In this document: in pieces, positions 1 to 64,000 of the stretch
How positions within the stretch are numbered: the first letter of the stretch is position 1
How the letters are laid out: each line of letters opens with the position of its first letter
From: Pseudomonadota bacterium
Lineage (GTDB): Bacteria; Pseudomonadota; Alphaproteobacteria; Rhodospirillales; Magnetospirillaceae
Reading direction: 5' to 3'
Length of the DNA stretch: 64,000 nt
Assembly: GCA_021847015.1 (NCBI GenBank)
Contig: JAJZVW010000011.1
Coordinates: 1-64,000, forward strand
Notes under the pieces: model-generated
Database searches by the model: none
What the model saw: the letters and a program-made list of their open reading frames with translations, nothing else
What the model was told of the DNA's origin: nothing
Made by a program: the position numbers and the translations under genes

Positions 1-3
1 GAG

Positions 4-260
4 CTTTTGTTGTCATCCCGAGCCTCAGGCGAGGGATCTTTCGGGCATTTTCGCGTGAAAGATCCCTCGGTCGCTCCGCTCCCTCGGGATGACATAACCA
101 GCGGGCGCACATAATGAGAACTGCTGGGATCGGAGCCCGCGGTGCTCATTATGGGCCCTGGCTCACATTGTCATACCGACCGAGCGCAAGCGAGTGGAGG
201 GATCTTTCACGCGAAAGTGCCCGAAAGATCCCTCGGCTACGCTCGGGATGACAACAAAAG
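4..260. repeat. Double palindromic repeat locus inside a 19-bp inverted repeat
   Basis: Two copies of a dispersed palindrome lie at 11-94 and 169-253. Each begins with TGTCAT(C/A)CCGA, ends with CGGGATGACA, and contains an inner pair GAGGGATCTTTC / GAAAGATCCCTC. The outermost 19 bases at 4-22 and 242-260 are exact reverse complements, so the whole locus could fold as one long hairpin. Related copies occur at 8301-8395 and 22360-22443, with a half copy at 22078-22114. No gene is supported in 1-295. The type is REP/BIME-like; the mobilising enzyme is unknown. Confidence 0.85.
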
Positions 261-295
261 ACCCATAATGCGAACCGCTTGATCGGGTCTGCCGG

Positions 296-871
296 TCACG
301 CACGGTGCAGGGTGAGCCAGCGGCGGATGCCCCGCCAGCGGTCGGCGAGAAAACCGCGGGGCGCGCGCCGCAGCGCCGCCAGTTTCCGGCGGCCGATGCG
401 CCAGGCCGCGGTCGCCTCCAGCTTGCGGTGCGCCCAATCCTTGGCGGCGATGACGCGGCCGCGCAGGCGCACGAACCAGGGGATGGTCGACAGGGCCGGT
501 TCGCACAGCGTGTAGATGCGGGCGACCAGCGCCGTCCCGACCACCTTCGCCGATATCAGCACTTCCAGCCCCAGCACGGCATGGCCGCTGGCCAGCATCC
601 ACACCGCCGCGAGCTTGACCGGAATGGCCAGGGACGCCGGCGTCAGCAGCACCGCCAGGGCGGCCGCGGGCGGCAATTCGGCCACTCTGCGTTCGACGCC
701 GCGCACCACGGGAAGCGCGCCCAGCCATGCCCCGACCCGAGCCAGCCACCGCCACAGATATTCCTCGAACAGAACGACGACCACCGCCAACACCACCAAG
801 GGGGGGGTGACCAGGCGTTTGAGCACGCGTCGCATCGAAGGCCGGGACGACGATGGGGAGAAGCCGATCAT
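296..871 (-). CDS. Predicted membrane protein, unknown function
   Basis: A protein of 191 residues. A hydrophobic segment near residues 20-35 and a second hydrophobic region near 70-105 suggest an inner-membrane protein. The C-terminal third is very rich in Arg, Lys and Trp and probably faces the cytoplasm. The start at 871 was chosen because its ATG overlaps the stop of the upstream YaiI-like gene (ATGA, 868-871), which implies translational coupling; a later Met lies at 835. I recognise no catalytic motif and cannot assign a function. Similar short membrane proteins of unknown role are common in alphaproteobacteria. Confidence 0.6.
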   Translation of the reverse strand: MIGFSPSSSRPSMRRVLKRLVTPPLVVLAVVVVLFEEYLWRWLARVGAWLGALPVVRGVERRVAELPPAAALAVLLTPASLAIPVKLAAVWMLASGHAVLGLEVLISAKVVGTALVARIYTLCEPALSTIPWFVRLRGRVIAAKDWAHRKLEATAAWRIGRRKLAALRRAPRGFLADRWRGIRRWLTLHRA

Positions 872-1365
872 TCCGTTGGAAATGGCATGGGCGCGACGGC
901 TGTCAACCGAGCGCGTTTGACCGCGCACACCAACGTTTCCAGACCATCGAGGAAACGCGAGCGGTCCTGTCTGGTGAAGGAGCGCGGCCCGCCCGTGACC
1001 TCTCCCGTCTCACGCAGCGTCTTCATCAGGTCGCGCATCGCCATCTGCATGCCGATATTGGCCTCGGCGAACGAGCGGCCGCGAGGGTCGATGGGACGGG
1101 CGCCCTTGGCCAGACAGCGGGCGGCGAGCGGGATATCGGCGGTGACGACCACATCGTCGGCCCGCGCGCGCTCGGCGATGATGTCGTCGGCGGCGTCCAA
1201 TCCCTCCGGCGCCACCACCTTCTCGACCAGATAATGGTCGTCCCGGTGCCAGCGGTTGCTCACCAGCACGACCGCCAGGCCGTGGCGCTCGGCCACGCGC
1301 ACCACCTCATCCTTGACCGGGCAGGCATCGGCATCGACCAGGATGCGCGGAGCGTCGTCGTTCAC
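868..1365 (-). CDS. yaiI: YaiI/YqxD family protein (UPF0178)
   Basis: The N-terminus carries the family signature VDADACPVK, followed by regions typical of this PIN-like fold: VVTADIPLA, the Lys-Gly-Ala and DPRG segments, and NIGMQMAMRDLM. The family is conserved in bacteria but its biochemical role is not established. A GTG start at 1365 preceded by GGCGGGA gives 165 residues, close to the usual length of about 150; a TTG at 1377 would add four residues. The gene is coupled by a 4-bp overlap to the downstream membrane-protein gene. Confidence 0.85.
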   Translation of the reverse strand: MNDDAPRILVDADACPVKDEVVRVAERHGLAVVLVSNRWHRDDHYLVEKVVAPEGLDAADDIIAERARADDVVVTADIPLAARCLAKGARPIDPRGRSFAEANIGMQMAMRDLMKTLRETGEVTGGPRSFTRQDRSRFLDGLETLVCAVKRARLTAVAPMPFPTE

Positions 1366-1392
1366 CGTTCCCGCCAATCGCGTGTCATCCCG

Positions 1393-1629
1393 CTATCGTC
1401 CCCACCCCCAGCCCGGTTCAGGAAGCCCGCCGTCATACCATCCCATGCCCCCTCCCCCGCCGAAGAACGGAGAAGGAAAGCCATCGTCGAAGCCGAAGGG
1501 GGAATCGAACCCGAAGGGAGAGTCGTCCCCGAACGCCTCGACGCCGACGTCCCCAGGAGACATTCCGTCGCAACCCGCCACCAGCGCCAGGATGGCGACA
1601 GCGCCGGCAACGCGCACCAGCTTTTTCAT
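1393..1629 (-). CDS. Small Phe/Gly/Asp-rich lipoprotein
   Basis: This encodes 78 residues. A short charged start (MKKLVR) is followed by a hydrophobic stretch and a lipobox LVAGC at about residues 16-20, predicting a lipidated export product. The mature part is low in complexity, with a duplicated SPFGFD unit and a Gly-rich, Trp-containing tail. A strong ribosome-binding site AAGGAGG lies just before the ATG at 1629. No known family is recognised. It lies downstream of the LTXXQ protein on the same strand with a 50-bp gap, so the two may be cotranscribed. Confidence 0.65.
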   Translation of the reverse strand: MKKLVRVAGAVAILALVAGCDGMSPGDVGVEAFGDDSPFGFDSPFGFDDGFPSPFFGGGGGMGWYDGGLPEPGWGWGR

Positions 1630-1679
1630 GTAGCCTCCTTCGACCGAGATGGATGCGTTCCTGCGCCGAAAAAGGCCCG

Positions 1680-2180
1680 TCACCGGGCGGCATCCGGAGC
1701 CATCGACGCGGGGCGCGGACCGCCATGGCGGTTGCGGTGGCGGAAGACCTCGTCCGCCACCCTCTTCTGCTCGTCCGACATCGCATTGTAAAGCTTGGTG
1801 AAGGCGACCGACAGCCGTTTGACGTTCTCGAGATGGGTCTCGGCAACCTTGCGATACATGTCGAGGTCGCCGATGGCGGTCAACGTGTCGGCGTCCCGTC
1901 GCCGCTCCGTGACCACCTTGCGCATCGCCTCGCTGTTGTCGCGCATGACTTGCGCCAGCGCCTTCCATTCGTCGGCTTGAGCGTCGGTGATGTGGAGCTT
2001 GTCATGGAGTTCCCTGATCCGGGCGTCGAGACCGTGGCCCCTGGGGCGCTCGTCCGGACTCGCCATCGTTCCCGGCTGCGACGGGGGCGCCCCTTCGGCG
2101 GCCAGCCCGACGCCGCCCCACGCCGCCGAAACCGTGAGGGCGGCGACCACGGCAACAATCTGTCGGCGGAAATCGGGCAT
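1680..2180 (-). CDS. LTXXQ/Spy-CpxP-like periplasmic protein
   Basis: A product of 166 residues with a signal peptide at about residues 1-28 (hydrophobic core VAVVAALTVSAA, cleavage near GLAA). The mature protein is helical and charged, with the segment LHITDAQADEWKAL, which resembles the LTxxQ repeat of the Spy/CpxP family of envelope-stress chaperones. The start at 2180 has GAGGAGA six to seven bases upstream. A chaperone or metal-sensing role is known for some relatives but is only an inference here. Confidence 0.7.
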   Translation of the reverse strand: MPDFRRQIVAVVAALTVSAAWGGVGLAAEGAPPSQPGTMASPDERPRGHGLDARIRELHDKLHITDAQADEWKALAQVMRDNSEAMRKVVTERRRDADTLTAIGDLDMYRKVAETHLENVKRLSVAFTKLYNAMSDEQKRVADEVFRHRNRHGGPRPASMAPDAAR

Positions 2181-2399
2181 GGATTTTCTCCTCGGGCTCA
2201 ATGGAATCGCGGCGAACGACGATGCCCGTGGTGCGCCAATCTCGCCCGTCGGTCACCGTTCCAACCGCGTGGCGCTAGTAATAATACTCAAGACTTACCG
2301 ATTTCAAGCGTGCTGCGCGTCCTGCCGCGAGTGGCCCGGCTTGCGGCCATGGCTCGCCACTGCTTATGTTTCCCGCGTCACAGCATCCTCGGAGCCCCG
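2181..2399. promoter_or_regulatory. Divergent intergenic region between the LTXXQ gene and pepN
   Basis: 219 bp separate the divergently transcribed genes. An AT-richer patch near 2275-2300 (around GCTAGTAATAATACTC) is the most promoter-like part. No consensus promoter boxes or operator could be defined with confidence. Confidence 0.3.
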
Positions 2400-5048
2400 A
2401 TGTCCGCCCCCACCGCCCCCTCGCAGCGCACGACGATCCTGCGTTCCGCTTACGCTGCCCCCGCGTATCTGGTGGATTCCACCGACCTTCGCGTCGAAAT
2501 CGGCGCCGAGCACGTGGCGGTCCATGCGGAACTTGCCATGCGCCGCAACCCGGCCGGCGGCGGAGGCCCTCTGACGCTTGACGGCGCGGGACTGGATACG
2601 CGGGCGGTGGCGCTGGACGGGCGCGTCCTGGGGAACGGCGAGTACCGGATCGAGGCCGAACGGCTGACCATCGACCGCGTGCCCGAAGGGCCGTTCCGGC
2701 TGGCCACCACGGTGGCCATCGATCCTCGCCGCAATACCGCCCTTTCCGGCCTCTACCGCTCGGGCGACATGCTGTGCACGCAGTGCGAAGCCGAAGGCTT
2801 CCGCCGCATTACCTGGTATCCCGACCGGCCCGACGTGATGGCCCGCTTCCGCGTCGTCATCGACGCCGACCGGAACCGCTATCCGGTGCTGCTGTCCAAC
2901 GGCAATCTGGTGGCGACCGAGGATCTGGGCGGCGGGCGCCATCGGGCGGTGTGGGAGGACCCCTTCCCCAAACCGAGCTACCTGTTCGCCCTGGTGGCCG
3001 GCGATCTGGCCGACGTCGAGGGCGCCTTCGCCACCCGCTCCGGCCGGCAGGTGGCCCTGCGCTTCTGGGTCGAGCACGGCAACGCGGACCAGGTCGGCCA
3101 TGCGCTGGAATCCCTGCGCAAGGCCATGGCCTGGGACGAAGCCGTATTCGGCCTGGAATACGATCTCGACGTCTACAACATCGTCGCTGTGTCGCACTTC
3201 AACATGGGGGCGATGGAGAACAAGAGTCTCAACATCTTCAACAGCAAGTACGTGCTGGCGAAGCCCGAGACCGCCACCGACGGCGACTTTCTGGGGATCG
3301 AGTCGGTGATCGCGCACGAATACTTCCACAACTGGACCGGAAACCGCGTCACCTGCCGCGACTGGTTCCAGCTGACCCTGAAGGAAGGCCTGACGGTGTT
3401 CCGGGATCAGGAATTCTCGTCCGACATGAACAGCCGGGCGGTGACGCGCATCGAGGAGGTCCGCGCCTTGAGGGCGGGGCAGTTCCCCGAGGATAACGGG
3501 CCGATGGCCCACCCGATCCGCCCCGAGTCCTACGAGGAGATCAACAACTTCTACACCGCCACGGTCTACCAGAAGGGCGCGGAGGTCATCCGCATGATTC
3601 ATACCCTGATCGGTGCCGAGGCGTTCCGCAAGGGCATGGACCTGTATTTCGCCCGCCATGACGGCCAGGCGGTGACGTGCGAGGATTTCGTGGCGGCGAT
3701 GGAGGATGCCTCGGGCGCCGACCTTCGCCAGTTCCGCCACTGGTATTCCCAGGCCGGCACCCCGACGGTATCCGCCGCGTGGTCCTTCGACGCCGCAGCT
3801 CGCCGCCTCAGGCTGACGCTCGGCCAAGCCACCTGCCCGACACCCGGCCAGGACACCAAGCCGGCCTTCCACGTTCCAATCCGCATGGGCCTCGTGGGCG
3901 CCGCCGGCAACGACCTGCCGCTGCGGCTGGAGGGGGAGAACGCCGCTTCGGGCACCACCCGCGTGCTGGACCTGACGGAGCCGTCCCACACCTTCGTCTT
4001 CGAGGATGTGGGCGAACCGGCCGTGCCGTCGCTCCTGCGCGGATTCTCGGCGCCGGTGACCCTGGAAGCCGATTGGGACAGCGGCACGCTGGCGTTCCTT
4101 ATGGCCAAGGATTCCGACCCATTCAACCGCTGGGAAGCCGGGCAGACCTTGGCGGCCCGAACATTGCTGGCGCTGATCGCGGCCCGCGCCGACGGCCGGG
4201 CGATGGCCTTGGACGAGGCGTTCGCCACCGCCTGGGGCCGCGTGCTGGCCGATCGCGACCGGGACCCGGCGTTCACCGCCGAGGCCCTCGCCCTTCCCTC
4301 GCCAACCCTGTTGGGCGAGCGGATGGCGGTGATCGACGTGGCCGGCATCCACGCGGCTCGTAAATTCGCGCATCGCGCGCTGACCGCGCGCTTCCGCGAG
4401 GATCTGCTGGCCTTGCGGAACCTTGCGGCGGAACCGGGGACCGTGCTGACGCCCGGGGCGATCGGGCGGCGCCGCTTGCGCAATGCGGCGCTTGGCCTAC
4501 TGGCCCAATCCGGGGACAGCGATGCCCGTCCCCTGGCCGAGGGGCAATTCGCCGCCGCCGCCTGCATGACCGACCAGCTCGCGGCGCTGTCGGCCCTGAT
4601 CGATTGCGGCCCCGATGCGGCGGCCCCCGCGCTAGGCGCCTTCCTCGACCGCTGGCGGCACGAGGGTCTGGTGGTCAACAAATGGTTCGCCTTGCAGGCG
4701 ATGGCGGATTGGCCGGACGTTCTGGAACGGGTGCAAGGCCTATTGTCCCACCCCGCCTACGATCCCCGGGAGCCGAACAAGGTCTACGCCCTGCTGGGCG
4801 GGTTCGCCGCCAACTTCGCGCACTTCCACAGCGCCGACGGGGCCGGCTACGCCTTCCTCGCCGATCAGGTCGTCGCCCTTGACAGCGCCAATCCCCAGAT
4901 CGCCGCCCGAATGGTGCGCCCGCTAATCCGTTGGAAACGCTATGATTCCAGCCGCCAGGCCGCTATGGTGCGGGAATTGGGGCGCATCGCTGCCGTTCCG
5001 AACCTTTCGCGCGACGTCGGCGAGATCGTCGGCAAGGCGCTCGCCTGA
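2400..5048 (+). CDS. pepN: Aminopeptidase N (M1 family)
   Basis: This 882-residue cytoplasmic zinc aminopeptidase removes N-terminal residues from peptides. The substrate-binding GAMEN motif is at residues 270-274. The zinc motif HEYFH is at 306-310, and the third ligand Glu (in LKEGLTVF) lies about 19 residues further on. The remainder matches the large helical C-terminal domain of PepN, and the total length is typical of the gamma/alphaproteobacterial enzyme. The ATG at 2400 gives MSAPTAPSQ; an in-frame upstream extension to 1653 runs through the neighbouring minus-strand genes and is not real. Confidence 0.97.
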   Translation: MSAPTAPSQRTTILRSAYAAPAYLVDSTDLRVEIGAEHVAVHAELAMRRNPAGGGGPLTLDGAGLDTRAVALDGRVLGNGEYRIEAERLTIDRVPEGPFRLATTVAIDPRRNTALSGLYRSGDMLCTQCEAEGFRRITWYPDRPDVMARFRVVIDADRNRYPVLLSNGNLVATEDLGGGRHRAVWEDPFPKPSYLFALVAGDLADVEGAFATRSGRQVALRFWVEHGNADQVGHALESLRKAMAWDEAVFGLEYDLDVYNIVAVSHFNMGAMENKSLNIFNSKYVLAKPETATDGDFLGIESVIAHEYFHNWTGNRVTCRDWFQLTLKEGLTVFRDQEFSSDMNSRAVTRIEEVRALRAGQFPEDNGPMAHPIRPESYEEINNFYTATVYQKGAEVIRMIHTLIGAEAFRKGMDLYFARHDGQAVTCEDFVAAMEDASGADLRQFRHWYSQAGTPTVSAAWSFDAAARRLRLTLGQATCPTPGQDTKPAFHVPIRMGLVGAAGNDLPLRLEGENAASGTTRVLDLTEPSHTFVFEDVGEPAVPSLLRGFSAPVTLEADWDSGTLAFLMAKDSDPFNRWEAGQTLAARTLLALIAARADGRAMALDEAFATAWGRVLADRDRDPAFTAEALALPSPTLLGERMAVIDVAGIHAARKFAHRALTARFREDLLALRNLAAEPGTVLTPGAIGRRRLRNAALGLLAQSGDSDARPLAEGQFAAAACMTDQLAALSALIDCGPDAAAPALGAFLDRWRHEGLVVNKWFALQAMADWPDVLERVQGLLSHPAYDPREPNKVYALLGGFAANFAHFHSADGAGYAFLADQVVALDSANPQIAARMVRPLIRWKRYDSSRQAAMVRELGRIAAVPNLSRDVGEIVGKALA

Positions 5049-5143
5049 AAGGTCGGCCGCAGTTTAGCCCGGCCCGCTAACGGTTCGGCAACCTTCCCAT
5101 CGGACCATGCCCTGAAGGGGCAAGGTCCGGGTCTGGGAAGGGC

Positions 5144-5779
5144 ATGGTGAAAATGATCGGCTTCGACTTCGGCGAACAGGATGTCATCCGTGGCATGATC
5201 GACCGGTTTTCCGCCGACGGCCACCAACTCGACGAACTCACCTGCATCCGCAAGGCGGAGATGCCTGGGTACAACGGCAAGGTCGTACCCAGGCCGGCTC
5301 CGGACGGCGACGGCTTCGCCGTCACCATGTACCTCTCGTGTTGCGCGCCGTTCACCGTCGCCCACGAACTGGCCCACATCGCCGACATCCGCGCCCGGCG
5401 CCAGGAGACCCGCGACCACCTTTCCTGGCGGATGCCCAACCACTGGCACCTGGCCCATCGCATGAGCTCGGAATACACCGCCAACCGGCTGGCCTGCGCC
5501 TATGTGGACGAAGCCGGCGTCTTCGCCGCCTTCCGCAGCGACCACGTCGGCCTGTTGACCGCCATCCGCAACCGCGACTGGGCCTCGCTTCTCGTGTATT
5601 ACGCTTTGATCCTGGGTTTGTTCCACGGCCTCGGCCGCTACGACAGCGACCCGGCGCGGCTGATCCCGCCGGGCGAGGAATTGGCCGACGGCGTCCTGGC
5701 GGGCATGCGGCGGTTCGGTACCGAAGCCTCGTCCCTGTTCGATTCCCTGTGGAAACGCCCCGCCTTGGTTCCGGCCTGA
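5144..5779 (+). CDS. HExxH-containing putative metallopeptidase
   Basis: This encodes 211 residues with no signal peptide. The motif HELAH at residues 74-78 lies in a helix, and Glu110 in the segment MSSEYTAN is spaced as the third zinc ligand of gluzincin-like or ImmA/IrrE-like peptidases. The C-terminal half carries one hydrophobic segment near residues 148-160. The ATG at 5144 has a second possible start three codons later. It stands alone, 95 bp after pepN and convergent with the Rop-like gene. Activity is inferred from the motif only, and I do not recognise the family. Confidence 0.55.
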   Translation: MVKMIGFDFGEQDVIRGMIDRFSADGHQLDELTCIRKAEMPGYNGKVVPRPAPDGDGFAVTMYLSCCAPFTVAHELAHIADIRARRQETRDHLSWRMPNHWHLAHRMSSEYTANRLACAYVDEAGVFAAFRSDHVGLLTAIRNRDWASLLVYYALILGLFHGLGRYDSDPARLIPPGEELADGVLAGMRRFGTEASSLFDSLWKRPALVPA

Positions 5780-5786
5780 CCGGGGA

Positions 5787-5984
5787 TCAGCCGGTCAGCG
5801 CCCGCAATCGGCCGCGGGCCTCGGCCAATCGCCCGTGCAGTTCGTAGCAGCGTTGCGCCACCTCGGGAATCCGCTGCCAATCGATGGGGAGTTCCTCGGC
5901 AAGGTCGTGCAGATCCATTTTGGCCTGGGTAGCCTTGGCACTCAACGACTTGATCTCGGCCTTCAGGGTGTCGACATCGCTCAT
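5787..5984 (-). CDS. Rop-like (CCE_0567/DUF683-type) small protein
   Basis: This encodes 65 residues predicted to form a helical hairpin. The core KMDLHDLAEELP followed by W..IPEVA closely matches my recollection of the small Rop-like proteins usually encoded beside nifX in nitrogen-fixation clusters. Some members bind metal. The start at 5984 (MSDVDTLK) was chosen because the reading frame upstream is compositionally unlike the rest. No nif gene is present in the window, so this copy is an orphan or lies at a distance from its cluster. Confidence 0.7.
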   Translation of the reverse strand: MSDVDTLKAEIKSLSAKATQAKMDLHDLAEELPIDWQRIPEVAQRCYELHGRLAEARGRLRALTG

Positions 5985-6229
5985 GGCGAGCCTCGGGACT
6001 GGGAATGGAGATGGCAGTTTAACCGCCCGTGCCGGCCCACGAAACCCGCGCCGCATCTTTTCCGATCACTTTTTTCTTGTGCCTAAAACTTAAGCCGGCA
6101 GGGGGATGTCGGCTTTCGCCAACGCGTGCGCCAGGGAGCTTGACGGATGGGGAAGGAAGAGGCTTCATCCATCGGGAACGGGCCGCAATCCGCCGACCGC
6201 CTGCGTGGAAAAGGCAACGCTTGACGCCA

Positions 6230-6853
6230 ATGGGACAGCAACGCCAGCAATCGCGCGTCCTCCATCTCCTGCGCGCCACCCTGGTATCGCTGGCGTCTGC
6301 TTGGCTTCTGCCTCACCCGGCCAAGGCCGGCACCTGCCCCGCCGACGCTCCTCCGCGCGCGGCGCCCGCCCCCACCCAACCGCTCCGGGCCGTCGACCTG
6401 GCGGATCTCCTCCGCCTGCGGCGGCAGCCTTGGAGCCGCCTGGAACACGCGAACGTCGTGACCGAAGGCTATCTGATCCGGGTCCAGGCGCAGCCCGCCC
6501 GGTCTTCCGCCTGCCGGGGCGAGACCAACCGCGTCTACCGCGTCTGGCTGAAGGCCAGCCGGCCGGGAAGCACCAAGCCCACGGTCAGCCGCCACAATGC
6601 GGTGGTCGCCGTCGTCGCGGGCACGGTGGTGCGCGACCAGCTCGGCGGCGAGCAGGCGTTGGGTCGGCTCGTCGGCTCCCGGCTCAGCGTCACGGGCAGG
6701 CTTTCGTTCAACCCCGCCCGGCGCGGCGAACTGGCGAGAACCCGCGGCACCCTATGGGAAATCCGCATGGTGTCGCGCATCTCGCCCTGCCCCGGCGATG
6801 CCTGCCCTGCCCCGACACCCCCGCTGGAAAAGCTGATCGCGCCCGTTCACTGA
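6230..6853 (+). CDS. Secreted protein of unknown function
   Basis: A product of 207 residues. The N-terminus has basic residues and then a hydrophobic core (HLLRATLVSLASAWLL) ending near PAKA, consistent with a Sec signal peptide. The mature protein has a segment with VVTEGYLIRV, a later Asn-Arg-Val-Tyr-Arg-Val-Trp-Leu, and two cysteines that could form a disulfide. The start at 6230 was chosen because it places the signal peptide at the N-terminus. The gene ends seven bases inside the convergent chloride-channel gene. I do not recognise the family. Confidence 0.6.
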   Translation: MGQQRQQSRVLHLLRATLVSLASAWLLPHPAKAGTCPADAPPRAAPAPTQPLRAVDLADLLRLRRQPWSRLEHANVVTEGYLIRVQAQPARSSACRGETNRVYRVWLKASRPGSTKPTVSRHNAVVAVVAGTVVRDQLGGEQALGRLVGSRLSVTGRLSFNPARRGELARTRGTLWEIRMVSRISPCPGDACPAPTPPLEKLIAPVH

Positions 6854-8169
6854 GGGCTAGCCGCGGCCGATTTTCCCTCCACCTTGCCCAGGAAGTTCTG
6901 AGCCAGCGCCTTGTAGAACGGCTCGGGGCAGAGCAGGCGCGACGCGCCGAAGGCCACCAACGCGCTTGCCATCAGCGGAATGGTCATCTCGTTGTTGTCG
7001 GTCATCTCCAGCACGATCACCACCGCCGTGATCGGCGCCTGAACCACCCCTGCGAAATAGGCCACCATCCCCAAGAGGATGACCGCCCCCGCCGGAACCA
7101 TCGGCAGGAGCTTGGCGACATCTGCGCCTATGCCGGCGCCAGCCGCCAGCGACGGGGCGAAAATGCCCCCGGGGATTCCGCTCAGATAGGAAACGATGGT
7201 GGCCGCGATCTTGGCGAGCGCGAAGCCGTCCGGCAGGCTCGCTCCATGCAGAAGGGTCTGCGCCTCATCATAGCCGGTCCCGTAGGTAGCGCTGCCCGTC
7301 AGCAAGCCGATGACCGCCAGCACCAGCCCGCAACCCACGGCGAAGGCCACGGGACGTCCGGCCTTCAACCTCCCCAGCGGTCCAGGCAATCCATGGCGGG
7401 CGGCCAGGATCAGGCTTTGGCTGAAGACGCCCCCCGCCAATCCGCCGATGCCGCCGCAGACGAACACCGCGACCCAGCCCCGGCCAAGGCTGAGCGAGGC
7501 GGCGGTGTGTCCGAAATAATGGTAGTTGCCGAGGATGGCCAGCGAGGCGATGCCGGCCAGAATCACCGCGCTGAAGACGGTGCCGCTGGTGCGCTCCTCG
7601 AAGGAACGGCTCAGTTCCTCGATGGCGAAGACCACGCCGGCCAAGGGCGTGTTGAACGCCGCCGCCACACCCGCCGCACCGCCGGCGAGGATCAGGGCGC
7701 GCTGCACCTCTCTGTGGGAAAGCCGGAGGCTCTGGCCGACGGCATGCATGATCGACGAGCCGATCTGGGCCGTGGGCCCCTCGCGCCCCACCGACGCCCC
7801 CGAGCACAGCGCCAGAAGGGTGAGCAAAATCTTGCCGGCGGCGATCCGCAGCGAGAGAACCGCCTGGCGCGAGGCGGCTTCGGTCATTTCCAGCGCGGCG
7901 ATGGCCTGAGGGATGCCGCTGCCTTCCGAGCCGGGGAAAAAGCGCCGTGTCATCCACAGCGCGAGGCCAAGCCCCAATGGGGTCACCAGCAGGGCCATTG
8001 CCGGCCTGGGGTGGATCAAGACATGGAAAGCGTCGTTGGCAACGTTCGCCGCCTTGGCGAAAGCGATGGCGACCAGGGAGATGGCCACGGCGCCGATCCA
8101 GAACGCCACGCGCCGCAACCACAGGCGCGGGGCAAGCAACAGCCGGCGTCTGAAATGAAGATGGCCCAT
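6847..8169 (-). CDS. ClC-family chloride/proton antiporter
   Basis: A polytopic inner-membrane protein of 440 residues. Selectivity-filter motifs are visible: GSGIPQ at about 83-88, GREGP at 128-132 with the gating Glu130, and GIFAPS at about 335-340. The pair of glutamates in FAIEE (184-185) matches the internal proton glutamate of E. coli ClcA, so proton-coupled exchange is more likely than a passive channel. Such proteins act in acid resistance or ion balance. The length is typical. The downstream end overlaps the convergent secreted-protein gene by seven bases. Confidence 0.92.
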   Translation of the reverse strand: MGHLHFRRRLLLAPRLWLRRVAFWIGAVAISLVAIAFAKAANVANDAFHVLIHPRPAMALLVTPLGLGLALWMTRRFFPGSEGSGIPQAIAALEMTEAASRQAVLSLRIAAGKILLTLLALCSGASVGREGPTAQIGSSIMHAVGQSLRLSHREVQRALILAGGAAGVAAAFNTPLAGVVFAIEELSRSFEERTSGTVFSAVILAGIASLAILGNYHYFGHTAASLSLGRGWVAVFVCGGIGGLAGGVFSQSLILAARHGLPGPLGRLKAGRPVAFAVGCGLVLAVIGLLTGSATYGTGYDEAQTLLHGASLPDGFALAKIAATIVSYLSGIPGGIFAPSLAAGAGIGADVAKLLPMVPAGAVILLGMVAYFAGVVQAPITAVVIVLEMTDNNEMTIPLMASALVAFGASRLLCPEPFYKALAQNFLGKVEGKSAAASPQ

Positions 8170-8251
8170 ATCGTTTGCCCGCTCCTCTGGCTAAAGGCAG
8201 GGAGCATGCCGGAAGCGCCTGAAAACAACAACCGCCAGCGCGCCCGAACCA

Positions 8252-8442
8252 GGGCTCCGAACTCAGATGACTGAATCCTTGACGCCCCCGCGAGTGATGG
8301 TGTCATCCCGAGCGGAGAGAGGGATCGTTCAGGCACGAACGGCAGCGGCCAGCGGCTGAAAGATCCCTCATCGCCGTCGCTCTGTCGGGATGACAGGGGG
8401 GGACGATGACATTGACCAATTCGAAACCTGAGTTCGGAGCCC
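8252..8442. repeat. Palindromic repeat nested in a 15-bp inverted repeat
   Basis: The gap 8170-8486 holds no gene. A copy of the TGTCATCCCGAG palindrome family occupies 8301-8395. It is enclosed by an exact 15-bp inverted repeat, GGGCTCCGAACTCAG at 8252-8266 and its complement at 8428-8442. The right arm lies about 45 bp from the stop of the HAD gene, so the structure could also act as a transcription barrier between the flagellar operon and the ClC gene. Confidence 0.8.
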
Positions 8443-8486
8443 CGGCGCCCGAACAGATGCCGTAATAGGCCTTGAGCCAGGCGCTC

Positions 8487-10913
8487 TCAGGGCTTGGCCG
8501 ACGAAAGCGGATCGATAGTGAGGGTAATGATGGACAGCGGCTCGTCACCGGGCGGCGCGGCCACCAGCAAATGCGCCTGCGGCCCCGTCGCCCGGAAATA
8601 GGGGCCATCGACCAGCGCGTTCAGCCCTTGGAGCGCCGTCATCGGCAGGGGGTTGATATCGCGGCTGGCGAGAACCTGGGCGACATTCCGTCCACGCTGG
8701 CAGGTGAAGCTCTTGATGACGCCGCTTTCGACCAGACCGCCGAGCGGCAGGGCGCAAATGGAACCGCCGAAGCCCTGCGGGACGGGGATCCGCACGCGCA
8801 ACTGGCCGAACGGGGTCAGAGAGAGATTGAGCGGGACCGGCGTCCCCTCGCCGCCCCGGATGATTGACCCCGTGATGGAGGGCAGCGCGATGTCGTTGAA
8901 ACAATCCGCCGCCATCATCCCGAACCCGGCAAGAGCATAGGCGTGCCCCGCCATGGTCGAAACCGCCGCCAGGCTGCCCGCCAGCCATATCGGAACTTCC
9001 GTGGTGCCGATCATGGCCGGGAAGGGCATCGTGCCCAGCATCGACGCCATCCGTCCACGCTCGACCAACTCGACGGCCGTCGCCTCGCCGACGCTGTAAT
9101 CGTGGCGCAACGCACCGAAGAGGGCCGTCTCCTCGGAGTGGGGGAACAGAAGGAAGCGGCTGAGAATGGCGGTCGCCCGCACACCGGCCAAGTCCGGGTC
9201 GGCCAGGGGATCGACCCCCTGTTCGGTGGCCACGGCGCGATGGGCCGTCACATACGCGACGCACGCGCTTTGCACACGGGCGCAAAGCTCCAGTTGTTCC
9301 GGAGACCGGAGATCCTTCTCGCGCACCAATCCATCCCGCGCATAACCCCGCACCGCGCCAACCGGCGCCGAGAACACCTGTTCGACGACGCGGATATTTC
9401 GAAGCAGCACCCGCTTCGACATGGGTGTCAGGATGGTATCGCTGATAAGACTGCGGACAGTGTCTCCTGCCCGAAGATTGGCGAAGTCCTCGTCGATGGT
9501 GGCCAGGTAGACACCGTGGATTCTCTTGCCGATCCCCTCGCTGTCGAAGATGGCTCCAAGCGCGCGCTGGATGCTGCCGGCATACCCCACATCGACGAGA
9601 ACGATATCCGTGCAGGCGTCGAATCCCGCTATCGTCCGCCGCAGGTAGCCGAGGATGTCCCCGCGCGTGGACGCCGCCAGCTCGCGCAAGAGATCCGCGT
9701 CCACCAGCCCCGGAAACGCCCTGGCGAAAGCCGTGCCCTCGGCCCAGCCCCCGGGCTGATCCTTGAAGTAGCGCCCGATGGCGGGGACGTGCCGCTTCAG
9801 GAGATCATCGGCCGTCTTCTGATCGATGCCCTCGAATTCGGCCAGCCATCTCTGCCACCCGCCGTGATCCGCCGCCGCCCCGGTCCGGCACAGCCGCCGG
9901 TTCAGTTCCGCGTAGCCGGCCGGGCCGGACCCGCAGGCCTCCCATACCCGCAACGGCAGATGCGCATCGCGGGCAAGAAAGATCACGGTCGCGTCGCGGC
10001 CGGACTCCGCCAGCCCGCGAAGCCGGTTTTCGATAAGGCGATGGAAGGCGGCAAGGATTGGGCCGAGCACCGCCGCGACGTCCGACGCCGGGCGGTCCCC
10101 GTCGCCCATGCGGCCGGCGGCCAGCCTGCGGATGACATTGAAGCCGCCATCCAAACGGCGGCTGACGGCGCCATTGTCGGCGCGCATCATTTGCAGCGCG
10201 ACGTTCTCGCGCTCGAAGATGCGGGAAAGCGCCTCCGTCGCCTGGGGATAATGGAGAGCCGTTATCCCGGCGCCTTTGGCTGCCTCGATATCGGCCAGGG
10301 GATTGTCGCCGATATGGAGACAGGCGGCCGGCATCAACCCCTGGGTGTGTAAGTAGGTCTGAAACAGGCCCTGATGCTTGCTCCGCCCGAATTCGCAAGA
10401 CGCATACATAAAGTCGAAGGCGACATCGGGGGCGCAAGCCGCCAACAGATGGGCCAGTTGCGCCCCCGACCAGTACGTATCGGAAATGAACCCGGTCCTA
10501 AGGCCCCGGCGCCGCATATCCTGGTAGAGGGCGCGCATTTCGCCATTGGCGAAACACAGCTCCTTTTCCGCTTCGAACTCGGCCTCCGCCAATGCCCCGC
10601 GGGCGGCGTCGGGAAGATCGAAGACGTGAGTCGGGAACCGAGCGTAAATCTCGCCGATGGTGACCTCGCTGGAACCGCTTTCCTCCAGCTTTCCCTTGCG
10701 CGCACGCCGTTCGGCCTGGATGCGGTGCTGGACGAAGGACTCCACCAGCGTCTTGCGGTGCGCCGGTACCGGCGCATACCACAACGCGCGTTCGAACACG
10801 CCGTCGGGGGCGGTGCACCGGCGCAACAAAAAGGTGTCGAAGATATCGAAGGAAAAGCTCTCCGCCCCATGGGTTATCGAGGCGCGCGCTTCCGAAAGGC
10901 CGTTGCGCCCCAT
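8487..10913 (-). CDS. Large HAD-superfamily protein (COG5610-like) in the flgKL operon
   Basis: A product of 808 residues. The N-terminal HAD phosphatase-like domain shows motif I SFDIFDTFL (nucleophile Asp23), motif II FISDTY, the Lys of GRSKHQ and motif IV IGDNPLAD. The long C-terminal part begins with a segment TVIFLARDAHLPL, as seen in long COG5610-type proteins of polysaccharide loci. Its start lies three bases after the flgL stop, so it is expressed with the hook-filament junction genes. A role in modifying flagellar protein or its sugar is inference; the substrate is unknown. Confidence 0.75.
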   Translation of the reverse strand: MGRNGLSEARASITHGAESFSFDIFDTFLLRRCTAPDGVFERALWYAPVPAHRKTLVESFVQHRIQAERRARKGKLEESGSSEVTIGEIYARFPTHVFDLPDAARGALAEAEFEAEKELCFANGEMRALYQDMRRRGLRTGFISDTYWSGAQLAHLLAACAPDVAFDFMYASCEFGRSKHQGLFQTYLHTQGLMPAACLHIGDNPLADIEAAKGAGITALHYPQATEALSRIFERENVALQMMRADNGAVSRRLDGGFNVIRRLAAGRMGDGDRPASDVAAVLGPILAAFHRLIENRLRGLAESGRDATVIFLARDAHLPLRVWEACGSGPAGYAELNRRLCRTGAAADHGGWQRWLAEFEGIDQKTADDLLKRHVPAIGRYFKDQPGGWAEGTAFARAFPGLVDADLLRELAASTRGDILGYLRRTIAGFDACTDIVLVDVGYAGSIQRALGAIFDSEGIGKRIHGVYLATIDEDFANLRAGDTVRSLISDTILTPMSKRVLLRNIRVVEQVFSAPVGAVRGYARDGLVREKDLRSPEQLELCARVQSACVAYVTAHRAVATEQGVDPLADPDLAGVRATAILSRFLLFPHSEETALFGALRHDYSVGEATAVELVERGRMASMLGTMPFPAMIGTTEVPIWLAGSLAAVSTMAGHAYALAGFGMMAADCFNDIALPSITGSIIRGGEGTPVPLNLSLTPFGQLRVRIPVPQGFGGSICALPLGGLVESGVIKSFTCQRGRNVAQVLASRDINPLPMTALQGLNALVDGPYFRATGPQAHLLVAAPPGDEPLSIITLTIDPLSSAKP

Positions 10914-10916
10914 TAC

Positions 10917-11822
10917 CTAGAGGAAACTGGCGAGGTTGAGCTTCATCGACCCCGCCACGGCCGAGAACGAGGCCTGCAACTGGGTCTGATATTGGGACAC
11001 CTGAACGGCGACCTGCGCAACGTCGACATTGCTGATGTTGCTGATCATGGTCGTGCTGAGGCTGATGTAGCTCGACTGGTTCTGCTGCACCTCCTGCAAC
11101 CTCTGCGACGTGCTGCCGAGGTTGCTCTGGGCATCGCCGAGATCGGTGAGCGCCTGGCCGGCCAGATCGTAAGCGGCCTGAAGCTGGCTCTGGTTCGGCG
11201 GATTGGATTGCTGGGCGACCATCTGCGCCGCGCACAACGCCTCCGCGAACCCGTTGTTGTTGGCCAACACGCCATAGGAGATCGTCTGCTGACCGGAAAC
11301 GCGGATCGACTGCGTTCCGCTGTCCCCCTTGTAATAGGTGGTGGGCGGCGTGGTCGGAGACGTCGGATAGCCGGTGACGGTGGGATAGCCGGTCATGTCC
11401 ACCGGCGCCGTCGTCGTGTTGTTGCCGCCGAACAGGTAATCCCCATTGAACTGCGCGTTCATCTGGCCCACGAGGTCCTGAACCGTGCCGCTTCCTTGAC
11501 CGGTGATGTTGGGATTCCCTGACCCCAGGGCGGCGCCGATGTTGGTCCTCAAGGTGGTGATAAGGGACACCATGTTGCCCACGGCCGAATACGCCGATTG
11601 GACCCGCTGATTGGCGAGTTGCGCCGAATTCGACCATGTCTGCGCTTGGGCGACATCGCTTTGCAGGCCGATCAGGCGCCCGGCACTGGCCCCGTATCCG
11701 TCGTAGGTCGAACTGACGATGCCCGAGGATTCCTGAACCCGCGCGTTCGCCAGAGTCACCTCCAGCTGCATCACGTTGTTCATCATCGTCGTGTTGAGAC
11801 CTAAGGTCGAAACTCTATCCAT
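10917..11822 (-). CDS. flgL: Flagellar hook-associated protein 3
   Basis: A protein of 301 residues in the flagellin/HAP3 fold. The N-terminal helix region (STLGLNTTMMNNV ... LANARVQESSGI) and the C-terminal heptad-like region (LQASFSAVAGSMKLNLASFL) form the usual coiled-coil ends. A variable centre contains QFNGDYLFGGNNT, typical of FlgL. It forms the hook-filament junction together with FlgK. The ATG is preceded by CGGAG. It lies 12 bp after flgK and three bases before the HAD gene. Confidence 0.93.
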   Translation of the reverse strand: MDRVSTLGLNTTMMNNVMQLEVTLANARVQESSGIVSSTYDGYGASAGRLIGLQSDVAQAQTWSNSAQLANQRVQSAYSAVGNMVSLITTLRTNIGAALGSGNPNITGQGSGTVQDLVGQMNAQFNGDYLFGGNNTTTAPVDMTGYPTVTGYPTSPTTPPTTYYKGDSGTQSIRVSGQQTISYGVLANNNGFAEALCAAQMVAQQSNPPNQSQLQAAYDLAGQALTDLGDAQSNLGSTSQRLQEVQQNQSSYISLSTTMISNISNVDVAQVAVQVSQYQTQLQASFSAVAGSMKLNLASFL

Positions 11823-11834
11823 GGCTCAACTCCG

Positions 11835-13619
11835 TCAGGCCTGCACCGCCTGAATAAGGGACTGGAACATGGTCTGGATGGCGCTGATCACCTTGGCCGA
11901 GGCGGCATAGGCATTCTGGTACTCGGTCATCCGGGCCGTCTCCTGGTCCATGTTGACGCCCGATTGCGAATTGAAGGTGCTTTGCAGGCTTTGCAGAGTG
12001 GCGTTCTGCGTGTTGTAGGTGGTGGTCGCGGCCTGCGCCTGGGTCGCCACCCCGGAAATGATGTTCCCGGCGTAACCCGAGAACGTGGCCGTGGTGGTGT
12101 TGCCGCCGACGGTGAAGCTGTCCGTGGCGGACATCTGGCTCGCCAGCAGGCCGGCCGTCGAGTTCAGCGGCGATGCGAAGACCGAGGAGCCCGTCAGGTT
12201 CGAAAGCTGATAGGAATACGTCAGCGACGGGTTCTGCTGGACCGCCGGGTTGATGGCGATGCTGCTGGCCGAGCTGCCGTTGACCACGAGGTCGTTGAGG
12301 CCGAACAGCGACGAGAAATCCGTTGCGCTGCCGCCCGGCACCTGCAAGTTGCCCGAGGACGTGGTCACGGCGATGCCGCTGCTGGCCGGGGCCGTAAGAA
12401 CCAGGGCGCCGCTGGAGTTCACCGAGGCGGTCCCTGGCACACTGGTGTTAATGGCGCTGACGATGGCGCCCACGGTGGTGGCGCCGCTCGGCAGGGGGAT
12501 GGAATACGTGCTGGTGATCGCGCCCGTAGACTGGTTCGCGATGGCCAACTGGATGGTGGTGCCCGCGGCGACGGTGACCGCGCCCCCGCTGCCCAGGTCG
12601 GCCGTCCCGGTGAGGGTGTTCGGAACCGGTTGCGGGCTGCCCTGATTGGAAATCGTGTTGAGGCCGGTCGCCAGGTTCGACGCGAGGGCGTCCAACTGGC
12701 TTTGGACCCCGGGCAGGACCGTATCGCGCTGGTCGATCAGCGCCTTGAGGCTGCCGGAGCCGATCTGCCCCGTCACGTCCACGCCGCCCGCCCAAATACC
12801 GTCGAGGTGGCTGCCGGAGTACGTGCCGGGAACATAGGTATTCTGGGACGTCATCGTGCCGACGGCGGTGTGGCTCAAGTGGTTCACGTCGCCCGCGGCA
12901 TCCACCAGGGTCTGGCCGCCCAGCATGACCACCATCTGGTTGTTGCCGTTGATGAAATAGTTGACGCCGACATCGTTGGACAGCGTTTGCAAGGCCGTCT
13001 GCCGCTGGTCTTCCAGCGCCGCGGTGGGCTGGTTCGAAGCCTGCGCCCGGCTGATGGCGGTATTGGTCTGCTGGATGGTGTCCAGCGCGGTGTTGATCTC
13101 GGTGATGGTCGAAGAAATCTGCTGATCGGCATTGCCGCGCAACTGCTGGACCTGGCTCGATGTCTGCCGCATCAGCGACAACGTGTCGTCGAGCTGGCTT
13201 GCCGCCTGGCTCTGCAGCGCCGCATTGTCCGGCGTGTTGGCGAGTTGCGTGAGCGCGCTTTCAAGCGTGGTCAGCGAACTGGAAAGATCGTTTCCGCTGG
13301 AACCCGAACCGTTGGCAGTGACCTGCCCCATCGCCTGCACCAGCGACTGGTAATAATCGTTGGCGGTCTTGGCATATCCAGTCTGGGCGGTGTTGCCCGC
13401 GATCTGCGCCACCAGGAACTGATCGACATTGTGGGAGACGGAGCCGACGCTCACGCCCGAGCCGACGCCGCCGAACGTCAAGGCGCTGACGCTGGCCGTC
13501 TCCGCGGTGTAACCCTGCGTATTGGCGTTGGCGAGATTGGACGAGACCAGACCCATCCGTGTCTGGAGGGTCAGAAGCGAACTGACCGCCGAACCGAGCG
13601 CCAGGTTCATGAACGCCAT
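11835..13619 (-). CDS. flgK: Flagellar hook-associated protein 1
   Basis: A protein of 594 residues. The N-terminal rod-type motif LVSSNLANANTQGYTA is diagnostic of FlgK-type axial proteins. The middle is rich in Ser, Thr and Gly, and the C-terminal segment (GVNMDQETARMTEYQNAYAA) is the second conserved axial motif. FlgK is exported by the flagellar type III system and caps the hook before filament growth. GGGAGG precedes the ATG at 13619. flgK follows flgN, its expected chaperone gene. Confidence 0.96.
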   Translation of the reverse strand: MAFMNLALGSAVSSLLTLQTRMGLVSSNLANANTQGYTAETASVSALTFGGVGSGVSVGSVSHNVDQFLVAQIAGNTAQTGYAKTANDYYQSLVQAMGQVTANGSGSSGNDLSSSLTTLESALTQLANTPDNAALQSQAASQLDDTLSLMRQTSSQVQQLRGNADQQISSTITEINTALDTIQQTNTAISRAQASNQPTAALEDQRQTALQTLSNDVGVNYFINGNNQMVVMLGGQTLVDAAGDVNHLSHTAVGTMTSQNTYVPGTYSGSHLDGIWAGGVDVTGQIGSGSLKALIDQRDTVLPGVQSQLDALASNLATGLNTISNQGSPQPVPNTLTGTADLGSGGAVTVAAGTTIQLAIANQSTGAITSTYSIPLPSGATTVGAIVSAINTSVPGTASVNSSGALVLTAPASSGIAVTTSSGNLQVPGGSATDFSSLFGLNDLVVNGSSASSIAINPAVQQNPSLTYSYQLSNLTGSSVFASPLNSTAGLLASQMSATDSFTVGGNTTTATFSGYAGNIISGVATQAQAATTTYNTQNATLQSLQSTFNSQSGVNMDQETARMTEYQNAYAASAKVISAIQTMFQSLIQAVQA

Positions 13620-13657
13620 GGCAACCTCCCAGTTGCGAGGCTAGAGCCGCGGCGGGC

Positions 13658-14116
13658 TCACGCCCGCAAGGTCAAAGTGCCGTCCGCCGCCTGGCCGACG
13701 GCCACGCCGCCGTCGCCGCAGGTGCGCGGCTGGCTGTCATGGGCGCGGATGGCCGCCATCACCGCCTCCACGCGACGGCGGGTCGCGTTCAGGGCGGCCT
13801 CAAGGCGCCACATGTTTTCCCGGCTGAGATCCTGAAGCTCGTGGCCGGTCTCGACCAGCCGCTCGCGCAGCTCGGGATTGGCCGCCAGGTCGTCGGCATG
13901 TTGCACGAAGACGTCGCGGTAGAGGCTGGAGAATTCCTCCGACAGCTCGGTCTTGCGGTCCACCATCTCGACCAGCTTGGCCGGCAGGCCGCGGCGGAGC
14001 AGATCGTTCTCGGCCAGGAAGACGGCCCGAAGTTCCGCCATCACCTGCATCAGCTCGATGGCGGCCGTTTCCGCGGACGGAGCGGCTTTGTCGGCGGCGG
14101 CGCGATCATGTTCCAT
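13658..14116 (-). CDS. flgN: FlgN-like flagellar export chaperone
   Basis: This encodes 152 helical residues with the segment LAENDLLRRGLPAKLVEMVDRK, which matches the FlgN family that chaperones FlgK and FlgL. The ATG at 14116 has AGGAG nine bases upstream; an ATG at 14125 directly abuts that site and is less likely. It sits between a small unknown flagellar gene and flgK, as expected for this chaperone. Sequence conservation is low in the family, so the name rests partly on position. Confidence 0.8.
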   Translation of the reverse strand: MEHDRAAADKAAPSAETAAIELMQVMAELRAVFLAENDLLRRGLPAKLVEMVDRKTELSEEFSSLYRDVFVQHADDLAANPELRERLVETGHELQDLSRENMWRLEAALNATRRRVEAVMAAIRAHDSQPRTCGDGGVAVGQAADGTLTLRA

Positions 14117-14132
14117 TTCGTCCATCTCCTGC

Positions 14133-14480
14133 TCAATAGCCCTGCGCCCGATGGGGAACCGCGGCACGCCCATAGGCGGCGCTGGCGCCGCGATGGTCCT
14201 TCATCGTCCGCAATTCCTGGCGGATAACGTCGAGATGCTCGTCCAACATCCCCCTCAGGCCGTCGAGGTCGGCCAGCGCGAGCGCCATCCGGACGCGCAA
14301 CGCCTTGCGTTCCTCCGGCCCAGCGGCCGTCAACCTCGCCGCCAGACAGGCCTTGAGTTCGTCCGGGGACCCGATGATTTTACCCTCGGGAGCGAACGCG
14401 GCAAAGATTTCCGCCATCTTGCGGTCGGCATCGATCTTCGCCTGCACCAGCCGCTCCCGTTTTTTGTCGTGGGTTTGCAT
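14133..14480 (-). CDS. Small helical protein of the flagellar operon
   Basis: A product of 115 residues, highly charged and predicted mostly helical, with no signal peptide. It lies 20 bp after flgE and 16 bp before flgN, so it is surely cotranscribed with hook and junction genes. The sequence (repeated Ala-Leu-Arg and a Leu-Asp-Gly-Leu-Arg-Gly-Met segment) recalls FlgN/FliT-type chaperones, but I recognise no family. It could be a second export chaperone or a regulator of hook completion. Confidence 0.7.
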   Translation of the reverse strand: MQTHDKKRERLVQAKIDADRKMAEIFAAFAPEGKIIGSPDELKACLAARLTAAGPEERKALRVRMALALADLDGLRGMLDEHLDVIRQELRTMKDHRGASAAYGRAAVPHRAQGY

Positions 14481-14500
14481 CTCTCACCCCGCGTCAAGGC

Positions 14501-15826
14501 CTACTGCACAGCCTGCTCCAGCGTCTGATACAACTGCTTGCCGGTGGAGATGACGGTGGCCGCCGCCGAATAGGCCTGCTGCGCCACGATCATTTTGCTG
14601 AACTCGGCCGACGTATCGACCGTCGAGTTTTCGAGCGCGCCGCCCCGGATCGCGCCGGCACCGTCCACGGACGCCTCCCGCAGGACGTACTGGCCGGACG
14701 TGGCCGTCTGCGAATAGACGCCGTCCGTGCCGGCCAGCAGGCCGTCGTAATTGGGGAAGATCGCCAGCGGCACCTTGTAGATGGGCAGCTTCTGCCCGTT
14801 GTCGTAATTGGCGGTGAGCGTACCGTCGGTGCCGATGGTGATCCCGGTCATCTTGCCGTAGGGCACGCCGTCCTGGCTCTGGCTGTGAATGTCGACGATC
14901 GGCGGGGTCTGCCCCATGGCGTACTGGGTGAGGCCGCTGGTCGAGTTCGGGGTGCCGAGATTGAGCGCGATCGACTGACCGGCGGCACCGTCCGTCCAAC
15001 TGGCGATGGGAATGGTCACGAGGTTGGTGGCGGCGTTCACCGAACCGCCGCCGCTCGTGGACGTGATGGTGTCGAGGCTGCCGTTGCTGTTGAACTTGAC
15101 GTCGAATACATCGGGAACACCGCCCCCGGCGTTGAGATCGCCGGTCGTGGGAGTGGTGCTGGACGGGCTGGTGGGATCGGTCACCGTCATCGTCCAGTCG
15201 TTGCCGCCGTTGTTCTTCCACGTCGCCGGGATGCTCTGCGCCACCCCGAGCGAGTCGTAGATCTGGAGCGCTGTGGTGAAGGTCGCGCCGACCGTCGAAT
15301 CCGCCGGCAGGTTGGCCTGCAACGCGAAGTTCTTGGTGGCCGCGGCCGATGAATTGAAGCGGTCGATGTTGACCACCGACAAGGCCGAGGTGTTGTTGAC
15401 GTTGGAGGCAACGATGTTGCCGCTCGAGTCCGTCGGCCATCCCATCAGGTAATAGGTGCCGTTCAAGGCCAGATTGCCTTGGGAATCGGGGCTGAACTCG
15501 CCATCGCGGGTATAACCGATCGGGCCGCTGGTCAGCCCCTGCTGCACGACGAACATGCCGTTGCCGTCCACCGCCATGTCGGTGGTGTGCGAGCTGGTGG
15601 CGATCAGCCCCTGCGCACCGACGTTCTGGCGGGTCGTGGCCAGGACGCCGCCCGACGCATACTGGCTGCCGGTGGTCTGCTGGGTGACCATGTCGATGAA
15701 GCTGCCGTCCGAGCCCTTGTAGCCGGTCGTGTTGGCGTTGGCCAGGTTGTCCGAGATGATGGCGATGGCCTGGCCCTGCGCTTGCAAGCCAGAGACCGCC
15801 GACAACATTGCGCCTTCGATGCTCAT
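14501..15826 (-). CDS. flgE: Flagellar hook protein FlgE
   Basis: A protein of 441 residues. The N-terminal axial motif (SDNLANANTTGYKGS) follows the FlgE-type start MSIEGAML. A DMAVDGNGMFVV segment marks the FlgE/F/G domain, and the C-terminus has VDTSAEFSKMIVAQQAYSA, the conserved terminal helix. It polymerises to form the hook. The ATG at 15826 follows GGAGACG; upstream in-frame codons overlap the end of flgD and are unlikely. It is positioned directly downstream of flgD, which encodes its assembly scaffold. Confidence 0.96.
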   Translation of the reverse strand: MSIEGAMLSAVSGLQAQGQAIAIISDNLANANTTGYKGSDGSFIDMVTQQTTGSQYASGGVLATTRQNVGAQGLIATSSHTTDMAVDGNGMFVVQQGLTSGPIGYTRDGEFSPDSQGNLALNGTYYLMGWPTDSSGNIVASNVNNTSALSVVNIDRFNSSAAATKNFALQANLPADSTVGATFTTALQIYDSLGVAQSIPATWKNNGGNDWTMTVTDPTSPSSTTPTTGDLNAGGGVPDVFDVKFNSNGSLDTITSTSGGGSVNAATNLVTIPIASWTDGAAGQSIALNLGTPNSTSGLTQYAMGQTPPIVDIHSQSQDGVPYGKMTGITIGTDGTLTANYDNGQKLPIYKVPLAIFPNYDGLLAGTDGVYSQTATSGQYVLREASVDGAGAIRGGALENSTVDTSAEFSKMIVAQQAYSAAATVISTGKQLYQTLEQAVQ

Positions 15827-15857
15827 AATCGTCTCCGTCTTCGCTTGCGTTGGTTCG

Positions 15858-16571
15858 TCAGCCCGTGACCTGGGTAACATTGGCGAGCGGGACGGATACT
15901 CCGCCCAGCATCAGCTGCGCCTGGCCGCCCGAACTATCGACGCCGGTGACCGTGCCGACGACGGACGTCGTGGTCGAGACCGTATTTCCCGAGCCGTCGG
16001 TCGCGGTCGCCGTCAAGGTGTAGTCGCCGTCCGCAAGCTGGGTGCCGGACATGTCCTGTCCGTTCCAGTTCAGGGCGTGGGTGCCCAGCGTCCCGTCGCC
16101 CGTCCCGGTCCAAACGACCTTGCCGCTGGAATCGGCAATGCTGAGGGACACGTTCGCGGCGCTCTGCCCGAGCGTGTAATCCCACGTCGCGGCGCCGTTC
16201 TGGAGGGGCGCGGTAGATCCCGTGGCCTGGACGGTCTTACCCATGTAGCCGATGCCGCTGGACAGCCCCAGGGACGAAAGGGACGACGCCACGGACAACA
16301 GACTGGAATTGGTTTCCATCTGCTGCTCGACCCCGGTCAACTGGATCAGTTCGGTCGTGAACTGGTTGGGGTCGGTGGGATTGAGCGGATTCTGGTTTTG
16401 CAACTGCGTCGTCAGCAGCGTGATGAAGGTGTTGTAGTTCGCCGTGAAGCTGCTGGCGGCGCTGGTGCCGCTGGAGCCCGAGCCGCTCGTGCTGGAACTG
16501 GTGTAGGCGGGGTTGTTCACCAACGACGAGAACGGATTCGTTGTCGTGCTCGTGGTTCCGGAGATGGACAT
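15858..16571 (-). CDS. flgD: Flagellar hook capping protein FlgD
   Basis: A protein of 237 residues. The N-terminal export and conserved region contains FITLLTTQLQNQNPLNP followed by ELIQLTGVEQQ, both diagnostic of FlgD. The C-terminal half is a FlgD Ig-like/FLG domain with LNWNGQDMSGTQLADGDYT. It caps the growing hook and is then discarded. GAGGGAG precedes the ATG at 16571. As first gene of the minus-strand run flgD-flgE-orf-flgN-flgK-flgL-HAD, its upstream region should carry the operon promoter. Confidence 0.95.
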   Translation of the reverse strand: MSISGTTSTTTNPFSSLVNNPAYTSSSTSGSGSSGTSAASSFTANYNTFITLLTTQLQNQNPLNPTDPNQFTTELIQLTGVEQQMETNSSLLSVASSLSSLGLSSGIGYMGKTVQATGSTAPLQNGAATWDYTLGQSAANVSLSIADSSGKVVWTGTGDGTLGTHALNWNGQDMSGTQLADGDYTLTATATDGSGNTVSTTTSVVGTVTGVDSSGGQAQLMLGGVSVPLANVTQVTG

Positions 16572-16966
16572 TCCAACACTCCCTCGACATTCCCGACATC
16601 GGCGGCGCTGGGAAGTTTTTTCCTAGCGGCGAACGCATCGTCGAGATCAACTTCGTTTCTATGATTTTTTACGGAGGGGAGCGCGGTTTCAGGCGCTGTT
16701 TTTTTACGTCTTTCGGGAAGGCCGCTGGCCATCCGAGGGAATACACGGTGGAAAAGTTGTTCCCCCGCGCATCCCGCACAGGCGCCGCTTTGCGCCACGG
16801 AAGGCGAACGGGACCGGCGCGCTCGGGCGCCTTCGCGCACACCGCAACCGCCAAGACCCGGATCGTTCCGTGCGGATCCCGCCTCCCCCCGCGGGGGGAT
16901 TATTGCGGGAAACCGCCCGGAAGAGCCCGTAAAGTACCGTTTTCCCCGCGAGGGGAGTGCCCCCCG
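16572..16966. promoter_or_regulatory. Non-coding region upstream of flgD and downstream of fliS
   Basis: 395 bp without a supported gene. The part nearest flgD (16610-16715) is AT-rich with several A/T runs and is the likely flgD operon promoter, although no clear sigma-54 or sigma-28 box could be placed. The part nearest fliS contains strong GC palindromes: an exact 16-bp palindrome at 16884-16899 and a short hairpin at 16943-16956, which may end the fliC-fliD-fliS transcript. Confidence 0.4.
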
Positions 16967-17335
16967 TTACGGGGCGAGGCCGTCGACACCGGCGATGGAC
17001 GCCCACGCTTCGCGGCTGTCCCACACCGCCTTGCCGATCTTCTGGTAGGCAACGGAGTCGTTCTTGCCAAGCGTTCCCGTGAGCGCGCCGGCCAGCGCCT
17101 CGTAGGTGTCGCGCAGCCGGGCGGCCACGTCCCCGCCAGCGTCCATATCGAGGCAGCGGTTCAGGCCGCTCAGAATCTGGTTGGCACGCATGACCTGCGC
17201 GAACTGGCCCTCGAAATCACCTTCCGCCGCCGCCTTGGCGGCATCGGCGATCCTCACCAGCACGCCATCATGCAGCATCACCACCGCTTCCAGCGGCTTC
17301 ACGTTTTCCAAGGTAATCTCATTGGTCCGAGACAT
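16967..17335 (-). CDS. fliS: FliS-like flagellin export chaperone (copy 2)
   Basis: This encodes 122 helical residues with the FliS-type segment PLEAVVMLHDGVLVRIADAA and a later NQILSGLNRCLDMDAGG. FliS binds the C-terminus of flagellin in the cytosol, keeps it monomeric and delivers it to the export gate. AGGAG lies five bases before the ATG. It is a paralogue of the gene at 17557-18018, shorter at the C-terminus, and separated from it by 221 bp. Confidence 0.88.
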   Translation of the reverse strand: MSRTNEITLENVKPLEAVVMLHDGVLVRIADAAKAAAEGDFEGQFAQVMRANQILSGLNRCLDMDAGGDVAARLRDTYEALAGALTGTLGKNDSVAYQKIGKAVWDSREAWASIAGVDGLAP

Positions 17336-17556
17336 GGGCTGCTCCTGAAACTGATACAGACGACGAATGGATAGCCTGTATCTAAATTTCTCGCGCCAAT
17401 TCTTTAAGCATTCGTGAAGAAGACGGAAATCACCGGTCCAACAACACGAAGAGCATGCCCTTGCGACGCCTATTGTCCCCGGGCGATCGGCCGGCCGAAC
17501 GATAGTCTCGGCCCGCGCAGGAACGAGGCTTCCACGGACCAGCCACGCTCACGCGA

Positions 17557-18018
17557 TCAGACGGTCCCGACCATCCGCGCCGCCCGAACGGCGTCATCCC
17601 CAGGGTAGTCCGGGGCGGACGCCGGAGAAGCGCCCGCCGCAGGCTTCTGGCCCGCGATCTCGGCCCAGGCGTCGCGGGTCTGGCGCAAGGCGGCGGCGAT
17701 CTTGTCGCACGCGTCGGCCCCATCCTTCTTGCCGACCGACCGCATCAGGGCCAACCCGACCGTCTCGTACATGTCGTAAAGATTGGTCGCCACCGTGCCC
17801 CCGGCCTCCAGGTCGAGGCTATGGGCGAGACCATTGATGATGGTGACCGCCCGCACGGTTTCGTTGTATTGGCCTTCCCAATCCTTTTCCCTCGCGGCCC
17901 TGGCGGCGGCGGCGATGCGCGCCAGGACGCCGTCGTAGAGCATGACCACCGCCTGCAGCGGCGGCACCGTCCGTTGCGCCGACTGGTAGGCCGATATCGC
18001 GTATCCGCTGTGGACCAT
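17557..18018 (-). CDS. fliS: FliS-like flagellin export chaperone (copy 1)
   Basis: This encodes 153 residues. The N-terminus (SAYQSAQRTVPPLQAVVMLYDG) and the segment IINGLAHSLDLEAGGTVATNLYDMYE match FliS well, better than the second copy. The C-terminal 30 residues are a Pro/Ala-rich extension not usual in FliS. It follows fliD by 53 bp, the common fliD-fliS order. Two chaperone genes for one visible flagellin suggest division of labour, possibly with other flagellins outside the window. Confidence 0.92.
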   Translation of the reverse strand: MVHSGYAISAYQSAQRTVPPLQAVVMLYDGVLARIAAAARAAREKDWEGQYNETVRAVTIINGLAHSLDLEAGGTVATNLYDMYETVGLALMRSVGKKDGADACDKIAAALRQTRDAWAEIAGQKPAAGASPASAPDYPGDDAVRAARMVGTV

Positions 18019-18071
18019 GACCGAGCACCCTCTCGTAAAACTCTACCTTCGCGCCCACCCACGCCCTGCCG

Positions 18072-20117
18072 TCACGGCACCGACGATGTATCGTAGGCCA
18101 TCATGGACTGAAGGAGCGTGGAAGTTTGATTGGCCTGCGAGATCGACGATTCCAGGCTGCCGTACTGAATCAGCAGGAAGTTTTCGTAATTGTTCATTTC
18201 CACCGTCAGACTCGACACCTGCGCTTGCCAGTTCGCATCCTGGCTGACCAGATTGTCGATGTTGATGGTCTGGATCGAACCGAAATTGGGATCGGCATAG
18301 TTCGTCGTCGTCTGGTAGAGCTGATCGCCGATGCCTTGGGTGACGTCGGCAGTAATGGTTTCGCTTGTCGTTCCCGAGTAGTTGAACGTCAAGCCGGCAT
18401 AGGGCGTTCCCGTGTTTCCGGTGATGACGCCGCCGGTCTGGGTGAAGCTTGCGCTGGCGTCGTTGCCGGAGCCCGTGGGCGTCAGGACGCCATTCACGAA
18501 ATTGAGGCTGAAGGTGCCGCTGTACGTCGCATCGGTATGGTCGGCCAGTTGAAGATCGCCGCTGCTGGTGTTCGCCTGATATTCGAACAGGCTTTGGATC
18601 TGAGAAAAATTATTGGTGAGCGCGTTCGTCAGCGTGGCGCTGTCGATCTGCAGCAGGTTGTTCTGGTCCATGGTGATGCCGATGGCCCCCAGTGACCATC
18701 CCGTAACCGTCCCGCTGGGCGATCCCGTGGGCGTCTCGTTGACGATGCTGCTCAGCGCGTTCTGAACGGCCGTGTCGGCTTCCCGCAAGGTGGAATCGCC
18801 GAACAACACCGCGTTGGGATTGGCCGTGCCATCGCTCTGGGTGGCGTTGTTGGCGTTCACCCAGGTTTTCCAGTTGTTGTAGGCGGTGACGAAGCTCTGG
18901 ATCGCCGTCTGCACCGAATTGGTATCGGGATTGATGTTCAGCGTGATGGTGCCCGTCTTGTCGGCTTGCAGCAGGTTCAGCGTCACCCCGTTCAACACGT
19001 CGCTGATGGTGTTGGTGCTGCGCTGGATGTTGTTCACCCCATCCACATTCAGAATCGCCGGCTGCGGCGCTTGCAGCAGCGGCGTCGACGACGAGGCGAT
19101 GCCCAGCCCGCTCATGATGCCGTTCGGGTCGGAGGTCACCACCACCGGCTGGCCATTGGACGTGGTTGGCGACAGGACCAGATAGCCGTTCGCATCCGTT
19201 GTCGCCGTCACACCCGTCGTCGCCGACTGGGCGGCGATGTCGCTGGCGATCGTCGCGACGCTGGCCCCGCTGGCTATGCTTATGGCCGTCCCGTTGATGT
19301 AAACCGTCCCGCCGCCGGTAGGGGCCGTATAGGTGCTGGAGTTTCCGGTCGCGCTCCCCGCCAACCCCAGCCCGGTCAATATCGGGTTGCTTCCCCCGGT
19401 TGTGTCGGTCAGGTTGAAGGTCGTATTGGTATCGTTGCCGGTCAACACCAGTTCGTACTGGGAACCCGACGCGACCGTGATCACCTGCGCGCTGACCCCG
19501 GTGGTCGCGCTTTGGTTGTTGATGGCGTTGACGATGTCGCTCAGGCTGTTGGTCGATGCGACGTTGATGGTGGCCGCGGTCTTGCCGGCTTCGCCGATGG
19601 TGAAGGAACCGGTCAGGTTCAACGCGGCGGTGGCGCTGGTGGTTGAAACGCTGCCGCCGATCCGCTCGGCCGTCGCCACCTGTTGAATCGAAATCTGATG
19701 CGCGCCCGTCGTGGTGCCGGCGGCCACGGTCGCCGACATCAGCGAACTCGCGGCGATGGTGTCGCTGTTCGACAGGGTGGCGGTTCGGTTGTCGAAGACG
19801 TCGGTGGAGGACCCCGTGCTGGGATTGGTGACGGTGTCCAAGGCGGCAGCGCTGTTCTCCAGCGTCTGCAGCAGCGACTGCATCTGCTTGTAGGCGGTGA
19901 TATGGGTTTGGTTGTTTATGATTTCGCCGTTGAGCGTGCCGAGCTGCTCTTGATACGGCATCAGCTTCAACTGCACCGCCTGTGCCACAGTCAGGCCGGA
20001 GCGGTCGACCGAGTAACTGGTCAGCAGCGTCGACGGCGTGTTCGTGGTGGTTCCGCCGCTGCTCGACGAACTATAGCCGGTGCTGCCCGACGTGCCGGTT
20101 GTGGACGAGATCGTCAT
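18072..20117 (-). CDS. fliD: Flagellar filament cap protein FliD
   Basis: A protein of 681 residues, long for FliD. The N-terminal coiled-coil region (VAQAVQLKLMPYQEQLGTLNGEI) and the C-terminal one (SLTVEMNNYENFLLIQYGSLESSISQANQ) form the legs of the cap. The centre is Thr/Ser/Gly-rich, with repeated beta modules of the type seen in the exposed D2-D4 domains. It folds exported flagellin at the filament tip. It lies downstream of the flagellin gene and upstream of two fliS genes on the same strand. Confidence 0.95.
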   Translation of the reverse strand: MTISSTTGTSGSTGYSSSSSGGTTTNTPSTLLTSYSVDRSGLTVAQAVQLKLMPYQEQLGTLNGEIINNQTHITAYKQMQSLLQTLENSAAALDTVTNPSTGSSTDVFDNRTATLSNSDTIAASSLMSATVAAGTTTGAHQISIQQVATAERIGGSVSTTSATAALNLTGSFTIGEAGKTAATINVASTNSLSDIVNAINNQSATTGVSAQVITVASGSQYELVLTGNDTNTTFNLTDTTGGSNPILTGLGLAGSATGNSSTYTAPTGGGTVYINGTAISIASGASVATIASDIAAQSATTGVTATTDANGYLVLSPTTSNGQPVVVTSDPNGIMSGLGIASSSTPLLQAPQPAILNVDGVNNIQRSTNTISDVLNGVTLNLLQADKTGTITLNINPDTNSVQTAIQSFVTAYNNWKTWVNANNATQSDGTANPNAVLFGDSTLREADTAVQNALSSIVNETPTGSPSGTVTGWSLGAIGITMDQNNLLQIDSATLTNALTNNFSQIQSLFEYQANTSSGDLQLADHTDATYSGTFSLNFVNGVLTPTGSGNDASASFTQTGGVITGNTGTPYAGLTFNYSGTTSETITADVTQGIGDQLYQTTTNYADPNFGSIQTINIDNLVSQDANWQAQVSSLTVEMNNYENFLLIQYGSLESSISQANQTSTLLQSMMAYDTSSVP

Positions 20118-20269
20118 CTTCCCACCTCACTCGCCGTGGTGTAACCAAGCCCAATCGCTGTTCCGAGCCGACGAGGGAGACCTTTCAGCCGTATCGCCTG
20201 GAAAGCGCCCCGCTCGCTCCACGCCCTCGAAATGGTACCGGCATGGGCGCGACAAGACCCCGACGCTCT

Positions 20270-20291
20270 GGGGAGGGCGCGAACCCTCCCC
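20270..20291 (-). terminator. Hairpin downstream of the flagellin gene
   Basis: An exact 8-bp stem, GGGGAGGG / CCCTCCCC, with a 6-base loop lies 75 bp past the flagellin stop, between fliC and fliD. There is no T-run after it on the minus strand, so it may be an RNA-stabilising or attenuating hairpin rather than a true terminator. It could explain high flagellin and lower fliD expression. Confidence 0.4.
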
Positions 20292-20365
20292 TGTAGCGCC
20301 CGTCTTGCGCGACCCACCGGGCGGACGCGTGGGCCGCCCGCCCGTTCCTTAGCTTACGCCGAAGG

Positions 20366-21199
20366 TTACGACTGGATCAGCGTAAGCAGTTCCTGCGGCA
20401 TCTTGGCGGCTTGCGACAGGGCGGCGACCGAGGCCTGAGTCAACACGTCCGCCGAAGACAGCGCCGACTTTTGGGCGGCGACGTCCGCGTCCATGATGGT
20501 CGAGTTGGCGGCCGTCACGTTTTGCAGATTGGTTGACAGGCTTTGGGCGACGAAGTTGAACTGCGACTCATAGGCGCCGAGCGAGGCGCGTCCCTTGGTC
20601 AGGGTGTTCATCGCCGCCGAGAGCGTGCTGATCATGTTCGAGGCGTCGCCGATGACCGTCAGGTCGCCCGTGACATTCAGGCCGGTGGTGCCGGCGGTAA
20701 AGGTGCCGAGGGTGACGCCGATGGTGTCCGTGGCGGAGGACCCCACCAGGAAGTTCACGCCGCCCGAGAAGGCGCTGGTCCCATCCAGCAGCGACATGCC
20801 CGAATAGCGGGTGCCGCTGGCGATGTTGTTGATTTCCGTGCTGAGTTGCGCGAATTCGACCTGGATGTCGGCCGAGCGCTGCGTGTCCGTGACGTTGCCC
20901 GAAGCGGCCTCGGTCGCCAGCGCCATCATGCGCTGAAGGATGTTGCCGATGGTGGACAGGCCGCCGTCGGCCATCTGCAGGATCGAGTTGGCTTGCGCCG
21001 CGTTGGTCTCGGACTGGGTGAGGGCGGCGATATTGCCCTGCAGCTGGGTGGCGATGGCGAGGCCCGCGGCGTTGTCCGACGCCTGGACGATGTTGGAGCC
21101 GGAGGCCAGCTTGGCCAACGCGGCCGACTGGTTGGCGGAGTTCAGGTTCAGATAGCGGAGCGCCGCGTTGGCGGCGACGTTGGTCGTAATGACGGGCAT
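20366..21199 (-). CDS. fliC: Flagellin
   Basis: A short flagellin of 277 residues. The N-terminal D0/D1 region (VITTNVAANAALRYLNLN ... LASGSNIVQASDNAAGLAIA) and the C-terminal one (DVLTQASVAALSQAAKMPQ, then LLTLIQS) are both intact. The centre is short and rich in Ser, Thr and Gly, which offers sites for O-glycosylation. The ATG at 21199 is preceded by AAAGGAG. It is encoded beside the eight-gene TPR-glycosyltransferase array, which is the natural candidate to modify it. The neighbouring fliD and fliS genes complete filament assembly. Confidence 0.96.
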   Translation of the reverse strand: MPVITTNVAANAALRYLNLNSANQSAALAKLASGSNIVQASDNAAGLAIATQLQGNIAALTQSETNAAQANSILQMADGGLSTIGNILQRMMALATEAASGNVTDTQRSADIQVEFAQLSTEINNIASGTRYSGMSLLDGTSAFSGGVNFLVGSSATDTIGVTLGTFTAGTTGLNVTGDLTVIGDASNMISTLSAAMNTLTKGRASLGAYESQFNFVAQSLSTNLQNVTAANSTIMDADVAAQKSALSSADVLTQASVAALSQAAKMPQELLTLIQS

Positions 21200-21361
21200 G
21201 GGTGTGCACTCCTTTCTGGTATTGCCGGTATCCCCCATTCGGGAGACGGAACGGACATCCGTTCAGGCCCACTCAACAGATTGAACGGTAGGGGCCGGCA
21301 AATCAGGCGAAAAAAGTTGCTCGATTGGCGAAAAAAATTCGTCTCCTGAAAAATCAAACAC
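21200..21361 (-). promoter_or_regulatory. Flagellin leader and promoter region
   Basis: 162 bp between the sigma-factor gene and fliC. Two exact direct repeats GGCGAAAAAA (plus-strand reading) lie at 21306-21315 and 21327-21336, 21 bp apart or two helical turns. Closer to the gene is an inverted repeat GAACGGA-CA-TCCGTTC at 21249-21264 that would fall in the mRNA leader. No canonical sigma-28 or sigma-54 box was recognised. Confidence 0.45.
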
Positions 21362-21976
21362 TTAGCCCAGCGCTTGCTGGACATCCTTCTCGTTGCGGCG
21401 AAGAAAATCGCGGAGACTTTGCCGCCCCCGCTTGAGCAACGACTCGACGGCGGTGACGCTCGCCCCCATCACCTCCGCGATCTCGCCGTTGCTCAAATCC
21501 TCGTAATAGGACAGGATTACCGCCACCCGCTGCTGCGACGTCAGACGCTCCAGCGCGTCCTCGAGGCGCCCGAACACTTGGCGCTTGTGGATGCTGGTCA
21601 CGCTATCCTCGGCACCATCGATGGGTTCGGGCATGTCGTCCAGCCACTCGTTCTTGGGCAAACGCTGGAGATCGATACAGCGATTGACGATCACCCGGTA
21701 CAACCACGTCCCGAATTTCGCGCGGCCCGACTGCCAATTCTGCCGATGGACCCACGCCTTGACGAAGGCGTCCTGGGTGACATCGTCGGCATCGGCGGGA
21801 TTTTTCAGAATCCGCAGCGCAAGGGCATAGGCGCGGTCGATATGCCGCTCCACGAGAGTCCGGTAGGCCTCGGCATCGTCCGCCCGAATCCGGTCAAGCA
21901 ACTCCTCGTCCGCCAGGGCCGATATCGGCGGCGGCGAATCGAGTTCGGTGACCGTGGACGCCATACCCTTTTCCAT
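21362..21976 (-). CDS. ECF-type RNA polymerase sigma factor
   Basis: A protein of 204 residues with region 2 (DAEAYRTLVERHIDRAYALA ... DADDVTQDAFVKAW) and region 4 (ALERLTSQQRVAVILSYYEDLSNGEIAEVMG and a helix-turn-helix ending VESLLKRGRQSLRD). This is the sigma-70 family ECF/SigK-like type. No anti-sigma gene adjoins it. It lies directly upstream of flagellin in the same orientation, so it may be cotranscribed with it or may control it. Start at 21976 follows GAAGGAACGG; Met5 is an alternative. Confidence 0.9.
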   Translation of the reverse strand: MEKGMASTVTELDSPPPISALADEELLDRIRADDAEAYRTLVERHIDRAYALALRILKNPADADDVTQDAFVKAWVHRQNWQSGRAKFGTWLYRVIVNRCIDLQRLPKNEWLDDMPEPIDGAEDSVTSIHKRQVFGRLEDALERLTSQQRVAVILSYYEDLSNGEIAEVMGASVTAVESLLKRGRQSLRDFLRRNEKDVQQALG

Positions 21977-22534
21977 CCGTTCCTTCGATTACCGCCTTGT
22001 ATCTCCAGCCGTTCCCGTCGCGCGCTTTTTCCTGCCGTTCCGAACGCAAGCGACTAGCCCCTCCAGGCACCATCGCATGAAAGATCCCCGTCGCTCCGTT
22101 CCTTGAGGATGACACGACCAGGACGCGCCGGAAGCGAAACCCGCGACGACCGCCGCCGCGCTGCCGACAAGATCACGTCTGGAACAGTAAGGGGGCTTGG
22201 TAAATTATTTCTTTACAGTCAATGTGCGAATGAAGCCTCGGGGCATTGCCCCACCCCCGCGATTTACTGAGGCGGGCACTTGCCGCCCCCCGTGGCCGGA
22301 GTTATCTTCCTTGATACTGGGCTGCCCGTGAATGGCCCAGGGCTGTTCACCTCCGATGCTGTCATCCCGAGAGAGCGGAGCGACGGAGGGATCTTTCACG
22401 CGAAGGTGCCGGAAAGATTCCTCGCCTTCGGCTCGGAATGACAACAAGGGATGCGCGAGCCGAGCACTGAACAGCCCTGGGGGATGGCCCGGCATGCCCT
22501 GGGCACGGGCATTTCTTTGCGGAGAGTTGAGGGG
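21977..22534. repeat. Intergenic region with palindromic repeats before the TPR-GT array
   Basis: 558 bp lie between the divergent sigma-factor gene and the first TPR-glycosyltransferase gene. A half copy of the dispersed palindrome is at 22078-22114 and a full copy at 22360-22443. The full copy sits inside an exact 14-bp inverted repeat, CCCAGGGCTGTTCA at 22336-22349 and its complement at 22468-22481. A 13-base GGGGCA-T-TGCCCC hairpin is at 22240-22252. An AT-rich patch at 22198-22225 may be a promoter. No gene is supported. Confidence 0.7.
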
Positions 22535-24115
22535 ATGGTCGACGTCTTGCCCACCGACAGCTTCGCTGCGGGCATTGCCGAAGCCCGCAGCCAGGTATCG
22601 GCGGGAAACGTTGCCGCGGCCATCGAAATCCTTGGGCGGCTCATCCGGGGCCGACCCGGCAATCCCGAAGCTCTTCGTCTGCTGGGATCGTTGGCCGAAC
22701 GCTTGAACAAGCCGGAGGATGCCGCGTCCGTCTACCGCGTTCTGGTCCAGGCCGACCCGTCGAATCCGGAACATCTTCGCGCTCTCGGGCACGCCCTCGA
22801 AAAGGCGCGGGACTGGAAGGGTGTGGAGGAATGCCGGCGCAAACAACTGGCGCACGCCCCCGCGGATTACGACGCTTGGATTTCACTGGCGGATTCCTTG
22901 CACAAACAGGAACGCTTTCACCACGCACTGGAGGTCTTGGAGACCGTCCGAAAAATCTTTCCGGGGGATCACCGGCCGCTTCTGAAGGCCGCCAGCTTCT
23001 ATCGCGACCGCAACCGCTACCAAGCCGCCGAGGCCATTTGCAAGCCGTTGGTGCGCGACCATCCCGCCGATCCCGACGTCTGGATCAGTGCCGGCGTCAA
23101 TCACCATGCCATGGAACGCAACGACGAGGCGGAAGCCTGCTTCCGCCGTGCCCTGGACATCGACCCGTCCAGCGTCAACGGCCATTTCGCCCTGGCGTTC
23201 CATGTGCTGTCGCTCGGCCGTTGGCGCGAGGGGTTCGAGGAATTCCGGTGGTGCACCAAGCTCGCAGAGGTCGCCGCCGACTTAGCCGCCATGCCGGAAT
23301 GGACCGGCGGCGAGCCGCCGGGAACCCGCGTCATCGTGTGGAGCGGGCAAGGATACGGGGATGCCATCCAGTTCCTTCGCCATGTCCGGAACATCGCGGC
23401 AAACGGCCACAAGCCCGTTCTCTACATACCCAGGGCGCTGGTGCGCCTTGCCGAAACCGTTGCCGGCGCCGCTTCCGTCCATGCCAGCGCCGATCCTCGG
23501 CCGGACGGCAACGTCCAGATCGCGCTTCACAACCTGCCCCATGCGGTCGGCGTCCGCGACCCTGGGGAAACCTGGCCGGGACCGTATCTGACGCCCCCTC
23601 CCCAACCCGTCCTGCCGCGGAGCGGAAAGTTGGCTGTCGGTCTCACCTGGGCAGGACGGCCCGATTTCGCCAACGATTCCAACCGCAGCATACCGCTTTC
23701 CGCGCTTGCCCCCCTGCTCGACGTGCCCGGAATCCAGTGGTTCGGACTGCAAACCGGCAAACGGGCGTCGGAAGCCGCCGGCACTCCATGGGCGGAGGCG
23801 CTCCACGACCTTTCGCCGCGGATCACGGACTTCGCCGACACCGCGGCGCTGGTCGGTGGGCTCGACCTCGTCATCTCCGTGGACACCTCGGTCGCCCATC
23901 TGGCCGGGGCGCTTGGAAAGCCCGTGTGGATCCTGCTGCCGCGCCGGTGCGATTGGCGCTGGCTGCGGCATGGCGCAAGCACAGGCTGGTATCCGAGCGC
24001 CCGCCTGTTCCGGCAGGCCACATTCGGCTATTGGGCGCCGGTGGTGGCGGAAATGGCGGAGGCGCTCGCGGCCATGGCCGAGACACGCCATCAATCCGCA
24101 CCGCTGGGTGCATAA
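22535..24115 (+). CDS. TPR-glycosyltransferase, array copy 1 (divergent)
   Basis: This encodes 526 residues. The N-terminal 235 residues are TPR helices (for example AIEILGRLIRGRPGNPEALRLL). The C-terminal domain resembles GT9/heptosyltransferase GT-B folds, with WSGQGYGDAIQF, VGLTWAGRPDF and the donor-site-like VDTSVAHLAGALGKPVW. It is the most diverged member: it has FRW instead of EWRRR and an RRCDWRW variant of the terminal block. The ATG at 22535 follows GGAGAGTTGAGGGG. As first gene it may be the ancestral copy. The FlmG-like flagellin glycosyltransferase role is inference. Confidence 0.85.
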   Translation: MVDVLPTDSFAAGIAEARSQVSAGNVAAAIEILGRLIRGRPGNPEALRLLGSLAERLNKPEDAASVYRVLVQADPSNPEHLRALGHALEKARDWKGVEECRRKQLAHAPADYDAWISLADSLHKQERFHHALEVLETVRKIFPGDHRPLLKAASFYRDRNRYQAAEAICKPLVRDHPADPDVWISAGVNHHAMERNDEAEACFRRALDIDPSSVNGHFALAFHVLSLGRWREGFEEFRWCTKLAEVAADLAAMPEWTGGEPPGTRVIVWSGQGYGDAIQFLRHVRNIAANGHKPVLYIPRALVRLAETVAGAASVHASADPRPDGNVQIALHNLPHAVGVRDPGETWPGPYLTPPPQPVLPRSGKLAVGLTWAGRPDFANDSNRSIPLSALAPLLDVPGIQWFGLQTGKRASEAAGTPWAEALHDLSPRITDFADTAALVGGLDLVISVDTSVAHLAGALGKPVWILLPRRCDWRWLRHGASTGWYPSARLFRQATFGYWAPVVAEMAEALAAMAETRHQSAPLGA

Positions 24116-24119
24116 CGCC

Positions 24120-25493
24120 ATGACCGCCAATCAGGACGACTTCTATACTTCGGTGGGGATGGAACTCTATAAGATGGGCGAGATCGAGCCGGCCATCACC
24201 GCCTACGGGATAGCCCTCGCCCATGATCCCGGACGTTCCGATACCTTCGTGAACCTTGGTGTCGCCCTCGAAGCGGCGGGTCGACCGAGTGCCGCGGCCG
24301 CATGCTACCGTCAGGCCGTTGCCGTTGAGCCTATGAACGCCGTGGCCCTTCACAACCTTGGCCTAGTCCTGCTGGGGCAGGGACAGGTTGAAGAAGCCCT
24401 GCCCTACTTGCGCCGGGCAACCACCGCCAACCCGACACTCCCTCAGAGCCATGTGGAAAGCGGCAACGCGCTGATGGCCATGAGCCGGACGGAGGAGGCC
24501 ATCCTCGCCTATCGGCGCGCTGTCGACCTTGCTCCGGACATGCCCGAATACCGCTTCAATCTCGCGCTGGCTTTGCTGGCGAACGGCAGGCTGAAGGAAG
24601 GGTTCCAGGAATACGAATGGCGGCGGCGCATCGACAAATACCGCCGCGACGTTCCCGCGCCGGAATGGGACGGCGAGCCGCTGCGGGGACGCACCATCGT
24701 GCTGCATGCCGAACAGGGGTTCGGCGACGCCCTGCAATTCGCCCGGTACGCGCCGCTCGTCGCGGCCAAGGGCGGCCGGGTCATCTTGTGGGTGCACCGC
24801 GCCCTGGTGCGCCTGCTCGCCACCGTCCCCGGCGTGACGGCGGCGGTCGCCAGCCAGCCGCCTCACTCCGCTTTCGACGTCCATGCGCCGCTGATGAGCC
24901 TGCCCCATCTGTTCGGCACGGAACTCGACACCGTTCCCGGCGACGTTCCGTACATCTTCCCCGACCCGGATGCCGCAGCCGCCTGGGAGGAACGGCTGGC
25001 CGGCCTGCCGGGGCTGAAGATCGGCCTGGTATGGGCGGGAAATCCGCGCCTCCATGACAGGGACGCCGCCGAGATCGATCGCCATCGGAGCCTGCGCCTG
25101 GAGCAATTCGCGCCGCTGGCCGCGATAAGCGGCGTCACGTTCGTCAGCCTCCAGAAAGGCGATTCCACCGGACAGGCCAAGGCGCCCCCCGCCGGCCTGC
25201 GCCTGGTGGACTGGATGGACGAGGTGACCGACTTCGCCGACACCGCCGCGCTGGTCGCCAACCTCGACCTCGTGATTTCCGTCGATACGTCGGTCGTCCA
25301 TCTGGCCGGCGCCATGGGCAAGCCGGTGTGGATATTGTCGCGCTTCGACGGATGCTGGCGCTGGCTGGAAAATCGCGACGATTCCCCCTGGTATCCCACC
25401 GCGCGGCTGTTCCGCCAGCCCGCCCTCGGGCAATGGGATCCCGTCCTTCTCAAGGTCGCCGACGCGTTGCGGCAATGGGCGGCGGCGCCATGA
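24120..25493 (+). CDS. TPR-glycosyltransferase, array copy 2 (shortest TPR)
   Basis: This encodes 457 residues, the shortest copy. About five TPR units occupy residues 1-163 (PAITAYGIALAHDPG, AAACYRQAVAVEP and similar). The GT-like domain runs from EYEWRRR at 164 with HAEQGFGDALQFARYAP, GLVWAGNPR, SLQKGD and VDTSVVHLAGAMGKPVW, then the FDGCWRWLENRDDSPWYP block shared by nearly all copies. The ATG is four bases after the copy 1 stop. Its own stop overlaps the start of copy 3 (ATGA). Cytoplasmic, no signal peptide. Confidence 0.88.
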   Translation: MTANQDDFYTSVGMELYKMGEIEPAITAYGIALAHDPGRSDTFVNLGVALEAAGRPSAAAACYRQAVAVEPMNAVALHNLGLVLLGQGQVEEALPYLRRATTANPTLPQSHVESGNALMAMSRTEEAILAYRRAVDLAPDMPEYRFNLALALLANGRLKEGFQEYEWRRRIDKYRRDVPAPEWDGEPLRGRTIVLHAEQGFGDALQFARYAPLVAAKGGRVILWVHRALVRLLATVPGVTAAVASQPPHSAFDVHAPLMSLPHLFGTELDTVPGDVPYIFPDPDAAAAWEERLAGLPGLKIGLVWAGNPRLHDRDAAEIDRHRSLRLEQFAPLAAISGVTFVSLQKGDSTGQAKAPPAGLRLVDWMDEVTDFADTAALVANLDLVISVDTSVVHLAGAMGKPVWILSRFDGCWRWLENRDDSPWYPTARLFRQPALGQWDPVLLKVADALRQWAAAP

Positions 25494-27250
25494 TGGACGT
25501 CGCCGTCCTGCTGCTCGAACAGGCCCGGCGTCTGGAGCGCGACGGCCTCTTGCCCCAGGCGGAACTGGTCTACCGCAAACTCCTGGCGGACGATCCCGGC
25601 CAAGCCGGAGCCGCGCACGCCCTAGGCAATCTTCTGTACGAGCGGGGCGCCTTCTCCGATGCGGCCGAATACTACCGCCAAGCGCTCGGGCGTCGCGCCG
25701 ATTATCCCGAGGCCGCCTACAACCTCGGCAACGCGCTCGGCGGGCTCGGCCGATGGCTCGACGCGGCGGCGGCCTACGACGACGCCATCCGCCTCAACCC
25801 GGATTTCGCCGAAGCTCGCCTCAACCGGGCGGGCACTCTCCACAGGCTGGGACGCCACGGCGAAGCCGCCGACGAGTGCCGCCGGGTGATCGATCTGCGC
25901 GAAGACCTTCCCGACGCATACAACATCCTTGGCGCCAGCCTTTATTCACAAGGCGATTTCAATGCCGCCGTCACCGCACTCCGCCAAGCAATCGCGCTCT
26001 GCCCGGATCACGCCCTCGCCCACAACAATCTGGGCATGGCCCTATCTTCCCTGGGGCGGTTTACGGAAGCGGCCGAGGCCCACCGGAGGGCTCTCGCTCT
26101 CGACCCCGACATGGCGAGCGCCTACACCAACCTCGCCCGCCCCCTCTACCAACTGGGCCGCATCGACGAAGCCCTCGCAGCGGCATCCATGGCGACCGCC
26201 CTCGCCCCCAAGTCTCCCGAAGCCCACAACAACCTGGGAACGGCGCTTTACGCCTCGGAACGCAACGCCGAGGCTGCGGCCGCCTTGGAAACCGCGATCG
26301 CCATGGTCCCCGACTTGGCCGGGATCCACCACCATTACGGCATGGTCCTGCTCAAGCTCGGCCGACTGGCCGAGGGTTGGGCACAATACGAGTGGCGGCG
26401 CCGGATAGAGAATTTTTGCCGCCAGCTTCCAGGGCCCCAATGGCGGGGCGAGCCGCTGGGAGGAAGGACCATCCTGCTGCATACCGAGCAGGGATTGGGC
26501 GATTGTCTGCACTTCGCCCGCTATGCGCCGTTGGTGGCGGCCGCAGGCGGACGCGTCGTTCTGTGGGCGGATGAGCCGCTCGTCCGTATCCTGCGCACGC
26601 TTCCCGGTGTAGCCGAGGTGGTGCCTTTGGAGACCATTCCTCCCACGTTCGACGTCCACCTGCCGCTGATGAGTCTGCCGCATGTATTCGGCACCGAGTT
26701 GCACTCCATTCCCGCCGACATTCCCTATCTCCTCCCCGACGCGGCGGCGGCCAAAGCTTGGGGTGACCGGCTGACCGCCCTGCCTGGTCTGAAGGTCGGG
26801 CTGGTCTGGGCCGGCGGCCTCCGCCCTTACGACCCCCTGGCCAATTTCCGAAGCCTCGGCCCCGACGGTTTCGCCTCTCTGGCCTCCACCCCGGGAGTCA
26901 GCTTCGTCAGCCTTCAGAAGGGGCCGCGCGCCGAACCGGCCGAGGCCGCCCCTACCGGGCTGCGTCTGACCGATTGGATGGACGAAGTCTCCGACTTCGC
27001 CGACACCGCGGCGCTGATCGCCAACCTCGACCTCGTCATCACCGTCGACACCGCCGTCGCCCATCTGGCCGGCGCCATGGGCAAACCGGTATGGGTCCTG
27101 CTGCGTTTCGGCGGCTGCTGGCGCTGGCTGGAAAGCCGCGACGATTCCCCCTGGTATCCCACCGCGCGCCTGTTCCGCCAGCCCGCCCTCGGGCAATGGG
27201 AGCCCGTGCTTCTCGCGGTGGCCGACGAATTGCGCCGGCTGACGGCATAG
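25490..27250 (+). CDS. TPR-glycosyltransferase, array copy 3
   Basis: This encodes 586 residues, starting MMDVAVLLLEQARRLERD, an N-terminal cap shared with copies 5 and 8. About nine TPR units run to residue 298, followed by the GT-like domain. The domain has a variant block: PYDPLANFRSLGPDGF instead of the RRRSLRLEQF form, VDTAVAHL instead of VDTSVAHL, and LRFGGCWRWLESRDD. Copy 6 shares the SLGPDGF variant, which suggests exchange between copies. The start overlaps the copy 2 stop by 4 bp. Confidence 0.88.
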   Translation: MMDVAVLLLEQARRLERDGLLPQAELVYRKLLADDPGQAGAAHALGNLLYERGAFSDAAEYYRQALGRRADYPEAAYNLGNALGGLGRWLDAAAAYDDAIRLNPDFAEARLNRAGTLHRLGRHGEAADECRRVIDLREDLPDAYNILGASLYSQGDFNAAVTALRQAIALCPDHALAHNNLGMALSSLGRFTEAAEAHRRALALDPDMASAYTNLARPLYQLGRIDEALAAASMATALAPKSPEAHNNLGTALYASERNAEAAAALETAIAMVPDLAGIHHHYGMVLLKLGRLAEGWAQYEWRRRIENFCRQLPGPQWRGEPLGGRTILLHTEQGLGDCLHFARYAPLVAAAGGRVVLWADEPLVRILRTLPGVAEVVPLETIPPTFDVHLPLMSLPHVFGTELHSIPADIPYLLPDAAAAKAWGDRLTALPGLKVGLVWAGGLRPYDPLANFRSLGPDGFASLASTPGVSFVSLQKGPRAEPAEAAPTGLRLTDWMDEVSDFADTAALIANLDLVITVDTAVAHLAGAMGKPVWVLLRFGGCWRWLESRDDSPWYPTARLFRQPALGQWEPVLLAVADELRRLTA

Positions 27251-27260
27251 GGGGCGAACG

Positions 27261-29246
27261 GTGTCCTCCGCCCTCTCTGAGCAAATGATCCTGTCGGCGG
27301 TCCAGCACCATCGCGCCGGGCGCCTGGACACGGCCGAAGAGCTTTACCGCAGCGCGCTCCGGCTGGACCCGGGACACGTTCTCGCCACCCATCACCTGGG
27401 GATCGTCGCCTTCCAAACCGGCCGATTGGAGGACGCGGCCCGTCTTTTCCGGCGGACGATAAGCCTCAAGCCCGATTACCCGGAGGCTTACAGAAATCTC
27501 GGCGCGCTCTTGCGGGCGCAGGGGCGTGGCGGCGAAGCCATCATCTATTACGAGCAGGCGGCGCTGCTGAACCCTCGCGATCCCGACCTCCATGGCGACA
27601 TGGGGGCCCTGCTCCGCGACCTGGGGCGCGTGGACGAAGCGGCGGCGGAATATCGCCGCGCCATCGCGCTGCGCCCCGATTTCGCCGAGGCGCACAACGA
27701 TCTCGGCAGCCTGCTCCGCGACCGGGGCGACTTGGCGGGGGCGCTGGAATGCTATCGGCGGGCCACAGGCTGCCGGCCGCAATTATCCGAGGCCAGTTAC
27801 AACCTTGGCCTCACCCTCGACGCGTTGGAGCGGCTGGACGAGGCGAGGGACGCCTACCGCGCCGCCATCCGCGCAAGGCCCGATTTCGTCGAGGCCCATA
27901 TCAACCTGGGCGCGGCCTTGCAACGGTCAGGGCGGCTTGCCGAGGCGATCTCGGAATACCGGGAGGCGCTGCGGCATGCGCCCGATCATCCCACGGCACT
28001 GACAAATCTCGGCGCCGCCCTCGACGATACCGGACAGTCCATCGACGCCCTGGAGGCGCACGACCATGCCCTGGCCGTCGCCCCCGGCTTCGCGCTGGCC
28101 CATGTCAATCGGGGAGCGACATTGGCCCATCTGGAGCGTGACGCGGAGGCTGTCGAGGCATACCGCGAGGCCATCCGCCACGATCCCGGGAACGCCGAAG
28201 CACACGGCAACCTCGGTTTGGCGCTGACAAATCTGGGAAGGACCGCGGAAGCCGTCCAGGCCCATAGGCAAGCCGTCGCCCTCGCCCCGGACAACCCCAA
28301 GCACCACCATTGGCTTGGCATGGCGCTGCTGTTGACCGGCGCCATGACGGAGGGTTGGGCCGAGCACGAATGGCGAAGGAAACTCCCCGGGTTCCAACGC
28401 GATCTTCCCAAGCCGGCCTGGACGGGAGAAGCGCTCGGAGGGAAGACGATCCTGCTGCACGCCGAGCAGGGATACGGAGACACCCTGCACTTCGTCCGTT
28501 ACGCGCCGCTGGTGGCGGCCACGGGCGGGCGGGTGGTCCTGTGGGTGCCCGACCCGCTGATCCGCCTGCTCGCCACCGTGCCGGGCGTGGCCGAAGCGGT
28601 TTCCGACCGTCCGCCCGCCTCCGCGTTCGACGTCCATCTGCCGCTGATGAGCCTGCCCCATGCGTTCGGTGCGACGCTTGACACGATCTCCGCCCCAATC
28701 CCCTATCTGTCGCCCGATGGGGAAGCCGTCGCAGCCTGGGGCAAGCGCGTAGCCCGATTGGCCGGCTTGAAGATCGGCCTGGTCTGGGCGGGAAACCCAG
28801 GCTATCCGGAAAAGCGCGAGTACCGGATCGACCGGCGCCGGAGCCTGCGCCTGGAGCAACTCGCGCCGCTGGCGGAGATAGACGGGATCACGTTCGTCAG
28901 CCTCCAGAAAGGCGACGCCGCCGGGCAGGCCACGGCGCCCCCCGCCGGCCTGCGCCTGGTGGACTGGATGGACGAGGTGACCGACTTCGCCGACACCGCC
29001 GCCCTGGTCGCCAACCTCGACCTCGTGATTTCCGTCGATACGTCCGTCGCCCATCTGGCCGGCGCCATGGGCAAGCCGGTGTGGATATTGTCGCGCTTCG
29101 ACGGCTGCTGGCGCTGGCTGGAAAACCGCGACGATTCCCCCTGGTACCCCACCGCGCGGCTGTTCCGCCAGCCCGCACCGGGACAATGGGAACCCGTCCT
29201 CATCAAGGTCGCCGACGCCCTGCGCAAACAGGTGGCCGCACCATGA
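27261..29246 (+). CDS. TPR-glycosyltransferase, array copy 4 (longest TPR)
   Basis: This encodes 661 residues, the longest copy, with about eleven TPR units up to residue 367 (repeated patterns such as AAAEYRRAIALRPDFAEAHN and AISEYREALRHAPDHPTALT). The GT-like domain begins at EHEWRRK and has HAEQGYGDTLHFVRYAP, GLVWAGNPGY and VDTSVAHLAGAMGKPVW. It starts with GTG at 27261 after a G-rich stretch and ends in an ATGA overlap with copy 5. Its last four TPRs and GT domain are closest to copy 5. Confidence 0.88.
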   Translation: MSSALSEQMILSAVQHHRAGRLDTAEELYRSALRLDPGHVLATHHLGIVAFQTGRLEDAARLFRRTISLKPDYPEAYRNLGALLRAQGRGGEAIIYYEQAALLNPRDPDLHGDMGALLRDLGRVDEAAAEYRRAIALRPDFAEAHNDLGSLLRDRGDLAGALECYRRATGCRPQLSEASYNLGLTLDALERLDEARDAYRAAIRARPDFVEAHINLGAALQRSGRLAEAISEYREALRHAPDHPTALTNLGAALDDTGQSIDALEAHDHALAVAPGFALAHVNRGATLAHLERDAEAVEAYREAIRHDPGNAEAHGNLGLALTNLGRTAEAVQAHRQAVALAPDNPKHHHWLGMALLLTGAMTEGWAEHEWRRKLPGFQRDLPKPAWTGEALGGKTILLHAEQGYGDTLHFVRYAPLVAATGGRVVLWVPDPLIRLLATVPGVAEAVSDRPPASAFDVHLPLMSLPHAFGATLDTISAPIPYLSPDGEAVAAWGKRVARLAGLKIGLVWAGNPGYPEKREYRIDRRRSLRLEQLAPLAEIDGITFVSLQKGDAAGQATAPPAGLRLVDWMDEVTDFADTAALVANLDLVISVDTSVAHLAGAMGKPVWILSRFDGCWRWLENRDDSPWYPTARLFRQPAPGQWEPVLIKVADALRKQVAAP

Positions 29247-30706
29247 TGGACGTCGCCGCCCTGCTGCTCGAACAGGCCGCGCGTCTCGCGCGCGATGGCC
29301 TGTTGTCCCAGGCGGACCTGGTCTACCGCAAGCTCCTGGCGGACGATCCCGGCCATGCTGCGGCCCACCTTGGCCGGGCGACGGTCCTCCACAGGATGGC
29401 GCGCTACGGGGAGGCCATCGCCGAATACCGGGAAGCCCTCCGGCACGCGCCGAGCCATCCCGCGGCGCTCTCGAATCTCGGCGCCGCCTTGGGGGAATCG
29501 GGACAATCCCTTGCCGCCCTCGCCGCGTTCGACGACGCCATAGCCCTGGCTCCCGACTTCGCCCTGGCCCACGTCAACCGGGCGGCGACGCTGGAGCGGT
29601 TGGAGCGGGATGAAGAGGCCGCCGCGGCATACCGCGAGGCCATCCGCCACGATCCCGGAAACGCCGAAATCCACAGCGACCTCGGCATCACGCTGAAAAA
29701 GCTGGCACGGACCGCGGAGGCCGTGCAGGCCCACCGGCAAGCTGTCGCCCTCGCCCCGGACAACCCGAAATACCACAGCTATCTCGGCATGGTCCTGCTA
29801 TTGGCCGGGGTCATGGCGGAGGGCTGGGCCGAGTACGAATGGCGGAGAAAACTGCCCGAGTTCCAACGCGATCTTCCCAAACCGGCCTGGACAGGGGAAC
29901 CGCTCGAGGGGAAGACGATCCTGCTGCACGCCGAGCAAGGGTACGGCGATATCCTGCACTTCGTGCGCTACGCGCCGCTGGTGGCGGCCACGGGCGGGCG
30001 GGTGGTCCTGTGGGTGCCCGATTCGCTGACCCGCCTGCTTGGCACCGTGCCGGGCGTGGCCGAAGCGGTTTCCATCCGTCCGCCCGCTTCCGTGTTCGAC
30101 GTCCATCTGCCGCTGATGAGCCTGCCTCACGCATTCGGCACGGACTTGGACACCATCCCCGCCAACATCCCCTATCTCTTCGCCGAACCGGCGGCGACCA
30201 AAGCCTGGGGCGAACGGCTGGCCGCCCTGCCGGGCCTGAAAGCCGGTCTGGTCTGGGCGGGGCGGTCTCAAGCAGCGGACGCATATCGCTTCGACCGGCG
30301 CCGGAGCCTGCGCCTGGAGCAATTCGCGCCGTTGGCGGAGATAGACGGCATCACGTTCGTCAGCCTCCAGACAGGCGACGCCGCCGAACAAGCCACGGCG
30401 CCCCCCGCTGGCCTGCGCCTGGTGGACTGGATGGACGAGGTGACCGACTTCGCCGACACCGCCGCGCTGGTCGCCAACCTCGACCTCGTGATTTCCGTGG
30501 ACACGTCCGTCGTCCATCTGGCTGGGGCCTTGGGCAAGCCGGTGTGGATCCTGTCCCGCTTCGACGGCTGCTGGCGCTGGCTGGAAAACCGCGACGATTC
30601 CCCCTGGTACCCTACCGCGCGGCTGTTCCGCCAACCCGCGCCGGGACAATGGGAACCCGCGCTTCTGACGGTCGCCGACGCCTTGCGGCGGCTGGTGGGG
30701 GAGTAA
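29243..30706 (+). CDS. TPR-glycosyltransferase, array copy 5
   Basis: This encodes 487 residues. The N-terminal cap (MMDVAALLLEQAARLARD) is like copies 3 and 8. The following TPR units (AIAEYREALRHAPSHPAAL, then AYREAIRHDPGNAEIH) and the GT-like domain are very close to copy 4. The gene therefore looks like a fusion of a copy 3/8-type front with a copy 4-type rear that has lost about five TPR units. GT-like signatures HAEQGYGDILHF and VDTSVVHLAGALGKPVW are intact. Its start overlaps the copy 4 stop. Confidence 0.88.
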   Translation: MMDVAALLLEQAARLARDGLLSQADLVYRKLLADDPGHAAAHLGRATVLHRMARYGEAIAEYREALRHAPSHPAALSNLGAALGESGQSLAALAAFDDAIALAPDFALAHVNRAATLERLERDEEAAAAYREAIRHDPGNAEIHSDLGITLKKLARTAEAVQAHRQAVALAPDNPKYHSYLGMVLLLAGVMAEGWAEYEWRRKLPEFQRDLPKPAWTGEPLEGKTILLHAEQGYGDILHFVRYAPLVAATGGRVVLWVPDSLTRLLGTVPGVAEAVSIRPPASVFDVHLPLMSLPHAFGTDLDTIPANIPYLFAEPAATKAWGERLAALPGLKAGLVWAGRSQAADAYRFDRRRSLRLEQFAPLAEIDGITFVSLQTGDAAEQATAPPAGLRLVDWMDEVTDFADTAALVANLDLVISVDTSVVHLAGALGKPVWILSRFDGCWRWLENRDDSPWYPTARLFRQPAPGQWEPALLTVADALRRLVGE

Positions 30707-30713
30707 CCGCGGC

Positions 30714-32480
30714 ATGGACCTTTCCGCCCTGCTTCTCGAACACGCCCGGCAATGCGAACGGGCCGGGCAGCCGGCCAAGGCCGAATTCCTCTACCGCCAG
30801 GCGCTCGGCCAGTTCCCGGACATGGCCGAAGCCGCGCACCGGCTTGGAATCATCCTTTGCGGTTCGGGGCGGACGGAGGAAGGGATCGCTTGGCTCCAGC
30901 GCGCTTCGGCGCTGGCCCCCGATGACGAGGTCCTGTGGCGCGATCTGGGCGCGGCCCTGGGGAATTCCGGCCGCACCGAGGAGGCCGCCGGCGCCTTCCA
31001 CCGGGCCGTCACCATCCGGCCCGTTTGTCCCGATGCCTGGACCAACCTGGGAATCGTCCTCGCCCGGCTGGACCGGCGCGAGGACGCCATCGCCGCCTTC
31101 CGGGCCGCGGCCGCCCTCGCCCCAGCGGATTCCAGCGTCCATTGCAGGCTGGGGCGGGCCTTCGAAGAGGCCGGACAATTCGAGGACGCCGTCGAAGCGT
31201 TCCTGCGCGCCGTGACGCTCGACCCCAAATTCGCCCAGGCCCACGACGATCTGGGCACGGCGCTGCGCGGGGCCGGCCGCCCGGCCGAAGCCGAGGCCGC
31301 CCACCGCCTGGCCATCGCGCTCGATCCGGACTTCGCCGCCGCTCATATGAACCTTGGCCTGACCCTCTACGCCTTGCACCGGATGGAGGAAGCGGTCGAA
31401 ACCTCGCGGCGGGCCATCGCCCTCGATCCCGAACACGCCGACAATTACAACAATCTCGGGGCCGCCCTCTACGCGCTGGGCCGGAACGGGGAAGCCGCCG
31501 CCGCGCTGGAGCACGCCCTCGCCCGCAGGCCCGGCCATCCCGGCATCCACCTCAATTACGCCATGGCCTTGTTGCGGCTGGGACGGATGCGGGAAGGCTG
31601 GGCGGAATTCGAATGGCGCCGCCGCACCGAGGCGTATACGTCCTGTCAGAACCTTCCCTGCGCGGAATGGCGGGGCGAGCCGCTGCGGGGCCGCACCATC
31701 GTCCTGCATGGGGAGCAGGGCTTGGGGGATTCCCTGCACTTCGTCCGCTACGCCCCGCTGGTGGCGGCACGGGGCGGACGGGTGGTCGCGCTGACGGCCC
31801 CTCCTCTGGTCCGGCTGCTGGCCACCGTTCCAGGCGTGACTACGGTCGTTTCGGCATTGCCGTACCCGTCCGAATCCGACATCCATCTGCCGTTGATGAG
31901 CCTGCCCCACGTGTTCGGCACTGAACTCGACACCATCCCCGTCGACATCCCCTATGTTTTCCCCGACCCGGCGGAGGTCGAGGCCTGGGGCGGCCGCCTG
32001 GCCGGCCTGCCTGGACTGAAGGTGGGGCTGGTGTGGGCCGGAGGCTTCCGCCCCCACGAGCCGCTGGCCAACTCGCGCAGCCTCGGCCCCGACGGTTTCG
32101 CCGCCCTGGCGGCCATCCCCGGAATCAGCCTTGTGAGCCTTCAAAAGGGTTCCTCCGCCGAGCAGGCCAAGGCACCCACCGCCGGCCTGCGCCTGGTGGA
32201 CTGGATGGACGAAATGGCCGACTTCGCCGACACCGCCGCCCTGGTCGCCAACCTCGACCTCGTGATTTCCGTGGACACGTCCGTCGCCCATCTGGCCGGG
32301 GCCATGGGCAAGCCGGTGTGGATTCTGCTACGCTTCGACGGCTGCTGGCGCTGGCTGGAAAACTGCGGCGATTCCCCCTGGTACCCCACCGCGCGGCTGT
32401 TCCGCCAACCCGCGCCGGGACAATGGGAACCCGTGCTTCTGACGGTCGCCGACGCGTTGCGGCGGCTGGCGGGGGAGTGA
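30714..32480 (+). CDS. TPR-glycosyltransferase, array copy 6
   Basis: This encodes 588 residues. The cap MDLSALLLEHARQCERAG and about nine TPRs (to residue 297) are nearly the same as in copy 7, including 113 exact identical bases near the start. The GT-like domain begins at EFEWRRR and has HGEQGLGDSLHFVRYAP, the SLGPDGF variant shared with copy 3, and VDTSVAHLAGAMGKPVW. ATG at 30714 lies seven bases after the copy 5 stop. Copies 6 and 7 appear to be the most recent duplication. Confidence 0.88.
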   Translation: MDLSALLLEHARQCERAGQPAKAEFLYRQALGQFPDMAEAAHRLGIILCGSGRTEEGIAWLQRASALAPDDEVLWRDLGAALGNSGRTEEAAGAFHRAVTIRPVCPDAWTNLGIVLARLDRREDAIAAFRAAAALAPADSSVHCRLGRAFEEAGQFEDAVEAFLRAVTLDPKFAQAHDDLGTALRGAGRPAEAEAAHRLAIALDPDFAAAHMNLGLTLYALHRMEEAVETSRRAIALDPEHADNYNNLGAALYALGRNGEAAAALEHALARRPGHPGIHLNYAMALLRLGRMREGWAEFEWRRRTEAYTSCQNLPCAEWRGEPLRGRTIVLHGEQGLGDSLHFVRYAPLVAARGGRVVALTAPPLVRLLATVPGVTTVVSALPYPSESDIHLPLMSLPHVFGTELDTIPVDIPYVFPDPAEVEAWGGRLAGLPGLKVGLVWAGGFRPHEPLANSRSLGPDGFAALAAIPGISLVSLQKGSSAEQAKAPTAGLRLVDWMDEMADFADTAALVANLDLVISVDTSVAHLAGAMGKPVWILLRFDGCWRWLENCGDSPWYPTARLFRQPAPGQWEPVLLTVADALRRLAGE

Positions 32481-32487
32481 TCGCGGC

Positions 32488-34263
32488 ATGGACCTTTCCG
32501 CCCTGCTTCTTGAACAGGCTCTGCGCCGCGAACGGGCAGGACAACCGGCCGAGGCCGAATTCCTGTACCGCCAGGCGCTCGGCCAGTTCCCGGACATGGC
32601 CGAAGCCGCGCACCGGCTTGGAATCATCCTTTGCGGTTCGGGGCGGACGGAGGAAGGGATCGCTTGGCTCCAGCGCGCCTCGGGGCTGGCCCCCGATGAC
32701 GAGGTCCTGTGGCACGATCTGGGCGCGGCCCTGGGGAATTCCGGCCGAGACGAGGAGGCCGCCGGCGCCTTCCACCGGGCCGTCACCATCCGGCCCGCTT
32801 TTCCCGACGCTTGGACCAACCTGGGAATCGTCCTCGCCCGGCTAGGCCGGCACGAGGACGCCGTCGCCGCCTTCCGGGCCGCGGCCGCCCTCGCCCCGGC
32901 GGATTCCAGACTCCACCACAGGCTGGGGCGGGCCTTCGAAGAGGCGGGGCAATTGGACGATGCCGTCGAGGCGTTCCTGCGCGCCGTGACGCTCGATCCC
33001 GCATTCGCCCAGGCCCACAACGACCTGGGCACGGCGCTGCGCGGGGCCGGCCGCCCGGCCGAAGCCGAGGCCGCCCACCGCCTGGCCATCGCCATCGATC
33101 CCGGCTTCGTTGCCGCCCGCACCAATCTCAGCGAGACTCTGTACGTCTTGCAGCGGATGGAAGAGGCGGTCGAAACCTCGCGGCGGGCCATCGCCCTCGC
33201 CCCCGAAGACGCCGACAATTACAACAATCTCGGAGCCGCCCTCTACGCGCTGGGCCGGAACGGGGAAGCCGCCGCCGTGCTGGAGCACGCCCTCGCCCGC
33301 AAGCCCGACCATCCGGACATCCACTTTCACTACGCCATGGCCCTGCTGCGGCTGGGACGGATGCGGGAGGGCTGGACGCAATTCGAGTGGCGCCGCCGCA
33401 TCGACAAGTTCCACCGCGAGCTGCCCCGGCCGGAATGGCGGGGCGAGCCGTTAGAGGGACGCACCATCCTCCTTCACGGCGAGCAGGGCTTGGGGGATTC
33501 CCTGCAATTCGTCCGCTACGCCCCGCTGGTGGCGGCACGGGGCGGACGGGTGGTCCTGTGGGTTCCCACGCCTCTGGTACGGCTGCTCGCCACCGTGCCC
33601 GATGTGGCGGAGGTGACCGCCACCCAGCCGGCGCCCCCGGCCTTCGACGTCCATCTGCCTCTGATGAGCCTGCCCCATGTGTTCGGCACGGAACTCGACA
33701 CCATCCCCGCCGACATCCCCTACCTCTTCCCGGACCGGGCCGCGGTCCAAGCCTGGGGCGAACGGGTGGCAGGCCTGCCGGGGTTGAAGGTGGGGCTGGT
33801 CTGGGCCGGCGATTCGCGCCCCCACGACCCCCTGGCGCACCGGGTGGACCGCACGCGCAGCCTCAGTCTCGACCATTTCGCCCTCCTGGCCGGCATCCCG
33901 GGAATCCGCCTCGTGAGCCTTCAAAAGGGGCCGCCCGCCGAGCAGGCCAAGAGACCGCCACCGGGGCTCGAACTCGCGGACTGGATGGACGACATTGGCG
34001 ACTTCGCCGACACCGCCGCGCTGGTCGCCAACCTCGACCTCGTGATTTCCGTGGACACATCCGTCGCCCATCTGGCCGGGGCCATGGGCAAGCCGGTGTG
34101 GATCCTGTCGCGCTTCGACGGCTGCTGGCGCTGGCTGGAACACCGCGACGATTCCCCCTGGTATCCTACCGCGCGCCTGTTCCGCCAGCCGGCCTTAGGC
34201 CACTGGGAACCCGTCCTCCTCGAGGTCGCCGACGCCTTGCGCAAACGGGTGGAGGCGCCATGA
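32488..34263 (+). CDS. TPR-glycosyltransferase, array copy 7
   Basis: This encodes 591 residues with the same TPR count and spacing as copy 6. The GT-like domain differs in its acceptor-side and linker parts (VATQPAPPAFDVHLPLMS-type strand, RTRSLSLDHF block), so copies 6 and 7 are alike in the TPR half but different in the catalytic half. VDTSVAHLAGAMGKPVW and the FDGCWRWLEHRDDSPWYP block are intact. The stop overlaps the copy 8 start (ATGA). Confidence 0.88.
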   Translation: MDLSALLLEQALRRERAGQPAEAEFLYRQALGQFPDMAEAAHRLGIILCGSGRTEEGIAWLQRASGLAPDDEVLWHDLGAALGNSGRDEEAAGAFHRAVTIRPAFPDAWTNLGIVLARLGRHEDAVAAFRAAAALAPADSRLHHRLGRAFEEAGQLDDAVEAFLRAVTLDPAFAQAHNDLGTALRGAGRPAEAEAAHRLAIAIDPGFVAARTNLSETLYVLQRMEEAVETSRRAIALAPEDADNYNNLGAALYALGRNGEAAAVLEHALARKPDHPDIHFHYAMALLRLGRMREGWTQFEWRRRIDKFHRELPRPEWRGEPLEGRTILLHGEQGLGDSLQFVRYAPLVAARGGRVVLWVPTPLVRLLATVPDVAEVTATQPAPPAFDVHLPLMSLPHVFGTELDTIPADIPYLFPDRAAVQAWGERVAGLPGLKVGLVWAGDSRPHDPLAHRVDRTRSLSLDHFALLAGIPGIRLVSLQKGPPAEQAKRPPPGLELADWMDDIGDFADTAALVANLDLVISVDTSVAHLAGAMGKPVWILSRFDGCWRWLEHRDDSPWYPTARLFRQPALGHWEPVLLEVADALRKRVEAP

Positions 34264-35750
34264 TGGAGGTCACCGCCCTGCTGCTGGAACAGGCCGCGCG
34301 CCTTGAGCGCGATGGCCTGTCGCCCCAGGCGGAACTGGTCTACCGCCAGATCCTGGCGGACGATCCCGGCCATGCCGGAGCCGCGCACGCGTTCGGCCGC
34401 CTGCTTCACCGGATGGGACGGATGGACGAGGGACTGGCTTGGCTGCGCCAGGCGGTGGACCTCGATCCCGACGCCTTCGACGCGTGGCATGATCTTGGGG
34501 CGGCGCTGGGTGCGCAGGAGCATCTGGCCGAAGCCGTCCAATGTTTCCGCCGCGCCCTGGCCCTCCGCCACGATATCGCCTCCGGATGGCACAACCTGGG
34601 TTCCGCCCTCAACAAGCTGGAACGCTACGACGACGCGGCGGCGGCCCACAGGCAGGCCATCGCCTTGCAGCCCGATCTCGCCGAAGCCCATTCGGATTTG
34701 GGCGTCGCCCTGTACAAGGGCGGCCGCGCCGTGGAATCCATCGCGGCCTGCCGGGGCGCGGTCACCCTTGCTCCGGCCGTTCCCGAGTTCCACGTCAACC
34801 TGGCGCTCGCGCTGCTGATGGCGGGACACTACGAGGAAGGATTCCGTGAATTTGAATGGCGGCGCCGAACCGCCGCACTCCGTGTTCCCATGGCAGGGGT
34901 GGAGTGGCGCGGCGAACCCTTGGACGGGCGGACGGTCCTGCTGCATGCCGAGCAGGGTTTGGGCGATATCCTCCAATTCGTCCGCTATGCGCCGCTGGTC
35001 GTGGCACGAGGCGGACGGGTGGTGCTGTGGGTGGATCGTCCCCTGGTCCGCCTGCTCGGCACGGTGCCGGGAGTCGCCGAGGTGGCGCCTATCGACGTGC
35101 CGCCGCCGCCGTTCGCGTTTTACCTCCCGCTGCCGAGTCTCCCCCGCGTCCTGGGCACCGCGCTCGGCACCATCCCCGCCGACATTCCCTATGTCCAGGC
35201 GGACTCGGTCGCCGTCGAGACGTGGCGGCGGCGGCTGGCGGATCGTCCAGGGCTGAAGGTGGGACTGGTGTGGGCCGGCGCCCCTCGTCCCCACGATCCC
35301 GTTTCCCACCGCATCGACCACCGGCGCAGCCTGCGGCTGGATCAGTTCGCAGGGTTAGCCGCCATCGCCGGAATCGCGTTGGTCAGCCTGCAAAAAGGCG
35401 ATCCCGCCGCCCAGACGAAGACGGCGCCGCCGAGCCTCCGTTTGGCCGATTGGACCGACGAGATCACGGATTTCGCCGACACCGCCGCCCTGGTCGCGAA
35501 CCTCGACCTCGTGATCTCCGCGGATACGTCGGTGGTTCATCTTGCCGGCGCGATGGGCAAGCCGGTGTGGATCCTGTCCCGCTTCGACGGCTGTTGGCGG
35601 TGGCTGAGCGGTCGCGACGATTCGCCCTGGTACCCCACCGCGCGCCTGTTCCGCCAGCCGGCGCCGGGCGACTGGGAAACCGTGCTGCGGCGGGTCGGCG
35701 AGGAACTCCGCGTCCTTGCTATGAGGGCCACCCGCCGCCAAGCGCCTTGA
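34260..35750 (+). CDS. TPR-glycosyltransferase, array copy 8
   Basis: This encodes 496 residues: the cap MMEVTALLLEQAARLERD, about six TPR units to residue 196, then the GT-like domain with HAEQGLGDILQFVRYAP and GLVWAGAPRPH. The conserved aspartate motif reads SADTSVVHLAG instead of SVDTSVVHLAG, and the FD.H.PLMSLP strand is changed to FAFYLPLPSLP, so this copy may differ in acceptor. The last 32 bp overlap the convergent efflux gene. It is the end of the array. Confidence 0.87.
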   Translation: MMEVTALLLEQAARLERDGLSPQAELVYRQILADDPGHAGAAHAFGRLLHRMGRMDEGLAWLRQAVDLDPDAFDAWHDLGAALGAQEHLAEAVQCFRRALALRHDIASGWHNLGSALNKLERYDDAAAAHRQAIALQPDLAEAHSDLGVALYKGGRAVESIAACRGAVTLAPAVPEFHVNLALALLMAGHYEEGFREFEWRRRTAALRVPMAGVEWRGEPLDGRTVLLHAEQGLGDILQFVRYAPLVVARGGRVVLWVDRPLVRLLGTVPGVAEVAPIDVPPPPFAFYLPLPSLPRVLGTALGTIPADIPYVQADSVAVETWRRRLADRPGLKVGLVWAGAPRPHDPVSHRIDHRRSLRLDQFAGLAAIAGIALVSLQKGDPAAQTKTAPPSLRLADWTDEITDFADTAALVANLDLVISADTSVVHLAGAMGKPVWILSRFDGCWRWLSGRDDSPWYPTARLFRQPAPGDWETVLRRVGEELRVLAMRATRRQAP

Positions 35751-37119
35751 TCAGCAGCACGCCCGCGGTCATGCGCCGGGTGAGGATGTCCTCCGCCCCA
35801 AGCTCGGCCGCGAGCGCCGCGTTCTGGGTTGAAACCACCTCGAGATAGGTGACCAATCCCCCTGCGTAGCGCAGTTCCGCCTGCTGCAACGCCGTGTTGG
35901 CGGCGGTCACCGCCGCATCCTGCGTACCGGCCTCCTGCTCGAGCAGGCGAAGAGCGGCGAGATTGTCCTCGACGTCCAGCCACGCCGTCAGCACCGTCTG
36001 GCGGTAAGACGCCACGGTCTCGTCATAGGCCGCATGGGCCTCGGCGGACAACGCGGACAGCCGGCCGCCGTCGAACACCGTAAGCACGGCGGTGGGGCCC
36101 AGCGCCCAAAGGCTGCTGGGCGCCTGAAACCACGTCGCCGCCGAGGCGCTCTCCGCCCCCACCAGGGCGCGCAGGTCGATCACCGGATAAAAGGCGGCGC
36201 GGGCGACCCCGATATCGGCATTGGCGGCGGCCACCCGCCGCTCCGCGGCGGCGATGTCCGGCCGCCGCTCCAGCAAGGTGGACGGCAAGCCGGGATTGAT
36301 GGCGGGGGGAAGCCCGTTCAAGGGCACGGGGGCAAGGTGGAAATCGGCGGGCGCCTCGCCGATGAGAATGGCGATGGCGTGTTCGAGTTGAGCGCGCTTG
36401 AGGCGGGTGTCGCTCGCCTGGGTCTTGGCCGTCTCCAATTGGGTTTGGGCCTGGGCGACGTCGGCAGCGGCAGCGATGCCGCCGTCATGCCGCTGGCGGA
36501 TGAGGTCGAACGCCTTCCCATAGGCCACCACCGTCTTGCCCAGGATGTCCTGCCGGGCGTCGTCGCCCCTGAGCGCGAAGTAATCGGCGGCCAGTTCGGC
36601 ATGCACCGCCAGATCGACCGTGGCCAGATCGGCTCCGCTGGCCTGGGCGCGATCCTCGCCGGCCGCGACCAGATTACGGACGCGGCCCCAGACGTCGAGT
36701 TCATACGAGACGTCGGCGGAAAGGTAATGGTCGGAGTAGATGCGCGGCGGAAACACGTTGGCGACGGTGCCCGAGCGACGCTGCCGGAAGGACGCTTCTT
36801 GGGCGGAAACCTGCGGATAATAGTCCGCGCGGGCGTATTGGGCGGCAGCACGCGCCTGATCGAACCGCGCGAGCGCCACCTTGAGATCCTGGTTGCCGGA
36901 GGAAACCTTGTCCTCCAGGGCGTTCAGCCGCGGATCGCCGAAGACTTTCCACCACGTCCCCTTCGGGATCTCGTCGGCGGGCTGCCCCTTCCGCCATATC
37001 CCCGCCTCGGAATAGGCGGCCGGCACGGGCATCTCCGGAGGATGATACTCGGGCGCCAGGGAGCAGGACGCCAGAACGCCGGCCAGGATGACGGGAGCGA
37101 CAGGGCCGAGGGATTTCAT
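35719..37119 (-). CDS. Outer-membrane efflux lipoprotein (OprM/NodT type)
   Basis: A TolC-like channel of 466 residues. The signal peptide ends in a lipobox (LASCS, Cys at about residue 19). Two OEP repeats follow, with typical segments: WWKVFGDPRLNALE, YELDVWGRVRNLV, LLERRPDIAAAERRVAAANADIGVARAAFYP and YAGGLVTYLEVV. It forms the outer-membrane exit of the RND pump. Its start overlaps the stop of the adaptor gene by 4 bp, and its 3' end overlaps the convergent TPR-glycosyltransferase copy 8. Confidence 0.94.
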   Translation of the reverse strand: MKSLGPVAPVILAGVLASCSLAPEYHPPEMPVPAAYSEAGIWRKGQPADEIPKGTWWKVFGDPRLNALEDKVSSGNQDLKVALARFDQARAAAQYARADYYPQVSAQEASFRQRRSGTVANVFPPRIYSDHYLSADVSYELDVWGRVRNLVAAGEDRAQASGADLATVDLAVHAELAADYFALRGDDARQDILGKTVVAYGKAFDLIRQRHDGGIAAAADVAQAQTQLETAKTQASDTRLKRAQLEHAIAILIGEAPADFHLAPVPLNGLPPAINPGLPSTLLERRPDIAAAERRVAAANADIGVARAAFYPVIDLRALVGAESASAATWFQAPSSLWALGPTAVLTVFDGGRLSALSAEAHAAYDETVASYRQTVLTAWLDVEDNLAALRLLEQEAGTQDAAVTAANTALQQAELRYAGGLVTYLEVVSTQNAALAAELGAEDILTRRMTAGVLLIKALGGGWPS

Positions 37120-38300
37120 TTGCCCTTATCCTTCGACGGCGGCGCGGCGACGCGCACAAGCTGTCCCTCCGCCAGCGAATCGGGCGGATTGAGGATCACC
37201 GGGTCGCCGGGGCGGACGCCATCGACCACTTCGACCTTGGTTCCGTAATCCCGCCCCGGGGTCACCGGCACCAGCACCACGCGGTTGCCGGCGCCGAGTT
37301 TGGCGACCCGCAGCCCTTCGGCGCGGAACAGCAGGGTGTTGACCGGCAGCAGAACATTGTCGGCGGGCGTCGGAACCCTCAGATGGACCTCGGTGTAACC
37401 GCCGGGGAACAGCTCTCCCCGGGGATTTTCCGCCCGCAATTCCACCAGCAGCGTGCGCGCGGCGGGATCGATGGCCTGCGCCGTCCGCACCAGGGTAGCC
37501 GGAAAGGTGCGCCGCGGATACTCGGCGAAGTGAAGAGCCGCCGTCATCCCCGGCTTCACCGCCGCGACATAGGGCTGGGGAACGCGGATGTAGATGCGCA
37601 GCCGCGATACATCGGCGACACGGAACAATTCCGGCCCTATGCCGCTGCCGGTGTTGATGAGCGCGCCGATGTCGGTGTTGCGCGCGGTGACCACACCGTC
37701 GAAGGGCGCGACCACGCGCTTGAAATCCTCCAGCTGCTGAAGACGGGCCACGTTGGCCTTGGCGGAAGCGACCAGGGCGTCCTTAGCTGCGGCATCGGCG
37801 GCCTTTTCCTCGGCCTCCTGCCGCGGCACCGAATCCGTTGCCAGCAGCATCTGCCAGCGCCGGTCGGTGCTTTGAGCAATGCGGTCGTTGGCCTCGGCGG
37901 TGGCGAGGTCGGCCTGGGCCTGGCGGAGCTGGTCGTCAACGTCGGGCGTGTCGATCTCGCCCAGCATCTGCCCCTTCTTGACCGGCGTGCCGATATCGGT
38001 AAGCCAGGTCTTGAGGTAGCCGCTGGTGCGCGCATAGATGGGCGCCTCGTAATAGGCCTGGACGTCGCCGGGAAGGACCAGTTCGTCGTTGGCAGCGGCC
38101 GGGGCGGCCTTCAGGACCACCACGGTCGGAATCGCCCGTACCGCCGCATCCTGGGCCAAGCGGATACCGGCATGGTATCGGCTGACGAGCCCCCAGCCGC
38201 CAATCGCAAGCAGCGCTCCCACGGCCGCCAGCCCCGCAAGGCGGAGCTTCCGCGGATTGGGCCGCGTCCGTCCGCGGGGCAGGTCATCGTGCTGATACAT
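37116..38300 (-). CDS. RND efflux periplasmic adaptor (membrane fusion protein)
   Basis: This encodes 394 residues. An N-terminal membrane anchor lies at about 20-42. The lipoyl/barrel-sandwich halves are visible at IYARTSGYLKTWLTDIGTPVKKGQMLGEI and VVAPFDGVVTARNTDIGALI, flanking a coiled-coil hairpin rich in Ala, Gln and Asp. It links the inner-membrane pump with the outer-membrane channel. The start at 38300 has GGAGG four bases upstream. It lies between the pump gene (14-bp gap) and the channel gene (4-bp overlap). Confidence 0.94.
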   Translation of the reverse strand: MYQHDDLPRGRTRPNPRKLRLAGLAAVGALLAIGGWGLVSRYHAGIRLAQDAAVRAIPTVVVLKAAPAAANDELVLPGDVQAYYEAPIYARTSGYLKTWLTDIGTPVKKGQMLGEIDTPDVDDQLRQAQADLATAEANDRIAQSTDRRWQMLLATDSVPRQEAEEKAADAAAKDALVASAKANVARLQQLEDFKRVVAPFDGVVTARNTDIGALINTGSGIGPELFRVADVSRLRIYIRVPQPYVAAVKPGMTAALHFAEYPRRTFPATLVRTAQAIDPAARTLLVELRAENPRGELFPGGYTEVHLRVPTPADNVLLPVNTLLFRAEGLRVAKLGAGNRVVLVPVTPGRDYGTKVEVVDGVRPGDPVILNPPDSLAEGQLVRVAAPPSKDKGK

Positions 38301-38314
38301 GGAACCTCCGAACA

Positions 38315-41300
38315 TCAAACGCGTTCGCGGGCCGCACGGCGGCCATGCACGAGGCAGAACACGACGGGGACGAAGAACAGGGTGGCGATCGTGGCGAAAG
38401 CCAGGCCGCCGATGACCGCCCGGCCCAGGGGCGCGTTCTGCTCGCCGCCTTCGCCGAACCCAAGGGCCATAGGCACCATGCCGATGATCATGGCGAGCGC
38501 CGTCATCAGCACCGGGCGGAAGCGGCTGAACCCGGCCTCAAGCGCCGCCGTCAGGGCTTCGCGCCCGGCTTTCATGCGCTCGCGGGCGAAGCTGACCACC
38601 AGGATGCTGTTGGCGGTCGCCACGCCCATGCACATGATGGCGCCGGTCAGCGCGGGAACGCTCAAGGTGGTGTGGGAGACGAACAGCATCCAGACGATGC
38701 CGGCCAGCGCTGCGGGCAGCGCGGTGATGATGATGAAGGGATCGAGCCAGGACTGGAAATTCACCACGATCAGCAGATAGACCAGCACGATGGCCAGCGC
38801 GAGTCCGCCGAAGAGCCCGGCAAACGAGCTCGCCATGGTTTCCATCTGGCCGCGGGCCACCACTTTCGATCCCTTGGGGAGATCCTTCGCAGTTTCGGCG
38901 ATGATGCGCCGGATGTCGCTGGATACCGCGCCGAGATCCCGATCCTGCACCGACCCGAAGATGTCGATGACCGGCTGCACGTTGTAGTGGGACGCCACCA
39001 GGGGCCCGACGCTGCGGCTGACCTTGGCGACGGCGCCCAGGATTTGCGGCGGCCGCCCTTGCCCGCCGACGATGGGCACGTTCTCCAGCGCCTGCAAGGA
39101 ATCGAGCTGGTACTGGGGCGTCTGGGTCACCACCGAGTAGGACACGCCGTTCTTGGGGTTGAGCCAGAAATTGGGTGCCGTCTGGAAACTGCCGCTGAGG
39201 CTGATCAGCATGTTGCTGGCGATGTCCCCCTGGGTGATGCCCAATTGCTGGGCCCGAGCGCGGTCGACATCCACATGGACCTCGGGAGCGTCGAAGGCCT
39301 GCTGGACGCGCAGATCGACAAGACCCGGCACGCTCTGAAGCTTCGTGAACAGCGCCATCGCGTACTTGCGGTTTTCCGCCGCCTTAAATCCCATCACCTG
39401 GATATCGATCGGCGCCGGCAAGCCGAAGTTGAGGATCTGCCCGACGATGTCGGCCGGCAGGAACGCGAACATCACGGTGGGGAAGGCCTTCGGCAATTCC
39501 TCGCGCAGGATCCGCACGTAATCCGCGGTCGGGCGGTGGCCCGGCACCAGGGAGATCAGCACGTCGGCGTCGGCGGTCCCGGTCGGCGCGGAATTGCTGT
39601 AGGACAGGTTGATGCCGCTCACCGGCAGGCCGATGTTGTCGACCATGCTCTGCGTTTCGCTTGCCGGGATGATGCGGCGGATCACCGCCTCGACCTCGTC
39701 GGCGAGGCGCGCGGTCTCCTCGATGCGGGTACCGGCATGGGCGCGCAGATGGAGTTTGATCTGCCCGCCGTCCACCGCCGGGAAGAAATCCCGGCCCAAC
39801 GTCGGCAGCAGCAGCAGGGAAACGATCACCGCGCCCATGAACCCGGCGGCGAACCGCCTCCGGTTCATCAGCGCGATGGCGAGAAGCACCCGGTAGTTGG
39901 ACCGCAGCGCTTCGAAGCGGCGTTCGAACGCCGCCTGGTAGCGCACCAACACGTTCGCGGAAGAGCCATGGTCATACGGTTCATGGGCCCGCAGCAGATA
40001 CTTGGCCATGGTGGGGACCAGCGTCCGCGACAGGACGTAGGACGCGAGCATGGCGAACACCACCGCTTCGCCCATGGGCACGAACAGGAACCGCGCCACG
40101 CCGCTCAGGAAGAACATCGGCACGAAGACGATGCAGATGGCGAGCGTGGACACCAGCGCGGGGACGGCGATCTGCTGGGCGCCGTCGAGGATCGCGGCCT
40201 CCACCGGCTTGCCCCGCTCCAGATGCCAGTTGATGTTCTCAATGGCCACGGTGGCGTCGTCGACCAGGATGCCGACCGCCAGCGCCAGCCCCCCCAGGGT
40301 CATGATGTTGATGGTCTGACCGAGTGCCGAGAGGACGATGATGGAGGCCAGCACCGACAGCGGGATCGACACCGTGATGATGAGCGTGCTGCGCCACGAG
40401 CCCAGGAACGCCAGGATCATCAGGCCGGTGAGGCCGGCTGCGATCACCCCCTCGCGGACGACGCCTTCGACCGCAGCCTTGACGAACACCGATTGATCGC
40501 CGATGGCGTGGATGTCGAGCCCCGGCGGCGAGGAATCGCGGATTTGCGGCAAGCGCGCCTTGACCCGCTCGATGATGTCGAGGGTCGAGGCGACGCCCGT
40601 CTTCTGCACGGGCATCAGCACGGCGCGCTGGCCGTCGACGCGGACGATGTTGGTCTGCGGAGCGAAGCCGTCACGGACGTGCGCGACGTCCTTGAGGAGG
40701 ATGGTCGTCCCGTTGACGTACTTGACCGGCACGTCGTTGAGCTGATCGAGAAGGGTCGGGCTGGCGTTGAGCAGGACGTTGTACTCGTACTCGCCGATCT
40801 TCTCGGTGCCCGCCGGCAGGATCAGGTTCTGGGCGGCGATGGCGGCATTCACGTCCCGGGGCGACAACCCCTTGGCCTGGAGCTTGCGCTGGTCGAGGTC
40901 CACCTGCACCTGGCGCTGCTTGCCGCCATAGGGAAAGGGCAGCGACGCCCCCTGCACGGTGGCCAGTTGGGTGCGGATGAAGCTGTTGCCGTAATCGTAG
41001 AGTTCCTGTTCCGACAGCTTCGAGCTGGACAGCGCCAACTGGATGACCGGCACGCTGGAGGCGTTGTAGCTGAGCACCAGCGGCGGCGTGATGCCGGGCG
41101 GCAGCATCATCAGCAAGGTCTGGGAAATGGCCGTGACCTGGCTTAAGGCCACGTCGATGTTGACGCCGGGCTGGAAGAAGATCTTGACCACGCCCACGCC
41201 CAGAAGCGACTGGGACTCGATATGCTCGATGTCGTTGACCGTGGTGGTGACCGCCCGCTCGAAATTGGCGACGACCCGGTTGCCCATGTCGGCCGGCGGC

Positions 41301-41461
41301 AGGCCGGTGTAGCGCCACACCACGCTGACCACCGGGATGCCGATATTGGGGAAGATGTCGGTCGGCGTGCGCAGGATGGCCAAGGGACCGAAGATCAGCA
41401 GCAAAAGCGCCAACACCACGAAGGTGTAAGGCCGCTGCAAGGCGATGCGAACGATCCACAT
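38315..41461 (-). CDS. RND efflux transporter permease (AcrB-like)
   Basis: An inner-membrane proton-driven pump of 1048 residues. The N-terminus MWIVRIALQRPYTFVVLALLLL is followed by the porter domain, TM2-TM6 with the conserved proton-relay aspartate region (LALAVGILVDDATVAIENI) and the second porter/TM set ending in GRAVIGGLAFATI-type helix. Length and layout match HAE-type drug or solvent pumps. The start at 41461 follows GGAGACG. It is the first gene of a three-gene operon. The substrate cannot be predicted. Confidence 0.95.
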   Translation of the reverse strand: MWIVRIALQRPYTFVVLALLLLIFGPLAILRTPTDIFPNIGIPVVSVVWRYTGLPPADMGNRVVANFERAVTTTVNDIEHIESQSLLGVGVVKIFFQPGVNIDVALSQVTAISQTLLMMLPPGITPPLVLSYNASSVPVIQLALSSSKLSEQELYDYGNSFIRTQLATVQGASLPFPYGGKQRQVQVDLDQRKLQAKGLSPRDVNAAIAAQNLILPAGTEKIGEYEYNVLLNASPTLLDQLNDVPVKYVNGTTILLKDVAHVRDGFAPQTNIVRVDGQRAVLMPVQKTGVASTLDIIERVKARLPQIRDSSPPGLDIHAIGDQSVFVKAAVEGVVREGVIAAGLTGLMILAFLGSWRSTLIITVSIPLSVLASIIVLSALGQTINIMTLGGLALAVGILVDDATVAIENINWHLERGKPVEAAILDGAQQIAVPALVSTLAICIVFVPMFFLSGVARFLFVPMGEAVVFAMLASYVLSRTLVPTMAKYLLRAHEPYDHGSSANVLVRYQAAFERRFEALRSNYRVLLAIALMNRRRFAAGFMGAVIVSLLLLPTLGRDFFPAVDGGQIKLHLRAHAGTRIEETARLADEVEAVIRRIIPASETQSMVDNIGLPVSGINLSYSNSAPTGTADADVLISLVPGHRPTADYVRILREELPKAFPTVMFAFLPADIVGQILNFGLPAPIDIQVMGFKAAENRKYAMALFTKLQSVPGLVDLRVQQAFDAPEVHVDVDRARAQQLGITQGDIASNMLISLSGSFQTAPNFWLNPKNGVSYSVVTQTPQYQLDSLQALENVPIVGGQGRPPQILGAVAKVSRSVGPLVASHYNVQPVIDIFGSVQDRDLGAVSSDIRRIIAETAKDLPKGSKVVARGQMETMASSFAGLFGGLALAIVLVYLLIVVNFQSWLDPFIIITALPAALAGIVWMLFVSHTTLSVPALTGAIMCMGVATANSILVVSFARERMKAGREALTAALEAGFSRFRPVLMTALAMIIGMVPMALGFGEGGEQNAPLGRAVIGGLAFATIATLFFVPVVFCLVHGRRAARERV

Positions 41462-41754
41462 ACCAACGTCTCCGAGCACGGCCGCGTCCTGGCCGTAAGG
41501 TTTAGACGCAGACTCATGCGCAATCCGCCACCTCGTGTAAAGATGGGGGAAGACGCAGACCGGCGAGAAAACCAGATGTTTCGGCTTTTATTCCTGTCCC
41601 TCCCCTCGGGCGGATGGCCGAACACTAGGCTGTCCCGTGCGCTGCGCAAATGGCGGCCGATATCCTGTGCGCCAATGGGGTGATGACCGTGCATTTTACG
41701 CCAGCCCTGTGCGCCGATGGCCACCCCGGACCGCTCGCCGGCTTGGCCCCGGCG
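41462..41754. promoter_or_regulatory. Promoter region of the RND operon
   Basis: 293 bp between the glf stop and the pump start, no gene. Two similar 15-base stretches, CTGTGCGCCAATGGG and CTGTGCGCCGATGGC, lie near 41665 and 41706, about 41 bp apart, and could be a regulator's tandem site. No regulator gene adjoins the operon in this window. Confidence 0.3.
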
Positions 41755-42864
41755 TCACGGGGCAAGGGCCGGGACCGGGCTGCCCTGCAAGAGACGCCGG
41801 ACCAGCATCATCGCCCGGCCGATGGCCTGGTCCATGTCGTAATAGCGGTACTCGCCGAGCCGTCCGCAGAACAACACGCCCGGCAAGGTTGCCGCGCGCT
41901 CGGCATAACGCCGGTACAGCGCCCGCTGCCGCGCGTCGGGGAAGGGATACTCGTATTCGGCGGGAGAGGTGGGCGTATAGGGATATTCGCGGGTCACCAC
42001 CGTGCCTTTGATGGCATCGCGATACTGCGCCGGCATGATCTGCTTCCACTCGATGGCGCGGATATGGGGCCCATCCTCCCATGCGGGGAAATTCACCTGC
42101 GGCGCGGGAAACAGCCGGTCCACGCCGGGCATGTATTCATGCTCGCGCCGCTGCGCCCGGTATTGCAGCCGGCCCAGGTCGAAGCCGAAATATTCGTCGA
42201 TGGAACCGCTGTGGATGGTCAGCTTCCGCGGGACGACATGGCTGCGGATTTCGGCAAAGCCGGTATTCAGCAAGACCGGAACGCCAGCCAGCATCCGTTC
42301 CATCAGGCCGGCATAGCCGTCGAGGGGAATGCCCTGCCAACGGCTGCCCTTCAGGCGGACGTCGCCGTCGATTCGGACGTCGAAGCGGCCGGCGAGATCG
42401 GCGGACAGAGTGCGCGCCTCCACACCCCATTGCTTTTCCGTGTAGGACTTGACGAACTTCTCGTAGATCGGACGCGGCATCATCGCCAGCGACGCCTCCT
42501 CGAAGTTCGCCGGGCTGTCCGCGGGCGACGGCCGCCAGCCGTCGCCAAGAGTGCGGCGGATGTATTCGTCCTGCACGGGCCAGTGTTCGAACCGTCCGTC
42601 CACATGGGACATCAGCACGGCTTCGAACGGGTAAAAGTCCCCGAAGCGGGTGACGAAATCCCAGACCTCCTGGGACGAGGTGCGGAAATAATGGGGGCCA
42701 TAGGCATGGACCCGGATGCCTGACGGGTGAGCGAAATCGTGGACGTTGCCACCCAGATGCGGGCGGCGGTCCACCACCAGCACACGCTGGCCCTGGTCCG
42801 CCAGCACGCGCGCCATGGTCGCTCCCGTCAAGCCGGCGCCGACCACCAGATAGTCGCAATCCAT
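41755..42864 (-). CDS. glf: UDP-galactopyranose mutase
   Basis: A flavoenzyme of 369 residues that interconverts UDP-galactopyranose and UDP-galactofuranose. The FAD-binding motif VVGAGLTGA is at the N-terminus, with GGNVHDF and the GPHYFRTS region next. KQWG, YFGFDLGRLQYR, a YPYTPTSPAEYEYPFP block and the terminal GRLGEYRYYDMDQAIGRA are all characteristic. It follows galE by 24 bp in one transcript, so both enzymes together would make UDP-Galf from UDP-glucose. Confidence 0.95.
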   Translation of the reverse strand: MDCDYLVVGAGLTGATMARVLADQGQRVLVVDRRPHLGGNVHDFAHPSGIRVHAYGPHYFRTSSQEVWDFVTRFGDFYPFEAVLMSHVDGRFEHWPVQDEYIRRTLGDGWRPSPADSPANFEEASLAMMPRPIYEKFVKSYTEKQWGVEARTLSADLAGRFDVRIDGDVRLKGSRWQGIPLDGYAGLMERMLAGVPVLLNTGFAEIRSHVVPRKLTIHSGSIDEYFGFDLGRLQYRAQRREHEYMPGVDRLFPAPQVNFPAWEDGPHIRAIEWKQIMPAQYRDAIKGTVVTREYPYTPTSPAEYEYPFPDARQRALYRRYAERAATLPGVLFCGRLGEYRYYDMDQAIGRAMMLVRRLLQGSPVPALAP

Positions 42865-42888
42865 GGCACCCCCCTTCGGCCGTTCGCG

Positions 42889-43872
<984 letters not shown>

Positions 43873-44029
43873 GGCGAATGCTCCTTTCCGGATGCTGGCG
43901 GCATTGCCTTTAGTCCTGATTTTATCAAATAAATACAGGTCCGGCCAAACATTAATGTTGAATTAAGCCTTGGATTATACCGTTTGGAACCGACTTCGTC
44001 GGCTCCGGAACAGGAATGAGGTAACGCCG
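43873..44029. promoter_or_regulatory. Divergent promoter region between galE and a methyltransferase-like gene
   Basis: 157 bp with a clearly AT-rich core (43915-43980). A stem-loop GGAACCGAC-TTC-GTCGGCTCC with one mismatch occupies 43986-44006, just before the ribosome-binding site of the plus-strand gene, and could modulate its translation. Confidence 0.4.
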
Positions 44030-45166
44030 ATGCTGACCCCCCAGCACTACGATCAAGCCGAAGACGAAGCGGCCATCCACCTTTCCAATCGCCTCATCAT
44101 GGTTTTCCAGCCGGAGCTTTTCCAGCACGGCGGCTTTCCCAGCCGGGTGGATCGAATCGAAGCCTTGTGGCGCTTTGCCGACACCATGCACGACGGGCGC
44201 TGGGAGAGCACCTTCCGCGAGATGCTCATGGGCGGGCTGACCGACGAGGAATTCGAATTGATGCGGGAGATCGCCCGCGTCGCCGCCAACCTTACCGGAA
44301 AGCACTACGCAAGGCGTATCGTCCCCACTGATTCGCTGGCGCGCGCGATGAACGTTTTCCGCCACATCCGCTACATCCATCCCGACCCGAATGCGACGAT
44401 TTTCGAAGTCGGCCCCGGTTCGGGCTACCTGGGCGCCCTTCTGGCGCTTGCCGGGTATCGGTATGTCAGCACGGACGTGACGCAGGCGTTGTATCTGTAC
44501 CAGTCGCATCTGATGAGCGAGCTTCTGCCGGGTCGCATGATCGAGCTTGCCACCGACCCACGGTCAATGGCCGATTTCGACAGCCTGGAACCCGGCACCG
44601 CCCTCCACGTCCCATGGTGGAAATGGGCCAGTCCCCATCCCGATTTCCGTCTCAAGGCCAATCTGGTCACCGCCAACCACTGCCTGTGCGAACTGCACGA
44701 TTGGGCGCTCGCCTATACCCTCAAGGTTTCGGCAAACATGCTTTCCGCCGATCCAGAGGGTGCCTTCCTGTTCGAAGGCTGGGGCAGCACCGCGCTCCAT
44801 CCCATGTGGGCGGTGTCGAAGGAATTCGCGGACAACGGCTTCGGCATCGCCCACAACGACATTTTGGCCTGCGTCTATGTAAGGGGGGACGGCGGGGGCA
44901 TGGCCAATGGCCTGCGCTTCCCGCTGCACAGGGCGCTCCTCAATCCGCCAGCGCCCCCCACGCCCGAGGAACTCTACCACCCGCCCATCTGGGTGACGCC
45001 TTTCAACCCCGTCTCGGCCCGCATCATCCAGGGGCGCGTGCAATCCATGCAGAACGTCCGCCATTCCGCCTCCACCTGCCTTGGCGCGTTAAAGGCGGAG
45101 TCGGGAATGGACGACCTTCAGTCGGACGACGACAAGTTCGCCAAATTCGTCTCGCGCATCCCTTAG
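44030..45166 (+). CDS. SAM-dependent methyltransferase-like protein
   Basis: This encodes 378 residues. The central Rossmann motif FEVGPGSGYLGALLAL is a class I SAM-binding signature, and LVTANHCLCELHDWAL is the next conserved strand and helix. This arrangement recalls putative sugar O-methyltransferases of polysaccharide clusters. The ATG at 44030 follows a GAGG site; codons upstream lie in the AT-rich leader. It precedes an FkbM-type methyltransferase gene by 50 bp, so the two probably act on the same glycan. The acceptor is unknown. Confidence 0.7.
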   Translation: MLTPQHYDQAEDEAAIHLSNRLIMVFQPELFQHGGFPSRVDRIEALWRFADTMHDGRWESTFREMLMGGLTDEEFELMREIARVAANLTGKHYARRIVPTDSLARAMNVFRHIRYIHPDPNATIFEVGPGSGYLGALLALAGYRYVSTDVTQALYLYQSHLMSELLPGRMIELATDPRSMADFDSLEPGTALHVPWWKWASPHPDFRLKANLVTANHCLCELHDWALAYTLKVSANMLSADPEGAFLFEGWGSTALHPMWAVSKEFADNGFGIAHNDILACVYVRGDGGGMANGLRFPLHRALLNPPAPPTPEELYHPPIWVTPFNPVSARIIQGRVQSMQNVRHSASTCLGALKAESGMDDLQSDDDKFAKFVSRIP

Positions 45167-45216
45167 AATCGTCCTGAGCAACTTACGCCAGTTGTTTCGT
45201 TCGCAGGAGTTTGGAC

Positions 45217-46410
45217 ATGAGTGATGGATCTGCCGGCGGGCCGTCGGACTTGGAGCGCCGGATGATCAGCCTGCCCGTGCGGCGGCGAGTGGTCGAACGT
45301 ATCGACCCGCGGAACACGGTGGTCCTGCTGCTGGCCGCGAATCTGGAAAAGGCCGTCCGCCACTACGGCGCCTATTGCAATCCCCTGCCCGAATTCAGAA
45401 TCCTGGACAGCGAACAGGGCGCCGACGCGGTGGCGGCGAGCGCCCGGGCTCTTTCCATCCGGATCGGCTACGCCGGCCGGGTTTGGGAATATCTGAACCG
45501 CCAAACGTGCCTGTACGCCCCGGGCGGTTCCTATTATGGGCCTACGGGAACATTGCAGACTTACAGTGCGGCGGTTGTGCTGGGACTCCATGAGCCGTGC
45601 CTGGTGGACCGAGAGGCCGCCGTCGTCGGCCGTGCCGAACAATGGTTCGACAACCTGGAGCCGACGATCCCGGTCGGCTACTTCGAGGCAAACCGCGAGG
45701 CGGCCGCCGCAAGCTATGCGGCGATGGGGGATGCCGAAAGCAAGGAAATCTACGCGGCAAGTTTGCGGACGCGACTGACGGGGAACGCCGGCTACCTTCC
45801 CCATTCCGAATACCCGCAATATTTCCATCCCCTGGTATCGCCGGAACCGGGCGATGTGCTGATCGAGGGAGGAATCCTCGACGGAGTAACGACGCTCCGC
45901 TTCGCCGAAGCCATAGGCCAGTCCGGCCGGATCGTCGCCTTCGAGCCCTTGCCGGAATCGTGGCCAGTGCTGGAAGAACGCTTCGCACCCTACGGCAATA
46001 TCGTCCTTGAGCGCCACGGATTGTGGTCGCGCCGCGAAAAGCTGCACCTCATGCAGGACACCGGGGCGAGCCGGGTGCGCCAGGAGGCGGGAGAGGGCAC
46101 CGCTCCCTGTTCCCTTATCGACCTGGACTCCTACGTCGAGGAAAACGGCCTTACCCGCTGCGATATGATAAAGCTCGACATCGAAGGCGCCGAACTGGAC
46201 GCCTTGAAGGGCAGCGTCCGCACCCTTCGCACCTTCCGTCCGAAGCTGGCGATATCTGTGTATCACTACCCGTTCGAACAATTCATCGACATCGTAAACT
46301 TCCTGGCGAATTTAAACCTTGGGTATACGTTCTTCATGGGCCAACATCTGCCGATGATCTATCAGGAGACAGTTCTTTACGGACGCCCAAGCGATTCTTC
46401 GAGACATTAG
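45217..46410 (+). CDS. FkbM-family methyltransferase with N-terminal extension
   Basis: This encodes 397 residues. The C-terminal half has the FkbM pattern: DVLIEGGILDGVTTLRFAEA, VAFEPLPES, the Leu-Ile-Asp-Leu-Asp-Ser-Tyr segment, MIKLDIEGAELDALKGS and PKLAISVYH. FkbM enzymes methylate hydroxyl groups of sugars or polyketides. The usual DVGAN-G SAM loop is altered to IEGGILDG. The first 180 residues are not recognised. The ATG at 45217 has AGGAG seven bases upstream. Confidence 0.85.
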   Translation: MSDGSAGGPSDLERRMISLPVRRRVVERIDPRNTVVLLLAANLEKAVRHYGAYCNPLPEFRILDSEQGADAVAASARALSIRIGYAGRVWEYLNRQTCLYAPGGSYYGPTGTLQTYSAAVVLGLHEPCLVDREAAVVGRAEQWFDNLEPTIPVGYFEANREAAAASYAAMGDAESKEIYAASLRTRLTGNAGYLPHSEYPQYFHPLVSPEPGDVLIEGGILDGVTTLRFAEAIGQSGRIVAFEPLPESWPVLEERFAPYGNIVLERHGLWSRREKLHLMQDTGASRVRQEAGEGTAPCSLIDLDSYVEENGLTRCDMIKLDIEGAELDALKGSVRTLRTFRPKLAISVYHYPFEQFIDIVNFLANLNLGYTFFMGQHLPMIYQETVLYGRPSDSSRH

Positions 46411-46729
46411 AAGCGAGTGGTTTGGCGGCTTCCGTGACATCGTTTTTCGGGATATTGTGCAGCGAGGCAGCTTCATTCGCCGTAAACTGGTGGGGCGAGG
46501 GAAGGGATGCGAAACTCCTTCTGCATTTCGGCGCAGGCAAAAGAAAGCCAGGACGGCCCGGCACTGCGGGGGTGGCTCCGGGCGTCGCTGGCCCGCACTC
46601 CGTTCCGGCGAGACAATACGCCCCCTCAACCGCAACGCACATCGCGTGATTCAAGGCCAGCCGCAGCGATCCTGGGAAAAGCCTGCTCATCGCTTCGCCT
46701 GCGGCAGTCCGCATCGGCACCGAGCCACT
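46411..46729. other. Non-coding stretch before the MITE-like element
   Basis: 319 bp follow the FkbM stop. Short open frames exist on both strands but show no recognisable domain or ribosome-binding site. It may be degraded mobile DNA, given the element that follows. Confidence 0.3.
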
Positions 46730-46910
46730 CTAGCAGGCTGTTGAAAAAGTCGGTCTTTTCAACCGTCACCCCCGCGAAAGCGGGGGGCCATGCCTCCGCG
46801 AATACAAGATATAGCGGATAAGCCTGCTCTTTCGGCCCAACATTGACCCCCGCTTTCGCGGGGGTGACGAAAAAACGGGGGTGAAAAATGCTTTTTCAAC
46901 AGCCTGCTAG
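46730..46910. mobile_element. MITE-like element with perfect 20-bp terminal inverted repeats
   Basis: CTAGCAGGCTGTTGAAAAAG at 46730-46749 is the exact reverse complement of 46891-46910. The 181-bp unit contains a second inner inverted repeat, CGTCACCCCCGCGAAAGCGGGG near 46755-46776 against its near complement near 46847-46868. No transposase is encoded. The ends carry CTAG, compatible with a CTAG or TA target, and resemble termini of known insertion sequences, so it was probably moved in trans. Confidence 0.75.
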
Positions 46911-46918
46911 TGGTCCGA

Positions 46919-47037
46919 TCCCGACAAAAGGGTTCAAAGGCTTGAACCTTTTGTCGGCTGAATCGGCCCACAAAATCAATGAATTGTGCACCGACACATT
47001 CGGAAGGTCGGTGCACCTTCCGAATGTGTCGGTGCAC
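46919..47037. repeat. Two adjacent strong palindromes upstream of the GT61 gene
   Basis: The first, CCGACAAAAGGGTTCAA with near-complement TTGAACCTTTTGTCGG, spans roughly 46922-46960. The second has exact 21-bp arms at 46986-47006 and 47017-47037 with a 10-base spacer; the spacer GTCGGTGCAC repeats the end of the right arm. They lie 32 bp before the start codon at 47070 and may be a terminator, an operator or another insertion remnant. Confidence 0.65.
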
Positions 47038-47069
47038 TAGCAGCGTTGTGTTCTTCCAGGAGTGATTTC

Positions 47070-48797
47070 ATGACGGCCGACATTCCCCAAGACGTAAAGG
47101 CATCAATTTTAAAGGCCACGCTCGCAAACCTTGCAGATACGTCTATTGAAAATATTGGGAATGCCATAAATTCAATATTTGGCACAAATAACAATAAGTC
47201 GAATTATATTGCAAATGAAATTTTGGGGGGAACGATATTTGCCAACCACATCCTCAAAAATTTCCCGATAGACTACACGACAGCCTCCCTTGACCAGCTT
47301 ACTTCGGCGGCACGTACCGCATACACTACATGCGCCCTACGCAGCCGTTTCAAGTACAGAAGGCTCCACGCGCTGCATATTTCTCCCGGCCTGTTGCCGC
47401 ATGGCGGCCCCTATGACTTTACCGTGGAACCGGATCTCAGCGGCCTTCTGGCCTGCTTGGCCGAGGAGACCCGACGGAGCCGCGCATGGAACCTTCTCGC
47501 CGCATATTATGCGAATATTCTCGCATTGACCGGCCGCATCGATGAATTAACTGCATTTGCCGATTACGCCCTCGACAATTACGATCAATTCCCCGCCAAC
47601 GCGCGACTCGGCCTGATTCTTGTCACCCATGTGTTGCGCGGCGAGGAACCTCCGGAACCGCTGGTCCAAGCCGCGTACGGCCCCTTCAGCCACCCCATCG
47701 AAATTGTGGAATCTCGCCACATTGGAAACGCCAGACAGGTGATTGCGCCATCTATTCAGCATTATCACCAGACATACCTTATTGATGGGAAAATTTTGCC
47801 GCTCGAACTGGAATGCCAGGACCCAGGTGTTACTGAGATATCCGGCAAAAATATTCTATGCACGCGGGGCGGCTACATGATGGCCGGCCACAAATTGCTT
47901 GGTGACACCGTATGCACTGATCTTAATATTTACTTTAACGAATACATCTCCAACTTCCTGAGAGGCGCGATCTACACCGTCTACTGCGACGTCTGGCTGC
48001 CCTACAAGGGGCGTGCTCGGATGCAGTTCCCCCCTGACACCGTGCGCTTAGACGAGGCCGTCGTCCCCCTGGATTTCGTCGGAATGCGCTCAAGCTACGC
48101 CCATTGGGTGGGCGGCAGCGTTCCCCGCATCATCATGGCGCGCGAAATCTTTGGCCCGCGCACCAAGTTTTCCATTCGCGGGCCGCTCACGGCGTATCAG
48201 AAGGGATACCTTCGCGTGCTGGGCGTGGCCCCCGAGCAGCTTGTGGAAGTGCCGGGAAGCGACGGCATCGAGCTCACCAATCCTCTGTTCGTCCAGGCGT
48301 CCCTGACAAACCGCTTCGCCACCGCGCCGTGGGAGATACTGCACGCCTCGGCCGCTTTCCCCCGCTTCCAGCCGGTCGCCGGTCCCAAGATATACCTGTC
48401 ACGGGCCAAGAGCGGGATTGCCTGGCGCGGAATCCTCAACGAGGATCGCCTGGTCGAGGTCCTGACCCGTCACGGGTTCGAGGTCCTCTACCCCGACAGG
48501 ATGAGCATGGAAGAGCAGATCGCCGCCTTCCAAAACGCCAGCCACATCGTCGTCGGCGCCACCGGAGCGCTCGCGACCGCGGCGTTCTGCCGGCCCGGAA
48601 CGAAGATCCTCAATATTGAGCCTATGTGCCTGGTCGGATGCTGGTTTGCCCCGCTGGCGGCGCGGCTCGGCCTGGAACTGTACTCCCTACCGGCCGTTGC
48701 GGTCCCCCACTTCTTAAAGCCCGAGTCCCGGAACAGCGCCGATCTCGCCGTCAGCCAGCCCGACCTGGAGTTTGCCCTGTCCGTCATCGGCGCCTGA
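47070..48797 (+). CDS. GT61/DUF563-type glycosyltransferase
   Basis: This encodes 575 residues. The C-terminal half (about 340-545) matches the GT61/DUF563 family, with the His-Trp-Val-Gly-Gly segment, PKIYLSRAKSGIAWRGI, FQNASHIVVGATGALATAAF and PGTKILNIEPM. The N-terminal 100 residues are AT-rich in DNA and Asn/Ile/Lys-rich in protein, unlike the rest. The ATG at 47070 follows AGGAG; a longer in-frame start at 46986 runs through the palindrome and is unlikely. Its last 84 bp overlap the convergent gene. Confidence 0.82.
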   Translation: MTADIPQDVKASILKATLANLADTSIENIGNAINSIFGTNNNKSNYIANEILGGTIFANHILKNFPIDYTTASLDQLTSAARTAYTTCALRSRFKYRRLHALHISPGLLPHGGPYDFTVEPDLSGLLACLAEETRRSRAWNLLAAYYANILALTGRIDELTAFADYALDNYDQFPANARLGLILVTHVLRGEEPPEPLVQAAYGPFSHPIEIVESRHIGNARQVIAPSIQHYHQTYLIDGKILPLELECQDPGVTEISGKNILCTRGGYMMAGHKLLGDTVCTDLNIYFNEYISNFLRGAIYTVYCDVWLPYKGRARMQFPPDTVRLDEAVVPLDFVGMRSSYAHWVGGSVPRIIMAREIFGPRTKFSIRGPLTAYQKGYLRVLGVAPEQLVEVPGSDGIELTNPLFVQASLTNRFATAPWEILHASAAFPRFQPVAGPKIYLSRAKSGIAWRGILNEDRLVEVLTRHGFEVLYPDRMSMEEQIAAFQNASHIVVGATGALATAAFCRPGTKILNIEPMCLVGCWFAPLAARLGLELYSLPAVAVPHFLKPESRNSADLAVSQPDLEFALSVIGA

Positions 48798-50537
48798 CCT
48801 TGCCACGGACGCAGCCACCCGCTCGTAAAAGCGCAGCAGCCGGGGACTATTGGAATCCATTGTGTAGCCTGCGGCCACGCCCGTCCGGAGACGGGCGGTT
48901 TCCACAAGCCGGGCTAGCCGCTCGGCACCGCCGGGCGCGAGGAAATCCTCGAAATCCAACCAGGTCCCGTAGCGCCGGCCGATAAAGCGCTGCAACCGCC
49001 GCCATCGCCGTTCGCCGACGATGACCAAGCCGGCGGCGATGTAATCGGATTGGCGGGCGGAGCCGCAGGCGTACAGGCTGGCGCTCTTCTGGTAGCAGGG
49101 GTCGCGTATGTCCAACAGCCCGACGTCATACCCGGCCAGCGCCTCGACCAGGGCGTCAGGGGCCAGGCAATCTTGCACCGTCACCCGCGCCTCTCCCGTC
49201 GGCAAGCGCAGCAGCCCGGCATAGGCCTGCTCCTTGTGTCCAGCGACGAAGAAGTGGGCGAAGATGTGGACATCCACTCCGCGCTCAAGGAACGCCGTGA
49301 CGACAAGATCGTATCCAACCGTTCCCCACTCGTCCCCCGTGTGCAGATTTCCCGAACTGGCGGCACGCAGGCGGTGCGACGACCGCGCCCTCCGCTCGGG
49401 AACATGATCCACGTATTCCGGAAACCAGAGGACAAGTTCCGCTTTTCGCCATCCGTTGGCCCGGACGGCATGACGGTATTGAAGGTCGCGGCAACACAGG
49501 GCGTCCGCGGACGCAAGGCCCTCCCGCTGCCACTCCAGCATGGTGGTTCTGTGGTGCTCCATCATTCCCGCGAAAACGTCGCAGACGTCGAAGATCACCG
49601 GTCCGGGCTTGTGCCGCAGGAACATCATGGCGAGGTCGTCGGCGTTGAAGGAGAATACGTGGAAGGCGAGCGGGGTCAATGTGACCGCGTACCGCAGCGC
49701 CTCCCAGCAATCGGCGAATTGATGGCTGCGAGTAAATGAACCCTCCACTGGAAAATGGGGAGCATGGTTATAAATGAGGACAACCTCGATTCCCCGCCGC
49801 ATCAGCGCCCGGGATAATTTCTGCTCGCGCGCCCGCGGCAAACTTGAAACAAAAACGACCTGTTCGCGATCGCGTCCCCAACGCGACCGGGCATCGGCGG
49901 CGGCATGGGAGATATGTCGTTGCTCGGGCGTATGCCCGGCGATCCGCCAATCGGCTTGGCGGTCCGCCACATTCTCGGACTTTCTCCATGTCGCCCTGGC
50001 TTCCTTGGCGCGACCGCACGATGCCAGGGTGCTGGACAGAGCGGCCAGTGGCGCCGCCGCCTCGGGGTGGCGTTCGACCAGCCTTTCCAAAAAGGCGATC
50101 AGATTCTCCCGCCATCCCAAATCGAACAGAATTCGGGCCGCGCCCACCACGACATCCAATCGGTCAGGCGCCGCCTCCGCGGCCCTTGTCAAAAATTCCT
50201 GGCCGGCCTCCCCATGCCCCCGAATTACGGCAATCTGGCCTTTCAGCAGAAACCCATCTCCGGCGGCGTCACCGGCGGCAACCAGTCGATCGGCTAGCCG
50301 ATCCGCTTGCCGCAACAGGCCGGCGGCCTTTTCCTCAGCGTTCCTGAGCCATCCCAAGCCCATCTCGACAAGGACATTTTCCTCAGAACCGGAACTTCCG
50401 GAACTTGTCCGAAGAGCCTGCATCCTCCCCAGTATCACTTGCCCCTGCCGATAGAGGCCGACCGCCTCGGCATACGCACCTTTCGCCTGGGAAAGACAAG
50501 AGGCAAGGTCGCCAGTACCGCTCTCCGCCGGGCTCAT
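48714..50537 (-). CDS. GT-B glycosyltransferase-like protein with N-terminal helical repeats
   Basis: A product of 607 residues. The first 190 residues are TPR-like helices (KAAGLLRQADRLADRLVAAGDAAGD and similar). The middle and end resemble a GT-B (GT4-like) enzyme: VFVSSLPRAREQKLSRAL, FDVCDVFAGM, SGNLHTGDEWG and DYIAAGLVIVGER. It lies at the end of a minus-strand run, overlapping the DegT aminotransferase stop by 4 bp. Its 3' end is antisense to 84 bp of the GT61 gene. Donor and acceptor unknown. Confidence 0.65.
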   Translation of the reverse strand: MSPAESGTGDLASCLSQAKGAYAEAVGLYRQGQVILGRMQALRTSSGSSGSEENVLVEMGLGWLRNAEEKAAGLLRQADRLADRLVAAGDAAGDGFLLKGQIAVIRGHGEAGQEFLTRAAEAAPDRLDVVVGAARILFDLGWRENLIAFLERLVERHPEAAAPLAALSSTLASCGRAKEARATWRKSENVADRQADWRIAGHTPEQRHISHAAADARSRWGRDREQVVFVSSLPRAREQKLSRALMRRGIEVVLIYNHAPHFPVEGSFTRSHQFADCWEALRYAVTLTPLAFHVFSFNADDLAMMFLRHKPGPVIFDVCDVFAGMMEHHRTTMLEWQREGLASADALCCRDLQYRHAVRANGWRKAELVLWFPEYVDHVPERRARSSHRLRAASSGNLHTGDEWGTVGYDLVVTAFLERGVDVHIFAHFFVAGHKEQAYAGLLRLPTGEARVTVQDCLAPDALVEALAGYDVGLLDIRDPCYQKSASLYACGSARQSDYIAAGLVIVGERRWRRLQRFIGRRYGTWLDFEDFLAPGGAERLARLVETARLRTGVAAGYTMDSNSPRLLRFYERVAASVARSGADDGQGKLQVGLADGEIGAVPGLGL

Positions 50538-51769
50538 GCTTCGTCCGTGCGCTCGGGGATGGACGGATAGTCACCTGCCCCCCAGAAACCGCTCTCCACC
50601 TTGACAATGGCGTTGACGACATCCTCCGCTTCCTGGCGGCCGTAACGTTCGTTGACGAAAAGATTGAACGACCGGTCGCGCGTGTCGTCCGCATTGGGGG
50701 TGCGACAGGGCTGCTTCACATAAGGCCGCGCATATTCCCAAGAGCTGACGACGCAGCCGTAATGGGCGCCGAGATCGATGCCCTCCGCCTGCAACGCTGT
50801 GGCAAAATCCTGCTTGGAGCAGGCAAGCTTGGCCGTATCCACGAAAATCGGAAAGTAGAACGGCGAAAAGCCGGAATGAAAATTGTAGGGTTGGCAGGCG
50901 CGCGAGCGAACCCGAAGGCCTTTCGTCAACAGCGACAAAAAGGCGTTGCGACGGTCGATGGCGTCCCGCAAGCGGCCCAGCGAGGCGATGCCGATGGCGC
51001 ACGACAATTCGTCGGTGTTGAAATTCAGCGCCGGGAACAACGCATGGCCCGGATTACGCAAATCCAGGTCGGATCGCCATACCGGCTTTCCCCGATCCGC
51101 ATGGGCCAGCGCCTGACGGTGCAGATCCAGATCACGGCTGTAGACGATGCCGCCGCTGCCGCCCGAATGCAGACTCTTGCGGTACATGGTGGAGAAGGCC
51201 GCGATATCGCCGAAACCGCCCACCTTGCGCCCGGCCCATACGGCACCGGGGGCCTGACTGCAATCCTCCACGACCTTGATGCCCCGCCGGTGGGCGGCTT
51301 CGACCAGACGGTCGATCTCCAGCGGTTCGCCGGCGGCATGCACCGCGAATACGGCGCTGGTATTCGGCCCCACCCGTTCCAAAAATTGGTCCACGCCCAT
51401 GTTGTAGCTGCCTGGGGCCGCATCGGCGACGACCGGCCGTAGCCCGAGATGCAGGATCGCGTTCAGTGGACCGCTGTCGGTAACCGGCGACAGAATGACC
51501 TCGCTGCCCTTGGGAAGGTCGAGCGCGGCCAGCGCGATAAAGCAGGCGGCCGTGCCGGTGGCGACGGCATCGGCGTAACCGCCCTCCATGAACTCGGTAA
51601 AAGCCCCGCACAGCCTCTGCTCGAACACGCCCTCGTAGGGCGGATCCTGATTGCGGCTCCGATAATAGGCGACCGCCTCGTTGAGCATCGCGACTTCGGC
51701 GTCGCCGAACGCCTCGCGTGTCGGCATGGGGCTAGAGCGCACCGGCGCACCGCCATGGATTGCAAGCAA
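50534..51769 (-). CDS. DegT/DnrJ/EryC1-family aminotransferase
   Basis: A PLP enzyme of 411 residues that transaminates a keto-sugar nucleotide. VVEDCSQAPGA at about 167 carries the PLP-N-binding Asp, and STMYRKSLHSGGSGG contains the Schiff-base Lys198. A TTG start at 51769 has GGAGG six bases upstream and gives MLAIHGGAPV, a family-typical N-terminus; an upstream ATG has no such site. Coupled by ATGA overlap to the downstream glycosyltransferase. It may make an amino sugar that the neighbouring acetyltransferase acylates. Confidence 0.9.
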   Translation of the reverse strand: MLAIHGGAPVRSSPMPTREAFGDAEVAMLNEAVAYYRSRNQDPPYEGVFEQRLCGAFTEFMEGGYADAVATGTAACFIALAALDLPKGSEVILSPVTDSGPLNAILHLGLRPVVADAAPGSYNMGVDQFLERVGPNTSAVFAVHAAGEPLEIDRLVEAAHRRGIKVVEDCSQAPGAVWAGRKVGGFGDIAAFSTMYRKSLHSGGSGGIVYSRDLDLHRQALAHADRGKPVWRSDLDLRNPGHALFPALNFNTDELSCAIGIASLGRLRDAIDRRNAFLSLLTKGLRVRSRACQPYNFHSGFSPFYFPIFVDTAKLACSKQDFATALQAEGIDLGAHYGCVVSSWEYARPYVKQPCRTPNADDTRDRSFNLFVNERYGRQEAEDVVNAIVKVESGFWGAGDYPSIPERTDEA

Positions 51770-51837
51770 GATCGTCCTCCCTTCACCGCTGCGGGATCGT
51801 GTCCCGGCGACCGCCACGGGCCGCCGCGAATCCTGCC

Positions 51838-52476
51838 TCAGCCCCTTTCATGTTCCATAACGATATCGAAACGGTCGATCCGCTGCGTCGAGGGGGCCGG
51901 CAGGAACTCGACCTGCCCTGGGCTCTCCACCCGAATGAGCGGCGCGATGGAGCGCACGCGGAAACCGCTGCGATAATAGAGAGTGATGGCTGGAAGGTTG
52001 TCGAGAAACGTCCTCAGCCACAGCCGGCTGACGCCCAGCGTGCCGTAGGCCCAGTCGATCAGCACGCGGCAGGCGTCCCCCATCACGCCCTTGCGTGCCT
52101 GCTTGTCGCCGCGGATCACGTTATCGAATTCGCAGGAGCCGGCTGCAAAGTCGAAATTGGACAAACCGACATGGCCGACAAGCGGCGAGTCGTTCTCGCG
52201 GATCATCATGAGAATCCGATCCGGTCGCTCGATCAACTGCGCCCGGCCCCAGGCCACAGTGCCCTCAACGGTGATTTTCTGATGGCGGGGAAATCCCACG
52301 AGATTGTTTTGCCGCCAATCGGCCAGCATGGCGACGTTGCCGGAATCCTCCAAAAAATCGGCGGTCACCGGGAACAAGCGCAACGCCCCGCTCCCCAATC
52401 CCTCGGAACCGAATGGTCCACGCTTCAGGCTGCCGAGTTGGCGCGTCACGCGCTCCTGAAAGGTTTGCCCGCTCAT
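51838..52476 (-). CDS. GNAT-family acetyltransferase
   Basis: A protein of 212 residues. The GNAT core includes IRENDSPLVGHVGLSNFDF, the acetyl-CoA loop region RKGVMGDACRVLIDWAYGTLG, and RLWLRTFLDNLPAITLYYRSGF, the typical helix-strand with YxxxGF. The start at 52476 is set by the ATGA overlap with the radical SAM gene. Between a radical SAM protein and a DegT aminotransferase, N-acetylation of an amino sugar is the natural guess. Confidence 0.88.
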   Translation of the reverse strand: MSGQTFQERVTRQLGSLKRGPFGSEGLGSGALRLFPVTADFLEDSGNVAMLADWRQNNLVGFPRHQKITVEGTVAWGRAQLIERPDRILMMIRENDSPLVGHVGLSNFDFAAGSCEFDNVIRGDKQARKGVMGDACRVLIDWAYGTLGVSRLWLRTFLDNLPAITLYYRSGFRVRSIAPLIRVESPGQVEFLPAPSTQRIDRFDIVMEHERG

Positions 52477-53630
52477 GGCCCGCCCCGCCCGGATTTGTAG
52501 CACCACCGGCACTTGTCCGGGATGTCGCCGTCACGATGGGCTTGGCGAAAGGCCGCATACTCGCGGCCGGTCCAGCGCCCAGTGAAGCTGTCCGCTCTCC
52601 CCTGCCCGATTTCCAGAACATCGGGATTGCCGACGATGCAGCAGGGCACAACCCGCAAATCCGAAGCCACATAGGCGCGCTCGAACGGCCACGGGCAAAG
52701 CGTTCGCGGGGAACTGGCGTCATAGGCCGCGGCCATCGCCCAGAATGCCACTCGCACTCCCAGTTCACGGCCGCGCTCGACCATCCGCTCGGCCAGATCG
52801 AAATCGAAACCGGACCCTACCGACACCGCGTCGTTGCGCGCCCTCCATTTGTCCTGGCCCCAGGAGGTCAGGTCCAGCGAAAAGACCTGCGTCTTGAAGC
52901 CGAGATCGGCGGCATGTTCCACGAGATTGAAAAGCTGTGGGTAATTGGTCTTCTGCACCACCGTCCACATCTTGGTGCGAACGACGCCGAGCGAATCGCA
53001 ATAGCGGTTGACCAGCCGGCAATTCTCCATCACCCGCTCGTAGACCGCCCCCTTGGAAATAGTCTCGAAGGTTTCCTTGTCGCAGGCGTCTATCGAAATC
53101 TGAAGTTCATTTATGCCGGAGTCGATGATCTTGCGCGCGTTGTCCTTCAGGTGGAGCAACGAGGCGTTGGACACTGTTCGGACCCAGATGTGGCGCTCCC
53201 GAGCGTAGCGGACCATCGCGTGGAAGACGTCCCCGCCCAGCAAAGGTTCGCCCATGCCGTGCAGTTTGATCTCGATCAGGCCATACTGCTCGTCGATGAG
53301 CCGCTTGAATTCATCAAGGGTCATGTCCCCGGCGCGCCTGCCCTTGGGCCATTCGCTGACCTGGCACATGCTACAGCGGAAATTACAGCGGCTGACGTTT
53401 TCGATATCCAGGCGGATCGGCAGGAAATCCGGCTCGACCTCGCGCCGGTCGCTTGCCAGATAGCGTTCATAATTGGCGCGGCAGCGCGGGTCATGGCTAA
53501 GGCGCAGGGCGATTTCCCGCTCGTAAGTGCCGCGATCCGGGACGTATTCGGGCTGCGGCAACCTTGCGAACGCGGCGCGAATTCGCGCATCGCTTTCGCT
53601 GGTGCTGGCGGGGGCCCTTGACCGCGGCAT
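52473..53630 (-). CDS. Radical SAM protein with SPASM-like C-terminus
   Basis: A protein of 385 residues. The 4Fe-4S motif is Cys82-x3-Cys86-x2-Cys89 (CNFRCSMC), followed by HGMGEPLLGG (GGE-like), and SNASLLH. The C-terminus has Cys residues in CPWPFERAYVASD, VPCCIVGN and KCRWCYKSG that could bind an auxiliary cluster (SPASM/twitch). Such enzymes do radical chemistry on sugars or peptides. It leads a three-gene unit with GNAT and DegT genes. Confidence 0.9.
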   Translation of the reverse strand: MPRSRAPASTSESDARIRAAFARLPQPEYVPDRGTYEREIALRLSHDPRCRANYERYLASDRREVEPDFLPIRLDIENVSRCNFRCSMCQVSEWPKGRRAGDMTLDEFKRLIDEQYGLIEIKLHGMGEPLLGGDVFHAMVRYARERHIWVRTVSNASLLHLKDNARKIIDSGINELQISIDACDKETFETISKGAVYERVMENCRLVNRYCDSLGVVRTKMWTVVQKTNYPQLFNLVEHAADLGFKTQVFSLDLTSWGQDKWRARNDAVSVGSGFDFDLAERMVERGRELGVRVAFWAMAAAYDASSPRTLCPWPFERAYVASDLRVVPCCIVGNPDVLEIGQGRADSFTGRWTGREYAAFRQAHRDGDIPDKCRWCYKSGRGGP

Positions 53631-53754
53631 CTAATAATCCTCGCCCTTTCCCGGTGAATACACCAAAGATCACCGTCTTTCTGTTAACAAAGAGTGTAGG
53701 AGCACCGAGCCGGCCGGATTTGTTTGGACACTTTTCTTTTCATCCCTTTGAAAA

Positions 53755-54624
53755 TCAGCGGGGATCGGCCGCGAAGCGGCGGATCGTCGAATCGATTTTC
53801 ATCGGCCGATAACCGAGCAGATTCCGTGCCCTTGTGCTGTCGATGATGAAAGAGGAACGGTCGGAAACGACGTCGCGCACATCCACCCTGCACCCCAGGG
53901 CCATCATCAGGGAACGCACCACCTCGCCCACAGGCATTGCCCCGCCGGCTCCCAACACTACGCGGTCGTGGCCGGCCAGCGGCCTGAGGACGAGGCCAAG
54001 GATCAGTTCGGCAAGGTCTGCCAGATGCACGATATTGTTGTATGGAGCTTCGGCGTTGAAAACCTCCACTGGCCCGCCGGCCAGAATGGAATCCTTTACC
54101 CGCGCCATCCAATTGCGCCGCGCGCCTGGGCCGACCACGGCCGGCAGCCGCAGGACGATCGACGGCAGACCGGAGTAGGCCGCCAGCATCTCCTCGCCGA
54201 CCCTCTTGCTCAAGCCGTAGAGATCGGGATCGACCGAAGGCGTCGTTTCATCCACGACGTGCGCCGTCACCGTGCCATAGGCGGACACGGCCGAAAGAAA
54301 AATGAACCTCGGCACGGCCGCCGCCGCTGCCGCTTCGACCAGCCAGCGCATCGCCTCGATGTTGTCGCGGACGATCTGATCAGCCGTTACCCCCGGCCCC
54401 GGTGAGGTGGCGGCGGCATGCACCACCGCACGAATCCCCTTCAACTCATCCCCCAGATCCTCGATGCGCGCGACCAGCCAACGCACCCCCGGAATCTCGG
54501 GTTGAACCTCGGGACGCCGAAGCATCGCGACTACCGGCACGCCACGCGCCGCCAGAAACGGGACCAGGAACCGGCCGACGACGCCGCCGGCGCCGGTGAT
54601 CAGGATGGCGGGGCGAAAATCCAT
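53755..54624 (-). CDS. NAD-dependent epimerase/dehydratase (SDR)
   Basis: A protein of 289 residues. The cofactor motif TGAGGVVG is at 10-17, LSAVSAYG holds the catalytic Ser, and YGLSK (about 146-150) is the catalytic Tyr-x3-Lys. The region NNIVHLADLAELI is typical of sugar-nucleotide epimerases and reductases. It lies 12 bp after a UGM-like gene and 124 bp before the radical SAM gene. The exact substrate is not evident. Confidence 0.88.
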   Translation of the reverse strand: MDFRPAILITGAGGVVGRFLVPFLAARGVPVVAMLRRPEVQPEIPGVRWLVARIEDLGDELKGIRAVVHAAATSPGPGVTADQIVRDNIEAMRWLVEAAAAAAVPRFIFLSAVSAYGTVTAHVVDETTPSVDPDLYGLSKRVGEEMLAAYSGLPSIVLRLPAVVGPGARRNWMARVKDSILAGGPVEVFNAEAPYNNIVHLADLAELILGLVLRPLAGHDRVVLGAGGAMPVGEVVRSLMMALGCRVDVRDVVSDRSSFIIDSTRARNLLGYRPMKIDSTIRRFAADPR

Positions 54625-54636
54625 CGTCCCCGCGCC

Positions 54637-55749
54637 CTACCGCAGCTTCGCGACGATATCCATGGACTGTTCCAGGCAGTCGTCGATGTCCACTTCATAG
54701 CGGTAACTGCCAGCCCGGCCGATCGAGAACACCCCGTCCGGCATGTCGGCGAAGTAGCGGTCGGCGAGATCGCGGTGCCGCTTGATCGGCAAGGGATAGA
54801 GGCGGCCGTTGTTCGAAGGAATCTCCAGACCCAGGAGGGTCGTCGGCGACTTATGGCCGCGATAGAATTTCTTGTACTCGACGATCCTGGTGAAGATTTC
54901 CTGATTTGGGTAGTAAAGGAAATAAATATTGCTTGGAAGAACCTCCTCGACCGGCAGCACGATCTTGAGGAAGTCCCTGCCGATGAACGGCAGCTCGCCG
55001 TAGGCGTAGTTCATCACCGTGTCGGGCGGGATGGTGTTGACGATGATGTCGAAACTCCGCCGTTCGCCCGCCAGGGTAACCGACTTGTTCGGCAGATCGT
55101 AGGCATCCACCCGTGTGTTCAGCAGCACCTTGGCCGACGCTGTGGCCAGCGCGAAGTAATCGTCATAGCCGTTCGCCGCCTTGGGAAAGGCCGAGATGGC
55201 GATATCCCACGCCTCCCGTGGACCGTCCTTGATCGTCACCCCCTTGGGCGACCAATTGAAGGTGTCGATCTCAGTGTTGTTGCCGACCTGCCACATTTTC
55301 GTGGAATAGGTGTTGATATACTTGTCATACAGCGTGCGGCCGACCGACTTGATCCAGAAATCCTCGAAATCGGTGGGAGCGATGTGCGTCGGCCGTTCCG
55401 CCAATTCACGATGGATCTGGTCGCGGTCGGGCATCCGCTCGATGTCGTCCCGATGGATCGGGTAGGAGTAGAAGGCCGCATCGCGCTCCACGTAAGTCAA
55501 AAAGACGTGGTCGGCGCATCGCCTCAGCGGACAATATTTGTCGAGGTAGGCGAAGGCGGCCTCGTTGCGCGTCAGGAAATGGCGCGGTCCGAACGTGTAG
55601 GGATGCCCGCCCCAATACAGCGTCTTGCAGCCGCCGCCGAGGAAGGGGCCCGCTTCAACGAGCGTGACGTCCCATCCGCCCTCCAATGCCAGCATGTGGG
55701 CCGTGGAACAGCCGGCGAAGCCGCCACCGATGATGAGTGCTTTCTTCAT
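54637..55749 (-). CDS. UGM-like FAD-dependent oxidoreductase (divergent)
   Basis: This encodes 370 residues. The FAD motif IIGGGFAGCSTAH is at the N-terminus, and GGGCKTLYWGG, FGPRHFLTRN, MWQVGNNTE and the terminal GRAGSYRYEVDIDDCLEQ parallel UDP-galactopyranose mutase. Overall it is clearly different from the canonical glf at 41755-42864. It may act on another nucleotide sugar. It is cotranscribed with the epimerase (12-bp gap), and 60 bp after a GT9 gene. Confidence 0.8.
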   Translation of the reverse strand: MKKALIIGGGFAGCSTAHMLALEGGWDVTLVEAGPFLGGGCKTLYWGGHPYTFGPRHFLTRNEAAFAYLDKYCPLRRCADHVFLTYVERDAAFYSYPIHRDDIERMPDRDQIHRELAERPTHIAPTDFEDFWIKSVGRTLYDKYINTYSTKMWQVGNNTEIDTFNWSPKGVTIKDGPREAWDIAISAFPKAANGYDDYFALATASAKVLLNTRVDAYDLPNKSVTLAGERRSFDIIVNTIPPDTVMNYAYGELPFIGRDFLKIVLPVEEVLPSNIYFLYYPNQEIFTRIVEYKKFYRGHKSPTTLLGLEIPSNNGRLYPLPIKRHRDLADRYFADMPDGVFSIGRAGSYRYEVDIDDCLEQSMDIVAKLR

Positions 55750-55809
55750 TGGCGTCCTATATGTCCAAGGGGAACGTCGCGGGAGGGATGGTCGTCATGC
55801 CAAAAGCGG

Positions 55810-56832
55810 TCACGACGCGGCGGCGGCAGCGCGGTCGCGGGCGACGTCGTCCCGCGGGGTGCTGACGTCGGGAAGACTTCCTACCTTTCGCATCATCTCC
55901 TCCACCGCCGAAAAGACTTGGCCGACCGGGATCAGCGGCATGCAAGGCTTCCCCTTTTGACAATCGCGCGCCCGGCATGGCTGGCAGCCGGCGGTTCCGG
56001 CGGACTTCAGCTTGACCAGTTGCGGATCGTCGGGAATATCGGTGTGGGACGTCGGCCCGAAGAGGGCGACGACGGGCTTGCGCAACGCTTCGGCGATATG
56101 CATGCCGAGGGAATCCGTCGTCACCAGCACCCGGCAGCTACCGACCCAATCGATGTATTTTTCGATCTCGTCGACATTGTCCTGCTCGGGTTGCCACGTC
56201 ACCGACAACCCGCTGCGCTCGCAACGGGCCGCCAGTTCCTTCCATGAGTCCGACGGCCAGCCCTTGAGGGGGAACTTGTTTCCGATCCGGTAGTTCAGGC
56301 CGATGTCGAAGGCCGGCGGATTCGCGGGATAATGCCCGAGGAGGCAGCGCTCACCCTTCCAGGTTTCCCCCATCATCTCGAACAGGACCTGCGACCAGTT
56401 GCGCCCCAAGCGTTGCTTGAACTGGGGGTCGTTGGCGATCCAGAAGGCCTCCTCGGATTGGAGATGCCCAGCCGTCTCGTCGTTGCGGGGGTCGAAGCGG
56501 AAGCCGAAACGCTGCCAGCCCGGGATGCTGTCCGCGAGGGCGCACAGGCCCGGGTCCTTCTCCAGGTTGATGATAATGTCGTAGTAGCCCCGCATCAGTT
56601 GGAACGGGGTGAAAGGGTTGACCTTGATGACCCGGTGGATATGCGTGTTGCCGCGAAGGAGCGGCCATGCCTGGCCGTCGGTCAGCCAGGTGACGTGGTA
56701 GCGGTGCGCCGGGAACAGGTGCAGCAGGACGGTGGTCCGCAGCACGTCGCCCAGGCTGACGGTGCCGCTGACGTCGGGGTCCAGGGTCTCGCTGTATCCG
56801 GTTTTGATGATCAGGACCTTCTGCACGTCCAT
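55810..56832 (-). CDS. Glycosyltransferase family 9 (heptosyltransferase-like)
   Basis: This encodes 340 residues. The GT9 features are the N-terminal VLIIKTGYSE, then GDVLRTTVLLHLFPAHRYHVTWLTD, and the donor-binding VTTDSLGMHIAEALRKPVVALFGPTSHTD. A Cys-rich stretch near 285-300 (CQPCRARDCQKGKPC) may bind metal, as seen in some heptosyltransferase relatives. Likely transfers a heptose or similar sugar in LPS or another glycan. Neighbours: radical SAM gene 13 bp upstream in the operon. Confidence 0.9.
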   Translation of the reverse strand: MDVQKVLIIKTGYSETLDPDVSGTVSLGDVLRTTVLLHLFPAHRYHVTWLTDGQAWPLLRGNTHIHRVIKVNPFTPFQLMRGYYDIIINLEKDPGLCALADSIPGWQRFGFRFDPRNDETAGHLQSEEAFWIANDPQFKQRLGRNWSQVLFEMMGETWKGERCLLGHYPANPPAFDIGLNYRIGNKFPLKGWPSDSWKELAARCERSGLSVTWQPEQDNVDEIEKYIDWVGSCRVLVTTDSLGMHIAEALRKPVVALFGPTSHTDIPDDPQLVKLKSAGTAGCQPCRARDCQKGKPCMPLIPVGQVFSAVEEMMRKVGSLPDVSTPRDDVARDRAAAAAS

Positions 56833-56845
56833 CGGCGGGCTCCCG

Positions 56846-57994
56846 TCAAGCGTTCAGGGTATGGGCGGCGATGATGCCGTACGACCGCAGGCGCTCGCTT
56901 CGCTCGGCGGGAATTCGCTCCAGCACGCTCTCGGGGAAGACGATGTCGCGGATCTCGACGGAGGTGTGGGCCAACCCGGCATCCTCAAGGGATTGGAAAC
57001 GGTTGTTCTTCACCTTGGTGTCGCAGCCGATGCAGCGGCCGTAGCGGTCGCAGGGATGCCAGTCGCGCAATGCCGCCAGCGTGAAAGCCGGGTCCAGGAT
57101 GTGGCCGACGGGGCGTAAGGCCAATCCCGCGAGGCTCTCCTCGTCGACGGCGAAATCACGCGCCGACAGGCGGTCGAACGCCTCGCCCGACCCACCGTTC
57201 ATCCAGGTTTCGTAAAGGAAATGATGGCACGGCCAAACGAACCCCAAGGGATCGATCAAAAGCTCCGTAGTACGGCACTGACAGGATAGCCCCGTAGGCC
57301 AGTGCCCTCCGGCGACCAGGTCGATCGAGAACGGATATTTATACGTGCCGTGCAGGACACCCTCATGGAGGCCGAGGAATTCCTTGGTCTCGAACGCCAC
57401 CCGCTTGGCGGCGGCCCGCGCCGCGTCCTCGCACGCGCCGAGGTTGCCGGGGTGGGCGACCATGTAGATGCCCACGTCGCTGCTGCGCTTGTCGGGTCCC
57501 ACCCGGAAGCCGAGGTCGCGCAGCGCCTCGCAGCGGTCGAGCAGCGTATCGATTCCCCTTCCCCAGACGCGGTCCATCTCGGGCGGATGATAGCTGACGC
57601 GGATGCTGGGATAAGGGGCATCGCGGCGAAGTTTGTCCACTTGCCCGTCCAGGCAGCGCTTCATCCGCCCGGGCGGCAGCGCCAGGTTGGTCAACAGGTC
57701 GAAGCTGGCGTCCACGTTCGCCAAGAGGCCGCCGAGGCCGAGGCCGCGCCCGTAGAGGGTCGGCTCGCCGCCTTGCAGGGTGATCGGCAGGTCGGGGGGC
57801 AGGCGCAGCCGGTTGAGCGCACGCACCCATAATTCCGGCGCCATTTCGGTCCGCCCCATGGCATCGCGCCCGCCCGCCTGGCCGGGATCGTTGATGCAGT
57901 AGGAGCAGTTGAGATTGCAGCCGAAGGTCAGGAAAACGCCGATGTAATTGACATCGCTCGGCAGCGAAAGCTTCGGCAGTTCCGGCGTGCTCAT
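56846..57994 (-). CDS. Radical SAM protein
   Basis: A protein of 382 residues. The 4Fe-4S motif is Cys26-x3-Cys30-x2-Cys33 (CNLNCSYC), with LQGGEPTLYG as GGE motif. Later Cys residues in CQCRTTELLIDPLGFVWPCHH and CDRYGRCIGC suggest an auxiliary cluster. The start at 57994 follows GAGGGA and begins MSTPELPKLS. First gene of the run radical SAM-GT9-UGM-like-epimerase, divergent from the plus-strand sugar operon. Substrate unknown. Confidence 0.9.
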   Translation of the reverse strand: MSTPELPKLSLPSDVNYIGVFLTFGCNLNCSYCINDPGQAGGRDAMGRTEMAPELWVRALNRLRLPPDLPITLQGGEPTLYGRGLGLGGLLANVDASFDLLTNLALPPGRMKRCLDGQVDKLRRDAPYPSIRVSYHPPEMDRVWGRGIDTLLDRCEALRDLGFRVGPDKRSSDVGIYMVAHPGNLGACEDAARAAAKRVAFETKEFLGLHEGVLHGTYKYPFSIDLVAGGHWPTGLSCQCRTTELLIDPLGFVWPCHHFLYETWMNGGSGEAFDRLSARDFAVDEESLAGLALRPVGHILDPAFTLAALRDWHPCDRYGRCIGCDTKVKNNRFQSLEDAGLAHTSVEIRDIVFPESVLERIPAERSERLRSYGIIAAHTLNA

Positions 57995-58269
57995 GGACCG
58001 TCCCTCGGGCGTTCTCCCGCCCATTCCGACAAGACATCCGGCCAACAAGCCGACTCGCGTATGCGGAAAGCCACGCGAGACCGGCCATGCCGACTCCATC
58101 GACAACATTACGTGGCCACCGCTGACGCCCCCCTCTACACGAGCTGGAAAGCATTAACGGCGAAGATTGGCCGTTTCCCTGATTACAGGAAAGTCATAAA
58201 GAGTTCTTTAACTCGGCCCGATGCCTTAATGCCCATATACCGGGCAACATCAAAAGCGCGAGCGCGACG
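57995..58269. promoter_or_regulatory. Divergent intergenic region between the two sugar operons
   Basis: 275 bp. The half next to the plus-strand epimerase gene is AT-richer (58150-58260), with a short hairpin TTTCC-(CTGATTACA)-GGAAA near 58173-58191, and it likely holds the promoters. No boxes could be defined and no gene is supported. Confidence 0.35.
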
Positions 58270-59259
58270 ATGGCGAAGAGACTGTGGAACGTCATGATCA
58301 CGGGCGGCGCCGGCTATGTCGGAAGCAACCTCGTCCCAAAATTGCTGGCCGAGGGCCACGGCGTGACCGTACTCGACCTTTACCTCTACGGTGAGGTTCT
58401 CGCTCCCCATCCCAAGCTGCGCGAGATCAAGGGCGACATCCGCGACCCCGCCGCCGTCGAGGACGCCCTCTCCGGCTGCGACTGCGTCATCCACCTCGCC
58501 TGCATTTCCAACGACCCATCTTTCGAACTCGATCCCGCGCTGGGGAAGTCGATCAATCTCGACGCGTTCCAGCCGCTGGTGCGCGCGGCGAAGAAAGCCG
58601 GCGTCCAGCGTTTCTTCTATGCGTCGTCGTCATCGGTCTACGGCATCAAGGACGAGCCCGAGGTGACCGAGGACCTGTCGCTGGAACCGCTCACCGATTA
58701 TTCGCGGTTCAAGGTGACATGCGAGGAGATCCTGGAGGCGGAACGGGCGCCCGGCTTCGTCGGCTGCACCATCCGCCCCTCCACCGTGTGCGGCTACGCC
58801 CCGCGGCAGCGCCTGGACGTGGTCGTCAACATCCTGACCACCCACGCTTATCACACCGGCAAGATTAAGGTGCTGGGCGGCAGCCAGAAGCGCCCCAACA
58901 TCCACATCGACGACATGACCGACCTCTACTGCTTCCTGTTGCAGCAGGATGGCAGCCGCATCGACGGCAAGATCTACAACGCCGGCTACGAGAACCACAC
59001 CGTCAGCCAGTTGGCCGAGATCGTCAGCGACGCCATGGGCGGAAACCTGACCGTCGAGGTCCTGCCCACCAACGACCTGCGTTCCTATCACGTCTCATCG
59101 GAAAAGCTGCACCGTGATTTGGGCTTCCAGGCCAAGCACACCATCGAGGAGGCCGTACGCGGCCTGGTGGACGCCTTCCGGGCCGGCCGGCTCGACGACC
59201 CCATGAACAATCCGCTCTACTACAACATCAGGCGCATGCAGCAGTTGCAGATGCGCTGA
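58270..59259 (+). CDS. NAD-dependent sugar epimerase/dehydratase (SDR)
   Basis: This encodes 329 residues. TGGAGYVGSN is the NAD motif, YASSSSVYG carries the catalytic Ser, and YSRFK the Tyr-x3-Lys pair. IRPSTVCGYAPRQRLDVVVN and RPNIHIDDMTDLY match extended SDRs of nucleotide-sugar metabolism. First gene of a tight plus-strand operon of six to seven genes. Its product probably supplies or finishes the sugar built by the following kinase, phosphatase and transketolase genes. Confidence 0.9.
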   Translation: MAKRLWNVMITGGAGYVGSNLVPKLLAEGHGVTVLDLYLYGEVLAPHPKLREIKGDIRDPAAVEDALSGCDCVIHLACISNDPSFELDPALGKSINLDAFQPLVRAAKKAGVQRFFYASSSSVYGIKDEPEVTEDLSLEPLTDYSRFKVTCEEILEAERAPGFVGCTIRPSTVCGYAPRQRLDVVVNILTTHAYHTGKIKVLGGSQKRPNIHIDDMTDLYCFLLQQDGSRIDGKIYNAGYENHTVSQLAEIVSDAMGGNLTVEVLPTNDLRSYHVSSEKLHRDLGFQAKHTIEEAVRGLVDAFRAGRLDDPMNNPLYYNIRRMQQLQMR

Positions 59260-59278
59260 CGGGTGCGGAGACCGGGCG

Positions 59279-59893
59279 GTGCGCATCGGCATCGATCTCG
59301 ATAACACGCTGATCGGCTACGACCGCCTTTTCCTCCGCATCGCACGCGATTGGAATCTCGTGCCGGCCGATTTCTCCGGCGGGAAGACCGGGGTGCGGGA
59401 CGCGGTGCGCGAGACCAGCGGCGAGTCCGCCTGGATGCGGCTCCAAGCCGAGGCCTACGGCGTTCGCATGGCCGAGGCGGAACTGATCGAAGGAGCAGAC
59501 GCATTCCTGCGCGGCAGCCGCAAGGCCGGGGCGACCGTCTTCGTCGTCAGCCACAAGACGAAGCACGCCGCCGCCGATCCCGGCGGCATCGACCTGCACC
59601 GCGCGGCACTGGCATGGATGGAGGCGGCCGGCTTCTTCTCCGCCAACGGCTTCGCGTTGGATCGCGCCAACATCTTTTTCGAGCCCAGCCGCGAGGCCAA
59701 ATGCCGGCGAATCGCCGTGCTGGATTGCCGGGTCTTCATCGACGACCTGGAGGAGGTTTTCCGCGAGCCGGCATTTCCACCCGGCGTCGAACGCTTGCTG
59801 CTCCATCGCGGGGAGGGGGCCCCGCCGCAAGGACCGTTCACCGTTTACCGGCACTGGCGGGAGGTCGGCGATGCCGTCTTCGCTGCCCCCTGA
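59279..59893 (+). CDS. HAD-superfamily phosphatase-like protein
   Basis: This encodes 204 residues, with GTG start at 59279. Motif I is GIDLDNTLIGYD (Asp6, Asp8), motif II is VVSHKTKH, motif III Lys lies in REAKCRR and motif IV is FIDDLEE. Consistent with a small sugar-phosphate or related phosphatase. The gene overlaps the kinase gene by 23 bp, so the pair is translationally coupled. Substrate not evident. Confidence 0.82.
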   Translation: MRIGIDLDNTLIGYDRLFLRIARDWNLVPADFSGGKTGVRDAVRETSGESAWMRLQAEAYGVRMAEAELIEGADAFLRGSRKAGATVFVVSHKTKHAAADPGGIDLHRAALAWMEAAGFFSANGFALDRANIFFEPSREAKCRRIAVLDCRVFIDDLEEVFREPAFPPGVERLLLHRGEGAPPQGPFTVYRHWREVGDAVFAAP

Positions 59894-60893
59894 GCACGCC
59901 GCCGCAGAGGCGTCCGCCGTGCGATTGGCTCCGTCCCGGCCGGTCGCGGTGCATCCCCGGCCGGGCGGCGGCAACAACCGCCTCTACCGCGTCGACACAG
60001 CCGGCGGCGAGCGTTTCGCGCTCAAATGGTATCCGCGCCGCGCCGACGACCCCCGCGACCGGCTGGGAACGGAATGGACCGCGCTGGCGTTTCTCCGCCG
60101 GCACGGCCTCGCCGACATCCCCGCCGCAATTGCCGTGGATCGGGAGGCCGGCATCGCCCTCTACGAATGGATCGACGGCGAGCCTGTGACCGGCCCCGGC
60201 GAGGACGATATCGACGCTGCCCTGGCGTTCCTCGACCGCCTGCACGGATTGCGCCGGGAAGAGGGCGCCGCCGCCCTGCCCCTGGCCAGCGAGGCATGCC
60301 TTTCGGCGGCCGACGTGCTGGAACAGATCGCCCGGCGCCGCGACCGTCTGCTCTTGGCGGCTGCAAACGACCAAGACCTTCGACACTTTATGGTTGATGA
60401 ATTCGCCCCCGCCCTGGCCGACGCCGAGGATTGCGCACGCCGTGGCGGCGACATCTCGGCCCCGCTGCCGCCGGAGGAACGCACCCTCAGCCCATCGGAT
60501 TTCGGCTTCCACAACGCTCTACGCCGCCCCGACGGGCGCGTCGCCTTCATCGATTTCGAATATTTCGGTTGGGACGACCCCGGCAAGCTGGCGAGCGACT
60601 TTCTCCAACACCCGGCGATGTCCCTGTCTCCCGCCTTGAGCCGGCGCTTCCGAGCCGGAACGTCGCGGCTCTACGGCGACGGATTCGGCAACCGCCTGAA
60701 CGCGCTGTTCCCGCTGATCGGCCTGCGCTGGTGCATGATCCTGCTGAACGAATTTCTTCCCGACCGCTGGCGGGGCCGGGTTTTCGCCGGCATGCGGGAC
60801 GCCGACCGCGCCGCGGTCAAACGGGCGCAACTCGCCAAATCCCGCGCCCGCCTCGATGCGGTGCGCATTGCCCTGACGGAACGATCGACATGA
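59871..60893 (+). CDS. APH/choline-kinase-like phosphotransferase
   Basis: This encodes 340 residues. A Lys in RFALKWYP matches the ATP-binding Lys of the aminoglycoside-phosphotransferase fold. SPSDFGFHNAL is the catalytic loop, with Ser-Asp in place of the usual His-Gly-Asp, and FIDFEYFGWDDP holds the metal-binding Asp. GGAGG lies six bases before the ATG. In a sugar operon it is more likely a small-molecule or sugar kinase than a resistance gene. Its stop overlaps the transketolase start. Confidence 0.85.
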   Translation: MPSSLPPEHAAAEASAVRLAPSRPVAVHPRPGGGNNRLYRVDTAGGERFALKWYPRRADDPRDRLGTEWTALAFLRRHGLADIPAAIAVDREAGIALYEWIDGEPVTGPGEDDIDAALAFLDRLHGLRREEGAAALPLASEACLSAADVLEQIARRRDRLLLAAANDQDLRHFMVDEFAPALADAEDCARRGGDISAPLPPEERTLSPSDFGFHNALRRPDGRVAFIDFEYFGWDDPGKLASDFLQHPAMSLSPALSRRFRAGTSRLYGDGFGNRLNALFPLIGLRWCMILLNEFLPDRWRGRVFAGMRDADRAAVKRAQLAKSRARLDAVRIALTERST

Positions 60894-61747
60894 GCCATAC
60901 CGTCCCCTCCCCATCGACGCACGCGTCGTCGCCCCTGGACGAGCGTTCCCTCCACTTGCGCCGCCTGGTGGTACAGGCGCTGGAAGGCGGCGGGCGCGGC
61001 CATATCGGGCCGTCGCTGTCGCCCATGGAAATCCTCAGAGTGCTGTACGACGACGTGCTGCGGTTCCGCCCTCACGAGCCGAACTGGCCCGAGCGCGATC
61101 GCTTCATCCTATCCAAGGGGCACGGCTGCCTGGCCCAGTACGCGCTTCTGGCCGACAAGGGCTTCTTCCCCGCCGAGGAATTGGCCCGCTTCTGCAAGCG
61201 CGACAGTTTCCTGGGAGGGCATCCCGATGCCGGAAAAATTCCTGGGGTCGAGGCATCCACCGGCGCCCTCGGCCACGGATTGTCCATCGGGGTGGGGCTG
61301 GCGCTGGGCGCGCGCTTGCGACGCTCGGACAGCCGCGTGTTCGTGGTCATGGGTGACGGTGAAAGCAACGAAGGCTCGGTTTGGGAAGCTGCCCTGTGCG
61401 CCGGCAAGCATCGCCTGTCCAACCTGACGGCGATCGTCGATTATAACAAACTCCAGTCCTACGGCCGAACGTCGGAGGTGCAGGACATGGAGCCGTTCGG
61501 AGAGAAATGGAGGGCGTTCAACTTCGCCGTCGCCGAAGTGGACGGCCACGATGTCGGTGCGTTGCGGCACCTGTTCGGGGCGCTGCCGCTGGACGACGGC
61601 AAGCCGACCGCCATCATCTGCCATACCGTCAAAGGCAAGGGCTTGCCCTTCGCCGAGGATCGAGCCGACTGGCACCACAAGTCCCGTCTGTCCGCTGCGG
61701 ACATCGCCGCCATGTATGACGCGCTGGGAGGCCGTGGAAATGCGTAA
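60890..61747 (+). CDS. Transketolase, N-terminal (TPP-binding) subunit
   Basis: This encodes 285 residues. SKGHG at 76-80 and the TPP motif GDGESNEGSVWEAA (from 155) with Asn186 (DYNKLQ) are intact, as in the first half of transketolase. Split transketolases form heteromeric enzymes with the next gene product, transferring two-carbon ketol units. ATGA overlap with the kinase gene and an 8-bp overlap with the second subunit show tight coupling. The setting suggests a biosynthetic rather than pentose-phosphate role. Confidence 0.93.
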   Translation: MSHTVPSPSTHASSPLDERSLHLRRLVVQALEGGGRGHIGPSLSPMEILRVLYDDVLRFRPHEPNWPERDRFILSKGHGCLAQYALLADKGFFPAEELARFCKRDSFLGGHPDAGKIPGVEASTGALGHGLSIGVGLALGARLRRSDSRVFVVMGDGESNEGSVWEAALCAGKHRLSNLTAIVDYNKLQSYGRTSEVQDMEPFGEKWRAFNFAVAEVDGHDVGALRHLFGALPLDDGKPTAIICHTVKGKGLPFAEDRADWHHKSRLSAADIAAMYDALGGRGNA

Positions 61748-62669
61748 GGTCGCACTGGACATGGTCGCCGAACTGGCGAAGCGCGATGAGCGCGTCGTCT
61801 TCCTCGGCTCGGATCTGGGCGCCGGCACGCTGGACGGCATGCGGCGCGACCATCCCGACCGATTCTTCATGGAGGGAATCGGCGAGGCCAACCTGGTGGG
61901 TATGGCGGCCGGCTTGGCGATGGATGGCTTCATCCCATACCTCCACACCATCGCTCCCTTCTTCACGCGGCGCGCCTTCGAGCAAATCGCCGTGGACCTG
62001 TGTCTCCACAACCTTCCGGTACGGCTGATCGCCAGCGGGGGCGGCGTGGTCTATGCCCCCCTGGGCCCCACCCATCTGGCCATCGAGGACATGGCGGCGA
62101 TGCGCGCCCTGCCCAACATGACCGTCGCCGCCGTCTGCGATGCCGAAGAGATGCGGCACCTGATGGAGGCCAGCCTGAATTGGCCCGGTCCCCTTTACAT
62201 CCGCCTCGGCAAGGGCGGCGATCCCATCGTCTCGGACCCCGCGCGGGGCTTCGCCATCGGCCGGGCGGTGACCGTCCGCGAACCCGCCGAGGTGCAGTTG
62301 ATGACGACCGGGGTTATGCTGAGCCGAGTCATAGAGGCCGCCGACCGTTTAGCGGCGGAGGGCATCCGCTGCGGCATCTTGCACGTCCACACGGTCAAGC
62401 CGCTGGACACCGCCGCGGTGGTCGAGGCGGCACGAGCGGCCCGCGTGGTGGTGACCGTCGAAGAACACATCCGCGACGGCGGATTGGGCAGCGCCGTGCT
62501 GGAATCCCTTGCCGATGAATCCCCGGGACCGCTTCCGCGCGTGGTGCGGCTGGGGCTGCCCGACGCCTTTCCCGCCGAATACGGGTCGCAGGATTCCATG
62601 CTCGACACGTTCGGCCTACAACCGGCCGGGATCACCGATGCCGTGCGGCGCGCACGCCGGCGGAATTGA
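61740..62669 (+). CDS. Transketolase, C-terminal (pyrimidine-binding) subunit
   Basis: This encodes 309 residues. MEGIGEANLVGMAAGLA carries the conserved Glu49 that activates TPP, and SGGGVVYAPLGPTHLAIEDMAAMR matches the PYR domain. The C-terminal transketolase domain (LHVHTVKPLDTAAV, then VVTVEEH) follows. Together with the gene upstream it completes one transketolase. ATG at 61740 lies inside the end of the first subunit gene; 20 bp separate its stop from the radical SAM gene. Confidence 0.93.
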   Translation: MRKVALDMVAELAKRDERVVFLGSDLGAGTLDGMRRDHPDRFFMEGIGEANLVGMAAGLAMDGFIPYLHTIAPFFTRRAFEQIAVDLCLHNLPVRLIASGGGVVYAPLGPTHLAIEDMAAMRALPNMTVAAVCDAEEMRHLMEASLNWPGPLYIRLGKGGDPIVSDPARGFAIGRAVTVREPAEVQLMTTGVMLSRVIEAADRLAAEGIRCGILHVHTVKPLDTAAVVEAARAARVVVTVEEHIRDGGLGSAVLESLADESPGPLPRVVRLGLPDAFPAEYGSQDSMLDTFGLQPAGITDAVRRARRRN

Positions 62670-62689
62670 GCGCGAGGGAGGGCTGACGC

Positions 62690-63754
62690 TTGGCCAGACT
62701 GTACAGCAACCTCAAGTTCCTGCGTTATGCCGGCCACATCGAGGCACTCCGGCATCGCGAGGTGGTCGCGCCGGTTCATGTCCGCATCAAGCCGATGAAC
62801 CACTGCAACCATTCCTGCTGGTACTGCGCCTATCGCGTCGACAACCTGCAACTCGGCGACGGAATCGACCTCAAGGACCAAATTCCTGCCGCCAAGATGC
62901 ACGAGATCGTCGACGACGTCATCGCCATGGGAGTGCAGGCGGTGACCTTCTCGGGCGGCGGCGAGCCCTTGCTGTACAAGCCGCTGCCGCAGATGGTCGA
63001 ACGCCTGGGGCGTGCCGGCGTGCGGGTGGCCTCGCTGACCAACGGTTCCAATCTGCGCGGCGCGGTGGCGGAGGCCTTCGCCCAATGGGGAACCTGGATC
63101 CGGGTCTCGACCGACGCCTGGGACGACGAAAGCTTCGCGCGGTCGCGCGGCATCGCCCTGGGCCAATTCACCCGTCTGCTCGATAACATCCGCGCCTTCA
63201 CCGCGCGGGGCAGCAAATGCGTGCTGGGCGTAAGCTTCATCATCGGCCACGACAACGCCGAGCACGTTTACGAGGTCTGCCGCCTGATGAAGGATGCCGG
63301 CGTCGATCACGTCAAGCTGTCGGGGGCGGTGGTGGCCAACGACCGTGACGCCAACAACGACTATCATCGCCGGGTAGCGGCTACAGTCACCGAGCAGATT
63401 CGCTTGGCCCAGGGCCTGTCCGACGACAAATTCACCATCGTCAACCACTATCACGAGCTTGAAGAGCTTTTCGACAAGACCTACACGACCTGCCCGTTCC
63501 TGCTTTTCCTGACGGTGATCGGCGCCGACTGTTCCGTCTACGCCTGCCAGGACAAGGCCTATACAGCGAGCGGATTGCTCGGCAGCATCCGCGACCGCTC
63601 CTTCCGCGAATTCTGGTTCTCGGAGGAAAACCGCCGGCGGATTTTCTCGCTCGACCCATCGCGGGCATGCCTGCACCATTGCATCAGCCACGGCAAGAAC
63701 CTCGCCATCAACGAGGTGCTCGCCCTCGACCCCGACCACGCCTGCTTCGTTTGA
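62690..63754 (+). CDS. Radical SAM/SPASM-like protein
   Basis: This encodes 354 residues. The 4Fe-4S motif is Cys39-x3-Cys43-x2-Cys46 (CNHSCWYC), followed by TFSGGGEPLLY. C-terminal cysteines in DCSVYACQDK and ACLHHC could hold an auxiliary cluster. The start is TTG at 62690, with GAGGGAGG eight bases upstream; no ATG fits. It follows the split transketolase in the same transcript, so it may act on the same sugar or its carrier. Substrate unknown. Confidence 0.9.
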   Translation: MARLYSNLKFLRYAGHIEALRHREVVAPVHVRIKPMNHCNHSCWYCAYRVDNLQLGDGIDLKDQIPAAKMHEIVDDVIAMGVQAVTFSGGGEPLLYKPLPQMVERLGRAGVRVASLTNGSNLRGAVAEAFAQWGTWIRVSTDAWDDESFARSRGIALGQFTRLLDNIRAFTARGSKCVLGVSFIIGHDNAEHVYEVCRLMKDAGVDHVKLSGAVVANDRDANNDYHRRVAATVTEQIRLAQGLSDDKFTIVNHYHELEELFDKTYTTCPFLLFLTVIGADCSVYACQDKAYTASGLLGSIRDRSFREFWFSEENRRRIFSLDPSRACLHHCISHGKNLAINEVLALDPDHACFV

Positions 63755-63761
63755 GGTCTCC

Positions 63762-64000
63762 ATGCCAGAAGTCGACTTCCTCGGCCGCTACCACACCGCC
63801 ACCCGCCGCGACTACGTGGGCCGCGTCGTCGCCCACGATAAGGCGGAATGCGCGGCCACGGCGAGGCAGTGGGGATTCGACTACTGGGACGGCGACCGCA
63901 AGTTCGGCTACGGCGGCTACACATATGACGGGCGGTGGCGTCCCATCGCGGAGGATATCGCGCGCCGTTACGGGCTCAAGGCCGGCGACCGGGTCTTGGA
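63762..64000 (+). CDS. SAM-dependent methyltransferase, N-terminal part (cut by window end)
   Basis: 79 codons are visible, beginning MPEVDFLGRYHTATRRDY. The segment FGYGGYTYDGRWRPIAEDIARRYGLKAGDRVLD is the usual start of a class I methyltransferase of glycan clusters, just before the SAM-binding DxGxGxG loop, which would lie outside the window. It follows the radical SAM gene by seven bases. Confidence 0.75.
   Translation, partial: MPEVDFLGRYHTATRRDYVGRVVAHDKAECAATARQWGFDYWDGDRKFGYGGYTYDGRWRPIAEDIARRYGLKAGDRVL

Follow-up and report, generated by a model that had tools for sequence, protein, structure and literature searches.

Tandem array of eight predicted TPR-glycosyltransferases in a late flagellar gene cluster of an alphaproteobacterium

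Why would a flagellar locus carry eight predicted glycosyltransferases (GTs) in a row, and what might they modify? These questions are raised by positions 22535-35750 of the window (the whole 64,000-nucleotide stretch of DNA that was analysed), where ORF calling identified eight intact ORFs in a head-to-tail series on the + strand (c1 to c8; Table 1). ATGATG overlaps are found at three junctions (c2/c3, c4/c5, and c7/c8), and at the remaining four the genes are separated by 4 to 10 bases. All eight proteins were found by Pfam to contain TPR repeats, here called the arm (about 182 to 386 residues across the array), together with Glyco_transf_9 (PF01075). Note that the PF01075 scores, at 22.8-27.5 bits, are barely over the curated cut-off of 22, and that the match covers only the C-terminal stretch of the profile. 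A profile made from the GT domains of c1 to c8 recovers every one of these domains over nearly its full length at 4e-118 or better (the same eight rows having been used to build it). No internal stops are present in any of the genes and the motifs GxGD and DT(S/A)xxHLAG are kept in every copy. Thus, the account given in a preliminary description, of eight consecutive genes with a TPR N-terminal domain and a GT9/GT-B-like C-terminal domain, is borne out by both the Pfam matches and the intact motifs.

As indicated by Pfam matches to the neighbouring genes, the array is set among late flagellar genes. The distance from the flagellin start to c1 was measured at ~1.3 kb, in agreement with the earlier figure of within 1.4 kb. 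(A scan for sigma-54-like patterns between 10 and 36 kb gave four matches on the + strand, none of them at the head of the array.) From position 41755 onward the window is filled with sugar genes. The host genome, which comprises 77 contigs and is listed as 100% complete, has Magnetospirillum, Telmatospirillum, and Azospirillum as its nearest named relatives and would probably belong to Rhodospirillales. Outside the array it contains four more matches to the GT profile (on contigs C36, C4, C73, and C37) and matches to PF13844 on contigs C11 and C12. A second flagellin is encoded elsewhere (C70:47889), on a contig in which the GT profile found no match. The earlier picture of one short flagellin paired with eight enzymes stands insofar as many enzymes accompany few flagellins.

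Table 1. Positions of the array genes and of the neighbouring flagellar genes in the window
Feature	Position	Strand	Remarks
FlgL-like protein with flagellin domains	10917..11786	-	PF00669 and PF00700; FlgL name from position beside FlgK
FlgK	11835..13619	-	PF22638
FlgE-type hook protein	14501..15826	-	PF00460 and PF22692
FlgD, hook cap	15858..16571	-	PF03963
Second FliS	16967..17335	-	PF02561
FliS, flagellin chaperone	17557..18018	-	PF02561
FliD, filament cap	18072..20117	-	PF07195
Flagellin, likely acceptor	20366..21199	-	277 aa; PF00669 and PF00700
ECF-type sigma factor	21362..21976	-	Between flagellin and array; Pfam
c1, TPR-GT	22535..24115	+	526 aa; copy farthest from the rest; pairs with flagellin-locus TPR-GT of relative G008
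c2, TPR-GT	24120..25493	+	457 aa; arm ~182 aa
c3, TPR-GT	25490..27250	+	586 aa; start overlaps c2 end (ATGATG)
c4, TPR-GT	27261..29246	+	661 aa; arm 386 aa, the longest
c5, TPR-GT	29243..30706	+	487 aa; overlap with c4
c6, TPR-GT	30714..32480	+	588 aa; arm 88% identical to c7 arm
c7, TPR-GT	32488..34263	+	591 aa; structure model mean pLDDT 96.7
c8, TPR-GT	34260..35750	+	496 aa; overlap with c7; placed outside c2-c7 clade

A sequence profile search of solved structures (query A1) returned zero matches, and fold comparison was used instead. When the whole c7 model was compared by Foldseek, it ranked with SPINDLY and OGT, enzymes in which a TPR superhelix precedes a GT-B domain; with a second aligner, TPR-only structures dominated and OGT came next. 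The GT domain alone (model pLDDT 94.4) ranked with GT9 enzymes by both methods. In particular, the Z-scores were 19.2 for a Veillonella GT9 enzyme, 18.8 for HepII, 17.8 for WaaC, and 15.7 for TibC, with GT9 chains as a whole spanning 17.6-19.2, and the GT9 and TibC alignments covered 235-252 residues at 3.0-3.2 Å with an identity of 14-16%. Chains of the plant NDH-PSI complex scored 15.4-16.5 against the same model, and UDP-GlcNAc 2-epimerases scored 12.3 and below. The comparison with GT9 and GT41 enzymes that had been suggested earlier thus returned a predicted GT-B fold whose head is closest to GT9. On these models, an array enzyme is predicted to consist of an OGT-like arm and a heptosyltransferase-like head.

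The likeness to OGT and SPINDLY (GT41) lies in the order of TPR superhelix and GT-B domain and in the top whole-chain Foldseek ranks; however, PF13844 (GT41) had no match at an E-value of 0.001 in any of the eight array proteins, and the array head is nearer to GT9. WaaC/HepI, HepII, and TibC offer the closest folds to that head (Z 15.7-19.2), a likeness joined by the PF01075 matches in all eight proteins, but they differ in having LPS or autotransporter acceptors and in the low identity noted above. WaaC and HepII are not known to carry a TPR superhelix, and TibC, an iron-containing dodecamer that acts on an autotransporter, is likened to the array by fold only.

Comparison of the eight copies with one another sets c1 apart. 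Identity to the GT domain of c7 is 73-78% for c2-c6 and c8 and 47% for c1; among c2-c8, the C-terminal GT blocks share 75-92% identity. A tree calculated from 86 GT domains, for which the bootstrap had not settled and in which the branch of the c1 partner is long, unites c2-c7 in a single clade (100/98) and places c8 beyond this clade, in a broader group. In this tree, c1 pairs (100/98) with a TPR-GT of the relative G008 that is located between FliS and flagellin. The same pairing was recovered in a second tree (100/99). Because of this pairing, and because c2-c7 form a clade, c1 looks like an old gene of the flagellar locus and c2-c8 look like a lineage-specific expansion. c1 may have a separate job.

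Silent sites provide a further view of this history. The fourfold-site identity of the C-terminal GT block is 0.72 among c2-c8, where 0.45 is expected from codon usage alone; identity of the c2-c8 block to other copies is 0.45 for the copy on C36, 0.54 for that on C4, 0.52 for c1, and 0.49-0.61 for other lineages. Of the 21 pairs, 11 show a difference at silent sites between the arm and the C-terminal block with p < 0.01, the block always being the more alike. The ten pairs above p 0.01 are six pairs with c8 together with c2/c5, c3/c5, c4/c5, and c6/c7, the last of which is reversed (152/173 in the arms and 34/46 in the block, p 0.03). Most arms are near silent-site saturation, the exceptions being c6/c7 and, in part, c4/c5. 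The same trend was evident among 18 modules of T. siberiense (0.68 in the block and 0.50 before it). A run-based (Sawyer-type) test for gene conversion over 118 silent codon columns of c2-c8 did not reach global significance, with a best global p of 0.19. Note that the likeness of the heads is argued from the regional contrast in silent sites with outgroup controls, a contrast that does not in itself prove conversion. We read these patterns as suggesting that the heads were kept alike while the arms diverged or were exchanged.

The arrangement of a TPR arm and a GT-B head beside a flagellin gene recalls FlmG of Caulobacter crescentus (CCNA_01524, 596 aa), in which a TPR N-terminal domain binds flagellin and a GT-B C-terminal domain uses pseudaminic acid as donor (PMC7591256). 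The likeness extends to similar length and, in the case of the array as proposed, to flagellin as acceptor (PMC7591256). FlmG differs in being a single enzyme that uses pseudaminic acid. Searching 385 genomes of the class with a Caulobacter-like flagellin as bait identified 12 genomes with a match, and ten regions were taken from nine of these. Half of the regions (5/10) hold a TPR protein of 569-602 residues that matches the array GT profile at 3e-22 to 2e-34. FlaF or FlbT is encoded near four of these five FlmG-type genes (in L160 and L161 as called by Pfam, and in L167 and L168 as judged from N-terminal letters). The five genes, which were found by synteny and do not include C. crescentus FlmG itself, form a separate clade (100/100). 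Where the array proteins have DT(S/A)xxHLAG, four of the FlmG-type proteins read APTAA and one reads GPGIA, and in the three of them that were scanned PF01075 had no match at E 0.001.

The distribution of NeuB bears on the sugar donor. All five genomes with FlmG-type genes contain NeuB. The preliminary description had found no nonulosonic acid synthesis genes in the window, an observation that extends to the whole host genome, where NeuB (PF03102) had no match at E 0.001. NeuB likewise had no match in G008, G022, G026, and G025, so that five of the ten tested genomes with array-type enzymes gave no match, the host included; among the other five, the match is strong in Geomonas, Oryzomonas, Sporomusa, and M. 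fulvum and weaker in T. siberiense. Because half of these genomes have no NeuB match, array-type enzymes do not appear to need NeuB. The lack of a NeuB match in the host, taken together with its presence in all five FlmG-type genomes, argues that a nonulosonic acid is unlikely to be the donor for the host array. A gene for HldE domain II (ADP-heptose synthesis) is present on host contig C75. Because ordinary LPS synthesis would call for HldE too, its presence is weak evidence for a heptose donor. (PF01973, the Maf family, matched none of six genomes, and no bacterial control matched either.) The idea that these are FlmG-like enzymes thus holds for the TPR/GT-B order and the flagellin locus, but not for the clade, the motif, or NeuB, and the GT domain is GT9-like.

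Such GT domains occur in 19 of 21 genomes, the host included, at 0 to 17 per genome, and an array of eight was seen in none of the other 20. Arrays of at least five copies were found in Telmatospirillum, an Azospirillaceae MAG, Acetobacteraceae, Geobacterales-type genomes, and Sporomusa. In T. siberiense, whose genome is reportedly the subject of its own published report (PMC5786683), 18 domains lie in a row, 14 of them in a predicted ORF of 7446 codons (5920 codons of which were also given by the ORF lister) and 3 and 1 in two others. The gene order there is sigma-like, flagellin, FliD, FliS, FliS-like, GT41-like, the array on the other strand, and FlgD. Telmatospirillum CA127 has 10 domains in a single ORF, 5371 codons long, which adjoins an FlgE-type gene. 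In Telmatospirillum SA7853, the array includes an ORF of 3650 codons with 7 domains and lies between FliD/FliS and hook genes, on a contig in which no flagellin was found. In Geomonas anaerohicana, the genes adjoining flagellin, FlbT, and FlaF are fusions that hold 3 and 2 domains.

To place these arrays relative to flagellin genes we surveyed 29 genomes chosen from 43, which themselves came from loci picked by likeness to the GT domain of the window. (When the flagellin of the window was used as a single phmmer query, a flagellin was detected in just 3 of 78 loci, and PF00669 was used on whole genomes instead.) Among the matches listed, flagellin lies within ~10 kb of nine of 19 tallied arrays (in the case of G025 C10 as a fragment at a contig end), compared with an expectation of 0.35, which is a rough yardstick because the sample was chosen by GT likeness and the matches are listed incompletely. 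Five groups of at least three (G005 C389, G005 C52, G008 C90, G027/L093, and G049/L101) were outside this tally; because they have no flagellin match on their contigs, the tally becomes nine of 24 when they are added, leaving 15 of 24 without flagellin nearby among the matches listed. The count also leaves aside further groups that are partial, have genes on both strands, or comprise two copies (G015 C26 and L068 are examples). The nine arrays span four lineages; because six are in Geobacterales-type genomes, the nine are not independent. Sporomusa arrays have no flagellin nearby, and neither do those of Acetobacteraceae, which adjoin GroES/GroEL-like genes.

We propose, and give an even chance to, the reading that the eight genes encode cytoplasmic enzymes that O-glycosylate flagellar proteins (flagellin being the likeliest), with arms that steer a single chemistry and a donor that is not a nonulosonic acid. 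In the cytoplasm, each TPR superhelix would bind a substrate of flagellar export, to which the GT9-type GT-B head would then transfer a sugar from a nucleotide sugar before export. The donor would be other than CMP-nonulosonic acid, our best guess being a heptose linked to ADP or GDP, or a sugar like it. The enzyme c1 would represent the old type of the flagellar locus and c2-c8 an amplified second type. Since the heads are alike, one type of donor would be expected, and since the arms are unlike in length and sequence, several sites or several export substrates would be. Acceptor, donor, activity, and division of labour are all things that we infer. The earlier suggestion of combinatorial or multi-site glycosylation may hold in this narrower form, with one type of sugar. 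Counted against the proposal are the second host flagellin, whose contig has no TPR-GT, the 15 of 24 arrays without flagellin nearby, and the co-occurrence of NeuB in Geomonas, Oryzomonas, Sporomusa, and M. fulvum; the Z-scores of 15-16 between NDH-PSI chains and the modelled GT domain would also weigh against it.

We think it unlikely that the main targets of the array lie elsewhere, among adhesins, further surface or secreted proteins, or a polysaccharide, the flagellar setting being incidental. The flagellin-free arrays (those of Sporomusa and Acetobacteraceae, for example), the further host TPR-GTs outside flagellar loci, and the sugar genes of the window would fit such targets, but flagellar clusters enclose the array of the window as well as those of three Telmatospirillum genomes, and in Geomonas the array lies beside flagellin, FlbT, and FlaF. 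It seems quite unlikely that the enzymes act in sequence, each adding a different sugar to one oligosaccharide on flagellin; the 75-92% identity of the C-terminal GT blocks in c2-c8 suggests one donor type, and the arms differ more than the heads, even if the adjacency of eight enzymes and the clearly distinct head of c1 are what such an assembly line might look like.

We see little likelihood that the copies are redundant recent duplicates providing dosage rather than diversity. The absence of stops and the retention of motifs in every copy speak against this, as do arms that are near silent-site saturation (except in c6/c7 and, in part, c4/c5) and the emergence of similar arrays in several lineages, whereas the single c2-c7 clade, the widely varying copy number among relatives, and the nearly identical arms of c6 and c7 speak for it. 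Highly improbable, in our estimation, is that these are FlmG-like nonulosonic acid transferases that attach pseudaminic acid or a relative to flagellin. The shared domain order and flagellar locus, and the matches of the array profile to FlmG-type proteins, are offset by the separate clade and different motif of the latter, by the lack of PF01075 in the three scanned, and by the absence of a NeuB match from a genome listed as complete.

That TPR domains guide the glycosylation of flagellin is already known, from FlmG (PMC7591256) and from Maf-1 (PMC13317340). In Maf-1 the TPR is C-terminal, nonulosonic acids are transferred, and the TPR provides specificity for the flagellin acceptor and site; TPR flagellin glycosyltransferases, some with GT2 domains, are also predicted in Clostridium (PMC13317340). 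The array resembles these systems in the proposed use of TPRs for acceptor specificity and in having several transferases per flagellar locus, and differs from that of Clostridium in that no single-family array is described in the available part of PMC13317340. In the literature covered, which took in few subscription journals or preprints, we found no account of TPR-GT9 arrays, whether tandem or fused, in flagellar clusters.

The source of specificity in bacterial cytoplasmic protein O-glycosylation is described as poorly understood (PMC7591256), and like heads on different arms constitute a natural series for matching arms to sites directly. With a heptose or some other NDP-sugar as donor, TPR-type flagellin glycosylation would not be tied to nonulosonic acids. 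More broadly, and as a doubtful suggestion only, the flagellar loci of several lineages may encode multi-headed TPR-GT9 machines in which a common transfer chemistry, maintained by recombination, is guided by differing TPR arms to numerous flagellin sites or export substrates, the number and order of modules encoding the decoration, and in which nonulosonic acids play no part. Should the fused Telmatospirillum ORFs each be produced as one continuous chain, they would be glycosyltransferases of unusual size and would provide a ready test of multi-head, multi-site modification.

On the host's own contig, one gene encodes a TPR arm of which the first 124 residues are 55-56% identical to those of c6 and c7 (two copies of the TPR-glycosyltransferase (TPR-GT) array), followed by a C-terminus that is a canonical heptosyltransferase-like GT9 domain. 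Because a c6/c7-like arm is here joined to a canonical GT9 end, the sequence of this gene can be read as a sign of arm exchange. Note that in the same locus four adjacent genes (L029:14291-20000) have N-termini that are alike (MRIFL...) and apparently form another tandem family; an NCBIfam scan of two of the four matched neither.

In Telmatospirillum siberiense, 14 TPR-GT modules lie inside a single ORF of 7446 codons (L128, L129; G053 C22:69421-91761), and similar fused ORFs were found in two Telmatospirillum MAGs (L130, L132/L133). Two ORFs of great length occupy L141:3-13057 (G004 C51), the first of which carries a GT41 domain and a GT9-type TPR-GT domain in the same frame.

Features on the array's contig and in other genomes
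Feature	Location	Remarks
TPR + GT9 gene	L029:12511-14061 (own contig C32, ~74.5 kb)	sequence compared with c6/c7
Large sugar locus	window 41755-64000; L029:7490-12007	Glf-like, GalE, aminotransferase, GT9, radical SAM, transketolase-like, HddA-like, HddC-like
RfaE domain II-like gene	G008 C97:9760-10173	below family cut-off
RfaE domain II-like gene	G026 C82:6015-6389	below family cut-off
807-831 aa protein, three genomes	window 8487-10913 (-); L132:377-2872; L142:6054-8477	close to flagellar genes
Similar sigma factor gene, four genomes	window 21362-21976; L128:1020-1634; L132:3178-3792; L142:8649-9212	adjoins flagellin or FliD

The donor sugar could possibly originate from the large sugar locus, whose HddA-like and HddC-like genes score below their respective family cut-offs. 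In two other genomes, RfaE domain II-like genes share contigs with flagellar TPR-GT loci.

The three proteins of 807-831 aa, equated solely by the look of their N-termini, are HAD-like in the window copy only. For the recurrent sigma factor gene, the Pfam check covered the window copy only.
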